Origin: Xiphias gladius
Lineage: Eukaryota > Chordata > Actinopteri > Istiophoriformes > Xiphiidae
Direction of reading: 5' to 3'
Assembly (NCBI RefSeq): GCF_016859285.1
Contig: NC_053420.1
Coordinates: 24,968,045 to 25,032,044, forward strand
DNA: 64,000 bases
How positions within the stretch are numbered: the first letter of the stretch is position 1; every line of letters starts with the position of its first letter. Of this stretch, positions 1 through 64,000 are shown in pieces. The notes under the pieces are model-generated. The model did not search any database and was not told where the DNA came from. It was given only the letters and a program-made list of their open reading frames with translations. A program made the translations under genes and the position numbers.

Positions 1-1732
1 GGCCTTTGGTGACTCAGCACAAAAGGGTCTGCTGGGCCTGTAGGACCTCGTTCATCAAGCTGTCACCCGGCTCTGTTTTTGCTCCTCTCTTGTATGATTC
101 ACAAGGAGAACACGAAAAGGAGAAAAAGATAGAGAGAAAACGAAGAGATGTTAGAGATGGGGAAGAAGGGAGGGAGAGAGAAACAATGGCATGTGAGGAG
201 AAACAGAACCACGGGCACTGAAGCAGGGAAGAAAGGGAGAAAGAGATAAAAATACACAAGTGACAAGCAGAAAGGTTGAGTAAATAAATGTGTGAGTGAG
301 ATCACAAACAGAGAGGAGGGAGATAGTGGAAGATAAACAGTGGCAAAGTGAAGAGAAAAGAGGGGGACCAGAGCTGCCTCACTACAGTAACAACCAGTAA
401 ACACCGCAACAGCACAGACATCAATTCTGGTGAACACAAGTGTGTTTAAAAATCTGTGACAAGATTCAGCTATAAAAATTGCAACTTGTCCCTTGTGTTG
501 TTATCTTCTACAGCCTGTCCTAACACACTGCATGGCTTCCATCAAGCTTTTTAACGTACTTGCTATAAAGCCATGTCACATTCTTTAACACAGCTCCAAC
601 TCTGCTGTCATCACGGAAAAACCAAAAACTTATATTTCAGAATCAGAGAAACTTTAGGCTGATTTAATATGTCAAAACCCTTTTACCGAATCTAATAAAT
701 GGGCATTCCATCAATATAAACAAAGCAAAGCCACTGTATTAATCACACTCACTCATAATATCTTCTGTGGCTCTGGAGGGAGCTACCCAATGTTTGAAAA
801 AAATAGTTTGGGCTTAGCTAAGCCTGCACTACAAACTAAAGGTTTGAAGTTCAAAAAGATGCTATAAAACATCAGAAAACCAACATGATAGGTAAAAGGG
901 CAGGGTGTCCAGGACATGAAGTGCAAAATTTCATGAGTAAATAAAGGCTGAATGGATTTCAATCAAAACAAAGCAGCACAAAGACATCTATTGAACTCAA
1001 GGCCATATTGTAAATCATGACTGGGTGGATAAATTACACCCTGGGTAAAAACAAAAAGATTATGGATGTGTTTTTGTTTCTAAAAACCTTGCTTGGTTTT
1101 GTTCCCTGGGCCTAAGTGGGGTTTAGAAGTGACACATCTTCTAAAGTAGCTGATGTAAGCACAAACATGCAGAGACGCGGCTGGGAGACTGAGCAAGCTG
1201 AGCTTGTTTGGCAGGGTGAAGAAAAAAAAAAAAAAAGCTGTTATTTGCAGCTCTGGGTAATGGGGTTTCAACCACTTTTCAGTTTTTTTTTCTCTTACCA
1301 AAACCTCTCAGCAGGAGAGGACGAACGCAAGTGTGTTGGCTGAGGGAACACCCAGCACCCCTGGCAGGTGGTGTTGTTGTGGCTTGATAAAAGTCTGGGC
1401 CCCCACAGCACTGCCTTGATAACAAGCACACACACATGTAACTCAACCCTCTCACCCCATAGGGTTTTCCACAGTATCATCACAGCAGGCTCCGCATTTC
1501 AGTTCTGTTGCGAGTACGGTGACACTGCAGTAACACATACGGTAAACATAATTGGCTCAAATGGTGGCATTTTGAACTCTGTGTGTGACAGGATTATGTG
1601 CTCTTTGATTGTTAAAATGAAAATAAAAGTCAAAGAAGAACTCAGGAGGCATCTAAGTACAAATTCTTTATTTTTTTTTTTATTTAATTTTTTTGGTATG
1701 GCTTCTTGGGACTGTAAAAGACATTTTCAATG

Positions 1733-1763
<31 letters not shown>

Positions 1764-2340
1764 CTAGAGAATTTCCGATACATCCAGTCAAGGATCTACA
1801 AGTGAGCATCTACTGTAGTTCCATGCACCTGGGCAAATCCACTGACATGGTGACAAGACAAAACAAAATGAATACGACACCTGTGGATTTGCAGGTTAAA
1901 GGACATCAGTGCCACAACTAGTCATAGTAACAAAAAAAAAAAAAAAAAGCTATTTTTAACTTAGTACCTCTTATAAATACCAACATATAAATATTGTAAA
2001 TGTACTTGATGACTGAAAACATTTTAAAATGCTGTACACAAATGTCCTTTTGAGAGCAACAGTTTGTGCCAATCTCAGTGAGAAAAGAAGAAAAAAAAAA
2101 AAAGAAAAAAAAATACACTGGTTTTTTTGAGCTCAGTGTCAGCTACCTTTCAACATCAAAACACAGCACTCTTGATCTCCGTCGCCCACACCCACATACT
2201 GCATGTGATTATCTACATCCATCTGAAATGATCAAGACCCAAGTAAGCAAGATTAATGTGACTGTTGAAAACAGTCAGCCAGTTACAATGGGCTTTCTGC
2301 ACTTGGTTCTGTGACGGGTCGAGCGCTTCAAGAATCCACA
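1..2340. other. intergenic left flank, no gene recognised
   Basis: No open frame here resembles a known protein, and the short frames run through purine-rich or homopolymer DNA. A GA-rich stretch covers about 100-360. Poly-A or poly-T runs occur near 1220, 1670-1690, 1735-1760, 1933 and 2090-2110. This is downstream of rbm38, so a longer rbm38 3' UTR could extend into it. Nothing else is supported. Confidence 0.5.
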
Positions 2341-3177
2341 GTTTCACAAAGATTCTTTATTTATTAAGGCCCCTTTAATTAAAAAGAATAAAAAATGTGT
2401 AGTCCTGACTTCACACTCTCAAAACAATGGAGCTCCCACATTCTTATACTGAAACTTTCCATTTTTTCTTTGAGTGGAATCTCTCGTCGTCCTCCTGAGT
2501 GGTGCTGAACGATGGAGGTTTGTTCGTGGGGCAGTGCTCTGCTTCACTGTGGCTAGCACGAGGATGGGACCACAGATAGGCCGAGAGGCTGGCTGTATGC
2601 TTCCCACCCTGCACCCCCATTTCTGACTGTCTATAAGTGTCCTAAAGCAGCAGTGCCATTCATATCCAGCCCGAATTCTATGGAGTTAGGAGGAAAGAGG
2701 TGTTACATGTCCCAGACAGCTCTCACAACATCAATATGTACCATGGACACACATAACTTCCACTGATTGAGCCACAAACTATGATAACATTGATAATAAT
2801 GGCATATAAACAAAAAATGACAGTGACATTAATAAAGGACAATAAAAATAATAATAACAATAACAATAACAACAATAATAATAATAATAATAATAATAAA
2901 AAATGAAGTGTCAGCTTCTGGAAGCCCTTGGAAGCGACCACACACTGACAGTCCTTGAATCCCTACCCACCCCTTTTACCCTTTAATCAATGAGCAAATG
3001 GCTCATCCTGATCGTATAGTGCAATAGTCCCACCCTTTTTCCTGAAAGCCCCTGCTGATGACAGCAGGGTCACCCTGTAGAGTGTTTCACCATCCTCTGT
3101 TCAAAGGTCAGCGACCACAACCCCCTAACTCCTCCTCCACCTGTACCACTCCATCTCTTCCCTGCTTCCTTTCCGGC
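2341..3177 (-). other. rbm38: probable rbm38 3' UTR
   Basis: This stretch follows the rbm38 stop codon on the minus strand. The first good poly-A signal on that strand is AATAAA, read from plus TTTATT at 2356-2361, which would give a 3' UTR of about 0.8 kb. An AAT/AAC-type simple repeat lies inside it at 2841-2902. The true cleavage site is not visible, and a further TTTATT near 1669 is a more distal alternative. Confidence 0.45.
2841..2902. repeat. (AAT)n/(AAC)n microsatellite
   Basis: Imperfect trinucleotide repeat of ATA and ACA units running directly into a short poly-A. It lies in the probable rbm38 3' UTR. Confidence 0.9.
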
Positions 3178-4685
3178 TCACTGCATGCGGTCCGGCTGGA
3201 TGTGCTGCTGCGGGGCGTAGTGCAGGAAGGCCGGGGCTGGGCCGGCAGCGGAGGGGAGGGTCGGGTGGACGGTGGCCGGGGCTGTGGCGGCGGCGGCCGG
3301 GCCGGCAGTGGCTGTGGGGCTGGTGGCATAGCTGTAGCCCAGGAAGCCAGCTGGAGAGGCGGCATATGGGTACTGCTGCTCAAAGGCAGCCTGGGCGTAC
3401 TGGGTGTAAACTGTATTGTAGTCCAGGTATGGGCTGGTACTGACGGAGGTGGACACTTGAGTGGGCAGCACCAGGCTGGGCTGCACAAAGGCTTGCGGGT
3501 AGACATACGGCTGGGCCAACCTGAATATAGACACAAAGACCAAATAGAGGGGGGGTTAAGCAGAGGGGCTGCAGCAACAGAGCAGAGAAATCCCAAGACC
3601 TGGCTTCTATTGTTTACATTGCTCCCTGAGGGCAAGCGTGTCGGGAATATAAACTCTCTGTAGGTGCTCTGCACTTCAGGAGTTCTCGCATACATCCACT
3701 GTTATTAAAAGACAAAATAGACGAGAGGCAGAGGAGGTCAGGAGGCGAAGGTGACTCAACCCTCAGTCTGTGTCAGTTAGTAAGACCTACAAAACCTGTT
3801 AGGTAGGGCCTCCTGAGGTAGACGGGAAGGGAGGAGTGGGGGTGGAGAGTGAATGATAGAGTCAGCCGTTACTGGCAGGTTTTCAAGCTCAGGCGAATGC
3901 ACAGTGTTTTAACAGCTGCTGCTCTTCACTCACCGAACACACTCAAACACACACTCAAACACACACACACACACACACAAAAGGGAAGTACATGAAGACA
4001 GTGCAGAAGTTGCAGTCTCCTAGTTCTCACTTGGTGTGTAAATCTCACAGAATATCACAGGTGATGATGCTAGCTGGGGGAGGTAATGGTGGCTGGGGAG
4101 CTCATCGGGGCTAGGTACCAGGCTCTGCCGGGCCTCATGGGCCGGCTCTCAGATGTAGCTGATTAGCGCTGTGGGGTCTGGGGACTGTACTGTCTCTTCT
4201 TATCTTCCTGCCTTTGCTTTGCCACTTTATCCATGGAAGGAAAAGGGACTTCAGGAGAGTCTATTTTTACTCTGGACAAAGTATCTTTAGTATGTGGTAT
4301 GTGTGTGTTAGGGGCTGCAAGGAAAAGACCCTCTTCTATTTATCTAATCTATCTATCTAAAATAAATATAAATATAAATATAAATAAATAAAACTGATTG
4401 TTTTAACTTCACCCTTCAAAGTACAGTTTTGGGGAAAAACATCCACAGACATACACCCCAAGACAAAGACAAGATAATCACAACAAATGTCACATCGACT
4501 TATGCTGTTCAGCTGCATCTCAGTGCTGATGAACATCTTCCTTTCATAGACTGTATTTAAATTTGAGTCTTTGTCTTTTCCCCACAGATTCAGTCCATTA
4601 GAAGAAGAGGATCAGTAATGAGAGGCAGCCGAGAAGAAAACACAGCAAAAGATGGAAGCATGCATGGATAGGGTTGTCATCACGC

Positions 4686-4760
<75 letters not shown>

Positions 4761-7700
4761 CTCTCCAGTCCCCTAGCCCCTCCCCCTCCACCCACCCACA
4801 CAACAGTTACCACTGCAAACCCCAAACCATGCCATAATAGGGAAAGAGTCACACCACAATCAGCATAACCTCTTCAGTTCATATCACACAAGAGGGAAAA
4901 GATAAAAAGGCACTTCAATCCATCACAGCACACTGCACTGCACTCTCAAGCCATCACTGGCACCTTGGAGAGAGGCTGGCTGAGGGAGGGAGGAGGGGGG
5001 GAGCGGGTAGACATTTTCTGTCAAACCCCTCCTCGGGACTAGTCCTGTACTGTGGGCATCTTCTGATCCTCTGTTGGGGCACTGGTCAGCTGGCAGCAGA
5101 GAGCAACCATGGCATAAGGATGGCAGTGATTATTGTCAGCAATTACATAAAGGTCGTATTGTTTCATTGTTTCAATACAGGGCTGTGTTTAAGAAAAATG
5201 GGGATAACGGAAAAGTGTAGTCTCACTGTCGGAGTGAAAGTTGCATGCCCTGATTTCTGTAAGTTTAGGAAAAAGTCATACCTGTGATATAACAACCTGC
5301 ATAAAAATTTTAGAGAAGTGCGTTTCAAACAGTTACAGAAGCTCACTGGAGGAATCTGGCGAATGAAGGGGGGGAGAAAAAAAAAAAAAAAAAAAAAAAA
5401 ATCAGTGTCAGCGCCCTGAACGCATAAAACGAGACAACACTGGCATGTAACAAGTAAACATGAGCAAATGAAGGCAACCCCCACCCATGAGCACAATCTA
5501 CACTTTGCCCTCACAGTGCTATTGAGCTACTTACAAAGAGGCATTCACTCACACACACAGCTTTCACAGATGACCATACATTAATGCTATGGGGCATATG
5601 TGCTTTCCCTCGGATCACTGATAATGAGCCTGCCTTCTCCATGGCCTTGGTAGTGTGTCGCCACAGGCATGTTGCCTTAATGTGGTCTTAAAATCAAGTG
5701 ACCTTGTGTAGATAAAGGGGAATAGAAAATAATGTAAATACTGTAAGCCTAAAGGGAGTTAATGGGGGGGGGCAGAGCCCCCCTGTATCATATCTTTGGT
5801 ATGTCCGGAAAGAGATGGAGATGTTAGTTGTAATTTTAGCTTTTATCTAAAGAGAAAAAAAAAAAAAGGATGAGGACCAAGGCAAATGCGTGCTCCCAGC
5901 GTCCCAGCGATGCCAGATGCCAAGTGGATTGTGGGACCCTGGTGGGGGAATGTGGATGACGGCCAGAAGATCACAGGTCAGCTGATTTTGTGCTGACGGC
6001 CAGTCGGTGTGCGTCTGACATGGTGCCACTCTGCGGATGGCAGGCGCAGACATTGGAGAGACACGCTCACCAGAAAACAAAATTCTGGCTGGAGCATTCA
6101 TCATTAATGAAGGCCACATAATTAGCTCATGTGAAAAGCCAGGGCAATACCACACCGAGCGGTTAAATATTTCTACACGATAACACAAATGACCTTCAGC
6201 TCATGACTCACTGGAACACAAAGTGTGAAAACAGGAGGCACTGGCCTGGGTGGGGGGGATTAAACAACACCTTACAATACTTGTATGGAGGACTTGATAT
6301 TCCTCTCTTCCCTGTTTAAGAGGATTTTGAATACTCTTTGAAAGCAGGAGGAGAAAAAAAAAAAAAAAAAAAAAAAAAGGTGTTTTGTTTGACACCTGTA
6401 GAGCTGCGTTGCCTAGGGAGCAAACTGCCCCATTAAGCATTAGTCCCAGAACACACACCCCCAGACACCCTCCCCCCTCAATCTCCTCTTTAAACCCCCA
6501 CCTCCTCGATCCCAGTCTCACAGAGGTGTCAGTTTTCAGTGTCTCCATCTGATGTGCTGGTAGTGGCAGCACTGTAACGGGAGAAATTTAAGTTAAAAAA
6601 ACACTTAAAAAAGGGAATAAAAAGGGATAACTTGACCTGGGAAAGCAGCAGGGCTGTGTATGGAGTGGTGGAGGTGATACATTTGGGGTGGGGTGAGGGG
6701 AATCTGCAAGCACACTGACTACTCCTCCCCTCCGCATGAAAACAATGTTGCTGGCCTCAGTGACCCCCTCTGGCCCTCACAGTCCACAGCATCTGCTGAC
6801 CACAGCTATACACACTCACACAAATCCACAGCAGTGACTCCAAACCAACACACCACCGCTTAATGCAACGTTCCTGCACTGTTCAAAATCCTACTTCAGA
6901 CCATGTCCTCACACCATATGTTGTGAAGGGGTTTGGGGGGGGGGGGCCTGAAAGAAAAGCCACTTGTACGCTTGTCATCTTGGGGAGGCCTGCGTCTGTC
7001 ACCCGCCACACAGAGGAAAACCTCAGAGGCAGGCGGACAGGTGCTCCGTGTGCCTTTCTAAGTCTCTGGGGTGGTGGTCATGGAAGATTAAGGGGGGTGT
7101 AAAAGGCTGTAATATGAGCCAGCACCTGTCAGACACATGCCTCAAAGCAGCACTGTGCTCCGCATTTCAAACTCGCAGGGTTTCGGTACCATCCGCGCTG
7201 ACTGTGGTAGCAGGAGCATCGTCATGGGAGGGACTTTCCGGTGTCCTCCGCAGGTCTTGGAACATGATGGGACATGTCCCTGGTGGAACCCTAGATTTAT
7301 CATTCAGACCCAGCGAGACCCTACAGAGGGGGTATGGCTGATGTACACTTCTTGTTAGTTTAAAAGTGTCTTTCTTTGGGTTCACCGACCTCCAAAACCA
7401 CCTGATGTTTATTTTTTGTCCTTGTCCCTGTGGACCATCCTGGGATTTCCATGAAACTGAAAGCTGAGAAAAGATAGAAAATCTGCACATTTAAGAAGCT
7501 AGCTAGGAACATTGGCTAGAAATCTGGCAAATGTTTGGCACTTTGTTGATAAATTACTTTAATAATTAACTGTTCAAAGTTGTTCTTGTTTGATTTTCTG
7601 TCGACTGGCTGATCAATTAATCAACTTGAATTGCAAATGTTGCATTTTATTATTTTTTATAGCTATAAGACATGTGTGTCAAAACATGGTCACTAAACTA

Positions 7701-10576
7701 CTTTATAAGGTTGACTGGACTCCTGGTATTTCAGTCTGCCACACAGATCATAGGTTTTGTGTGTAAAATATGAATGGTGGTGAGCTGTAGCATGAGGGGT
7801 GATATCTGAGAGCTGCAGGGGGTGAGGAGAGTCATTACTGCAGTGAAATGCTCATTAGCTGCTCAGCAAACCATGGCTCCTTGACTCTACCAAGGCTGTT
7901 TCTACAACACAGCCGCTCGCAGGAAGCCTTCTCGGTAACAGAGCGCACCCAGGCAGGTACACGAGTCAAAAGGCTCCTGACAGAAGTTAACAAGGGAGTA
8001 AGACATTCACCTCTGGAATGCTCTTCTATTATCACAGATATGCGAACCATCTCCCGGCCCTACAAAACTCAAATATGCTAATAGACTACTTGTGGAGTTG
8101 CATGTGGTCACAGAAACTGACATGTACTTTCCAGAGGCCCTATTTGTCAAAGAAATAGTAGCCTAGTGGCGTCCCGCAGACCGTAAAAAACAAGAGAACA
8201 CAACAGGCGCCCACTCCCGCTCACTTACCCATACTGCCTCTGGATGAGTGCTGGGTGAATGGGCTGCACTCCGATGGATATGCCTGGAAGATAGGAGGCC
8301 GGCTGTCAGACACACACATTTGCATTTACAGAGGAGGACCCGAGAACAATACACAGAGGGCATAGAGAGACACAGCCAGAGTGCGTTTCGAACCTACCAG
8401 CAATGAACAACAGCTTCAAATGTACAGAGCAACAGGAAAAACATGTATGTAATTGGGAATTTTAATGTTATGTGGTATGTAAATGAACAATCTGCTGCCT
8501 GTTGACAGTGTGGATTGTCTTACTGAATGCAGTGGCAAGCTAATACTCCTGTCACACACACACTGAATGGTAGTAAACTGTGTCTTTTATCTGTAAGAGG
8601 TTACGACAATACAAGCAGAAGTTTGAATTGGGCTTAAAGAGGTGATTTATTACACATTTGTTTGTATACTGGGGCAGGCTGAGACACCCTCCTTACAGTG
8701 ATGCGATATGTTCTAACCACCATTGGTTGATTAGGATGGAGGCAGCCTAACTTTCATGATTTATGTTCAGACAACATATATCACACCTGTCTGTATGCTG
8801 CGGGGCTTGGCACCCAGGTAAGCCAGGTTGACATTGGCCTTCCTGCCGTCGATGATGGGGTTGGGATCCTTGCAGGCTCTCTCGGCTGCTCCTCGGTCTG
8901 TCATTGTCACCTGGCGACAGAGTCAGACTCGTCAACAACGTCTCATGAGGAGAGGAACAAAAAAAAAAAAAAAAAAATTCCTCATCTCATATTACAAAAC
9001 AGACAGTAGCACGGCGTCAGCAGCTAGACCCACATCAACTATATAAGTAACATAATAACACTTGACACACACATGAAACAAGATTTGGTCAGTTAGACTT
9101 ATCATAAAATCCCCCCCCCCCACAGGCATTCCACTGTTAAGACTCTGTTCCCCTGAAGAAGAAAAGGAAACTACAAACAAAGCACAATGATAAGCTTTGA
9201 AAACTGCCCACAGCAGCAGTAGCCAGCCACTTGACTGCCACTCAGCCGTGGGCAGACCTGCTGAAATATGGATCTGGGAAGAACAACAAGGAGCTTATCC
9301 AATTAAGGACAAAAATATTAAGGAGATTGGTATTAGTCTACCCCTCCTCTCTCCCTGGCATTAGACGAGTCCTTCTGTTTCGATTGCCATGTTCTGCCAA
9401 CTCAGAGGGAGCAGTCACCTTGGTGTGTGGACCGAGCAGGGAATGTAGGCCACGGCTTGCATTGTTTAAGAGGACGTTTTTAAAAGCAATATGCTTCTTC
9501 ACAGTGGAAGGATCCAGAACAAAGCCCACTCCAGGGCCTGTGTTGTGAACACACAGGAAGGAACGAGGCTGTGTTTATACTGTGAAGAGCCTTGCTGGGG
9601 GGTTCCACTAATCCACCTCAGAAGTGTGTTTAGAAAAAAGGTGCGCTCAGCTTTGGGACACCTCCCTCCCCTCCTGCTGCCAGCTAGCTACCCAACTGGG
9701 ACGTTCAGAAACAGAATTAGTAGGTTGCCTCATGCCACACACAAAGTGTGTAGAGCGTAAAGTGATGATCATTTCACTACCACAGATATGTGTGCTTTGC
9801 CCTAGGCAGCGCCCACATCACTCTGAGCCTGTTTAACCTGAAACGCCAGCCTTGATACACAGGCTTCTGATACCAACTAGACTCACAGGACGGCTTTCCT
9901 CTGGGTTACAGAGCTGTGAGAGATGTGTAAACACCGTGAGCAATTGTCTTACAATTCTACCTTTAGAAGTAAACGTGCACACATAACAGTTTTCCATTCC
10001 TTCTTTGGCCTGGTAGTACATTAGTGCTGATGTCTCTTTCCAAGGTTCTGGTAAATATTTGCATTTCTTGTGCTGCTTCTGTTCTTTGTGTCAAAGAGAG
10101 AATGTCAGTCTTTATCTGCCTGGAACAGGATAAGTCACCTATTAGCGTAGATATACATTAGACATCACAAGGGTTCTTGGGTATTTTTTCATTAATTTTA
10201 TGTAGGGCAACAATGGCCAAGGATCAGGTTGTGATCAATGTAGCCGAAAACTTTGTTCCACACTCTACACCATGAGCTGAGGTCAGGCGGCAGGTTACAG
10301 ACTATAAAAAACCCGGTGTATGTTTTTTTGTTTTAAAGTTAACAACGTTGTCTGTTATGGCTTGGCCTGTCCGCAGACTCAAAACAGATAAGACAAGTGA
10401 GAGCCCATTTGTTGATTTTGGAATTTCTCTCTCAGCCGTCAAGATTTGATGTAGATCATGTGCTAAATCCAACTGCTCCTTTTCCGTGACAATGGAGGGC
10501 AGGGTGTGCAAGGTCAACCTCCCCACTGCTCCAAAATGACCATATAAAGCAAGCAGGATCTACAGACACCCCCCCC

Positions 10577-10616
<40 letters not shown>

Positions 10617-10629
10617 TTAAATTACATAA

Positions 10630-10664
<35 letters not shown>

Positions 10665-11411
10665 GCCATAGACTATCAGGGGTGATTGTTGGGGGGGGGG
10701 GGGGTTCATTCTTCATAGGGGGTTTAGGGAGGATGGGGGGCGGGGGTGGACATCGGACATATGTTGAAATATAATCTTCTTAGTTACCCATCAACTTGTG
10801 TGATCCCTCATCCTCATTAGGCAAAAATAACAGCAAGCCAGGCGGAAAAAAAAAACCAAAAACAAAACAGAGATGTAGTGCAATTGTGCGCTTAGGCCTC
10901 AGTGGGGATTTACCTTTGACATGTATCTCAATCATTAAGTGTTGGAGATATAACCGGTACTTATATTTAGTCACAGACGTACGCACGTAGAGAGAAACGG
11001 AGGAGACAGCAGCACATAAAAAGGTTGTCATGGAGAAACAAAGCACCTTCAGCAGGTTTTAATAATAATCGCCAGGAATTAAGCTGTACATCGGAAATAA
11101 AGCAAATAACTAAGAGGTGGTGTGGTTTCATATTGTTACAAGTTGTGAAGGAGAGCAGCGTGTGTCCCATGCTGCACGACTGACTCGGTTGTACTTACAA
11201 AACCGTATCCTCTGGATTTACCGGTCTGTCTGTCCGTTATCACCACAGCCTCGTCAATGTCCCCGAAGGCCTCGAAGTATTTTCTCAGCGAGGCGTCGTT
11301 CGTGTGGTACGGCAGCCCGCCGACAAAGATTTTGGTAAAAGTGGTGTCTTTCTGAAGCGGTGTGGGATGCATGACTTCCAGGGCTCCGTTCATGAACTGA
11401 TGCAGAAGCAT
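3178..11411 (-). CDS. rbm38: RNA-binding motif protein 38 (RBM38/RNPC1), complete
   Basis: Four coding exons on the minus strand: 11411-11199, 8910-8787, 8283-8229 and 3520-3178. All have GT-AG borders and phases that fit, giving 244 aa (human about 239). One RRM spans about residues 22-100, with RNP2 KIFVGG and RNP1 SRGYGFV. The tail is rich in Ala, Pro, Tyr and Gln and ends in the family signature QPDRMQ. The family binds AU/U-rich elements and controls stability and translation of targets such as p21 and p53 mRNA, and it also acts in muscle splicing. RBM24 is very similar. The call of rbm38 rests on the neighbours rae1 and bmp7, which match human 20q13. The first ATG is used, but Met7 and Met14 are alternatives, because the conserved part begins just before [10 protein letters not shown]. 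Introns 1 and 3 are long, and intron 3 carries a kappaB/p53-like motif pair. Confidence 0.93.
4688..4757. repeat. (CA)n microsatellite
   Basis: About 35 uninterrupted CA units, followed by a short CT run. It lies in rbm38 intron 3. Confidence 0.97.
7230..7279. promoter_or_regulatory. candidate kappaB site plus p53-type response element
   Basis: GGGACTTTCC at 7230-7239 is a canonical NF-kappaB motif. At 7260-7279 two p53-type decamers abut with no spacer: GAACATGATG matches RRRCWWGYYY at 8 of 10 positions, and GGACATGTCC matches at 10 of 10. The second sits in a 12-bp palindrome, GGGACATGTCCC. The pair is inside rbm38 intron 3. RBM38 is a known p53 target in mammals, so a p53 element here is plausible, but function is inferred from motif and location only. 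Confidence 0.4.
8911..11198. other. rbm38: rbm38 intron 1 (2.3 kb)
   Basis: Noncoding interval between rbm38 exons 1 and 2. It holds two (CA)n tracts at about 10572-10611 and 10633-10661, a poly-G run near 10691, and no recognisable gene. Confidence 0.6.
10572..10661. repeat. paired (CA)n microsatellites
   Basis: Two CA tracts separated by a 20-odd-base AT-rich spacer, with a poly-C run at the left edge. They lie in rbm38 intron 1. Confidence 0.92.
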
Positions 11412-11648
11412 TGGTCAGCCGCGGAGAGGACCAGAGGCGAGCTGAACACCCAACTAGGCGCTTAACAACGTCCCGGCATCGGTAAAACAGCACTTAGCGC
11501 AAACCCGACTTTCCCCCCCCTCGCGTTGTGACCTTCGCTCAAAGTTGCAGCAACCTGATGGCATCTACGGCTCGCACTGCGCACACACCGCCGGGCCCAG
11601 TCCGAACTGGCTACTTCTTTTGACGAAGTAAGGAAATGTGCTGGGGGA

Positions 11649-11700
11649 TTTTATATGCCCTGGCCGGGGCCCCGCCCACGCCCAACTCTTGACCAATCAG
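11649..11700 (-). promoter_or_regulatory. rbm38: rbm38 core promoter (TATA, GC box, CCAAT box)
   Basis: Read on the minus strand, TATAAAA lies at 11655-11649, about 240 bases upstream of the rbm38 ATG. Behind it are a GC-box/Sp1-like stretch at 11670-11683 and an inverted CCAAT at 11693-11697. The spacing is that of a classical TATA promoter and puts the start site near 11620. The GC-rich surroundings (about 11400-11770) agree with a promoter region. Confidence 0.6.
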
Positions 11701-11770
11701 CGCGGCCGCTGACTGTCAACTTGGGCAGCGGTGCCGCTCCTCGGCTAGCCTCCCCCGGCGCTGTGCTGCA

Positions 11771-13435
11771 CCTGCTTTTGTCCAACACAAAGAGAGAGAG
11801 AGAGAGAAAAAAAAAACGTACTGTACGGCAGACAGCCACATGGTGCGTTTTAACGCTAATGGGGAAGTAATTGTCTTGGCTTCTGGCCTAATGCACCTTT
11901 CCGACATTCAAGAAGCAGCAGTTTTAATATGCTTATTTCAGTCGCGCTTCACTCTATCACCATGACATGGCACATACAGCCCGAGGAGGAGGAACATATT
12001 TTATCATACAGGGCAGCTGAAACAAAAGGACAGTAGGAACCGCACCACTTCAGCTAAATACACCATAAACTCTTATTGGGCCTTACTTGACTTCATGTAC
12101 TCTATAGTCTTCCTTATATGGTCTGACAAATATTTCCTATCATTGCCTGGAATAGTGTGTTACTGTACTGTGCTATAAGTTTCTTGTTGTTTTGTAAATT
12201 CCTTTTTTGAAAAGGCAGTATCAGAGTTGTAAGGCGAGTTTACACGGCTATTTCTCCTTATGAAACTGGCTAAAGATCAATGTGACAAATTTTAATGGGT
12301 GTGCCACAACAGTCCACCTCTATTATAAAAGCAAATGATTCCAGTTTGAAAAAATTGCAGCAAATCTAACCTGTGTGTGGAGGGCTTGCTTTCCACTGCT
12401 ACTCACAACCACTGATAACGCCTGTGCAGGAAAAGGCAGATCCGTACGTCCAAAGCAACAGGTCATTCCAACAGTGAAGATTTTGCAATTGCTTGACTGT
12501 CCACATAAATTTTTCTCTCCTGATGCTTACAGGAGCTAGTAAATCAACCTCTTCCTTTTAATCATGAGTACAATCAAACTGGAGGACTTTCTGTTAGGTT
12601 GGTCGAACGGAACAGTAGAGGAACGGTACCAGTGTCACCCCACGAAAGCTTAGAGGAGCCGGTGAATTGTGGCAGGAGCATATTTTTCCCGCCCTCGGTG
12701 CCTTGCAGTTTTACTGCTAAGTACCAAGGGTCAGACTAACAGTGAGGTGATACTCTAATGACCTCAATAAAAAGGCATTTAATTCACACCTTCTCCTCTA
12801 TGAACTGCTTCACTTTTCACACATGGCCTTTGTAGCTGCCCATGCTACCTCATTCATATCCTGTTGATAAATCCCCCCATTTCCAGCTGTGTATCCCTGC
12901 CAAAAGGACTTAACCTGGATGAAAAACCCCACTGTCCTGCTTTGATCTCATTTGTCCTGCTTAGCTCTCACACCACAGCTCCTGGTCTTTTCTACAGGTA
13001 ACTGCTGGAGTTAACTCACTGAAGGGCAAAATGCTCACTCTGCTGGTTAACTTGGATTAAAACAAGCAGACAGTAGGGGTCATTGTGACAGAGATGCCGT
13101 TCAAATTTTATCATTTTGATTTTGTGATGACTCCATTGTCAGAGAACCACATGATGGAGAGATTTACAGCGGAAATATGAGATAGTGGTCATGGTTTTGC
13201 ATGCACATTACAGTTCTGTAAATCCCCGACAAACATTTATACAGCAAACACAATAGGTTATTTTGAACCTACTTACTCCCTCAAGTTGGAATAAACATGT
13301 TCAAATCTAAGAGTATGCACTTTGTTATTTATTTTACATCCCAGTTTCATTAATGGAGCTAAACCACGGAGTAAAATCAAATCAAAGAGAATGAAAAGTC
13401 TTTGGAAAGCTGTAAAAAATTAAGGGGCTGGAGAC

Positions 13436-13466
<31 letters not shown>

Positions 13467-13750
13467 AAACATCAAGATGAATGACAAATAAAGCCCTCCC
13501 CTTCAATGATGACCTCTAAGACCAAGTGTCACGCAGCTGTCATCAACGCCAGGTTGGGTAGGCCCCTCTGATTGGTCCATGCACAGTACATGCAGTACCA
13601 CGGCATTGGTCCAGGTGTTTGCCGAAAGGAAGGAGTCTGTCTCGAGCGTATACACACACTAAAGCAGCAGGTCTTCCGCATTTCCTCACAGGAGATGCGA
13701 CTTGGCACGACGAATCTAAAGACAGGAGGGAGCAGTCAGTCACATTTTTC
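11771..13750. other. rbm38-rae1 intergenic region
   Basis: No coding exon was recognised. The region holds a short GA repeat near 11789, a poly-A run at about 13435-13463 and a single perfect p53-type half site, AAACATGTTC, at 13293-13302. It lies between the rbm38 promoter and the rae1 3' end. Confidence 0.5.
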
Positions 13751-13771
13751 AAAGTTTTTTTTTTTTGCTTG

Positions 13772-13777
13772 TTTATT
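13772..13777 (-). terminator. rae1: candidate rae1 poly-A signal
   Basis: AATAAA on the minus strand, about 575 bases downstream of the rae1 stop. The intervening sequence has no closer AATAAA on that strand, so it is the likely end of the rae1 3' UTR. Confidence 0.45.
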
Positions 13778-14351
13778 TCTGAAAGGGTGTTCTCACTGTG
13801 TCCCTCTTGCACAGAATAAACAGCAGAAAATTCACTCTTCGGCAGACAAAAATAAATCCTTACAAATGATGGTTGATTCACAGTAAATGATTGCTTGCCC
13901 TACGTTCAGTATTCCCTTTCACTGTTATTTCCATAACTCAATAAATAAGTCCAAAAATACCTTTTTATGTCACTGAACACACTGCAGTGTACACTGCACC
14001 TTACTACTCGCTAGCTAAATACTGTAGAAGCAGTCTTGATCTCCCAAAAAACATCCTGACTGTATAGGTGCAAAGGCAATCTGTATACATTATTACAGCA
14101 GAAAACACACAAGCCTTCAAAATGACTTCACTCAGGTCAGTGCAGCACCTATCCCATACAAAATGGCTACCTGTAGTGGTATATTGCAGTAATGAGATTA
14201 GAATCATGTCAATATCCTCTCTGCCCACATTCATGCATGCGAGGGGGTGCCTTGAAAAGGCCCCAGGGCGAGTCACAAGTTCAGAGGAAGTGGGGCAGCC
14301 CCAGCCGGCGACCCCCGGTCTCCAGATTTACAGACAGTGGTTGCCCTTCTC

Positions 14352-17300
14352 TCACCATTTCTTGTTCCGAGGCTTGAGCTCCTCGGCAGCGTTCCTCAGG
14401 AAGATGTAGTTCTTTTTCTGGGGGTTGTAGTACTCATGGCCCTGAGGGATTCAGAATGCCACTCAGTGACGACAGAACAGGAATACTTTGGACCGCAATT
14501 TTGAGTAGAGACCGGAATGAAAAGGCAAACTTTGTAAACTACAATAGTAAAATAAAAACACTTGTTCACTACTTCTGTAAAGATTTTACATCTCCTACCT
14601 TCGACCAGTCGTAACTGGAAGCATATGCAAAGATATTGCCATTGTGATTGAAGCAGCAAGCCGTTATGGGCTGATCGAGCTGCTCTGATGTCTTCAACTT
14701 GGTGCGGGCGTCTTTGTCCCAGAAGCTGAAGCGCCCGTCTGAGCCCACAGTAGCCAGTGTGCCATGGACAGGATGGAAGGAGATAGCATTCACCTGATGG
14801 GAATATATGGAAATTAGTAGGTGAGACATGTAGAAACATTACAACTAGGCTAGTTAGTGTATCACAGTGACTATTTTAAAAATCACTGAACCTGTGAAAC
14901 TATACACAAGGGCTGTCCAGTACGATGTCAATCAAATTGTTTTAAAAAGAGATAGCTATTATAAATCCAACGGAAATACAATAGGAAATCATGCTATTAT
15001 TTAAAGGAGAAAGCAATTCTATTATAATAATAGTATTTAAATATGCAAATGTCATGAATTAATGTTTAGCCATGTTCACATTAATACTGATTTCAGATAC
15101 TGTACACTGTACTAAATTAAACACTATTAACGGACCTTTTCAGCACAGATATGACATGGCATAGCAGGAAAAGCAGAGGTGTAATTAATTCAACAAGGCA
15201 TTCCTCGTTTATGCTGTGAAAAAAGTCTTTGATAACAAACTGCACCAAAACTCTTGACAATAAAATCCACAAGCAAGTATAATTTGTCTTTGTTCTTATA
15301 GAAAACATCCAAACAAAATCTCCCCTTAAGAGCAAGCACAAACGATACACAATGTCAACACCGTCTCAGAAATTCAGAACAACATACAGCGTATATGTCC
15401 TGTGGAGTGGTTGTGTTGGTTCCATTGGACCTGTGGCACTTGAAGGTGAAGTTGTCTTTGGCTCTAAAAGACATCAGCAAACACATTCAAATCATCTTGT
15501 GCCTCAGGTCTTTAACAGTAAGAGCATTGTCTTTTTAATTGTGTAAACAAGATAGTAATCAAGTATGTTTGCACTTCAGTAAATTCAAGACACACCTGTA
15601 GTGACTGATAAGCAAGACTCCAAACACTCACTTGTAAGAAACTGATTGTTTGTTAAAGACACTCACGGGTTTGGAGGGTTGATGTAGTGGATGGCCACTC
15701 GGCCCTCAATGCTTCCCAGTGCAAAGCCTGTGGGCTTGTTCTGCTTGTCCTTGAATATGGCAACACAGCGATGCTGCGAGACCAGGGCAGAAAAGTACAC
15801 TGGATCAAATAGCCACAATGCATAAAAAATGAAATATCTTGCTAAAATTAGCTTTATACTCATTGTCGAGGAAAATGTATCTGGTTGTCTTTGAAAAGTA
15901 CAGCGAAACGATGAAAAGATAATAGTAAATGGCACTCCAGTTCACCTGATGTTTGAGAGGAGAGTCTATTCTGCGAAATTCAGAGGGCTGGTTCTCCAAC
16001 TGGTACACTATCAGTCCTCTCTCGGCTGTGGCAACCACTGCCATGGGGTAGACCTACATATCGGGGTCAGGAAGGTAAGGGAAAGGAAAAAAACAACAAC
16101 AAAAAAAACCCTTAATCAATCATCCAAACAGAAGGCAGTAAAATACATTTCATAGCCCTTAAAAACCACTTACAACATCAGCACAGTAGCATCTCTCTGG
16201 CATCTGTAGAGACATCATAGGATTGGGAGAGCGGGTGTCCCAAAACTGAAGAGAAAAACAGAAAAGCTGTCATTTTTCTCAGTGCTACATTAAGCTACAA
16301 AGTGTGACATTCCAGTCTCTGATTAATTGCCTCTGTATTGTTATGTGTCAGTGTCTACACAAACAGATCAGGAATAAAGACTAAATTGTGGTCATCGCAG
16401 ATTAACAGAATGCTGATGAACTGGAGACGAGTCAGATTTTCTAAAAGATGTTTCGGGACTATTTTCCTAAACTGGATTAAATTACTGTCTGGGAAATGAA
16501 AAAAACCCACACACACTGCATGTGCCCAAAAGGCTAAGGTTGTTCTGGAAACGTTGTAATGACTATAACTGTTAAAAATGTTTGCCACTAAAAAATGTGT
16601 TGAAAAATGTGTTGTACCTTCAGTGTTTTGTCCCAGCTACCAGTCATGACACAGCTGTAGTTAGGGGCTTTTATCCAGTGGATTGCTTTGATCGGACCAT
16701 CATGCTGTGAAAATAAATAATGAGAGGTCTTAGCGGAGTCAACTTCATTCTTTTGGCCACACAGTTAATTTGGGGGCTCTCATCCAACCTGTGCAATCTG
16801 CATTGTTTGATTGCTGTTAAGATCCCACATCTTGGCTGTCTTGTCACAGGAAGCAGTGAACACTTTACTCCCATCCTGGTTAAAGAGAATGGCACATCAT
16901 AAATTATTCTATGACCCAGAAGACAGCATCTACTCCAGGGCTCAAAGCTACTCTGCATGATGAGACTTACATCACTCCAGCATACATCCAGCACTGGACC
17001 TGTGTGCATCTGCTGGGCTTTGGGGACAGTCTGTCCATTGTCCTGCACCTCCCAGCACCTGACCTGAGTGTAAATGAAACAACAGAGTTGAACTGTGCAA
17101 AACTTATCTTGTGCAGTAGTAATCCTTCATGAAAGACAAGCCTGGTGAAGGCATCCTCCAGCCTCTCAATTTCCCTCAAATCCCATATTAAAGATATTAC
17201 CGATTATGTTTCACTAAATACACTGTATTTCACTGTACACCATTTTTGTGAGTGAATAAATAACTCACATCGTTGGCCCAGGATCCCCCAATGAGGAAGT

Positions 17301-17610
17301 TCCCTGGCATGGTGGGTGGACTAAAAGCCAGACAGCTGATGCTGTCATCTGGAGGTGAAGTCACTTCAACATCCTGTAGGACAAGTCAGGAACATAAGCA
17401 ACAAAAGGAAAAACACAAAGCTGTCGGGTTAAAAGCAGAAGGCACAATTTTCAGCGAGCCATCATAACAACTTATAAAAAACCATGTCAAATAGTTTTCT
17501 CCTGCACTCCTCTGGTTTACCTTCATTGGATTGTGGCTGTCTGTTGTTGTACTCCCGAAGACACCAGTCCCACCTGTTCCAAACCCGGAGCTCGTCCCAA
17601 ATAAACTCAT
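14352..17610 (-). CDS. rae1: mRNA export factor RAE1 (Gle2), complete
   Basis: Eleven coding exons on the minus strand: 17610-17521, 17373-17269, 17063-16971, 16875-16789, 16704-16618, 16245-16174, 16053-15946, 15773-15667, 15463-15388, 14793-14599 and 14441-14352. All phases join to 369 aa (human 368). The protein begins [11 protein letters not shown] and folds as a seven-bladed WD40 propeller. Blade motifs are clear, for example [22 protein letters not shown] and [14 protein letters not shown]1 binds the GLEBS motif of NUP98 at the nuclear pore, aids mRNA export, and acts in spindle assembly and the mitotic checkpoint. The protein ends PRNKKW, one Trp longer than the remembered mammalian end PRNKK. 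Its neighbours rbm38 and bmp7 match human 20q13 in order and relative orientation. Confidence 0.97.
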
Positions 17611-17638
17611 AGTTTATTAACGTAATTCCTGATGTACA

Positions 17639-18271
17639 CCTGAGAGACAAAACGCAGTCACGGTGTAATTTAATAACAGCAGACCACAGTTGTGATCCAT
17701 CAACATTGTCAGAAGTCAAATCGTGTCCACACGTAACTTACAACAACTGAAAAAAACCAAACAAACTGGATGTAGTATTGAACCAAACACTGTATGTGTG
17801 TAAAGCTAGGTAGCCAGTACATTACTTTTGCTAACATACCTTTGACATGGCACTCAGTTTACAAAACTTAAAACTAGTGATACGTGTTAGATATCAGGAA
17901 AAGTTCATTCAAGTAACGTAGACCAAAACAATTGACACTTGACAAGACGTAGCTGAAGGGCTAGCGTTAACGCTAACTCTGTCAGTTAGCTTCTAAATAC
18001 CAGCGGTAAACTAGCGTGTTAACAGAAGTACATATGGGCAGTTTAACCGTGTGTGATATTCAAAATACCTATCAGCTCATGCGCTTCCAATTCAACCATT
18101 GTGTGGGTCGGAAAATCGGGATAATTCAACGCTAGCTAACGTTAGCTAAATCAGTTTATGAGACCATCAACTGTGGCCGGTAACATTCCTGTGCAGAAAC
18201 ATTTTCAACCACCGCATCTAAACACTGTAGCAGCTGGAACACAGCTTCAAAGCTACGTGACCATACATACC
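17639..18271. other. rae1: rae1 5' UTR intron
   Basis: A minus-strand acceptor, CTCTCAG, ends at 17640, 29 bases before the rae1 ATG. A strong donor, GTATGT, starts at 18270. A noncoding first exon is therefore likely at about 18271-18400, and the promoter beyond it. The intron is dense in GCTAAC/GTTAGC words (17950-18150). The transcription start itself is not visible. Confidence 0.45.
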
Positions 18272-18429
18272 CCCAGATTTGTTTTGGCCGTGGCTGTGGC
18301 TGTAGCTGTAGCTAAAGCGGCAACGCTGAAATTGCCTAGATAATCTGGCGCAGCAGAAATGTGGCGCTTGTTCCGCGGTATGTCGCAGTTTGGTGACGCA
18401 CCGGCCCCGGTAAAAGCATACGGTTTCAA

Positions 18430-20774
18430 GGGTTAACGCTTGGAGGCAGTGCATGACAAAAAGTCACTTTACTGTTCTTGTAGAAAGCAGCCCAGGGGTG
18501 TGTGAAACACGTCTGGCTGCTGCACTCGGGGTTTGTATGGTTTCACGTCTATTGCCAGCTTATCCCAGCAGACCTACATGGGGCCAGGAGAGAAAAATGT
18601 AGGTTAATCATGGGTCGCAATGGGCGAACCCACAGTTCGCGCCATACAAGAGGTAGGCTACCTCCTCTGTCCCCCACAAGTGCCTCACCAGTGCAGCACA
18701 CATACAGTTCAGAGTATGGAGATTTGTTATTTGGATTTTTGTTACAGGAGCATTAACAAGTAGGTAAGCAGCTGCATTTGGTGGAGAAGATGGGACTATA
18801 CTACTTTATATACTGTAACTAGTAACAGTTGTCGGATTAATGTGGAGTAAGAAGCATAATATTTCCACCTGAAATGTAGAAGTGGGAGTATGAAGCGGAC
18901 TCAGTTGCAAGACCTCAACATTGGACTTAATTATCCAATCGTAGCCTACTTTGGTAAATGTCCTAACGTACTTTCCAACACTAATAATAACCATGCCTGT
19001 AGTCTGTAGTCCCTTTTGTAGCCTATTGAAATTTAGATTTTGCCTGCACGGACACACAATCTGAATGAAAGGGAGGTTGAATACAAAATAAAAATCTGGG
19101 CGATCGACAATTAGGCCAGTTGTGTGCAGGATAAAGATTTTTGGTGGTGGAGGATCAATAACAACCCTTCACAGTATAACTGACCCTTATATATGGACAA
19201 AACAAACCATTTTTCCAGTGTTTCTTATTCATCTGTTGTGTGCATTAAATTAGTATGACATACGCTATGGTGGTAGCTCCAGTGGGAGATGTAATGAATT
19301 ATCTGTATTGGAGCGGGTCAGTATACATTAAGCGGATCAATAGAATATGGTGCATACATTAAATTATGGCACTGCCAGTGAGAGGACATGTCGACACGCA
19401 TCCATCCGGCCGCAGAGTGCTTGAGCAAAACAGATTTTTACAGTCTTAAATAGTTACTATAAACCAAGTAGTAAGGTTTGCTAATGTTTGTGGTGGATAG
19501 GGAGGACTCATGAGTTTGTCTTGGTTTTAATGAATGAGTCACGTAGAGTGACCTGGGCTGGGAAATACATGTTTTTCTGGTGCTCATGTAACTTTGAATT
19601 ACCTTTTCTGTTGGATAATTTTAGTTTGAATGAATTTGTTCACGGATTGTTCCAGTGGTCCCCTTTGCACAAAGAGAGAAGTTAAAAATAGAAGTTGAGA
19701 AACAGAAAAGCACATTAGTAAAAGGCCATTTCCCTTTGGTAGCTGTGACACACTAACCTCCTCCCTTCGGTTTTATGTGCTGAGCCAGTCACCGCCATCC
19801 TTAAACCAGAGTTAGGCACAGGTATAATCTGTACTGAAGTGTAGGATTGTTCATTTGTCATTCATCGCCCTCCAACTCCTCTTTAAGTCTCTATTAAAGC
19901 AGTCAAAGTGGAGTACTTTACACATTGTTTTGGTAATTCATAGGGGCTATTGGCATGTCCCTTCATGTACCTGGGTTGCTGCTGCTGATCACTCAGACCC
20001 TTCAACAGTTAGGGTGGGCCTGAGTTTATTGTTTGAGTTCAAAGGTGTCTACCTTGAAGAAGGGATTAGGGGATTTCCCCTCTTTACGTTTAGACTTATC
20101 ATTTAGTGTTGAAGTATCTCCCTGTGCGCAGCGTTGAGGCACAGAGCCGGTGAATTTAAGCTGTCCATACCTGTTATAAGCAAAATAGCATGGGATGTGA
20201 AAAAATTAAGTATACATGAACTTTGATGACGGGGCTGAAGAACCAGGGGGTGGCTGAGAGGCTGGCTGCCAGACTAGAGGAGAATGAGACAGATTTCCAG
20301 GGAAAAGATGTGCTAATCAGATATTAATAAAACCCTACTTTCATCAGTGGCCAGACAAGCATGTCCAAACAAAGGACGCAATGATGGGACACTTGGGTTT
20401 GAGAGGTCCACACCCCGCCCATCTTATTACCAAGATAGAGAAGTGCACTTCATGAAAGGCCAGTGATCCATTCTCGCCCTACTTTTCATTGCCTCACTCC
20501 CACACGCCGCCCCAGTCTTGGTTTATTCCATTCTGAACCCTTCCTGCCCCTCCCCTGACACAGCCTCAATAAAATCCATTCCCAAGTTGCCATCAAGAAG
20601 AGCGCACGGCAATGTCAGACAGTGCGTAACGACAGATGAAGAGGGAGTGGTATTCGGAGTTGATAGAAGATAGTGTGCTTTGCTCCCCCACATAAAGGAG
20701 GACTCTTCATTAACAAACCGCATCTCCAGTGTCACCTTTCGACTTACTAGAGCCGCGCGTAATATTTGGGTAGA
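18430..20774. other. rae1-bmp7 intergenic region and bmp7 5' flank
   Basis: The genes diverge across about 2.3 kb. No SPO11-like or other coding exon was recognised on either strand. The final few hundred bases before 20775 must hold the bmp7 5' UTR and promoter, but no clear TATA or CCAAT element could be assigned. Confidence 0.5.
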
Positions 20775-23700
20775 ATGATGACAAGCGCCTTGGCGACAAC
20801 ATTGACACTCCTGTCTTGGGGTTACTGCGTGTTGGCCACGCAGGTCGCCTTCTCCAACTTCTCCATGGACAACGAGGTGCGCTCCAGCTTCATCCAGCGG
20901 CGGCTGCGGAGCCAGGAGCGCAGGGAGATGCAGCGGGAGATCCTCTCCATCCTGGGGCTGCCGCACCGTCCGCGTCCGCACGTCCACACCAGACAGAACG
21001 CTGCCCCGATGTTCATGCTGGACCTGTACAATACCATCTCCACAGACACCGAGCCCCACGGATATTCTTATTACAAGCCCGTTTTACCCACCCGGGCCGC
21101 CCCCATGGTCACCCCACAGGACAGCCGCTTCCTAGATGACGCAGATATGGTGATGAGCTTTGCCAACCTCGGTAAGTTAACAGTCCTTTCAGTTTTTCCA
21201 ATTTATAAACGTAGTCTCTCTAATTTTAAGTAAATAACATAGACGTACTGGGTGTGTATTGTTTTAGCAGCATGACACAATTTGATTTTATGTACATTTT
21301 TTATTATAACTCTTTTTTTAAGGACGTATACTCTGTGCCTGTGATACTCTGTACTGAGTGTCACAATCAAAATCTGCTCCTCCTATATCACCGTTGACCA
21401 CAAAATAATACCAATGGGAGTGCTTCATAAAAATTTGTAACACTTTAAAAAAAAGTTACTTATTAGTTAGATGAGTACTTTCCCAAACTGTCCAAAACAA
21501 CAAGCAATAACTCCAGTATATTATGTTGCTCAGGGGCAGTTCTATCTTTGTTATCTGAGTCAATCAGCGCAGGGATCAAGGTTTTAAATGCTTTCCACTT
21601 TGTTGTCAAGTCCTTCACAGCCACAACAGAGTGCACAGATTAAGTGTGCGTGTCTTTGCCTTTGCGTCTCTGACACTGTGGCTTTTAGGTCACTGTCTTC
21701 ACTTGAAATCAAGCATTATGCATTCCAAGCCGTAGATGTTATGACAACATGCCTGTATCTGATTTCCCCAGAATCCCTTCAAAGCTCTGGGGGAGGGGCT
21801 TTAGCATGGCTTTTGTTTCGCATGACTAGGAATTGAACAGGCATTTCTAAACCCCTGGGGAGTGAGAGACAAGTTGGGTGAGATCAAGATACAAACTGCA
21901 TCTAAACACATGTTATTGCTGTAGTAATCTCTGATATTGCAGGTGTGCGTGCATTCCTGTATCCGCGCCTGTTTGCATGTTTGTTCGGAGGGTGTAAATC
22001 ACAGGGGTCACAGGTGGGAGTTTGGGCTCACTCAGACATAATCAAATTTATAAAAGGGAAGTCCTGCCTTTGTTTCCCTTGGAGATCCTACGGCGGCTCT
22101 GATATCACTATGGTGAAACAAGCAGATGGCGTGGTGCCTGTGGCTCTTATCCGGATGTGGTTACATCCAAAACCAACTTTTTTCTTCTTTACGGCCCTCT
22201 CCTGCCTTAAGGCTTGGATGAGGGTCATAGGTCAATGTGAGGAGATGAAGTTTGTTCGTCTCAGATACGTCTCCCAGACACCTTTAACCAACTTTTTACT
22301 TGCCATTGAGTTTGAACTGAAGCCTTTAAATGAGGAGCCATTTAAAGTTATTTTTCAATCAGCATATGTGTGTGTAGTTAATATTAAACATTTTGGAAAC
22401 TGTGAAAAATCTGAATTGCATGACATAACATTTTATGCCCTCAGTTGTGAACTTTTGACAGTCTTTAGGTAATGAGATCTGGAAACATTGTTTCTGAAAA
22501 CCAGTAACAGATTTATGTGGTTCCACATCTGTAGACTTAGATTATAAAGCGAAAGGAGGGGGAAAAAAAGACACAATGAGTGTGTATTATTTCTCTCTCA
22601 AGCCCAGCACGGCCTCCTGTGCTGATGATTGGAGTTTTATAGCTCATTCTCCCACATTGTACTGGAGTGGCTCTATCTTGGTGGTCCCTGGATGAACGCT
22701 TCAAGACCAAATTGGATTATTTCCTTTCCAAAGACCACAGCTTCAAGTGTGAGGGAGAGTTGCTCTGTGTACCCAGGTATATAGTGCAGGTGGACAGTGC
22801 TTTAAGTAGCTTATTGAGTTATTTTAAAGAAGTCAGCCACATTTACTCAGTATCTTTAAGTGAAATACTTTACGGTCGAAGGAAAGTTGAAAGGAGGTAT
22901 TCAGCCCCTCTTTTATATTTGGTAGACGGTATCTGAGAGCTTATGTAGTCATATTGTAAAGTCTACACACACATTTTGTATATCACATAACTGCACACAT
23001 GCTCATACATGTACACGGCTGCATATGTTTACTTGTGTTGGAATGCCACACCACAGGTTGTACTCAAGAATCACGCGAAAAAACATTAGTCCCATTCTCA
23101 TGCAACATTACACAAGAAAGTAATGTTGAACGTACTGCTGAGGCCTGACTTTGCTGTCAGTCTTATCAGCCCTAGCTGTTCTGCAGCTATCTGCTCTGCT
23201 ACTCCTCATGTCAGCCTCCTTGTTTGCTGCTGCTGAGGTCTTTGTCACACCTGCAGAGCATGGGAAAAGGCATAATGACCAGAAATGTCACTGGCTATGA
23301 TTAAAGAAAAAAAAGGACGAGTGAAAAATGCTCTCCCAACAGTTAGAGGAATGACCGTTTCACTGAGGAACAGAAGGAGTATTGTGTGTCTCAGAACATG
23401 CAGGAAGAAATGTGTTTGTCCTGCTAAGCTGATCTGTAGGTAGCATAAGGAGATCATGTGAAGAATTTCTTTTACCCTGCCAGAAAATCTCATTAAACTT
23501 CTCATTACTTGTACATCCATGTGCAAAATAATTGCTTTCTTTTCACTCTTAAGCTCCACTTGTAATTGCACGATCTCGCTTGATGTGATACGTTTCACCC
23601 CTCCTCTCCTCTACATTCTGCAGCAGATTTATGAAAAGGTGCAAAAATTTTTGTTTAGTGAAAGCGTCTTTGCTGGTTCTAGTAACCTTCAACGAACCAG

Positions 23701-25213
23701 CTTAGGGTATAAAATATGTTGACAGATCTTGTCAACACATGCAGACACTCATGGATTTGAAAGAGTGGTAGATGTTCATTTGAGTAATATTTACCACTAA
23801 CTTAAATAACTTAAAAACGTACACATAACAAATGAATAGACAGAACATGAGTGCATCTGTCACGATTAGACAAATAATTATTGTTCAACAAGATCGCTTT
23901 TTCATCGTTGTTTAAAGTTTTGTTTCTGTGCAGACATTGTGATGCATCTTAACGCCAGGCACACTGATTTGTAAAAATACACTCCCACCTACTACAAAAT
24001 TGCAGTAGGTTAATGATAGCTCCGCTGTCTGGCCCTGCAGTGTCAGAAGGAATCTGAAGTGTTGAAATGCCTCCCAGAAGGAAGTTTGCATATCTGAGGT
24101 CTGATCTCTGCAGCTAATGGTCTCTAACGTAAACACACCAAGTTCTTACAAGCAATTATTGCTTTCATAAAAACACCCCTCATTCCCCTCCAGCATTTAA
24201 TTGCGGTCAAAGAAATGACTCGCAGGGTTCAGAATGCGCCGCTCTTAACGATGAACGGCTTGTGTGTGCTTTTGTGTTGTTAGAAGTGTTTTTAGACGAC
24301 TTTGAGTCAGTCTGTCTGCGAGTTGGAAGTAAATGTTATGTTTCTAGTGTTGGGATACTGTGTATATGGGTGTCTGCCACTGAAACAATAGTGGACGTAC
24401 GGACGCAGGGTGATGTCATGATGATGTCATGGTGTATGCCAGTGGGCAGGATGTTTTTAAAGTGGCTAATCGCTGCTCTGCTCTGCTCTGCTCACCTTCA
24501 CCAGAGACCTCCAGTGCTCTTTCCAAGGACAAACACATTGACTAACTCTGTAAAAACACAACACTGGAAAGCCCCAGGGAGCTTTGGGGTCTTTCTGACC
24601 AGCGTTCTTCTGGAAACTCTGAGTGTTCGAGAGCTTCAGCTGGCTCAGGGCGGGGTGGAAACCCCACTGTGCCACCGGCTACTGCTGCTTCACTTGATCC
24701 TCTACAATCAGAGTGAAATCACTGGACAGTAATAGATGGCAAAATTATCAGGGAGGTGTGGGTGGTACAGACTCTAGTAGTTAAGTCACACATGAATTTC
24801 GGTGGCTCTCTATACTTTACGTGACTGTGTTTGTAAAAGCACAGTGGCTGCTGTGGTTTTCCGGGCAGTGCCTTAACAGACCTTTTCTTGTGGTCAGCAC
24901 ATGTGTGCAGTTTAAACAGGGAGCCAAACTGAGCCCTGAGTATGTTCTTTCTCCCCCACATTGGCATGTATGGCAAACTTGACCTAAGTGGTGTTTAGAT
25001 CAATCACTTCACTGGTGGAAGCCGGATTTTTCCTGTTTCTGACAGTGCTTCCGAGATGTGGGCACAGCGACACACATCAGAGAATCCTTTGACTCAGTGA
25101 CAGTTTTGACAGATATTGCAGCCACTGACTGGTTTACCATCTGAATGTACTCAGCGGTTTGCTTTTTCCACACATGTATACACTTTCCCTGTGAGGCTCA
25201 GAAATATTATTTC

Positions 25214-25279
<66 letters not shown>

Positions 25280-28200
25280 GCAGATCAACCATTAATCATG
25301 GTGGTATCACAGTTGAGTACAGTATGGTCAGAGAATTTGATGAAACGTAGGCCTCAGTCAAATGTTGATTCAGAGCTTTTGACCTCTTTCTCTGCCACAA
25401 AGCCACCCTTACTTCGGGTCTGCTGTACATACTATATCCTCTTCTTTTTCTTCTCCTGATAGTTGATCAGGATCAGGATCTTCTCTACCAGCAGGGCCGA
25501 AGGGAATTTCGTTTTGACCTTTCCCGTATTCCAGAGGGAGAGGCCGTCACAGCAGCAGAGTTCAGGATTTACAAAGAGTTCATCCAAGAACACTACGAGA
25601 ATGAGACGCTCAGAGTCAGCATCTACCAGGTCCTGCAGGAGCCTCCAAATAGGTAAGGGGGGTCTTATTCTCAGCTCCCAGCCATTTCAATGTTTCCAGG
25701 CTGGTATTTTCTCTTGATTTTGTTGATGTTTTATGATATGCGTCACCTCGATCTAGTGTTTTTGGACATCACCAGTAACATGACTTTCCAGAAACAGTGT
25801 CCCCATTACTCTGGAAAATCCACAGAACACACTGTCAATGTTTTTTTTTAGGAATCTTTCTTTAGTAGAAAGTAGTTGTAAAGAAGACTGAGAAACCAGG
25901 GCACTGCTTGTAGTAAGACACATCGCTGGTGAATTTTTAACCATGCTAGCAGCTTTACTCCATGGATGACCTTGGTCCAGGCTGAAATATCTCAACAGTT
26001 ATTGAGTAGATGGCTGTTAAACTGGCATGAACTTAATGCCACCACGAAGTTGATTTTTTAATTCATCAAAGACTTTGTTTGGACAAATGACCAAATAACT
26101 AATGACCTTCCCATCAGCCTCAGCTGCATTTGTGTTGAGCGGTAATTAGCATATGTTAGCATGCTAACAGGCTAAATTAAGATGGTGAACATGATAAACA
26201 TTATACCTAATTAACAGCAGAATGTTAGAATGCTGATGTTAGCATTTAGCTCAAAGCGCCATTGTGCCTACGTACAGCCTCACATTATTTTCATGACAGC
26301 ATAGCTGTGGCCTCTTAGACAGGTTTAAACTGAATTTTTCAGTCACTGTAAAGAAATGACATTCTATTTATCTCTGTTAAATTGAAGCTGTGGCTGAAAT
26401 CTGAGCACTTAAAACCAGCTTTAGATGAAAAGAAAACTCTGCACAATCGGTAAGGGAAGGGCTTTTTTTTGTAATTTAGGTGAATCGAGCCTTTACAGCA
26501 TTTCTCAAATCATCTTCGAAGTCGTCGTGTTAGCTGGATGTGTCATTGCTACATATGCTTATTCTCTTATGTTAGTGACATAGTATGAGTAGTGTGATTG
26601 AATTTGAATAAACACATTATGCAGCGTGTTTTTCTGGGAAATGAGGTTGTTAGGCTGCTGTACATGCACACAGATCTGTCTGCACTGGCCGTGTCTGTCT
26701 ACGTTTCCCCCACAGGTTATTTCTGCTGATGTTAGAGTCAGCGCTGTAGCTGTTTACACAGACATTAGTGTCAATTACAGAAACACAGTGGTTCTCTCCA
26801 GAGCAAGTTTACTCTCACACAGTCAGAACAGGACAGTCCCCGGGAGACCTTCATTTATAACAAGCAGCTTTGACCACAAATAACACCCTCAACCCACAAG
26901 ACGTCATTTTACTCTCTGTTAGACAGGTGGTTATTCCTCCTTGTTTCTGTCTGTCTGACTGTCTGTAGCCCTCTCGCTGTCCCCACATCTGAAATTGGAT
27001 AACAACATGACAGATCTTCTTTTGAAGAACAGTTTATCATCTTGACAACCCCCTCTTCCTCATAAATCAAAGCTCCACCATCCACCCACATTATAAAATC
27101 TCTGTACCACATTACCCTGCCTGCCTCAGCCTGCCCGGGGGACATCAGTGAACAGACGGAATTAGATTTAAGTCCTTCATCGGTGACAGTGGGGCTGACG
27201 ATGGTGTTAAGGGCAACACCATTGTCATTCACAGACACAAAAAGGCCACTCCATACAGACGAGCAGGCTGCAGGACTAAAAGACAGACATCTGCCTGGGG
27301 GTCTGAAACTCAATCTGTAAACAAAGGTTTTGTCTGTGAAAACTGCCTTTAAGACGACACATCGGTGAAGGATTTTTCTTCTTGGAAGTTAAGAAAGTGT
27401 TCCTTTGATAATGGCTGTTCGCTGTGGGGGAATACATGATTCAAAGTGTTAGCCCTCAAAGGGAAGTTACGCTGAGGGTTGAGATTGTTATGTTTTTTTT
27501 AAGCTGAACTGACTAAGAAAATATATTTATTATTAAATTACTAAATTAACTTATTAAATTTTAAAGTACTTTCTCCTTGTGTCATAATCAACTTCCAGTA
27601 TTTGTGCCTTCTGCCTAAGACAAAAAAAGAAAGAAATGAAAATACAAAGAGGACGGTAGCACATTTTCTATTGCATCTTCTATATTTTTATTTTTTATTT
27701 TTTTGGATGACATAACAGAAGTGGACAATTTAATATAAACTTAATGAAACTGATCATGATTAATACTTGTTTCCTTTGTACCCAGTGGTTGTCTGAGGTC
27801 TACAGCCCACAGATATTTGTAGACACTTGGTATTTTCTTTCATAATGCTGATCTAACAGGCCTGTTCTGCAGCCATTTTCACTTGTTGCTTGTTTTAGAG
27901 CTTTCTGCATCCAGTCTGGTCTTCAGCACATGAAAAACATTCTCAGTTTGACTGAGGTCAGATGTCTGACTTGGCCAATCAACACCATTGCAGTGTTTGG
28001 CCGTAAAACATCTTGGCAGCGGTTAATGTATTATTTTCCTGGAGCTTTGTCTGAAAACTGGGGGAATATGTATGTGAATATGGATGTAAACACCTTCAAA
28101 CAGAAGGCTGGAAGTTAGTTCTTAACCTCAAAGTCGTTGTTTTACTTCAAATCCAATGCGCTGACGTATTCAGCCAAAACAACATAAAACAAGGTGTCCT

Positions 28201-29878
28201 AATACTGTAGATATCACAGGACCACACGTAGTTTGAGATTTCTAGCCTATTACATATTAATTTTACATTATTTTGATGACAGCTAGCCATTTTCCTAAGC
28301 ATATGATATACCTTTTAGGTTGTTTTCATAGCTTCCACACAACCATTGTTTGCCATTAATTTCACTAAAGAATGAAAATCAATGTACAGGAACTTGAAAA
28401 CAAGAGATACCTAAGTGTAATAATAATTCATCACAGTTGACAGCTCATCACAATAGGGATGGTTGAAAGTCTCTGTCTTCCAAGAAACTTTAATTAATCT
28501 GACATTTGTGTTTATATCAAAAAACATTGAAATGTAGATCTGTCTCGACATTAAACGGATACTATTCTCTCCCCAGTGAAGCGGAGCTGTTGCTGCTGGA
28601 CCAGCGAGATGTTTGGGCTGCAGAGGAGGGCTGGCTGGTTTTTGACCTGACAGCCACCAGTAACCTCTGGCTGTTCAACCCTGAGCAGAACCTCGGCCTG
28701 CACCTGGTTTTGGAGGACAGCCATGGTCAGTCGCTGCCATACAGTCATGGGGTGGGATCCACAGAAGCAGCAACAGTCTAAAGACTACAGTCTTTGTCTA
28801 AAGTAATGATTTGTGGTTATGATGAATCCTGTGGTTAATAGGGACGCCACATATTGAGTAAATCTGTGAAAGGATTTCTTACAGATTTCTTAAACTCTCC
28901 TAGAGTTTACGTAATAAATGTGGTTGTTGTGGTCATATTAGGATGAACATATGATTGTTCTGTAGAAACTCAGATGTGATTCAGTGGTTGGTTGAAGCTC
29001 CCTAAGGTTTGTTTCCTCTGTCTCCCCCTGTAGGCCAGAGGAGGAACCCGAGATTAGCAGGGCTGTTGACGGGCAGTGGGCCACAGGAAAAGCAGCCCTT
29101 CATGGTCGCCTTCTTCAGAGCCAGTGAGGTGCGCTTCCGCAGCATCCGTTCTGCCCAAGGCCACAAGGCTCGCCAGTCTAACCGCTCCAAACCTCAGAGG
29201 ACTGTTCAGGATGCAATAAAGGCAGTGGAGGCTGCAACAGGTGTCTTGTCCCTTAAAATCTTAGCATCATAGAGCCATAATGACTTTGACCTACAGGCCT
29301 ATAACTTTAATACATTTGTGTGTACTCATATTTGAATAATTCACTTTCAGATAACCTCGGTATCTCTAAAGAGGGATGTAAAAAGCGTGAGCTGTATGTC
29401 AGTTTCAGAGATTTGGGATGGCAGGTATAATTGAGAACTTTCATTTTATCTAATTTTAATGTAATTTCACTTAACTTCATTTCAGTAAGTGACAATTAAT
29501 TAATTTGCCTGTGGTTTTTCTCTGATCAGGACTGGATAATAGCACCAGAGGGCTATGCAGCATATTATTGCGAAGGGGAATGTGCTTTCCCTCTCAACTC
29601 CTACATGAATGCTACTAATCACGCTATTGTGCAAACTCTGGTAAGTCCCAAACAGCCCCTGATGACAAACACTTTCATTACAGCCTCCACTTTCTGTGAG
29701 GACTGATTTCAGCTTCTTCTAACAACAGGTGCACTTTATCAACCCGGAGACAGTGCCCAAGCCCTGCTGTGCCCCTACACAGCTCCATGGCATCTCAGTG
29801 CTCTACTTCGATGACAGCTCCAATGTCATCCTCAAGAAGTACCGCAACATGGTGGTCAGAGCTTGTGGCTGTCACTAA
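20775..29878 (+). CDS. bmp7: bone morphogenetic protein 7, complete
   Basis: Seven exons: 20775-21171, 25463-25652, 28577-28725, 29034-29240, 29351-29424, 29530-29640 and 29729-29878. They join in phase to 425 aa (human 431), with the same exon count as human BMP7. A hydrophobic signal peptide (about 1-22) is followed by a TGF-beta propeptide. A furin-type RSIR site falls after residue 284, leaving a mature chain of about 141 aa. The mature part carries the seven-cysteine knot and ends [11 protein letters not shown]7 is a secreted ligand for type I/II BMP receptors, acting through SMAD1/5/8 in dorsoventral patterning, kidney, eye and skeleton. The TTG upstream of the ATG is not a credible start. 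Teleosts often keep bmp7a and bmp7b, and which one this is cannot be decided here. Confidence 0.97.
21172..25462. other. bmp7: bmp7 intron 1 (4.3 kb)
   Basis: Large first intron with no recognisable gene. It carries a (GT)n tract at 25216-25277. Long first introns of BMP genes often hold enhancers, but none can be named from sequence alone. Confidence 0.6.
25216..25277. repeat. (GT)n microsatellite
   Basis: About 30 uninterrupted GT units, about 185 bases upstream of bmp7 exon 2. Confidence 0.97.
25800..26310. repeat. degraded interspersed fish repeat
   Basis: Contains phrases widespread in perciform genomes: a GCTGAAATATCTC segment, GCATGCTAACAGGC, and TTAGCATTTAGCTCAAAGC followed by GTACAGCCTCACA. 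This looks like an old non-autonomous DNA element in bmp7 intron 2. The family name cannot be given without a repeat library, and the ends are approximate. Confidence 0.5.
27785..28210. repeat. degraded DNA-transposon relic
   Basis: The left part has a transposon-internal phrase common in fish (GACTGAGGTCAGATG followed by GACTTGGCCAATC). The right part has the usual companion CTCAAAGTCGTTG ... TCAAATCCAATG ... CCAAAACAAC, then a CCTAATACT end. Together they resemble an internally deleted copy of the repeat whose ends read CCATAAGTATTTGGAC. It lies in bmp7 intron 2. Its superfamily is not certain. Confidence 0.45.
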
Positions 29879-30817
29879 TCGCTTTTCCCCTTCCTTTGAG
29901 TTTTGCAAATCCGGAGAGGGATGCATATAAACACAGAGGTGGAGGAAACAGAGACGAGATGATTGACTGCCTGGTGACAAGGGAACTCCTGCCACAGAAC
30001 AAAGTTTATTCTGAGAGACTGTCTTTATGATCAGCAGCTGAGTCGCCCTTGTAGTATTAACCACTACCACACCCCAATCAGCACTAATGGTCAGAGAGAG
30101 AGGCTGCACAAAAGATTTTCCTTTTAGTGTGACTAGAAAAAGTCCACTAAAAGGACTCCAAGTAGTGTTGAGTTACTTGGGAAGCTCAAACAAAACATGG
30201 ATTGCTAAAAACATAATGTAAAAAGTTTCAACCATTTTCCGTATTTGCAGAGATCATGTAATGTACTACACATATCTGCATTTGAATTGTCTTTTGACAA
30301 GAGGTATGAGAATATGAAATATTGCTTGCATGGAAATGTGAATTTGATAGTTACTCAGCCCATAAAACTTTAAATCTCCACCTTCCTGTTCAATCACTTC
30401 ACATTGTGTTTTGGAACCACTGGATGAACTTATTTCCTGATCAGAAAAAATGTTCCTCAACAGACTTCACTGGTGTTGAACTGGTTGTTCAGCAGACCAG
30501 TTGGGCCAGGTCAGGTGTAAGACATCTGGCAGCTTGTGTGTGTGCGCTGCTGATGTAGGGGAGCTCAGTGAAGAATGACGGCCAAGACTGTTAATAGTGA
30601 ATAGGGTTGAAAGAACTGGCTTTTGGGCCTCATTTCCTGGTGCAGACATTTAACACTAGGCCTGTGAAAGGCCTACAGTCTGCAAAATGTCAGTGATTCA
30701 TCTTCATGAGGCGGACATCGGGGTGGGCAACATCACCCCCAACTGCAGAGCTGCAGGTCAGGTCAGATCAAACAGAGGCTGTAATTTTATTTTGTCAGAT
30801 TAAAGTAGCTGAATAAA
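29879..30817 (+). other. bmp7: probable bmp7 3' UTR with poly-A signal
   Basis: Noncoding sequence from the bmp7 stop to AATAAA at 30812-30817. No closer canonical signal was seen on the plus strand. A TTAA-flanked element starts about 100 bases further on. Confidence 0.45.
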
Positions 30818-30913
30818 TGGAAACTGTCAAACATGAATCAGATGTGTTTTTTACCTTATTTGGCCTCAATAATGTCCTCAACGGTGGCATTCAAAGCACC
30901 TTTGCTTAGTATA

Positions 30914-31711
30914 TTAAAGGGGCAATATGTATGTATAAGTATTTATGTTTAAAACGTTCAAAAATTACATCATCAACAGAATGTGAAGAAATAACAGTTT
31001 TGACATTGTGTCAAAGACATCTATGTATTGTGTTGCAGAGATATTGACTGAAGTTAGCATGCTAACCAGCTAGCCCCCTTCCCGTCTGGCTGCTCTCCCT
31101 CTCCCTTGCTTTCCTTGACCTCCCGTGTCTCATCCGCTACTCCCGCCACCACTACATCTTCCCTGTCTCTCTGACTGGGCAGACTCGGTGTTAAAATCGT
31201 TATTGTCAGTCTAGCAATAACCGAGAAAACAACCTATCAGTTACATAATTAGATTGCAAGGTAAACCTGTGTGGAAAATATTATTCCCTAATCCGTGCAG
31301 ATTTGGCAACACGTCAACAACTGCCCTATGCTGAGATTAGATTTATTCAAGATAATGTTAGCTCAACATGAGGGTCAGGGTTTAATCCTGGTTACAGGTG
31401 GCCAGTGAGCCCAGTTCCAGAGAACGCACACAGCACGGTCTCATGTGCACCCCTGATGACAGGTACACAGAGAGGGCTAAAAACTTTATGGATTTTTTGA
31501 CAGTACCACTGGTCAACCGGAATTTGTCCCAGTATGACAGATGGCCAGTCCGGCTATGGGACAAGGGGAGGAGGGAGGAGGGACCAAAAGAGTGCATTTG
31601 CTTGTTTCTTATGATAGGGGTGGACACCTAAACTTTCTGGTAATATGGTACCCCTATCTGTTTGGAGTGTGCATTTGACGGTTGGCCATTTCTGACACAT
31701 TGCTCCTTTAA
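30914..31711. mobile_element. TTAA-flanked element with 17-bp terminal inverted repeats
   Basis: Left end TTAAAGGGGCAATATGT (30914-30930) and right end, read in reverse complement, TTAAAGGAGCAATGTGT (31711-31695) match at 15 of 17 bases. Both begin with TTAA, the target of piggyBac-type transposons. The 798-bp interior has no transposase frame, so this would be a non-autonomous (MITE-like) copy. It contains a segment (about 31397-31570) that recurs at 33697 and 34450. Confidence 0.55.
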
Positions 31712-32018
31712 ACTAATGTTGAGACTGACAGTTAATTCTTGACATTGGAAACAGTAGTTGCCAAAAAAATCTCTCCACAAGTTGTATTTAGTACTGTAGC
31801 TGTGCTGAAGCTGTCGATCATATTACACAATATTCCTAAACAGATGGAGGATATTTCAAAATCCATAACTCCATGATCAAATTTATCTCCATATCCTGAA
31901 GAAAATCGTGTGATGTGATCAGCAGAACAGCTGCTAAAATGTCACCTAACGATTGGGTGTTTCATCTTTTTTTTTTTTTTGGTAAAACTAAAAAAATATG
32001 CAGAGAATTCGCAACATA

Positions 32019-32024
32019 TTTATT
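32019..32024 (-). terminator. candidate ataxin-1-like poly-A signal
   Basis: AATAAA on the minus strand, about 1.15 kb downstream of the stop at 33172. If used, it would define the 3' UTR of the ataxin-1-like gene. Long 3' UTRs are usual in this family. Confidence 0.3.
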
Positions 32025-33171
32025 TAACAGTGAGAAAACTGTTTAACAAGTTAAAGACCCAGTCTGTGGTCAGGTTTACAGCGACCTGTCTGCCTCAACT
32101 GTGGGGTCATACTTGAGTCTACATGGTCCACATTTCAATTTTGTCCCATTCAGTTGATTAAGTGTGAACTGTGCGTACTCATTACGTTTCTAATTGCGTC
32201 ACAGTCCTGACACATGATGCTGTACCCTGATTACAGATTGTGCCTTTAAAGTATGTAGAATAGCACAAGCGTCTCCACTCATAAAATATGCATTAGTACA
32301 AAAAGCAAAGCACATACTTCACATAATGTGTGCATATAACAATCTGGCAAATAAAGGCATTCACAGTGACATTCACTGAGAAGCTGAAAGCTTCCAGCAA
32401 AGCATATTACATTACAGCCCACACTGTTAAAAACACACAATTATATTTGTCACCCTAAATAGAAAATAGAGGTAGAAGCGTAAAACTAAATCCTACTGAT
32501 ACAATAAAAAAATTTTAATTGTCAATGTGAAATTCCCTCTCAACTATCATTTGTGAGGACGAAGAACTCTTATATAATATTAGGCAGAAGAGAGAGATAA
32601 ACTTTAGACAATATCATTAGGACTGAATGACCTGAGGGAGTACTTTTATGTGCTTTTCAACGGACATGGGTTGATTCTGTCAGGACTGCTAGAGAGCATA
32701 TGAACCCTCAGACTGAAAACTAAAACAATATTCTTTGAGGCTACAAGATCTTTCTCAAATTCACTCTTGCTGAAGCAGGTCCCTGCAGCGACATATTTTT
32801 TACACTTTGGCTCTTTACTTTCTCTCACAAAGAGTTCTCTCACAAGGTTTGATTCTTTGTTATAAGAAGCCAGGCAGAGATCAGGCTCACAGAGGATATA
32901 ATCTTTAACTCTGAATCAGCTCACATAATCAGTATTTGATCCCTGGTTTACCTTGACAAATATGTGCTAATATAATCTGTAGGGCATCCTGAGAGTCAAG
33001 CTTATTGTTCTTCTTTAGCTTTCATTCCTTAGATACAATTTAAAAACAAAAAGACGAGTCAAGCACAGAAATATGATTCAGGAGGTAGAGAGACAGCAAA
33101 TATAGGCTAAATATAGCAGGGCTTAAAAGAGACTGACTTGGTCCCTGCCCATAAACCAGTGACCCCCTTCA

Positions 33172-36100
33172 CTACATGCAATTAGTCCCTAGACCCCTCA
33201 GCTCAGGGGCTGAATAGTGTCTCCTCCGGACTGCCTCTGCCTCCTTCTTCTCCCCCCCTGCTGGCCACTGTGGCCGCGGGGGAACCTGTGGGTGTGACAC
33301 CTTTACGAGCTCACACCCTCTCTCTGACCCTCTGAGTGAGGTTTTTGGCTCCAGGGCGGCTGACGGTGGAGGTTGTGGAGGTAAGACGGGTGTGAGGGCC
33401 AGGCAGACGTCCCCCACGCTGAGCTGGCGGCACTGCAGGCCACAGAGACGGGCGGTCCTCTGAGGGCTGCAGGAGGACCAGCCCTGCCCACGCACAAAGA
33501 ACGGGTATTCCACGTAGACATCCACCAACTCCTGGTGGAGGGAAACACATGTATACAGTAGAATGAGACAGAGAAATAGAGCATACACACTTGTTCACTG
33601 GGGGGGGTGTTCCAGTTTGTGCTGTATTCATGTCACATAGCAGTTACAGTGAACGAAACTTGGAAGTGTTTAATGATTTCAGACTTGTTTGAAACCACAT
33701 ACAGAGAGGGCCAGTAAAAACTTTAGGGATTTTTTGACGGTCCCCCAGCCCACCCACCAGGTTTTGTCCGATGGTTATGTTCAATTTCATTATTAATGAT
33801 AAAACATTGCACAAAGCAGCAGGTGGAGCTAAGGAACGCTTCAATAATGCCATTCACAGCAGCTCCTCTCATAAATAAGACAGTTTAATGAGCCAAGACT
33901 TCAGCAGGAAACTTTCTTCCAAAGACAAAAATATACAGTTCCCCTGCATATTAGTTCACCTCAGCCGAACATGAATACAACGTGCCACATTCATCACCCA
34001 ACATCCCACATCTGCTTCCAGTGGCAGAGTAAAATGTCTGTTTCAGGAAACACTGAAGTTTCTGTCAGTGCAGGCAGTGTGAACATTTTTTTTAGCAGGC
34101 AGTCATATCTACGGGCTACAAGTTGCAGAACTGAGATGTGCCTCTGTTTGTTAAATTCATTTATAAAGCTGTTGCATTTGGTTTCTCTTTCATGCTGTGC
34201 ACAATACTGCCACTACTGTAAATACTGTGTGTAGTCGTTCTGCTGACATGATGCATAAAGTGAGAACTGCTGGTAGTAATGTTGCTGACATCACAGAACT
34301 GATTCGGATTATCCAGATATTGGATTTGACGATTTGCTTTAAAAGTCTGGAGGTCTTTGATAGAGTTCAGGAGACATCCTGAGGATGGCCCCTATGATCC
34401 GACTGGGTCCACTTGAAATGTGTACGGAACAGCTCACCAATACGTCGAAAATGCACAGAGGGTCAAGTAGCACGCTCTCGTGCGCACCTCAAATGTCAGG
34501 AACGCAGAGAGGGCCAGTCAAGGGACTGACAGGGCTGGTAAAAACTTGATGGGTTTTTTTGACAGCCACAAACGATGCGGCAGCCAGCCGAGATTTGACC
34601 CGGCATGCATGATGGCCAAGTTCAACTATGATTGACAATGGAAAAAGATGTGTGTTGAGTGTGGGAGCGGGGCCATGGGGTGACATTACTTTGTGGTTTG
34701 CTGAGTGACTATCTCGATGGCATCAGGTGGAAGGTACGCCAGGCTGCAGCACACGGAAAATTAATTCTCTTGACATTATTATATATGAAACAGCCAACCA
34801 GATTTATTTAGGCCTACTTATTGATGAAAGGTGAACGCTACTCCGGATCATTCCAGGCGGCCCACTTTAACCCCTGCCTATACCTATTCAATATTTTCAG
34901 TACAGACCTTTGGTTTAAATTCAGGCTCATTCTTTGCATTTTTTTGCGAAGGCAGCACACGTACCCTGGAGTTACTTGGATCTTACTTATAGGTTATGTA
35001 CTACATCTTAAACATTGCAATATGCAATGTCACCCACAAATGGAAAAATCCTGTGCGAAAAATCTTGCGGTCAGGAGGTCGCCGTCAAGTTTTCTAGTGT
35101 GCATTTGTGGAATGTTTCTGCGTACGCATACCCCTGATTATAGTATGAATAGAAGCGTGTTCGTATCCACAGCCGTGTCCATCTGAGGGCAAGCGAAAAC
35201 TATGAACTGGCCTTGAGGCTGGAATTCTTCAATACTATTAAATGTACTTCTTTGTTGTGGACAAATCCCATAAAAATTCTCTCAGTACTCTCTGACTTCC
35301 AACCCTCTCTGTGGTAATCAGCCACAAGTCCATTGGTTCCCACTGAAGACTTAAATATTTAAAAATGGGCCACAAATATATAGTTTCTTTTTTTTTAAAA
35401 GGCTCAATAATTTCCTGAAACAGCTGGGCACTGTAGTTTTTTTTTTAGCAAATGTTACTCAAACAGAAGTACATGGTGCACTTTTTCGGGACTATTTTCA
35501 GCTGTGGATTAATACACATTGTCTGTAGTAGTACTTTGCGGCACGAGGACGGTGTATGTGGGAATGCCCGTGTTCATCATAATAAAGAAATAAGTCAGTC
35601 AGGTGTGGCTAATTCATGTATTTGAATAGTTTTTGGACAACAATGGAGCTCTATGGCATCAGGCTTTGGCTACACATGAAATACTTGTTAGTAGGATCAA
35701 TTCACTGTTGGTTTTTGGTATTTTCATTTGATGTGTTTACAGTAAAAAATATAAAATAATACTAGCCTTATTCCTTAATGTGTCATAGTAAAAGCCTGAC
35801 TGAAGGGATTTTCTCATTAAGATTTTTGAGAAAATTTAAGAATTCATCCTCTATGCCTTAATCCTGTTCAATCAATGGTATTCATAACTGAAGGAATATC
35901 AAGATTGTGTTAATAGTAATTCCCTTATGACCTGAACGCAACATTTGGCACTGCTTAAGGAGAAACTACTTCACGCATGATGAATACTACAGAGTGATTT
36001 TCCATCACCTGTGACTGTTGCTCGTCAAGGAGGATGAGGAGGCGTGAGATGGAGGAGGAGGAGGCTGAAGGGGAGATGCTCTGCACCGTGCAGTTGCTCA

Positions 36101-37061
36101 GGCGCAGGTCTGGACAGGCCAGTGATCCTAGCAGGAAGTCCTCCGTCTGCAGGTGCTCCACTCGTCTGAGCCGCCCGTCTCTGAGCTCAATCAGAGAGCC
36201 GGCCAAGAAGTGAGGGAGCAGCCAGGGGAAACGGTTAGGAGGGGAAGAGGAGGAAGAAGAATGCTCGGAAGAGGGCAGAACAGGAGATCTTGATGTGTCC
36301 TCTTTCATGGAAGTGTATGTGCTGTTTGAGTTATCGCCAGGGGAAACTCTTCTGACTGAATATCCAGAAACAGGATGTCTGACAGCGTTTGTTGATTTGT
36401 GCAAGAAATCATGTTGGCCCTCATGTGGAGAGTGAGGTAGGCATGTGCTCAATGATGGAGGACTTGCTTTTTCAACCCATGGAGCATACTCAACTTTCCT
36501 GTCTCTTCTCCTCACGTATGGTTCTTTATTCCTGCCATTGCGCTGCCTGACTGTGTTCAAACCCTTGTCCCTTAAAGTCTTGAGGTGCTCCCAGTTGTAC
36601 CCTCCACTCATTCTCTGGAAACCCTCAGAGACCAGGGAGATAGGGCTAAATTTGGAGTGGTGGTGTGGATGGCCTGGGTGGACTGCAGGTGTGCCGGATA
36701 GGTGGCTGTGGTGCTGATAGTTATGGGAAAAGTCCCATCCAGGGTGCGGGGGGTTGAACTCTCTCCACTCTGCCCAGCCACGATGCTCCCTGAATGCGGA
36801 TAGCACATGAGGCTTGGACCTGGTGAATGTGTGAGTCGGCATCCAGGGCTGGTAGAGCGCAGGAACCCGTCTCGGCACGGGCTGAAATGGGCCTGTGTGT
36901 TTCATCCTAAACTCGCTGTGGCTCTTGTAAGGGTAGGGCGCCTTGAATGTTGTAGCATCACATTGCTGCTGCTGTGTTAGTGAGCTCGGTCTTTGTTCCC
37001 TCTTTTTCAGTGGAAGGCTGTCCCTGTCCGGGACTAGAATCGGGTTTGGTGTGAAGTTCAT
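33172..37061 (-). CDS. ataxin-1-family protein with AXH domain (extra ohnolog)
   Basis: Two coding exons on the minus strand: 37061-36009 and 33531-33172 (stop TAG), about 470 aa. The N-terminus keeps the family motif as SLPLKKRE (ATXN1 and ATXN1L: CLPPKKR), followed by a run of only four Gln (residues 30-33). The middle is rich in His, Ser and Pro. The AXH domain covers about 280-400, with FLAGSLIELRDGRLRRVE, EYPFFVRGQGWSS and LSVGDVC. It is split by an intron at the same place as in ATXN1. Near the end RRRHYSAPEL (Ser458) matches the ATXN1 14-3-3 site. ATXN1 proteins are nuclear and work with Capicua as transcriptional repressors through AXH. The protein is much shorter than ATXN1 (about 815) or ATXN1L (about 689). 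Start: the first ATG is used; the frame stays open upstream to an acceptor at 37104, so an N-terminal extension is possible. Promoter and 5' UTR exons were not located. Confidence 0.85.
33697..33800 (+). repeat. dispersed repeat, copy B
   Basis: Shares an ACAGAGAGGGCCAG segment followed by AAAAACTTTAGGGATTTTT and GACGG with copies near 31440-31520 and 34500-34570. Same orientation as both. Confidence 0.6.
34450..34640 (+). repeat. dispersed repeat, copy C
   Basis: Longest of the two intronic copies. It shares GTGCGCACC, GCAGAGAGGGCCAG and TAAAAACTTGATGGG followed by a T run and GACAGCC with the copy inside the TTAA element. A small internal duplication of the GGGACTGACAGGGCT type is present. 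Confidence 0.6.
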
Positions 37062-37077
37062 TGGCTCAGACTGCCTG

Positions 37078-37098
37078 TCACTCACACTGGCACTGCAT
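37078..37098 (-). other. short upstream ORF of the ataxin-1-like gene
   Basis: Six codons and a TGA in the same exon as the main start, ending 16 bases before the main ATG and in a different frame. If the exon is transcribed as inferred, ribosomes would meet this ATG first. Human ATXN1 is also known for a long 5' UTR that dampens translation. Confidence 0.45.
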
Positions 37099-37870
37099 CC
37101 CCTCCTGCAGAAGTTGAGGAAGTGTTGTGGTCATGTGATACAGACTCCATTAGTGTCTTGGCAAGCGTTGTAGATAGGTAGGTCAAAGGTTGTCAGGTTC
37201 TAAAAAGTAGAAGAAACAAACATTTTTAAAAACAACTTCAAATCCTCGCAAACAAAGTGTTAAGCTGGAGAAAACCATTTTATGATTCTCTTTACCCAGC
37301 CTCTCTGAATGTGACCACCTGCTGAGGTCACTGCCTGTAAATTTCCCTTGACATCTCAACAATAACTACGCCATCAGCTTCAAATTAAGGCTTTCCAACC
37401 ACCAATTGCTATATTGATGGGCTTTAGTTTGATGGACATCCATCAACTCTTCTGTGAAAATATAAAATAAAGTTTAAAAAAAAGAGAGAAAAAAGTTACT
37501 ATGGTAACAAAGTACTGAACAGTGTGGTCGGTGAAGGAATGAGTGAAGTAAGGACAAGGCAAAATAAAAGGCTGGGGGTGGGCGTAAAGTTAGAGGTAAG
37601 ATTTAAGCAGGAAATTCACTTCCTTTGTTGTTAATAATATGTTTCAATCAAGTTCTCACGTGACATTTTCCATTAGAAACAAAGGAAAGTGTGTGTTTCA
37701 ATAGGTGCAGGACGTTGAGCACACAGCCCCAGCCTCTCTCTCTTTCTTGTGGACCTAAAGTGATCTCCAACACTTCAAGCTACTGAAATCCCATTGTTCT
37801 CCTTACATGCAAGCAGAGTGAGTCAGTACACTCAGGAGGGATAAATGTTAGCACCTTGTGGCCACACAGA

Positions 37871-37872
<2 letters not shown>

Positions 37873-37933
<61 letters not shown>

Positions 37934-37937
37934 ACAC
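37873..37937. repeat. (CA)n microsatellite
   Basis: About 25 CA units, then a short interrupted CACG part. Confidence 0.95.
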
Positions 37938-40052
37938 ACTCACAACAGTTTCTTACCTACTCTGCAGACATATTATTTACCTCCTGGCATCACTTTGATG
38001 CCGGGAGGACTTTTACAGCCTGTCAATGCAAAGCTCATCTCAATGTCCCGTATTATGTCATCATCATAGCTGAGCACCGCCGCTGAAGGGATCTCTTTCA
38101 CTCTTTCTGACAGGCCTGTCTCTGATATGAGCTGTTTCTCTATCATGTGTGAGTGTGTGAGATCAGACAACATCCTCACACTGACGTTCCTGTGCGAGCA
38201 CTCTTCATTATGCCAGGAGACATGAATAGATAAGTATTTGTCACCTAAATGCCCGCAGTGTAAATGTAAATACATTCAAATGGCACTGAGGTGTTGGCTA
38301 CTTATTCACAGTGACCGGCACACAGGTATGATCAGATCATGACCTAAACAGGCCTATGCTGTAATGTTACCCAGGCTCCGTAACCTTATGAGGTGATCGG
38401 TATACCACAGGTTGTTTACCTATGGAAATGAAATGTCTAAACAGCGGTGTTTAGTCTGCTTGAAGCCGTCATGATAATAATCTGCCCTGAAGATGGGATT
38501 TTTTGCATTTTTTGCATAGTAGTAGCAAGATTGTACTTAGTCAGCTTGATGTTTGAACTATGTAGTGCAACACAACCAAATTTAACCTCTGGTGCTGAAT
38601 CCCACAGACCGTGAAGAGTTCCTCAAACGTGCATTCAGAGTCAGACTAATGGATGTATCATAGCTGGTTCTTTAAGCGGAGTATAAGACAGCAATATATT
38701 CAGAATTCCTCTATACATAAATTAAGATAAGCTGGTTGTTTCATGTAGGAGACTTACTTACACATTCCTCCATCCATCCATCCTTCTTTCTGTGCATCCA
38801 TCTTCACACAGCAGATCCAGCCATGTTCACAAAACGAACACAGACGGTCCACACACACCTGTCTGCCTTGTGCCGTCCTCCCAGGCTGCAGGTGAAAAGG
38901 CAAAACAGAGCAGAATGAACAGAAGCATCTAGAGAAGCTCAATAGACTATCAGACACACTCTCCTCCTTTTCTCTTCTTGTCTCCTGTCCTCCTCTCTCT
39001 CTCTCTCTCTCTTCCCTCCTACTCGCTTTTACATTTTACACTCCCACTCTACTCAGTCAGTCAGTCCTGTTAACCTTTCTCAGACAGATTTGATATCTCT
39101 CCCTCCACCTTTTTTCTTTCTTTCTTCCTTTCTCTCTGTCTCTCTCTCTGTCTCTCTCTCTCTCTCTCTCAATCTCTCACATCTGAACTTGTTCGCCCTG
39201 TTTGCTGCTGAGTAGCACTCACAGCTTCTCTTCCATTTGTAATCACCCTCCTCTTCCTCTCTCCATACACCGCACATTCTCTCCCTCTCTCCATGTAGCT
39301 CTCTGTTGTTGGGTGTATAATTAGAAAAGAGACTGCTGTGCAACTCCTCAGCTGATGGTAGGCGTATGACTGCCTGATGGCTTTGGCGTTTTTCCCAGTG
39401 TAGTGAAGGCCGGAAAGCACTGCTTAAGACTAGCCAGGACACATCAAACAAAATAAAAGGGCCTGCAAGACAGAAATCTTGCTTTCACATCTGCTGTCTG
39501 ATAGCAAATAGTCTTCTTGGTGTTAATTCTTCCTGCTTTTCAGCTTCAGTGTCAGATGTGAATCATGTTTCATCCTGAATGAGCGAGACACCAAACAGAA
39601 TGATTGCTTTGAAATAGCTGGTAATTGCTTTTGACCAAAGAGCTAAAAGGTCAACATTAAGTACTAAATCCTTTCTCTGCAGAAAAAGGAGGCCTTTCAT
39701 AGTTGTGCAGACAACATAAACAATGTCCTGTCACCCACGCCCTGCTGCCTGTTTGCGTTTCATATATTTTTCCTCACTTTCTTCTGGCTTGCTGGCCTGT
39801 CTCTTTCATCTCATATTAAAACACAAGAAAGAGGGCATGGATTGTGCACAGCAGTCCTGGTCCCAGCTACTGATTTTGCAGGGCCTCAGCAGGTGAACCC
39901 CCAGTCACGAAAAAGCCCACGCATAATTTAGTTTGAGGTGAAGAGGACTTCTCGCTTTGAGTCACATCATGCTTCCTCTACCCACTCTCTCTCTCTCTCT
40001 CTCTCTCTGTTCATATCTCTGTTTTTTCTCTATCTTTTTTGTACACTTACTG

Positions 40053-40141
<89 letters not shown>
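40053..40141. repeat. (CA)n microsatellite, longest in the window
   Basis: About 44 uninterrupted CA units, preceded by a CT-rich stretch at 39986-40008. Confidence 0.97.
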
Positions 40142-41683
40142 GCTGGAGAAACCTCACGGTATGGTAAGATGCTGCATCGCAGTGTTTGCCACAACTAGCA
40201 CATTTAGCCTAAACCACCACAACCACTGACATTTACACAGTGTGTTTTTATTGATAGAAATCACCGGTCACTCCCACCACTTCCCAACTGCTACATTACA
40301 GCCTGTTTTTGCAGTTTCATTTTGTAGGTTGGCACAGATGCCAAGTTTGAGTTTCAGCAGTGAAAGTTTCCATGCTTACTTTATGCATTTGTAGAGATAA
40401 GCATGTAAATGATTTTTCATAATTTGTTGTCTAATGTGAAGAATTTTGTACCCTTGTTTCTGAAAAGCGCTCTACAAATAAAGATACTTCATATTATTCT
40501 AAAGGAAACAAAATATCTCTATTTTCTGTTGATCAAAGTTATTGTACATGATCAGAAAGTTAGTTTGGTTTGTTCAGATTCTTGCAATGACTCACACCAG
40601 CAGCTTTTCCAGCCCTTCAACTGCAAGACACTCTTTAGGACACTTTTTTGCATCGAATGCCAACGCAGTGTTTCGGAAAAAGGCAATGACGTAACGCTGT
40701 TTTGTGAAGCCTCTGGATGCAAATATTGTCTAACTATCAAGTCCATCTTAGAGGAGGTGGAACTGACATCTGTTCTCCACTAGATGGTGTCCAGGACACA
40801 CAGAGTCTCAGATACTACACTGTGGTCTGACAATTTTCTTGACTCTGGTTCCCATACAGTATAAGTAATCCACTTTTTCTCACCATTCAAGAAGACCTCT
40901 GAGAAATATGATTTCTTTATACTTACTTTCTGTGTAACAGTTAACATCAATTTTTAAAGCCAGTCTAAATGATCATACTTTTTAGAGAGATTAATAAATG
41001 TTTGATTGGAGTTACATTTTTTCACCAAAACCAGAATTGCAGTAAAGGACAAGGAAAATGTATCGTTTTAGCAGGTAATTGCACATTGTGTCTGCATTAT
41101 AAAATCGTTTTGATACTCATCATGTCTCTGAATTCAAAATATAAAATTAATCTGTGGTGAGGAAAATGTTCTTTATGAAAAGCAAAAGCGTCATATAATG
41201 ATTTGAATAATTATTAAAGACCAGGCATAATAATGACAATACGATAATAACACTGGTATTCTGTGTCTGCGAATGCAACATTTTTTGACATCAGTTGATC
41301 CTGAAGGTGAAACAGAAGAGATAGAGGGTTTAAATCTCCAATGAATAAAGGGAGTCAGGGAACAAGAGACAGAAAGGGAGGAGGGAGGGGGTTTTAAGAA
41401 GACAAAAATAACGGAGGCATGTGTCTGTCTCTCCTCGGTATTTTCCACTCTGTTACATAAAATCCCTCCTTCCCTTTTCTCAATCCCTTCCTCACTCTCC
41501 CTCAGCTCCTCCCCCCTCCCTGTCATTGGTCAGTTGGTCGGCTCCACAGAGCCACAAACTTGTTCTCGCCTCGTCCAAGTGGCTCAGAGTCCACTGAGGA
41601 GGAAAGAGGGAAGCGTGGAAGGAGAGCAACAGGGCGGCAGACAGCATTACTCACTCTGGAGCAGTTCCGAGTCAGCAGAGGAG

Positions 41684-41722
41684 ATGAACAGCGGCCTTTC
41701 TGCTGAACTCTCACAGGGCTGA
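41684..41722 (+). other. upstream ORF before the dbndd2 start
   Basis: ATG followed by 11 further codons and TGA, ending 48 bases before the dbndd2 ATG at 41771. It lies in the putative 5' UTR and could lower translation of the downstream frame. Confidence 0.4.
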
Positions 41723-41770
41723 CTGGCCATCACACACCCAATTATTATATTCTCACCATTCTCCAGCAAC

Positions 41771-42033
41771 ATGAGCTCCTCATCATCCAACCTGCACAAC
41801 AAACGCCTACCCTGTGAGTAATTCCTTAAAACTTCTAAACCTTTTGCAGAAATTCATTAATTGCTTTAGGTGGATATCTCGAGATGTGACCACAGGTTTG
41901 CTCCATTGACAGAGTTTTCATTTTTAGATGTGGAGCAGGACACTAGAGAGGAGAAAGTTCTTCTCCATATTTGGTTGTCAGAATCAGAGCACACACACAG
42001 ATTGAACATTTGAGGCAGAAAAGCTACACTGGA

Positions 42034-42069
<36 letters not shown>

Positions 42070-45000
42070 TTTATTTGAGGTTAAACCTGCATTTTTTCTA
42101 CCTTTTCCCCAGCATGTACCACCTCTCAACATGTCAGTTTTCCTAGATGAAAATCAGTATTTATATTATATTAAAGGTCTCAAATTAATGTCAACTAAGT
42201 GAAGAAAAAGCCCAAATTAGCACTTTTTCTGACTATGTCTCGGAGATTTCTTTATGTAGCATAGACACTGAATTTATTTACGGCTCCATCACTCTGATGC
42301 ATTTGCTGTGTGTGTGTATGTGTGTGTGTGTGTGTGTGGGAGAGAGATATAATGTGGAAGCTGGTGTGACAGCCCAGCCAGTGTGTTAAATAGCTGCCAT
42401 TGTGTTGATGTTGCACTGAAGTGACTGGTCCAAGTGCTGTGCCAGCCAGAAATCAGACAGGAATGTTGAATCATCACCCTGAGCAATGTTCACTAATACC
42501 AAGTGAATAGGTCACACTCTCTGTGCACGGGAACAGGGATGCACCCCCCCACACACGCGCACACGCACACATACACACACGCACACGCACACGCACACGC
42601 ACACGCACACATACACGCACATGCACGCACACACACACACACACAGAGGCCAGCTTGGATTTGGGCCACCACACAGCTCCTGACAAGACTTATTTCTAAT
42701 GGGATTGTGCCTGCAGATCCCATCAGAGTCAACTGACTGCAGTAAGATCTGTAGCTTGTTCCATGCAGACACACCAACCCAGATAGGGCCTGAAATTGAA
42801 TTAGCTCCGGTGAGATCAGTGTGTGATTTCATGAGGCTAAAAAGGATCAGGGCTGTGACTCCAGGGAAGGCATCTCCCACCTGTTGCTTGGCCCCCAGCC
42901 GTTGTGCCGCCATTCTGTCCCGTTTTGATTATTGTGGGAAAGTGCGAGAGAGAGACACATCGGTGTGCTGTGGAGTGAAGGACTGGCGAGCTGCGGAAAG
43001 CATGTTACAGGCGGACGGGTATTGGGTGTAAAAGGAATTTTTTTCTATACTCCATGTATTCGTAACCCAGTCCCCTTGGACATGACCCATATAAGACTGA
43101 GGAGGTAGATGCTTTTTAATGAGCAAATTAAATGGGTAAAAATCCATATCATGTCAGCCACACTCTGAGGGGTACACACAGTGTGTACTGTACCTGCTCT
43201 CTAGTCACTGGAGCTTAATGTCTGAGCTAGAACAGATACAAATGGGACCAAAATGAACACCCTGAAGAAGGTGTAAGCCAAAACATGTGAGCGTTTTTTT
43301 TTTTTTTTTTTTAACCTCCTTTACTTCGATCTCTTCAGAATAGATGTTTTGACAGTCACATTCTCACTCTTCTGATTTGCTTCTCTTGAGTGCTTATGCA
43401 GGGCCATGGTTATTGAAGACGCTGAGGGTGGGTACTTGGTATTTTTTGGTATCTTTCTTCATTCATTATTTCTCAACCAGAATTTTACTCATGGCAGTTT
43501 GGAGAAGGCTTTTAGAGCATTTAGACCTTTGTGTTGGAAAATAACGCCTCAAGAGTCTACAGTCATACTAGTGGCTCTGTGAGGCTATAGTAATCAACAC
43601 AGCTGTGCAGGTTGTTGTAGGTCGACTAAAGATGGAATTATGCTTTTCTGAAGATACACGTAAACACGTAAACGTAAAAGTCGCACATACAGATACACTG
43701 TTCTTGTTACGTGCAGCCTGGAGAGGCATTTCACTTGTACTGTTACTACCACCGCTGTTTACGTCACTCGCTACTGATTGGCTGGGGCAAACAAAATAAC
43801 ACAACCCCCCTGTCCCAAACAGCAGTCAGATAATATGAACTCAATGTCAGACTGAATAATGAAATAAAAATTAAGTGGCGATTCGGTCTGGTTATCAGGC
43901 TGAGTAAACAATGAACTGATTGGATCAAATGTAAATATAACTTCATTTTTGGTCACAAAATAAAGTATTTCTGAATTTCTGGCTGCGCCCTGCACCTGTG
44001 AAGTTTAACTGGAGGCTGGTTTTTTGGACTGAACTGACTTGAGTTGGGTTGAACCAGGCACGATTTCCCTCTCAAATAGTCAAGCTTGGATCATACAGGT
44101 TTGTGTTCAGAGATATGAAGCGCCGTCTACCAGAATACTACCAGAAATCCTGCACTTCTTGTGGGGTTTAGCGTCAGGGGGAAAAATACTGATGGCTGCT
44201 GTCTTTTCTCAACAAGGCCACAGATGCTGGTCACATGGTCACGATGTGAATTTCCAGCAGTTCAGTCACTGCTGTTGAAGGAGAGGAAGTGATAATATTG
44301 TGTTAAGCTCTTTGAGAAATGCCAGGAAGACTAACCGGGAACGTCGCTTACTGATGCGAGGAAAGCTCACATGGTGCAAATACACAGATTATTCTATTAC
44401 AAACAATGCTTCGTTGCATGTCAGCGCTTTAAGTTAATTATATGTGTGCGTTTGTGTGTGATAATACTAAACAGCCTTGCGTGGATGGCTGAATAAGGTT
44501 GCCATCAATTCAACAGTCTAAGCTGTGCAGCCCCCCGGGACGAAGACCAGCTCCTCTCATTAGTTCACCAACAAATCCATCCACTCACTGTTCAGCTGAA
44601 TCCCCCGTGTATAGACAGAGTTAACGCCTCCAGGCATCCGCTGAGCGTTCAGGGCCCTCGAAAGAGAGACAACAGCAATTTATCATAGGAACACTCTTCC
44701 AAAATGTGTAAAACCATGTAACACAAATTAACCTGTTCAGTCTGTTAATCTGGATTTACTTCACTGACGTGCTGGGAGGAAACTGAAACCGCTGATGATC
44801 AAAGAAAAAAAGGGTGGGAAATCAAAGCTGACGAAGGATCAAATGACTGTGTAACATGTGAAAGGGGTCTCTCATAGCGATGAACTCAAACCTTCGGATC
44901 ACTGTTTTGTTTTGAGGCTCGCAGTTTAACTGTTGTGATTGACTCCCGCCATGCTCACCTAGAGTTGAAATGATCAGCCGATTAATCGACAGAACATTTA

Positions 45001-48000
45001 AGGGCACCAATTTTTATGGGACCAATAATTAGTCGATTAAAACAGATGATAATCAACAGATGTTAAAGTGTAAATAATCCTCAGTTGCAGCCCTACTCTC
45101 ATCAGTGTTGGTTCCAGCTGCAGCAGGCAGCTTTTTTCAGCAAAAAACTCTAAAAAAATCGACCTTACGATTCCCCTCAGACACGGTTAATGACTAGCTG
45201 GTGAACATAGTGGAGCATTTAGCAGCTAAAGAGCCAGATAGAGTGAATATTGGACTTCCATTGGTCAGGTCGCCAAATGAATGCTAATATTGCTCTGTAT
45301 CTGCCGGTTGTAAAGAAGCAACTGTTTGCTAACGCGTTCCCCATGACAGCTTCAGAGGTGAAAGGTCAATATTGTGTTCCCAACTTGTTTCTGCTGCCCA
45401 CGAGTGGCCCAAATAAATCTGTTCATGCAAGTTTAAGGCTTATGGACGGACACATCTACATCAAGGTAAGACAAGTTTATTGGTATTGCATCCTTCAGTC
45501 ATAGAGGCAGTGTTTTCACTTATTTAACCGGATTATTTAACCAATTTCTCATTGGTTGATGAGGTTTGGTGACCTCATGAAATTCCAGCCAAGCTCCACC
45601 CAGCTCCAACCTTAACAGAGGCCTAATTAGCCAAGAAGTGAAAACACCTCTGTGGTTGTACAGGGTCATTTTGAAGGAACGGGAAAATGTCCACCAGAGT
45701 AGAATAAATTAAAAAAAAAAAAAAAGTGCAGTTAAGTTCAGATACGGTGCAGTATTACGTGAAAATTAATCAAATAATCAGATTTAAAAACATAAGGAAG
45801 CCCGAACCATGGTTACAATTATTGGTGAAGGTAACAGTTTTGAGCAACACGAGACAAAATCGAGCTGTAATATGGCTTAAATACTGTTCTCTCCAGGCCA
45901 CCCTGCCTCAGTCTCAACAAACAGAGGAGAGATGCCTGAGCGACTGTGTTGAGTTTAACCAAACATTCCTACCGTTCTCCATGCTGAGGAGAGCATACTG
46001 GGGGGGGGGGCAGTGCAGCTTTCCCAGGAAGAACAGGGAGCCGTGTGAAAGTTGAAGTGACTGCAACTAGAGAGAGAGGGCAGCTCATGTGAGGATCTCT
46101 ATCTCTCTCTCTCTCAGACAGAGCGAGAGCCCTAACCCTGACCCTTAGACACAGAGGATATACTCGGCCAGCCTTCACTTGATAATTCACTGTTTTTGCA
46201 TGTGATTACAGATTTGATTATCTGATTTAAAAAAGTGAGGGGGATTTAAAACCATTAAAACCAGGTACAGAGTTTGAATGTTGTGGCTGATCGGTGCATG
46301 TTCCTCTGTCGGTCTGTTGACAACCACTCCAGTTGCACTTTGCTTTTAACAAGCAGTACAAACTCATTAACGCTAATTACTTTAATATAAGCTGGGTTAC
46401 TTTACTGATGCAGAAATTCTATTACCCTGGCAGAGATTTGACCATTATTGGCTGTTGTATTTGGTTAATAACCTTATTCTATAGTTCATTAATAGTCATT
46501 CTGGATAAGAGGATTTGTATATGTAGAAAAAAACATGGATATGTCGGTACTTTGTCAGCTGGTGAAGCCTGTTGTGCTGATCAGAACTCATGACAGTCTG
46601 CTTGTGGGTTTATGGAGGGCAGTGGGACAGGACACTGACCTACAAACAGTCCTATTGTTAGTCTGGATGTAATCCAGGCAAGGGGGAAGGAAGGAGAGGG
46701 TTAACAATGATGTCATTGTTGTTCTGACAAACTGGGCTGTTGGTGCTGGACACTGCTTTGTCCCAGCGAAAACGGCCAGATCTAATATTCAAATAAAAAC
46801 ACACACACATGCCCGCACTGATTAGATAGACACACAAACACACATCAGTAGCTGCCATAAATAATTCACTGTCCTTGCAACCGGAGCCCAGTAAATGGCA
46901 GCTTTTGGAAAGAAAACAGGGAGCGAGAGAAACCAAGAATAAAAGTGTGAGACAGAGCAACTGCATTGTCTCGGAAGACGTTATTGTCCGTTCAACAAGC
47001 ATGTCCACCTGCCTGTTCCACTTTAGTTCAAGGTATTTTCTGTTTTGAGCAAAGAGAAATGGTTACAAGGAGGCGATGCGATGGTTTTTAAAACTGCAGT
47101 CACTGGAAAATAGAAAACTGTAAAACAGGAGGCGTATTGTTACAGAGATTTTCAGGACGTGCTGACCAGGATGTGTTGAATCACTGGATGGCTTAAACAT
47201 CATCTTTTTTCAGTGTTAGAGATAAATTTGTGCTGCACTTTATGGTTGCATCTCTGCTTGTGCAGTCAGAGCAGGTGAAAGTCTTCTACCTGTAGCCCCC
47301 CAGTTGGTCCACCCTCCTTTATGACCACTGAGACACCAGTAATTAATGAAACAGTCTTAGCAAAGAGACCGATCCACTAACGACCAGCTGTAGACTGTTA
47401 ACAGCCTGCTGCCGCTGCTGAGGCCGGTGCAGTGCTGGAAGGTAGAGAAGAGACTCCCAGAAAAAAATAACAAGACATCCTCTTTAACTAATGAGCTTGT
47501 GCAGATTTCCCTCTCTCCCATCATACTGTACATTTTTAGGACATCGTCCTCCTCATGTTTAGCCTTTCTGCAAGTGTTCCCTTCCTCCTTGACCCCCCAA
47601 CTACTACAGCACTATTACATTACAGTACTAAAAAAGAAATGAAGAAATACATAAATAAATAAATGATGGCGATAATGTAAAATAATGTAAAAATTAAAAA
47701 GGCATTTATTGGTGTATGTCTTGATTAATTACAAACATTGAATTATTTGCGCAGTTATTAATTATTTATTTCTGTATTGATTTTAGTCTTTGTTTAGATA
47801 TGTATTCTTTTAACCATTTATTGCCATTTTTACTTATTTCTGTATTTATTTCAGCATTCATTTACATATTTACTCTCTCATTTACTTTTTCCATATTTAA
47901 TTACTTATTTCTGTATTTATTTTAGCATTTATTTATATATTTATACTTTTATTTTTCGGCATAATTATTATTTTTTATGGATGAATAAGTCAATTTGCTT

Positions 48001-51000
48001 AAACCACTGACACTACAGTGCCTGACGCTTTTTCTTGGCGGCCTGCTTTTTAAATCTAATGGTGGGATAGCTGAGGCAACACATGGAAGCATGTACCACC
48101 ACAACAGCCATTTAAACAGGGATGATCTAATCCATTTGTATAATGAAAACAACGTCTCGGGGAAAAAAAAAAGGCTCAGCGTGGATGAGTGGAATCAAAC
48201 TGAGAGTCGGGCAAACTGCTCTATAATCAAAGCAGAGGAGGAAACGATGGTTCCCTTTGGGATTGTAGACCACGCTGCTCCGACAACCAAAAACAAACTG
48301 GCTCATCTGGCGAGGCAGTTTTCCTAGCCCTGTTCTGCCCTGACCTTCCCTCTTCCCCCTCACAGGGGAGTCTGCCTCTGAGCTCACAGTTTCATCTAGC
48401 ACAGTGATGGGCTAATGGCAGCCTGTGGGTGACACCGAGCCCTCCTATCCCTGCATTTAGCCTCCAGATCAATGTGTTGCCTCCGCAGTTTGTGCAGTTG
48501 CTGCTTCTAAAACCAGCATTTCATGGGTCCTGTCCTTGAAAACGTGACAGGGGAAAGAGGCAAATGACACACAGATACTGAACAGATGCAGAGAATGACC
48601 TGATTATGTGCATGGTTTTACACTAGACAATGTGCTCTGTATGGACAAAAAGCTATAGTCAAATTGAAGACAGTAGAGCACTAAATGATCTCTGTATCAT
48701 CATGTGGTGATGATGCATTACTGTGTATCTGCTGGCAGCTGTGCCTGGGTCCTCTGAGGAGTCTGTCTCATCATGACACAGTTTTCAGGCTTTTGGAAGT
48801 CCTTAAACTGCACACAGATATGCCCATTTCTTTTACTTAACAATCTGATCTGACTATTTTTCATTGGCTCTTCAAGCTAAATTAGCTCTAGGTAACAAAT
48901 TAAAGACTGAGTTTAGGTGTACGCCCCCTCCCCTGCATCTAAAAAGGATTTCCTGTAACTGGCATCATGTCTAAGGAGTGCAGGCCAGTCCCGCTCCCTT
49001 ACATCTCGGCTTTTTTCCAGCTCTGAATGGTCTCTTTCTCTCGCTGCCCCCTGAGCGGAGGATCTGGGTTTGTCTTTATGTGGGGAGGCAGAGCGAGACG
49101 CAGGCGCATCCGGCCCACTGTCTGTCTCTATCTTTCTGTCTGTTCCTGTCATTCTGCATATCCAGCTGGTCCTGAGTTCTGATCTATGACCTTTTCTTCC
49201 TCCAGTCCCAGAACACTCAGAGGAAGGAAGAGAGGATGGCGAAGGAGATAGAGTGGGTGAAAGAAAGAAAGGAAGGAAGAGAAAAAGAGAGAAAGAAAGG
49301 AAGAAAACAGAAGGAGAAACAGAAGGGACAGAAAGAGGCACAGAAAAAGAGAAAAAAGACATAAAAAGACACAGAACAAAGACAGAAAGAAAGACAGAAG
49401 CCAAGACAGACAGAGGAGGGAAAGAGACAAAAAGAAAGACATAAAAAAGGCAAAAAGGACAGCAAAAAATGACACAAAGAAAGAGACACAGACAAAAGAC
49501 AGACAAATAGAGGGGAAAAGAAAGAGAGACAAAAATAGTGAGAGTGAGGCAAAAAATACAGAAAAAAGAAGAGAAAGAGAGAGAGAGACAGAAAGAAAGA
49601 CCGAAGGGATTTGGATTTTTCAACTCTTTATTTAACTCAACTCAGCTTTATATTTACAATATGTGAAAGAGCAAAAAAGAAAACAATTTAGACTCAAATA
49701 ACAGAATCAGAAGGAAAAAAATGACTAAACAGATAACTGTCCAAACACAAGTTTACCCTCTTTCTCAGAACACAAAAACCGTATCCAGACACTCAAATGT
49801 CTTGAAATCATTCAAGATCACTTTTAACCTAGTTTTTATCATTCTGATGAAAACTGTGTCTGCATTACAGTCCGCTGATCCGTCCAGTTTTTTTTTCCTT
49901 CCTGCTCAGGTGTACAGCCATCTTTGCCAGACCCAGGAAGAAGTTTAAAAGTTGACATTCTACTCACGCTTTCTGCCCACATTTGTAGCCCAGGATGAAC
50001 ATGTGTCTAGTAAAAATGACTCCATACAAATAAAACAGACACTTTAGCCTGTTGCAGTCCAGGAAACAATGAGAAACAGTTTCTCTAAGCGAACAGAACA
50101 GACAGCTTTCGGGAACATTTGGATTTAAAACAGCTCCTAAAACATTCACGGCAACAACACTATGTTAAAACTCCCCACTGTAAGTCTCCAACCCCGTTAG
50201 TTAACGGTGGTTTGTACAGTGTTCTCCATGAAGGTTTCGCATCTGGACCCAGACCCAGACCCACGTGGACCCTCCACAGTGTGACTGCCCAACCCCTCAG
50301 TTTTCCATTGTTTTTTTTATTTTAACAAACAATGGAAAACTGATGGAGAAAAAACCTATTAGATCAGGCTCACTCCTGCAGGTTGTTGATCTCTCCACCC
50401 TCTCTCCTGAGCAGCCACACACCCTCCAGACGTCCTGTGGCTTGATTCTAAAGACTCTGGGTTGTGGTCAGGCTGTAGCTGACTGGACTTGTGATCTCAT
50501 CAGCAGTGGACACTGGGGTCAGAACTTTCTTGTGACAGAGGATTTTCTCGTGTGAGTGGTTGGGCTAATCAGAGGTCAGCGGGGTCGTCCGCGGCCAGGG
50601 AATCCGCATCGATCAAGGCGATTCAATGGAAAAAAGAACTGGATAGGGAAGCAAAATCAATCTGAGGATATGCATCTATAGCTAACCTTTAGTTCTCCAT
50701 GGGCCTCAGCCTTTAAGTAGAAACAATCAATGCAGTGATCAATCAGTGTTTAACTGAGTGGGAAAAAACTCCAGGATCAGCAATTTGCTTAAACCTGTGG
50801 CCTGTAATGAGAGGTTTGCAGCATAAACATGCTCTTTAAGAGAAGGAAGGAAAGTCATTTATCCGATGCAATCTCAGTCTTTTGTCTGACATGATGTCCT
50901 TGGCTGGTCACATTAGACAAGGGGCTGTTTTTGCTCAAACGCACGTGTAGCTCCTGATGGTGACTCCGTCAGCGCTGCTCCCCTTAGACTCTTTAAGACT

Positions 51001-51444
51001 CTGTAGACTACAGGGTTTCTGAGTGTGTAACAGTGCAGTGGGTGGCGTGTCACAGGCTCACAACCTCAGACATCTACAGCAATGCCGCAAAGACAAAATG
51101 CCTTAAAGATGACTGACACTAGACAGACACCTTGTAATAACTTGCCATCTCAGTACAGTACCACTATTCCTTTTTAACTGCAACTACGGAGGAGCGGCTG
51201 CACTCTGGGACTGACTTCACTGTCAAACTCCTTCACTGCATAATCAGAATCCCTAATATCGCACCTCCTGCAGGGGACTCGTAGTGACACCTGCTTTATG
51301 TCTTTGGTAAAGACAAGTGATGGAAATGCCAGAGCCTTCAGGTCTGACATCAAATCAACTAAAAGCTCCAACATTTGAACCAAACACATAACTGCTTCTA
51401 GATTTATGCGTTTTCAGTTTACGGAGGATCCTGTCTATATTCTG

Positions 51445-51517
<73 letters not shown>

Positions 51518-53977
51518 CCTGTATGCCCATAGGTGCTGTCAGCCAGTCCAGCCCCAGGGTTGGAATTTCTCCTCTCCCTCTCCTCCCTCCAAAGCTGTCT
51601 GACCTAAGCGCTCCCAGTGCCGATGAGACCAGGGGACAGGCTGTCAGACAGGGCAAAGCAGAGCTACAGTGACAAGCTTGTGTCCTGCCGTCGCCACAGA
51701 CATGTGTCCGGGCACGAGTCAGGGGCCGAGGACTGCGCTGATGCAGCACTCTGAAGAAGGCAACCTGTTGATGCTTTCAGGCAACATCTACATTATTTTG
51801 GACTTAAAGCGATAGCAGCTTTTTCCTGACTGCAGCAGTTATATGTTTGGTAGATTACGGAGGATTTGCGAAGAGGAATCTCTTCTGTTTTGTCAGGGAG
51901 AAAAGTAGAGTCCTTTCTTTTCCTGGTATTGTAAACATCCTGAGCATTGTTCACCGCATACGCAAGGTCTCTTCTTCTTTAAGATGAATTTAAAGAAAGA
52001 GTTCACTTTTGTGCTTAGAGTTAGATAAGAAGGTTGTTGCCACTCTCATATGTTTCATAGGTAAATACGAAGCTACAGCCAGGACACGGGTTGCTGAGCT
52101 TTAAAGTTGTTGGTAGGCAGATTTTGTTACCACTGGACAGAGCCAGGCTAACTGTTTCCCCCTGTTTCTAGTCTTCGTGCGGTTGCTGGCCACTGGTTCC
52201 AGCAACATATTTACCATACAGATATGAGAGTGTTATCAATCTTTTCATCTAACTTGACAAGAAAACATATTCGTGTATTTCCCAAAAATATTATATGTCG
52301 TTTAGCTCTGTTGCTGCCTTTATATTTCTAATCTATTTTACGTTTTTTCTTCATATTTGCAGACAATGTCGGAGAGATCAGACATGGTTTCTTCACACTA
52401 ATCACAAGTGCGGTTTTCCTCTCAGTGGCAGTCATAGTCGCTGAAATTTTCAGTATTTACTGAGACCGGCATCTCCCCTCTAATTGTCCCTCCTGCAGTC
52501 ACACTCTGCTGCAGTTCACCCCTCCGCTCCCACATTGGACTTGCACTCAGCTTTATTACAATGATGCCGATAAGGGGGGAACATGAGATTGCATGGTTTC
52601 TCAAAACAAGATTAACTTGATAAAAGAACCCGACAGCTTGCTTTTGCAGATCAATCTGTGGATCAGGACTGATTTAGAAAATGTACATGCCTGGTACAGT
52701 GGATATTTGGACGGTTGGTTCAATTAGCGTTCTGATAAAAGCAACAGTTTGCTTTATCTTTGTGTCAGTGGAATGAATCGTAACCCACAGAAATGAAAGT
52801 TAATTGGAATATAGAATGAAACACCATTGTTTACAGTTAAGATATCAACAATACCCTTTATTAATTGTGAGATATGTAATTGACTTTTCATAATGTTTCC
52901 ATGCTATGTTTTATTTCAATAGTCAATTTCAGCAGAGTCCAAAAAAAGGGAAATCCACCTCCTTATACATGTCACTTATAGCTCAATGTCTCCCCCTTTT
53001 GGCTGCCAACACTTGACCACTGTGTGACTGTAAAATGGGTCTCAAACTACAGTACGTGCCGCATTATACAACAGCAGGTAAACTCACTGACTTGCACACC
53101 CATCAGAAACTAGTCTGTGACATCCCCATGTGTTGTGTTTGATTGGAATCCAGCCTTACATGATGTCTGGCCTCCAGACTCCTGGTGTCAGGTATAAAAC
53201 TTTACCTGAGCTTGTATCTTATGTCCTGTCCTTCTGCTGTGTTTGCCAGCGGAGACGGAGCGAGGCCAGAGGCTCCCAGATGTGGACGCAGCGCAGCAGC
53301 TGAAGCTGAGAGAGAGACAGCGTTTCTTCGAGGAGGTCTTCCAGCATGATGTGGACGTCTACCTGTCCTCGGCGCACCTTTGCATCAGAGACTACAAGAG
53401 ACGTGAGTTGGACTGTTGGTATTTCCTTCAATACATGCACACTCGCATAAAGACGCGGATAATTTCTTATCTTCCTGTCTTCTTGCAGCCCCGATTGGCA
53501 GCATCTCATCTATGGAGGTGAATGTGGACTTGCTGGACCAGATGGAGCTGATTGAGATCTCTGACCAGGAGGCTTTAGATGTCTTCTTAAGCTCTGGAGG
53601 AGAAGAGGGAGTGCTGAACTCCCCACTGCCAGGTATGGCAACTGGAAATAGAACAGAGATTACAAGAGATTTAACAGCAAAATGGCATTCCTGACAATGT
53701 TTTCATCTGACTCACAGTCCAAGGAAACAACAACAACGAGGAAGTCATCAGTAAAGGACTGTTTCGACACGTCCTTGAGAGTCATGACGCCAAGTCCCGC
53801 ATGTCCTCCACATCTTCAAACTCCTCCTCCGACAGCCAGTCCACCAATACCAACGGGGGAGACACGCTTGTAGTCGGGTCAGACGATGAAGAAACACACA
53901 CCAGCACTGTCAAGAGGAGAGCTGCGCCTCCAGAGATACAGAAGGTGAAAACTCAGATTCCGTCATCGTCTTCCTAG
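41771..53977 (+). CDS. dbndd2: dysbindin domain-containing protein 2, complete
   Basis: Four exons: 41771-41813, 53250-53402, 53489-53632 and 53718-53977. They join in phase (1, 1, 1) to 199 aa. The short first exon gives MSSSSSNLHNKRLP. Exon 2 encodes a charged helix, LKLRERQRFFEEVFQ. Exon 3 encodes the family block PPIGSISSMEVNVD and an acidic ISDQEALDVFL. Exon 4 encodes a Ser-rich stretch and an acidic GSDDEE. The same blocks occur in human DBNDD2 (casein kinase 1 binding protein), which has PPIGSISSMEVNVD and DVFL. DBNDD1 lacks the exact block. DBNDD2 binds and inhibits casein kinase 1 delta/epsilon. The first exon is separated by an 11.4-kb intron, so another promoter and first exon are possible. 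A basic tail, VKRRAAPPEIQKVK, precedes the end. Poly-A signal at 54535. Confidence 0.9.
42550..42646. repeat. mixed (CA)n/(CACG)n microsatellite
   Basis: CA units interrupted by CG and CATA, ending in about ten pure CA units. The alternating purine-pyrimidine run is nearly unbroken. Confidence 0.92.
44960..45095. mobile_element. short hAT-type MITE
   Basis: Left end TAGAGTTGAAATGATCAG followed by CGATTAATCGACAG. Right end, in reverse complement, begins TAGGGCTGCAACTG and includes TTTTAATCGACTAAT. These are the ends of a very common fish MITE that pairs TAGGGCTGCAAC with a GTTTCAGCTCTA-type terminus. Only 136 bp remain, so the centre is deleted. A clear 8-bp target duplication was not seen. 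Confidence 0.6.
47760..47945. repeat. AT-rich tandem repeat, about 70-bp period
   Basis: Three imperfect units start near 47764, 47833 and 47904, each with TTATTTCTGTATT and TTTAGC/TTCAGC. It lies in dbndd2 intron 1, with more AT-rich sequence to the left (about 47630-47750). Confidence 0.6.
49194..49605 (+). repeat. purine-rich (GAAA/GACA)n low-complexity tract
   Basis: About 400 bases almost wholly of A and G with scattered C, built from AAAGA, GAAAGAC and GACAGA words. It makes long open frames of repeated Lys/Arg/Glu on plus and Ser/Phe/Leu on minus. These are composition artefacts, not genes. Confidence 0.85.
49780..50260 (-). mobile_element. LINE retrotransposon ORF2 fragment (Tx1/L1-like), decayed
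   Basis: On the minus strand the translation runs WRTLYKPPLTNGVGDLQWG, then after a frameshift VNVLGAVLNPNVPESCLFC. This is followed by a CCHC-type finger, C-x2-C-x7-H-x4-C, typical of the zf-RVT tail of non-LTR retrotransposons, and then GLAKMAVHLSRKEKK. A second frameshift and stops break the frame, and the last recognised piece is MIKTRLKVILNDFK. It is 5'-truncated, as LINE copies usually are. It lies antisense in dbndd2 intron 1. Confidence 0.75.
50297..50343. repeat. perfect 17-bp inverted repeat (hairpin)
   Basis: Arms at 50297-50313 and 50327-50343 are exact reverse complements (TCAGTTTTCCATTGTTT and its partner), with a 13-base T/A-rich loop. The hairpin sits just beyond the 5' edge of the LINE fragment. 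Confidence 0.85.
51448..51515. repeat. (CA)n microsatellite
   Basis: About 33 uninterrupted CA units in dbndd2 intron 1. Confidence 0.97.
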
Positions 53978-54534
53978 GACGCATCCTCCCCACAACACAT
54001 CTCCACCTGCAGCACAGTAACTGACACCTCGGAGAGGGGCGAAGAGTGGACTTTGTGATGCAAGCCATTGAAAGAGGCCTCTCAACTACGACTTTCTTCC
54101 ACACACTGGCTCTTATTGCTGCTTTCAACCTTTGCTTTGACTTATGAGTTGTAGGTTGGGCTCTGTGCGTGTTTTGGCGGGTATAGGGACAGTGAAGTGT
54201 AAATAAGGAGATTTCCAATGAATTATCACCTGTTTCCTTTCCTGTTTTGGCATGTTTGAAAGACAAGATTTATTCCGTTGTTACTGACCTCACAGGAGTT
54301 GTAGTTGTACAATGAATTTTGTACAGTATTAACCCATCCAAGACTGTAAAGCAAAGCCAGGAACAAAAAACTAATAATTGCATGAACTATGACTTCAGGT
54401 AAATTTGGTAAAAGGAGGTTTCTGAATCTTAAATGTGCTGTTTTTGAAAGCTACACACTGTCCTGGCAATGCAAACTCTCAGTTTTCTAGCTCTAATTTT
54501 AAATGAATCTCTAACAGGATTTCTTTGTTTTATC

Positions 54535-54540
54535 AATAAA
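54535..54540 (+). terminator. dbndd2: dbndd2 poly-A signal
   Basis: AATAAA about 560 bases after the dbndd2 stop, the first canonical signal on the plus strand. It implies a 3' UTR of roughly 0.58 kb. Confidence 0.6.
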
Positions 54541-55105
54541 GGAAAGAAAAATGTATTAATGTGTTCCTAAGAATCAACAAAACAGTTCCTGGTTATTTCG
54601 AGCTTCTTTGCAAAGTGTTGACAAGTGCTCAGCTGCTCCCAGACCGCAGTTAGAAAACCCTGAAACTATTTCAAGTTTGCAGAGCACTGAGACCATATTA
54701 AGTACGTTGAATCACAGGAATTAAATGTAGGAAAAGTGAAAAGATCAACTCACAGTAACAAACTGTTTTGCAAGATGGATGATTATTTAGCAAATACTAC
54801 ACATTGTAGATCTGTGACTGTAAAACAGTATTTCAAAAAGCCACATTCAATGAAAGCATTCTTCAATTCTATATAACCTCATGAGCAAACGGTGATATGC
54901 TTGAAGTTTGTAGATTGAAAATTGGTTGAATAAACAAGAATGCGCGCGCGCACACACGCACACACACACAAACTTTAACCTGTGATTATTAGATTCATGT
55001 GTGTGGGTGTTTGAAGCAGTGAGGGCAGGGTCTCATCTTCCTGCGCTCAAATGTCATAGAAGCCAGTCCTGAAACACTCGGAACTGGATGTACTGAACAA
55101 GCATC
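54541..55105. other. dbndd2-cadherin intergenic region
   Basis: Only about 0.56 kb separates the dbndd2 poly-A signal from the cadherin start. It contains a short (CG)n/(CA)n tract at 54942-54970. The cadherin promoter must lie here, but no TATA element was assigned. Confidence 0.5.
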
Positions 55106-58100
55106 ATGCTCTGCTTCCTCCTCCTGGTATGTAGCAACAATGACTTTAAATCTCTCTGTAATTACTTTAGTTTGAAATGAATGCTATCCCTTCAGTTTTA
55201 TACCTCAATTTTTGATTAAATCCAGTGTTACTTACAGAGGAATATTTCTTTTTCTTTACTTGATGAAGGAAAGCACGACACAATAATACCTTAAATTATG
55301 TAATAAGGTTGCAAGGTTTTGATTATCATCTATTAAAAAAACCAGCCACTTCTATTTTTTTTCACTTATTGTCATCTTCAAGCATTGCTGGTCTGTAAGT
55401 TCAAGGACATATTGTGCAGTTGTTTTGTATAAGTCGTTGTCTTCGCACAGTTTTTAAGTGAGTCAGAAAATAATTAATTGGTGTAAAATGGACCTCTTAT
55501 AAAGCATACACAATAGATAAAAATATTCTGTATGGTTATAACATAAGGTGTAAAGTGCAATGTGATACTGTTGTTTCTGAAATAATGAAAGTGTCCACAC
55601 TTCATAGAAAACTGGTTCACCCACTATGAGGACATTAAGTCAAGTCAGTTCCCGAGTATACAAATTACGTAATTTATCAGCCCATACCTACTGCCTCAAA
55701 CATTCCTACTTACAACATACTATGACTGTCCTAGAAAAGACTGCGACCTTCAGGTTTCGATTGGCTGTTTGTCTTTCAGGTTTATTATTTGTCAAGTGCA
55801 ACATGTTCAGAGCTGCTGAACCGTCACAGAAGGACTTGGATTATTGACTCCTTCACAATTGAGGAGGGGCATCCAGGACCCTTCCCTTACGTGCTGGGCA
55901 AGGTGAGAAGAACCAAAAAAGTGAAGAATCTGGTCAGACTTTGTTTCAACGAATAAATTGTTTCACCAGAAAAGGCTAGAATTCATTTTTAAACTCAATA
56001 CCAAATTTCATCAATCGATTAACCTGTTAATTATAACAGATATAGAAAATCTAAGTCTATCCAATCTAATCTAAATCAATTCTTTTAGCTGTCTTTATCC
56101 GTCTGTAATGAGCTTTATTTTGACACCTGCAATGATTTTCTTCAAACTTTATCATGTCTATCCAAAAATGGAGATCACAAGCTTTTCATCATGAAAATTT
56201 ATAACTGATGAATCCAAGTCTCAGACTCCTAAAAGCTGACTGTGAAGTGTCCGGTGCCGTGTTGTAGGTATATATTGAGCGGGACTATCGAGTATACTTT
56301 GATCTCTATGGGGAAGGAGTGGATGAGGAGCCAAAGGGAGTCCTCTCCATTCATAAAGAGTCTGGCACGGTGTCTGTCCACAGGGCTGTGGACTATGAGG
56401 AAAAGACAATGCTTAAGGTTAGACTTACCACCTACTACATACCCACATCTCATCTATATTGATGTAAAAGTCTAAACACTGATCAACACTGCACAGTCCG
56501 TCATATAGTTATTGGTATTATATATTTGGAGTGCACAGAAGAAGGAGACACAGTGGAGCTGTACAATATATTTTAATCTTTGTTTTACTCCATTTTATAT
56601 CACAATTACAATACCCAACAATGGATTCATATTTTTTCTTCATATTGTGACTAACTTTGAGTCATATCTTTCAATCCACAGCTGAAATTTGAGGCCAGAA
56701 AGACAGGGTCATCAATTGACACTAGATTAGGGATTGAGATTTTCATAAGGGACATCAATGACAACCCACCACGTTTTCAGAGGGATCTGTATGAAATCAG
56801 CATTGATGAGCAAAACACACAAGGTAGAGACTATAGTAAATATGCCTCTTCTTTTTTACTGTTTTTTTTCTCACAAAGTACGTCCCTTCCTACTTCTCTT
56901 TGTCATTTCCCGCAAGGCTCCCATCTCCTGACTGTAGTGGCCTACGACAGAGACCAGAGAGGGACACCCAACTCCACATTCCACTATGAAATCAAATCTG
57001 TGTCTCCAAACCCTCCAGACACTGAATTCTTCATTGATGAGTCTGGAACTGTTTCTTTCAAAGGATGTTTGGATCATGAGGCAAGAGCCTCTTTTTTTTT
57101 TTTTTTTAATATGCAAGAATCGCGTGTCATACAGCATACAGTACGAATTATAGTAGCATTTCCTGTTCGGCTAGTTCTTCACCTGTAACACAGGACATTT
57201 GCTGCAAACATGTACAGCATACTTGCTTTGAGCACTGTCTATTTACATGCCAAGTATTTTTAAAACACATTTATGAGCTGCAGGGTGAGTTTAAGAATTT
57301 TTTTTAAAAGTAATTTAATTCAGTATCTATATTAGTCTCAGCAACACTGAATTTGTTGCAAAAATTACATCATATATAACAGATTTATTTATAACAAAAA
57401 AGAGTATACCTGTAACAAATTAATTTTAATTTAGAAAACTACATTTTGTGCAAAATGATCAAGCTTCTTTACAAGGAAATGGATGCAGGATACACTTACC
57501 ATTATGGAAGAAAAATATGACTGGCTCAGTGGCCAGTTCTGTATGTAGAAAGGACACTATTGATATAATCTAATAATTTTCAATGGATTATATTAAGGTG
57601 GCTGAAATGTTCACAATACTGGTGGAGGCCAAAGACCACGGTGAAGTAGTCAGCCTGTCCAGTTCAACCACTGTTGTCATTCATGTCCAGGACGGCAACA
57701 ACCACCTCCCAACCATCAGCGGACAAACGGTAGGCACGGCCAGATTAGCCTCCAAGGAGGCCCCGGGGAAAAAATGTTGTTTTTTTGGGGACCCAAAACC
57801 CAACCAACAATTTTGACAATTGTTCCCAGTAAGTTGTATTTTAAGCAAAAATCCACTGTTGCCAGGTTTTCAGGTGTGAAAATATTTGAAAGCTTTCCTA
57901 GTTCTCGATTATAATAAGGTCAACATCTTACATTTTTGACTCTTGGTCAGACACAGGATGGAGGACGGAGATCCTGACATAGCTGATGTTGTCTTTCAGT
58001 GGTGCACATTTCTAACAAATTTGCAATCTAATTATGAATAACCAAATAATATGGAGTAAATCTGGCTTTCGGGGCTCCTGGGCAGTCGCCCACTTTGCCC

Positions 58101-61100
58101 CTTTGGTAATCCAGCCTTGATGGTAGGCAGCCATCTCAGTTTACAAACTCTCAACACCATCATGACCACACATTTAATCTTTTATGCTGATGTACAGTGC
58201 ATACAGCATTGTTAGACATCACATATAACTGCTCTCTTAAATGAACGGAAGAGGCCATGTTCTTTTTAAATTAATAATTTTTCAATTCAGGTTAAATGTA
58301 GGAGGTTTTTTTTTTTTTTTTACTTGTCTATTATAACTATCAATAGGGATTTGCATAATGACTTCACATTAACAGAATTTTTCAGTATCAATTCATAGGC
58401 CTAAGAAATATTCTATGTAATAACAGGATGTAAATGCTTTTGTCTTTAAATTCAGTATACAGATATATTTTTTTCACCTGTTTTTACACTTCCTTTTAAT
58501 CTGCTTGTCCATACTCCTGTGAAAAGTACACTGTATGTTCAGTTAGACAGTATGCAGCTATTTTCTTGCCATAACCAAAAGAATATTCAGCAACTAAGAT
58601 GAATGTCTAAATTCTTCAGGAATTTTTTCACATTGTTACTATCTTGGGAGTCATTTGCAGGGAAAATGTCCAAAATAAAAAAATCTATGAAAGGAAAACC
58701 TCAAGTTAATATATGACATATATACAATATTTTAATATATACAATAGATTTAATATAGATTTTCTTTGTTATTTTCTACACTATGCCAGTGTTTATCCAG
58801 GTAATTTTACACATTTATTTTGCCAATATGAGTCAATAAACAACAGTATAATCAACTCGAAGTAACCGTATGTAAAAAATATACAATTATTAACACATCC
58901 TGTGTACAGTAGCAGCTTGATTCTAGCAGTACTAACAGGTTTCTACATTTCGCTTTTTTCCCCTGACCTCTGCACCTTGTACTGAAACGACAGGGCACCG
59001 GCACAGTGAAGGAGGATGAGACTGGATCTTCTCCCCTGCGGCTGCATGTGACTGACAAAGACAACCCGAACAGCCCAGCATGGAGAGCCAGATACACCAT
59101 ACAGGGTGACCAGGGAGAGCACTTCAAGATTGAAACAGACCCAGACACCAATGATGGAATCCTGACAGTAGTAAAGGTAATGCTGTTTGGCTGCATGCTT
59201 TACATTAGAGTATCACCCACCTCGAGTCTGACATGAAATAACTACACGCATGTTTTGTCATAAAACATCTGCTTGATTTGAAGTTAATGTTTTCAAATGA
59301 AATGCTTTAATTGAGCTAGAAAATGCTTTAAGCATTGTACATATATAGTAAATTAACAATTTAACATAAGTGCTGTATAATTTCAGCCTTTGGACTTCGA
59401 GGAGGGAGCACAGAGGGAGCTGTCCATCTCTGTGGACAATGAGATGCCATATTTCCTCTGCGAAGTGAAGGAGAGGACGTCCTCAGGCCTCTGGATAGTT
59501 GATACCAGCACAGGGAATGGTCCTGGTGCAGGTCAACCTCACACTGTAAAAGTCATCATCAGCGTGGAGGACACCAATGACCCCCCAGTGTTTAGTGAGG
59601 CTGTCAAAGAGCCCACATTGCTGGAGAACGCACCCATTGGAACCTGGGTAGAGAAAGTGACTGCTGTTGATCCTGACTCCAGTCACGCAAGAGATTTTGT
59701 GTAAGTGGGATGTTAGTGTTGATGTATTTGAGCTTTTATGTGGGATCTTCTCCTAAGTAACCTCTTTTTTGTCCACAGGTACAAGGTAGGAAGTGATCCT
59801 GCTGGCTGGGTGACGGTGGATCCCCACACAGGCGACATCACAACAGTCAAAACACCAGACAGAGAATCTCCTCATGTCGTTAATGGAGTCTACACCATCT
59901 TACTGCATGCAGTGGATAATGGTAAGACTCAGGGTGTTGCGGATTGCACAGACAGAAACCAATTATTTCATATTCTCATGAGCGACGAAATGTTTCACTC
60001 ACGTTTCCACTGCTTTGTGATCCTATTTAAAAAAAAATAAATCTTGGACAGGAAATCCACCCCTGACAGGCACAGCCACACTGCGAATCTATGTGACTGA
60101 CCAGAATGACAACGTGCCACAGCCAATAGTGCACTACTTGGATGTGTGTGCGTCAGACAGCCCCACTACCACCAACATCACAGCCTTTGACCTGGACGAA
60201 AACCCCTTCGGAGGGCCTTTCACGTTTGAACTGCTGGGGGATGTCAAAGGAAAATGGAAACTGAATCCCTCAAATGGTAGACAAACCAACGCTACGTAGT
60301 TAAATATCACAGCAAAAAAAAAAAAAAAACCCAAAAAACCCCCAAAAAACCCCATTGAATTTTGTGATTATTTCACACAGGTTACACAGCTGGTCTGGTG
60401 AAGGAGCCCGGTGTGTACGCCGGACCCCACACAATAGATCTGAAGATCTCTGACATGCAGGGACAGTCTGGCGTTTACAACCTCAGTTTGACCGTGTGTG
60501 ACTGCTCTGGGGCGGCCAGCTGCCGAACCCGCCGAGACGCTGCCCCAAGGGCTGCCTCTGGTGCTATAGGCCTAGTGTTTGCCTCACTCTTTTTACTGCT
60601 GTGTAAGAAACTGCCTCGCTGCCTTTGTTAGTGCCAGAGTACACTGTAACATGCATTGTTACATATTACAGTTCTGACAACTCGCCGCAAGTCAAATTTT
60701 CTCGTCTGTGTGTCACTGACAGTCCTGCTGCTGATGGCAGTTGTCATCTCCCGCAGAAAAGAGTTCATCACTTTAGAGACAGCTTCATCGGGAGAAACCC
60801 TCCTCACATCAAACACTGAGAAACCGGGCACAGACTGCGAGGTCACAGCTCAGACACTTCTGCAAACAGACCTGTGACATGTTTTCATACAATAAGTAAC
60901 ATTTTTTCTTTTTTTAAAAAAAAGGTGCCTGATGGTGTCCTCGCAGTGTCCACTGATAAGAAGCACCACGATTCATCTAACTTGCAAGGTCTGCATGGTG
61001 GGATGCAACACAGTAATTTTTCAACTAGGGTGGGTACTAATGGAATTAAATAGACATCTTTTCACTGGTTAAACTGCGGAATTTGAAGTAGATCTGTGTA

Positions 61101-61949
61101 ACATTTTTTCAGAATTTTTTGTGGAACACCAAGCTGGTCTCACATGTATGAGCTTATTGTACTTTAATTCAGCAGTTTCTCACAGATGCTCGTGTCATTC
61201 TGTTCAACAGGATATGGAGCAGAAGACATCAGTTTACAGAGGGGAAAATCAGGTCCACTTACTCACTGACAACTGCAACCATGTAAATGTGCATCATTGA
61301 AGGAAAATCATGTGTCACAACTGTAAGTTCAAATATTTACTTTTATCTTTGCTCCCCTCTTGGTTTCAATCACACTTTCCTCCGATCTTAGATGACCTGG
61401 AATTCTTTTATAACCAGTCACTACAACCACATCCACCAGGTAGGGTTACAGTTGATTGGTTGTGCTTATCGTTACTTTGAGGCGGCTGCTGAAGAAACTT
61501 CTTTATGTGAACTTTGTCATTTACAGTTTGAGGACATGAGCATAATGAATTCCCTCAACCAAAGGAGCACGAGCTATGCGTCGGGTTTGCCTCTCCCCGC
61601 CCTGCTTTATTGGGTTGGTAGCGTACACAAAGTATTCTGTACAGTTTAAGGGCAGTGCTGTGACTTGTGTACTCATAAATGCGCGCAGGAGCCTGTCGCA
61701 GTCAAATCACTTTATGTACTTTGACTTTGATATTGTCCACAGAGGCTCTCCTCTCTCCGGGAGACAGAGGATGACCTGCTGGACTATCAACCTTACCTGT
61801 ACGCAGAGGAGGGGGACTCGGACAACGTCTCAGAGCTGGAGAACATCACCATTCCTGATGAAGATTCATTCCAGAAAGCACTAAAAGACTTGGGCCCCAA
61901 GTTCAACCAACTGGCTTCCATTTGCAAGCCACCACAGATACAAAAGTGA
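55106..61949 (+). CDS. cdh26: cadherin-26-like protein, essentially complete
   Basis: Exons: 55106-55126, 55780-55902, 56268-56417, 56682-56823, 56917-57080, 57598-57729, 58994-59176, 59387-59700, 59779-59921, 60052-60276, 60381-60602, 60723-60841, 60925-61029, 61211-61282, 61392-61439 and 61743-61949, giving about 789 aa. A signal peptide (1-16) and a short pro-piece ending RHRR precede TWIIDSF, with the conserved N-terminal Trp27. Calcium-binding linkers are DINDNPP (122), a degenerate DGNNHLP (232), DTNDPPV (367) and DQNDNVP (474). A Cys-rich proximal region, one membrane helix (about 593-615) and a catenin-type tail, DLLDYQPYLYAEEGDSD, follow. CDH26 is an epithelial adhesion cadherin. Odd points: the intron after 57080 is GC-AG; exon 12 could instead begin at 60673; exons 60925-61439 of the tail are the least certain, and an extra exon at 61527 may exist. 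Confidence 0.85.
57730..58993. other. cadherin intron 6
   Basis: A 1.26-kb intron between the exon ending at 57729 and the one starting at 58994, containing the hAT-like element right at its 5' edge and a poly-T run near 58305-58321. No other gene was seen. Confidence 0.7.
57735..58119. mobile_element. non-autonomous hAT-like element with 8-bp target duplication
   Basis: Left end CACGGCCAGATTAGCC and right end in reverse complement CAAGGCTGGATTACC are similar inverted termini. They are flanked by ACGGTAGG (57727-57734) and ATGGTAGG (58120-58127), a 7 of 8 match, as expected of a hAT 8-bp duplication. The 385-bp element has no transposase frame. The right part carries the phrase AAAGGGGCAAAGTGGGC in reverse complement, typical of a fish hAT family. 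It inserted at the exon 6 donor of the cadherin-26-like gene. Confidence 0.65.
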
Positions 61950-62633
61950 GCAGGGGAAAAGAAAAACACTGGACATTTGATTGACTGCACAGGCTGTTAT
62001 TCTGTTTAGTTTTAAAAAAAGTGAATGATGTTAATGTGCGTTATAAAAATCGTTGGGTGCAGTATGTTAAATTAGAATTTAGAGTTGCAGAAGAAAACCA
62101 GTCTGTTAATTACATTATTTAATAACAACTGCTACACATTTCGCCAGAGTTTTCATTTTACAAGAAGGGGGGGCAAAAAAAAAAAAAAAAAAAAAGTTCA
62201 GCTGTCAGTCCATTGAACTTTATGACAGTGCTCCAAGACTAATTTGGAGTTACATTTTTGCGATCAATTAGACATATTTAATACAGACATTTAGCAAAAA
62301 AATTAAATGCATGCCTGCTGGCCTGTTCAAAATTACACATTCCACATTGCACGCTTCTAAATTAACTACCGTTGAATAAATTTGTTTTTAGTGCACAGCT
62401 GCTGGATTAAAAATAAATTGCTCTCCCATTTCATATAAAGGGTCCAAAGTGATGGAGGAAAAAAAACAACAAAAAAACAAAAAAACAAAAACAAAAACCT
62501 AAACAAAAAAAAAAAAATCTCTGCTTCAAGTCCTTCAAAAAAGGGGGAAAATAGGGAGGTACTTTTTTAAATTAGTAGAAAACTACTCTATTATTTACAG
62601 AAAAGGGTAACAAAAAGACAAACAGAAAAGCCT
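61950..62633. other. convergent 3' ends of cdh26-like and lsm14b
   Basis: The two genes meet tail to tail across about 0.68 kb. AATAAA at 62375-62380 is a plausible cadherin poly-A signal on plus. On minus only ATTAAA variants (near 62277 and 62103) were seen for lsm14b, so the 3' UTRs may overlap. The stretch is A-rich, with runs near 62175 and 62460-62518. Confidence 0.45.
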
Positions 62634-63973
62634 TCACACCCTCCCACTACCAACTTTCGGGAGGGGTCGCTGCTCAGCGGTGCTCTGCCCTCTGTGTCCT
62701 TGGCCTCTGAATCCTCTGCCTCTCAAGAAGCGACCGGGAACTCCAAATGTTTCCATGTTCAACTTTTTCTCCTCTGCCCACGTGGTTCTCCTGAGGAGGC
62801 ACAAAAATAAATAAATGAATGAATCAATAAAACTGCAGAGTAAGGCAAACTCCTGAGGTAAGACAGAGACAAATAGCAGAGGTTGTGCAATCACCGGGGC
62901 TTAAGGTCTGATGAGATGTTGTCAAAGAAGCATTTCGCTTTGTCGTAGTACTTATCGCTGAGAGTTTCCTCCTCCTCCATACCCTGACTGTCTGGGACCT
63001 TTGCAGAATCCACCTTTTCAACTGCAGGAATTCACAAAAGAAAGAAGGTAAATTTATGTACCCCTAAACATTTTTTTACATTACGTCTGCTAAAACTGAA
63101 GTGACTGACATGCTCTGAGGGGAGAAAAAAAAAACAAAAAAAACAACAAAAAAAAAAAAAAAACACCCAAACACATACCTACAATCTCCTTTGTAAGATC
63201 ATCTTTAAACTGAGCGTTTGCAGTTTCAAAATCAAAATCTGACTCAAACTGCAAACTTGTAGCCTTTGGGTTTTTCACGAGGAGTTGGCCTCTGCTTCGG
63301 TTCCTTGACCTGCGACTGCCTGCACATGACCACCGGAAAAAGTTCAGACAAATACAACACATTACTGTAAAACTGGTTTCATACCTTTTTTACGTTTGTA
63401 ACCTCTCTTAAAAGACAGGCGAGCAATATTTGTTTACTTTGGGAAAAAAAAAAAAAATTCCAGTACTTTTGCTTTCCTCAGATGTTTCTTGACATAACCA
63501 GACGAGACAAAACCAAACAAATACTGCTACTCTGTCTGTAAGGATTAGCTCATAATGTGCATTTTTCATTTTGATACCTTGTTTTTGCCTTTGCTTCTGG
63601 TTCTCAGTACTTTGGCTTTGAATCTTAGTTGCAGTTGGCTGAGATGGTGCCAGACCTAAACATGAATAAATAAATAAAAGAAAAAGTATAAAAAGGTTTT
63701 TCTTATTTCACTTGGATTAAAAAAAGGAATGCAAGAAATTCAAGATGATGGATGTTAAGAGCCACTGTTAAGTCTGCTTACTGGAGGGTACATTCTCCTT
63801 CTGAAGATGGGAACCATCTCGGCCAGAGCGTTGGGGTGGGCGAACAGGCTGTCTGCTCTGTGGCTGGGTTGAGGTCTTTCCCCTTTTCTGGGCAGCACTG
63901 GCCATTGGCATGGTCTGGACAGCCTGCTCGACCATGGGGGCTCTTCTGGCTGGGATGCCATGAAATCCCGGTA
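62634..63973 (-). CDS. lsm14b: LSM14B (RNA-associated protein 55B), C-terminal part
   Basis: Five exons on the minus strand: 63973-63782, 63655-63578, 63319-63179, 63021-62895 and 62790-62634 (stop TGA). All borders join in phase, and the gene continues past the right edge. The visible piece has PMVEQAVQT, the basic RRSRNRSRG, the DFDF box ([10 protein letters not shown]), the FFD motif [10 protein letters not shown] and the TFG motif [13 protein letters not shown], then an RGG-type end. These match human LSM14B in order and sequence (for example KSFFDNISS and TWAEERKLNTETFGV). LSM14 proteins bind DDX6 and 4E-T in P-bodies and repress translation, and LSM14B acts in oocytes. The N-terminal LSm domain lies outside the window. 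The last exons use GT-AG borders with A/T-rich runs between them. Confidence 0.93.
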
Positions 63974-64000
63974 CTGGGAGCAAAGGGACAAAAATGGTGT

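Follow-up and report, generated by a model that had tools for sequence, protein, structure and literature searches.

How did an ataxin-1-type gene come to lie beside bmp7 in the genome of the fish Xiphias gladius, and what would its product do? The ataxin-1 family underlies the human disease SCA1; human ATXN1 maps to 6p22.3, and the zebrafish genes are named atxn1a and atxn1b. No ataxin gene is known from the tetrapod BMP7-RBM38 block, which in human lies at 20q13, with RAE1 there too. In tetrapods a conserved TMEPAI-BMP7 block includes RBM38 and BMP7; in 2008 it was described as not clustered in teleosts, or as having genes not present there (PMC2515639). We analysed a 64-kb window (the whole stretch of DNA under study) on the X. 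gladius chromosome labelled here C21 and compared its ataxin-1-type gene with relatives on C1, C2, C8, C18, C22 and C24. An earlier note on this DNA had proposed a third ataxin-1 ohnolog from the early vertebrate genome duplications, kept in this fish and lost in mammals; AXH genes that are linked to dysbindin and RBM24/38 genes, and a corresponding gene trio on C18, support that proposal.

The window gene is confirmed as real, with a complete AXH domain. The 470-residue product is encoded on the minus strand by two exons (Table 1), with a donor site ACAG/GTGATG after 36009 and an acceptor site CCTCCACCAG/GAG before 33531. Exon 1 falls within a 391-aa stop-free frame, the longest in the window; 100 simulated 64-kb sequences that matched the window in dinucleotide frequencies reached at most 210 aa. 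The AXH profile (PF08517) matches residues 285–398 with an E-value of 4.5e-32 and 111.4 bits against a 33-bit cut-off, covering positions 1–115 of 116. The best solved structure for the domain is the human ATXN1 AXH domain (1oa8, E 1.9e-31; HBP1 scores approximately 1e-5), and the phase-0 GT-AG intron that splits the domain occupies an identical position in the C24, C22 and C18 genes. The features read from the sequence in the earlier note hold: an intact AXH domain, an intron splitting it, a short product with four consecutive Gln (residues 30–33), the SLPLKKRE N-terminal motif and a 14-3-3-type end (RHYSAP, residues 455–460). Rfam at gathering thresholds gave zero matches within the window, and the exon 1 protein gave two pattern matches in IMG/VR, neither a relative.

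Table 1. Features of the window (positions are those of the window).
Feature	Position	Strand	Basis or remark
Ataxin-1-type gene, coding exon 1, residues 1–351	36009..37061	-	ATG at 37061
Intron, 2477 nt, GT-AG, phase 0, splits AXH domain	33532..36008	-	
Coding exon 2 and stop, residues 352–470	33172..33531	-	stop ends at 33172
AXH domain part 1, residues 285–351	36009..36209	-	Pfam PF08517
AXH domain part 2, residues 352–398	33391..33531	-	Pfam PF08517
SLPLKKRE, N-terminal motif, residues 15–22	36996..37019	-	sequence motif
RRRHYSAPE, RXXSXP 14-3-3 motif kept, UHM-ligand Trp to Tyr	33202..33228	-	sequence motif
bmp7, prodomain in frame 20763–21233, mature domain in frame 29500–29706	20763..29900 (right end approximate)	+	
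Dysbindin-domain gene, two exons recognised	53210..53694	+	Pfam PF04440, E 1.1e-15 and 3.1e-25; pairs with C18 copy
rbm38, RBM38-type first coding exon	3178..11414 (extent approximate)	-	Pfam and solved structures
rae1, exon 14569–14838 identified	14569..17613 (both extents approximate, by reading)	-	

A genome-wide profile search with PF08517 gave at least 13 scored matches, corresponding to at least seven genes: at least five of ataxin-1 type and at least two of HBP1 type (on C2 and C8). The ataxin-1-type genes are ATXN1-like on C24 and C22, ATXN1L-like on C1, the window gene on C21 and its sister on C18. HBP1 is set apart at 100/100 in the AXH trees; tree and score together rule out an HBP1 identity for the window gene and bear out its assignment to the ataxin-1 family. 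The C21 and C18 AXH domains are 59% identical to each other, and either is 43–53% identical to any of the other five rows. Support for the two as sisters is 100/99 without HBP1, 92–96/99 with HBP1 and a human ATXN1L row that is not tool-derived, and 61/18 with HBP1 and without that row.

The earlier note had named nesting of the protein, at low divergence, within an atxn1a, atxn1b or atxn1l clade as a result that would refute its reading; as far as the AU tests bear on it, this did not occur. Pairing of the window gene with a single other copy is rejected (C24, p = 0.003; C22, p = 0.0025; C1, p = 7e-5), also with tool-derived rows only (p = 0.0005–0.003; for C1, 0.003 and 0.0015). Grouping of the C18 and C21 pair with fish atxn1, human ATXN1 falling outside, is not rejected (p = 0.19–0.39; tool-derived rows, 0.20–0.25) and appears in one best tree at 38/0, so the AXH tree does not by itself date the split. 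A clade of ATXN1 plus ATXN1L with the pair outside it is likewise not rejected (p = 0.41). The evidence on orthology to ATXN1L is divided: beyond the rejection of the window gene with C1 alone, the intron and C-terminus are unlike those of C1, and the pair plus C1 is rejected (p = 0.005) only with the human row that is not tool-derived. Without that row the latter grouping has p = 0.15 with HBP1 and appears in the best tree at 49/22 without HBP1; given this and the 61/18 value for the pair, the AXH domain does not order the three groups.

The unrejected grouping with fish atxn1 is what would be expected if the gene were an atxn1 copy from the ray-finned lineage, made after the tetrapod split and before the teleost duplication, locally or by dispersal, that landed beside bmp7; in its SAP motif and in where its intron lies, too, the gene resembles ATXN1 and not the C1 ATXN1L-type gene. 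Such a copy, however, would have had to land by chance with a dysbindin gene next to it and an RBM24/38 gene nearby, both related to ATXN1-linked genes, and AXH identity to the ATXN1 rows (46–53%) is lower than that between ATXN1 and ATXN1L rows (57–64%, the human ATXN1L row again not being tool-derived). We consider this origin improbable.

As the earlier note had claimed, the gene sits in a BMP7/RAE1/RBM38 block: the mature part of the window BMP gene matches BMP7 with a better score than BMP6, and the window holds a rae1 exon and an RBM38-type first exon. A further exon at 3178–3555 lacks a Pfam match and is assigned to rbm38 tentatively; the dysbindin-domain gene on the other side, which the earlier note does not mention, is presumably DBNDD2. 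On C18 a BMP7-type gene (+), an AXH gene (-) and a dysbindin gene (+) stand in the same order and on the same strands as on C21. This ordered trio points to a pair from the teleost duplication and argues against a recent transposed or retro-copied gene of this fish only, an origin that the earlier note had raised as the alternative, to be judged by the AXH gene content near bmp7 in other fish. Within this genome, the second AXH gene between a second BMP7-type and a second dysbindin gene contradicts it. Apart from the short length of the protein nothing speaks for such a copy, and the phase-0 intron kept at the family position and an identity to C18 of just 59% also count against it; its probability is negligible.

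An ohnologous block predicts that AXH, dysbindin and RBM24/38 genes are linked on the paralogous chromosomes. The five dysbindin genes found are all on ataxin-1 chromosomes, one on each of the five; their distances from the ataxin-1-type gene are 20, 39 and 108 kb, 1.2 Mb and, on C22, 14.6 Mb. Four of the five ataxin-1-type genes have an RBM24/38 gene within about 0.74 Mb, and all four strong RBM24/38 matches (of 17) have an ataxin-1-type gene at most 733 kb away. Under uniform placement the chance probabilities are approximately 4e-8 (three of five dysbindin genes within 108 kb) and 1e-8 (four of four RBM genes), with thresholds picked after the data were seen. Trees of the linked genes split in the same way: dysbindin exon A (four rows) places C21 with C18 and C24 with C22 at 96/97, and RBM24/38 exon 1 agrees with lower support (81/79). 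In the latter tree the human RBM38 sequence, from a solved structure, sits with C22/C24, apart from C21 and C18, so this exon does not prove which copy is RBM38. Other families are less regular. CAS-family genes occur on C24, C21, C8 and C12 and not on C1 (C24 and C21 fit the block; C1 does not); TFAP2 genes on C21, C24, C5 and C4 are consistent with it, yet the distance to the window gene is 14 Mb. The 14.6 Mb that separate the C22 dysbindin gene and the different gene order seen on C18 and C22 count against the block. A BMP gene on C24 (60% prodomain, 67% mature exon) is of uncertain identity, and BMP6 was not established as a further paired gene.

Human ATXN1 is located with DTNBP1 and MYLIP (PMC8583371). 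The dysbindin linkage of all five genes and the RBM24/38 linkage of four echo the human DTNBP1-ATXN1 arrangement, and the third-ohnolog reading is therefore well supported. Very probably, then, the window gene belongs to a third vertebrate ataxin-1 subfamily, whose product would most likely be a nuclear co-repressor scaffold. This subfamily would have arisen in the early vertebrate genome duplications as an ohnolog of ATXN1 and ATXN1L; it would have been retained beside BMP7 and a dysbindin gene, doubled by the teleost duplication into the window copy and its C18 sister, and be missing from humans. We infer the date of origin, the function and the loss in mammals, the last in part from a literature that names one human ATXN1 paralogue. 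Our confidence is kept despite the weaker tree support because it rests on linkage.

From its sequence, the window copy is most likely a Capicua-binding nuclear co-repressor: the AXH domain would self-associate, bind Capicua and help to keep it on target genes, and the phosphorylated Ser in RRRHYSAP would recruit 14-3-3. In ATXN1, V591 together with S602 is required for Capicua binding (PMC9957872). With residues placed by motif and spacing, both C21 and C18 have the V591 equivalent; at the S602 position C18 still has Ser, and the window copy has Gly. By the definitions of the 14-3-3 and UHM-ligand motifs (PMC2791216), RKRRWSAP (NLS, UHM-ligand and 14-3-3) is complete in C18, and RRRHYSAP in the window copy retains the 14-3-3 consensus. 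Since the UHM-ligand Trp is Tyr, the link to splicing factors was probably lost in the window copy and kept in C18. The N-terminal motif reads CLPPKKRE or CLPPKKRD in the four remaining ataxin-1-type genes found (CLPPKKRE in C18) and is the degenerate SLPLKKRE here. Sequence comparison places the C-terminal element IPxEVKxxIEGxS in C24 and C1 (VPxEVKxxIEGxS in C22) and finds it absent from both C21 and C18. The C-terminal end is one of three conserved regions in the ATXN1 and ATXN1L proteins of one study (PMC8583371). Drosophila and C. elegans Atx1 cover almost solely the AXH domain (PMC2791216), so this end does not define the wider family.

The window copy is fast-evolving and short (branch length 0.61 against 0.35 for C18 in the AXH tree; 470 against 688 aa). 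Its rate, length and lost motifs could be signs of decay, with C18 carrying the function and the window gene on its way to a pseudogene, a view that agrees with the third-ohnolog reading on origin and not on function. The long branch, the degenerate N-terminal motif, the lost Trp and the reduced length fit decay; the open frame of 351 + 119 codons, the canonical splice sites, the intact AXH domain and a dN far below dS between the C21 and C18 AXH domains (0.37 against 0.99, 118 codons) do not, and we think it unlikely. A more speculative possibility, which we hold to be less likely than not, is that an original vertebrate third ataxin-1 is represented by two fish copies with split roles, C18 keeping the splicing-factor/14-3-3/NLS motif and the window copy having given up the splicing link to act as a short AXH/14-3-3 Capicua regulator.

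ATXN1L acts as a modifier of SCA1: it competes for Capicua and stabilises it (PMC10676324). Capicua isoforms have recently been paired with one or other ataxin-1 paralogue (PMC13390769). One paper on SCA1 in fish refers to atxn1a, atxn1b and atxn1l (PMC8583371). A third paralogue would alter the count used there and would likely supply a missing member of the ATXN1/ATXN1L duplication history; if the roles are split, a compensating partner would escape fish models that count those three genes alone, in species that have retained it. The pair would also offer a natural experiment, an ataxin-1 that lacks long polyglutamine and the conserved C-terminus, and in one copy the splicing-factor Trp as well, which isolates what the AXH domain can do alone. 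The window gene is most likely a new member of a known family, for which an earlier description is possible: a third paralogue was not found in the sources covered, which concern ataxin-1 paralogues, their residues and the BMP7 block. A human review names a single ATXN1 paralogue, ATXN1L at 16q22.2.

Among known systems, the window gene resembles ATXN1 (here C24 and C22) in having the AXH domain split at the same place by a phase-0 intron, a SAP/14-3-3 motif after it, and linkage to dysbindin and RBM24/38 genes; it differs in its AXH sequence (46–53% identity), in lacking the C-terminal IPxEVKxxIEGxS and the UHM-ligand Trp, in being much shorter and in adjoining bmp7. With ATXN1L/BOAT (human 16q22; here C1) it shares the AXH domain, the KKRE/KKRD N-terminal motif and a family role with Capicua, but AXH identity is 43–46% (human row not tool-derived), and in the C1 gene no intron splits the AXH domain, the C-terminal element is present and RRWSSP takes the place of RRWSAP. 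HBP1 (here C2 and C8) has an AXH domain in common with it, although a very distant one with the exon boundary elsewhere, in an HMG-box protein. The neighbours of the window gene match those of the tetrapod BMP7-RBM38 block (PMC2515639), to which the window adds an ataxin gene.

The earlier note placed an ataxin-1-type gene with an intact AXH domain (PF08517) and a product of about 470 aa at window positions 33172..37061. These particulars hold: on the minus strand, two coding exons run from an ATG at 37061 to a stop codon ending at 33172 and encode 470 aa, with a complete AXH domain at residues 285–398 (Pfam E = 4.5e-32). The nearest solved structure is human ATXN1 (E = 1.9e-31), with HBP1 far off (about 1e-5). 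No stop-free frame in the window is longer than that of exon 1 (391 codons between stops); 100 order-1 Markov sequences of 64 kb, simulated for comparison, reached at most 210. About 50 nt before the ATG there is a candidate 3' splice site, TTCTGCAG, which makes a 5' untranslated exon possible; the zebrafish atxn1 genes, which have such exons, confine their coding sequence to the last two exons (PMC8583371).

Coordinates of the window gene, two window neighbors and the chromosome C18 trio
Feature	Position	Strand	Remarks
Window gene, coding exon 1	window 37061-36009	-	1053 nt; opens with ATG
Window gene, intron	window, between 36009 and 33531	-	2477 nt; GT-AG, phase 0
Window gene, coding exon 2	window 33531-33172	-	ends with stop
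Cadherin-type gene	window 61.7-61.9 kb	+	weak Pfam match
Possible exon	window, near 63.1 kb	-	no Pfam match
BMP7-type prodomain exon (locus L032)	C18, 20.306 Mb	+	69% identical to window bmp7
AXH gene	C18, 20.340 Mb	-	PF08517
Dysbindin gene	C18, 20.379 Mb	+	

The fish's own assembly (690.8 Mb, 1298 contigs; window at C21:24968045-25032044) gave at least 13 PF08517 matches. All 13 candidates were scored and lie in seven genes, a lower bound: an ATXN1L-type gene on chromosome C1 (840 aa), ATXN1-type genes on C24 (822 aa) and C22 (833 aa), the window gene on C21 (470 aa), a further gene on C18 (688 aa), and one HBP1-type gene on each of C2 and C8. The five ataxin-1-type models were read from genomic sequence, without transcripts. 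The AXH-splitting intron described earlier is phase 0 and identically placed in C24, C22, C18 and C21; the C1 gene instead has an uninterrupted AXH domain, with its intron before that domain. The HBP1-type genes (L013 on C2, L014 on C8) have an exon boundary elsewhere within AXH, after FYVKNKG/FFVKNKG. The C1 gene (L009) carries a CAG/CAA-coded run of 13 Gln (residues 667–679) past the AXH domain; among the species compared in PMC8583371, the ATXN1 Gln tract occurs only in human and chimpanzee.

The C21 and C18 AXH domains are 59% identical, and either is 43–53% identical to the other five rows. Their sister relationship has branch supports of 100/99 without HBP1 (six tool-derived rows, or seven with a human ATXN1L row); with HBP1, support is 92–96/99 including that row and 61/18 without it. 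The human ATXN1L row is a provisional sequence; its 82% identity to the C1 gene suggests that it is sound. The BMP7-type, AXH and dysbindin genes have identical order and strands on C18 and C21. The simplest reading is that the two AXH genes are products of the teleost genome duplication, and the AXH gene therefore stood beside bmp7 before it. The strong RBM24/38 match on C18 is 0.73 Mb from the AXH gene, on the opposite side. None of the 23 BMP mature-domain matches in the genome is on C18, where the mature part of the BMP7-type gene may have diverged, or else been split or broken.

Nesting of the window protein inside the atxn1/atxn1l clade, the alternative to an old origin, was rejected for union with any single copy (AU p = 0.003 for C24, 0.0025 for C22, 7e-5 for C1; 0.0005–0.003 with tool-derived rows), but not for C18 and C21 joined to fish atxn1 to the exclusion of human ATXN1 (p = 0.19–0.39, with one such grouping in a best tree at 38/0; 0.20–0.25 without the provisional row). 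Joining C18 and C21 to C1 was rejected (p = 0.005) only with the provisional row in; without it, p was 0.15 or the grouping was present in the best tree at 49/22. The AXH tree alone leaves the split undated, and its date therefore rests on linkage.

As the earlier note had it, bmp7, rbm38 and rae1 lie together in the window beside the AXH gene, in the order rbm38 (-), rae1 (-), bmp7 (+), AXH gene (-), dysbindin-domain gene (+), cadherin-type gene (+) and a possible exon (-) that may be LSM14-like, with no Pfam match. The window also holds five long (CA)n microsatellites, four of them perfect (4688-4757, 25216-25277, 37863-37944, 40054-40140, 51448-51515), and a purine-rich stretch at 49200-49650 with several open frames and degenerate 31-base repeats (49280-49394), for which there is no gene evidence. 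We take human RBM24 to lie in the ATXN1/DTNBP1 neighborhood as well, RBM38, BMP7 and DBNDD2 to be on 20q, and DBNDD1 on 16q. The dysbindin neighbor matters because human ATXN1 adjoins DTNBP1 (dysbindin), along with JARID2 and MYLIP, an arrangement retained at zebrafish atxn1b (PMC8583371).

Five dysbindin genes (9 matches) were found in the genome, and their chromosomes are the same five that carry the ataxin-1-type genes. Their distances from the AXH gene are 108 kb (C24), 20 kb (C21), 1.2 Mb (C1), 39 kb (C18) and 14.6 Mb (C22). Four of 17 RBM24/38 matches are strong (none of the remaining 13 exceeds 48% identity), at 22 kb (C21), 733 kb (C18), 322 kb (C22) and 650 kb (C24). Neither set has a member on the HBP1 chromosomes C2 or C8. 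Under uniform placement the chance of such linkage is about 4e-8 (dysbindin) and 1e-8 (RBM24/38), figures that are only rough because the distance thresholds were drawn from the same data. C24 and C21 share the order RBM gene, AXH gene, dysbindin gene, from which C18 and C22 depart. The four-row tree of dysbindin exon A has two pairs, C21/C18 and C24/C22 (96/97), C1 offering no exon A for comparison; the RBM exon tree repeats this split (81/79). TFAP2 genes lie on C21, C24, C5 and C4 (two), and CAS-family genes on C24, C21, C8 and C12, with none on C1. A BMP5/6/7/8-type gene, BMP6 or other, is at C24:21.674-21.684 Mb (60% identical to window bmp7 in the prodomain, 67% in the mature exon).

By their shared gene families, the ATXN1/DTNBP1 and RBM38/BMP7 segments would be two segments of one duplication, with the C18 and C21 AXH genes part of the second; the duplication would therefore be older than the fish-tetrapod split. 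The third-ohnolog origin put forward earlier draws its support from linkage and no date from the AXH tree, and we consider it very probable that the window gene is an ohnolog from the early vertebrate duplications.

ATXN1 and ATXN1L bind Capicua through AXH and act as co-repressors (PMC10676324), and ATXN1 requires V591 and S602 for this binding (PMC9957872). With residues placed by motif and spacing, the V591 counterpart is retained in C21 and C18, and that of S602 is Ser in C18 and Gly in C21. By analogy, the window protein probably acts likewise as a Capicua-binding co-repressor. The 14-3-3-type end of the earlier note holds as a motif: RRRHYSAP in the window copy keeps the consensus, without the Trp of C18 RKRRWSAP. 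A C-terminal element of the C1, C24 and C22 proteins is absent from C21 and C18. Between C21 and C18, dN is 0.37 and dS 0.99 (118 AXH codons, NG86), which indicates purifying selection within AXH on the pair as a whole; the longer branch of the window copy (0.61 versus 0.35) makes relaxed constraint on it possible.

We found no description of a third ataxin-1 paralogue in the literature searched, older zebrafish AXH-family work being outside that search; the gene may be present in databases without a name. For human, one review gives ATXN1 just one paralogue; for zebrafish, the named set is atxn1a, atxn1b and atxn1l (PMC8583371), and atxn1a and atxn1b appear in a review of duplicated zebrafish genes. 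A 2008 paper (PMC2515639) describes a TMEPAI-BMP7 block, conserved in tetrapods, that includes RBM38 and BMP7; in teleosts it found the block unclustered or its genes absent, whereas the window has bmp7, rae1 and rbm38 together. The window gene is a new member of the known ataxin-1 family, and probably represents a new subfamily within it.
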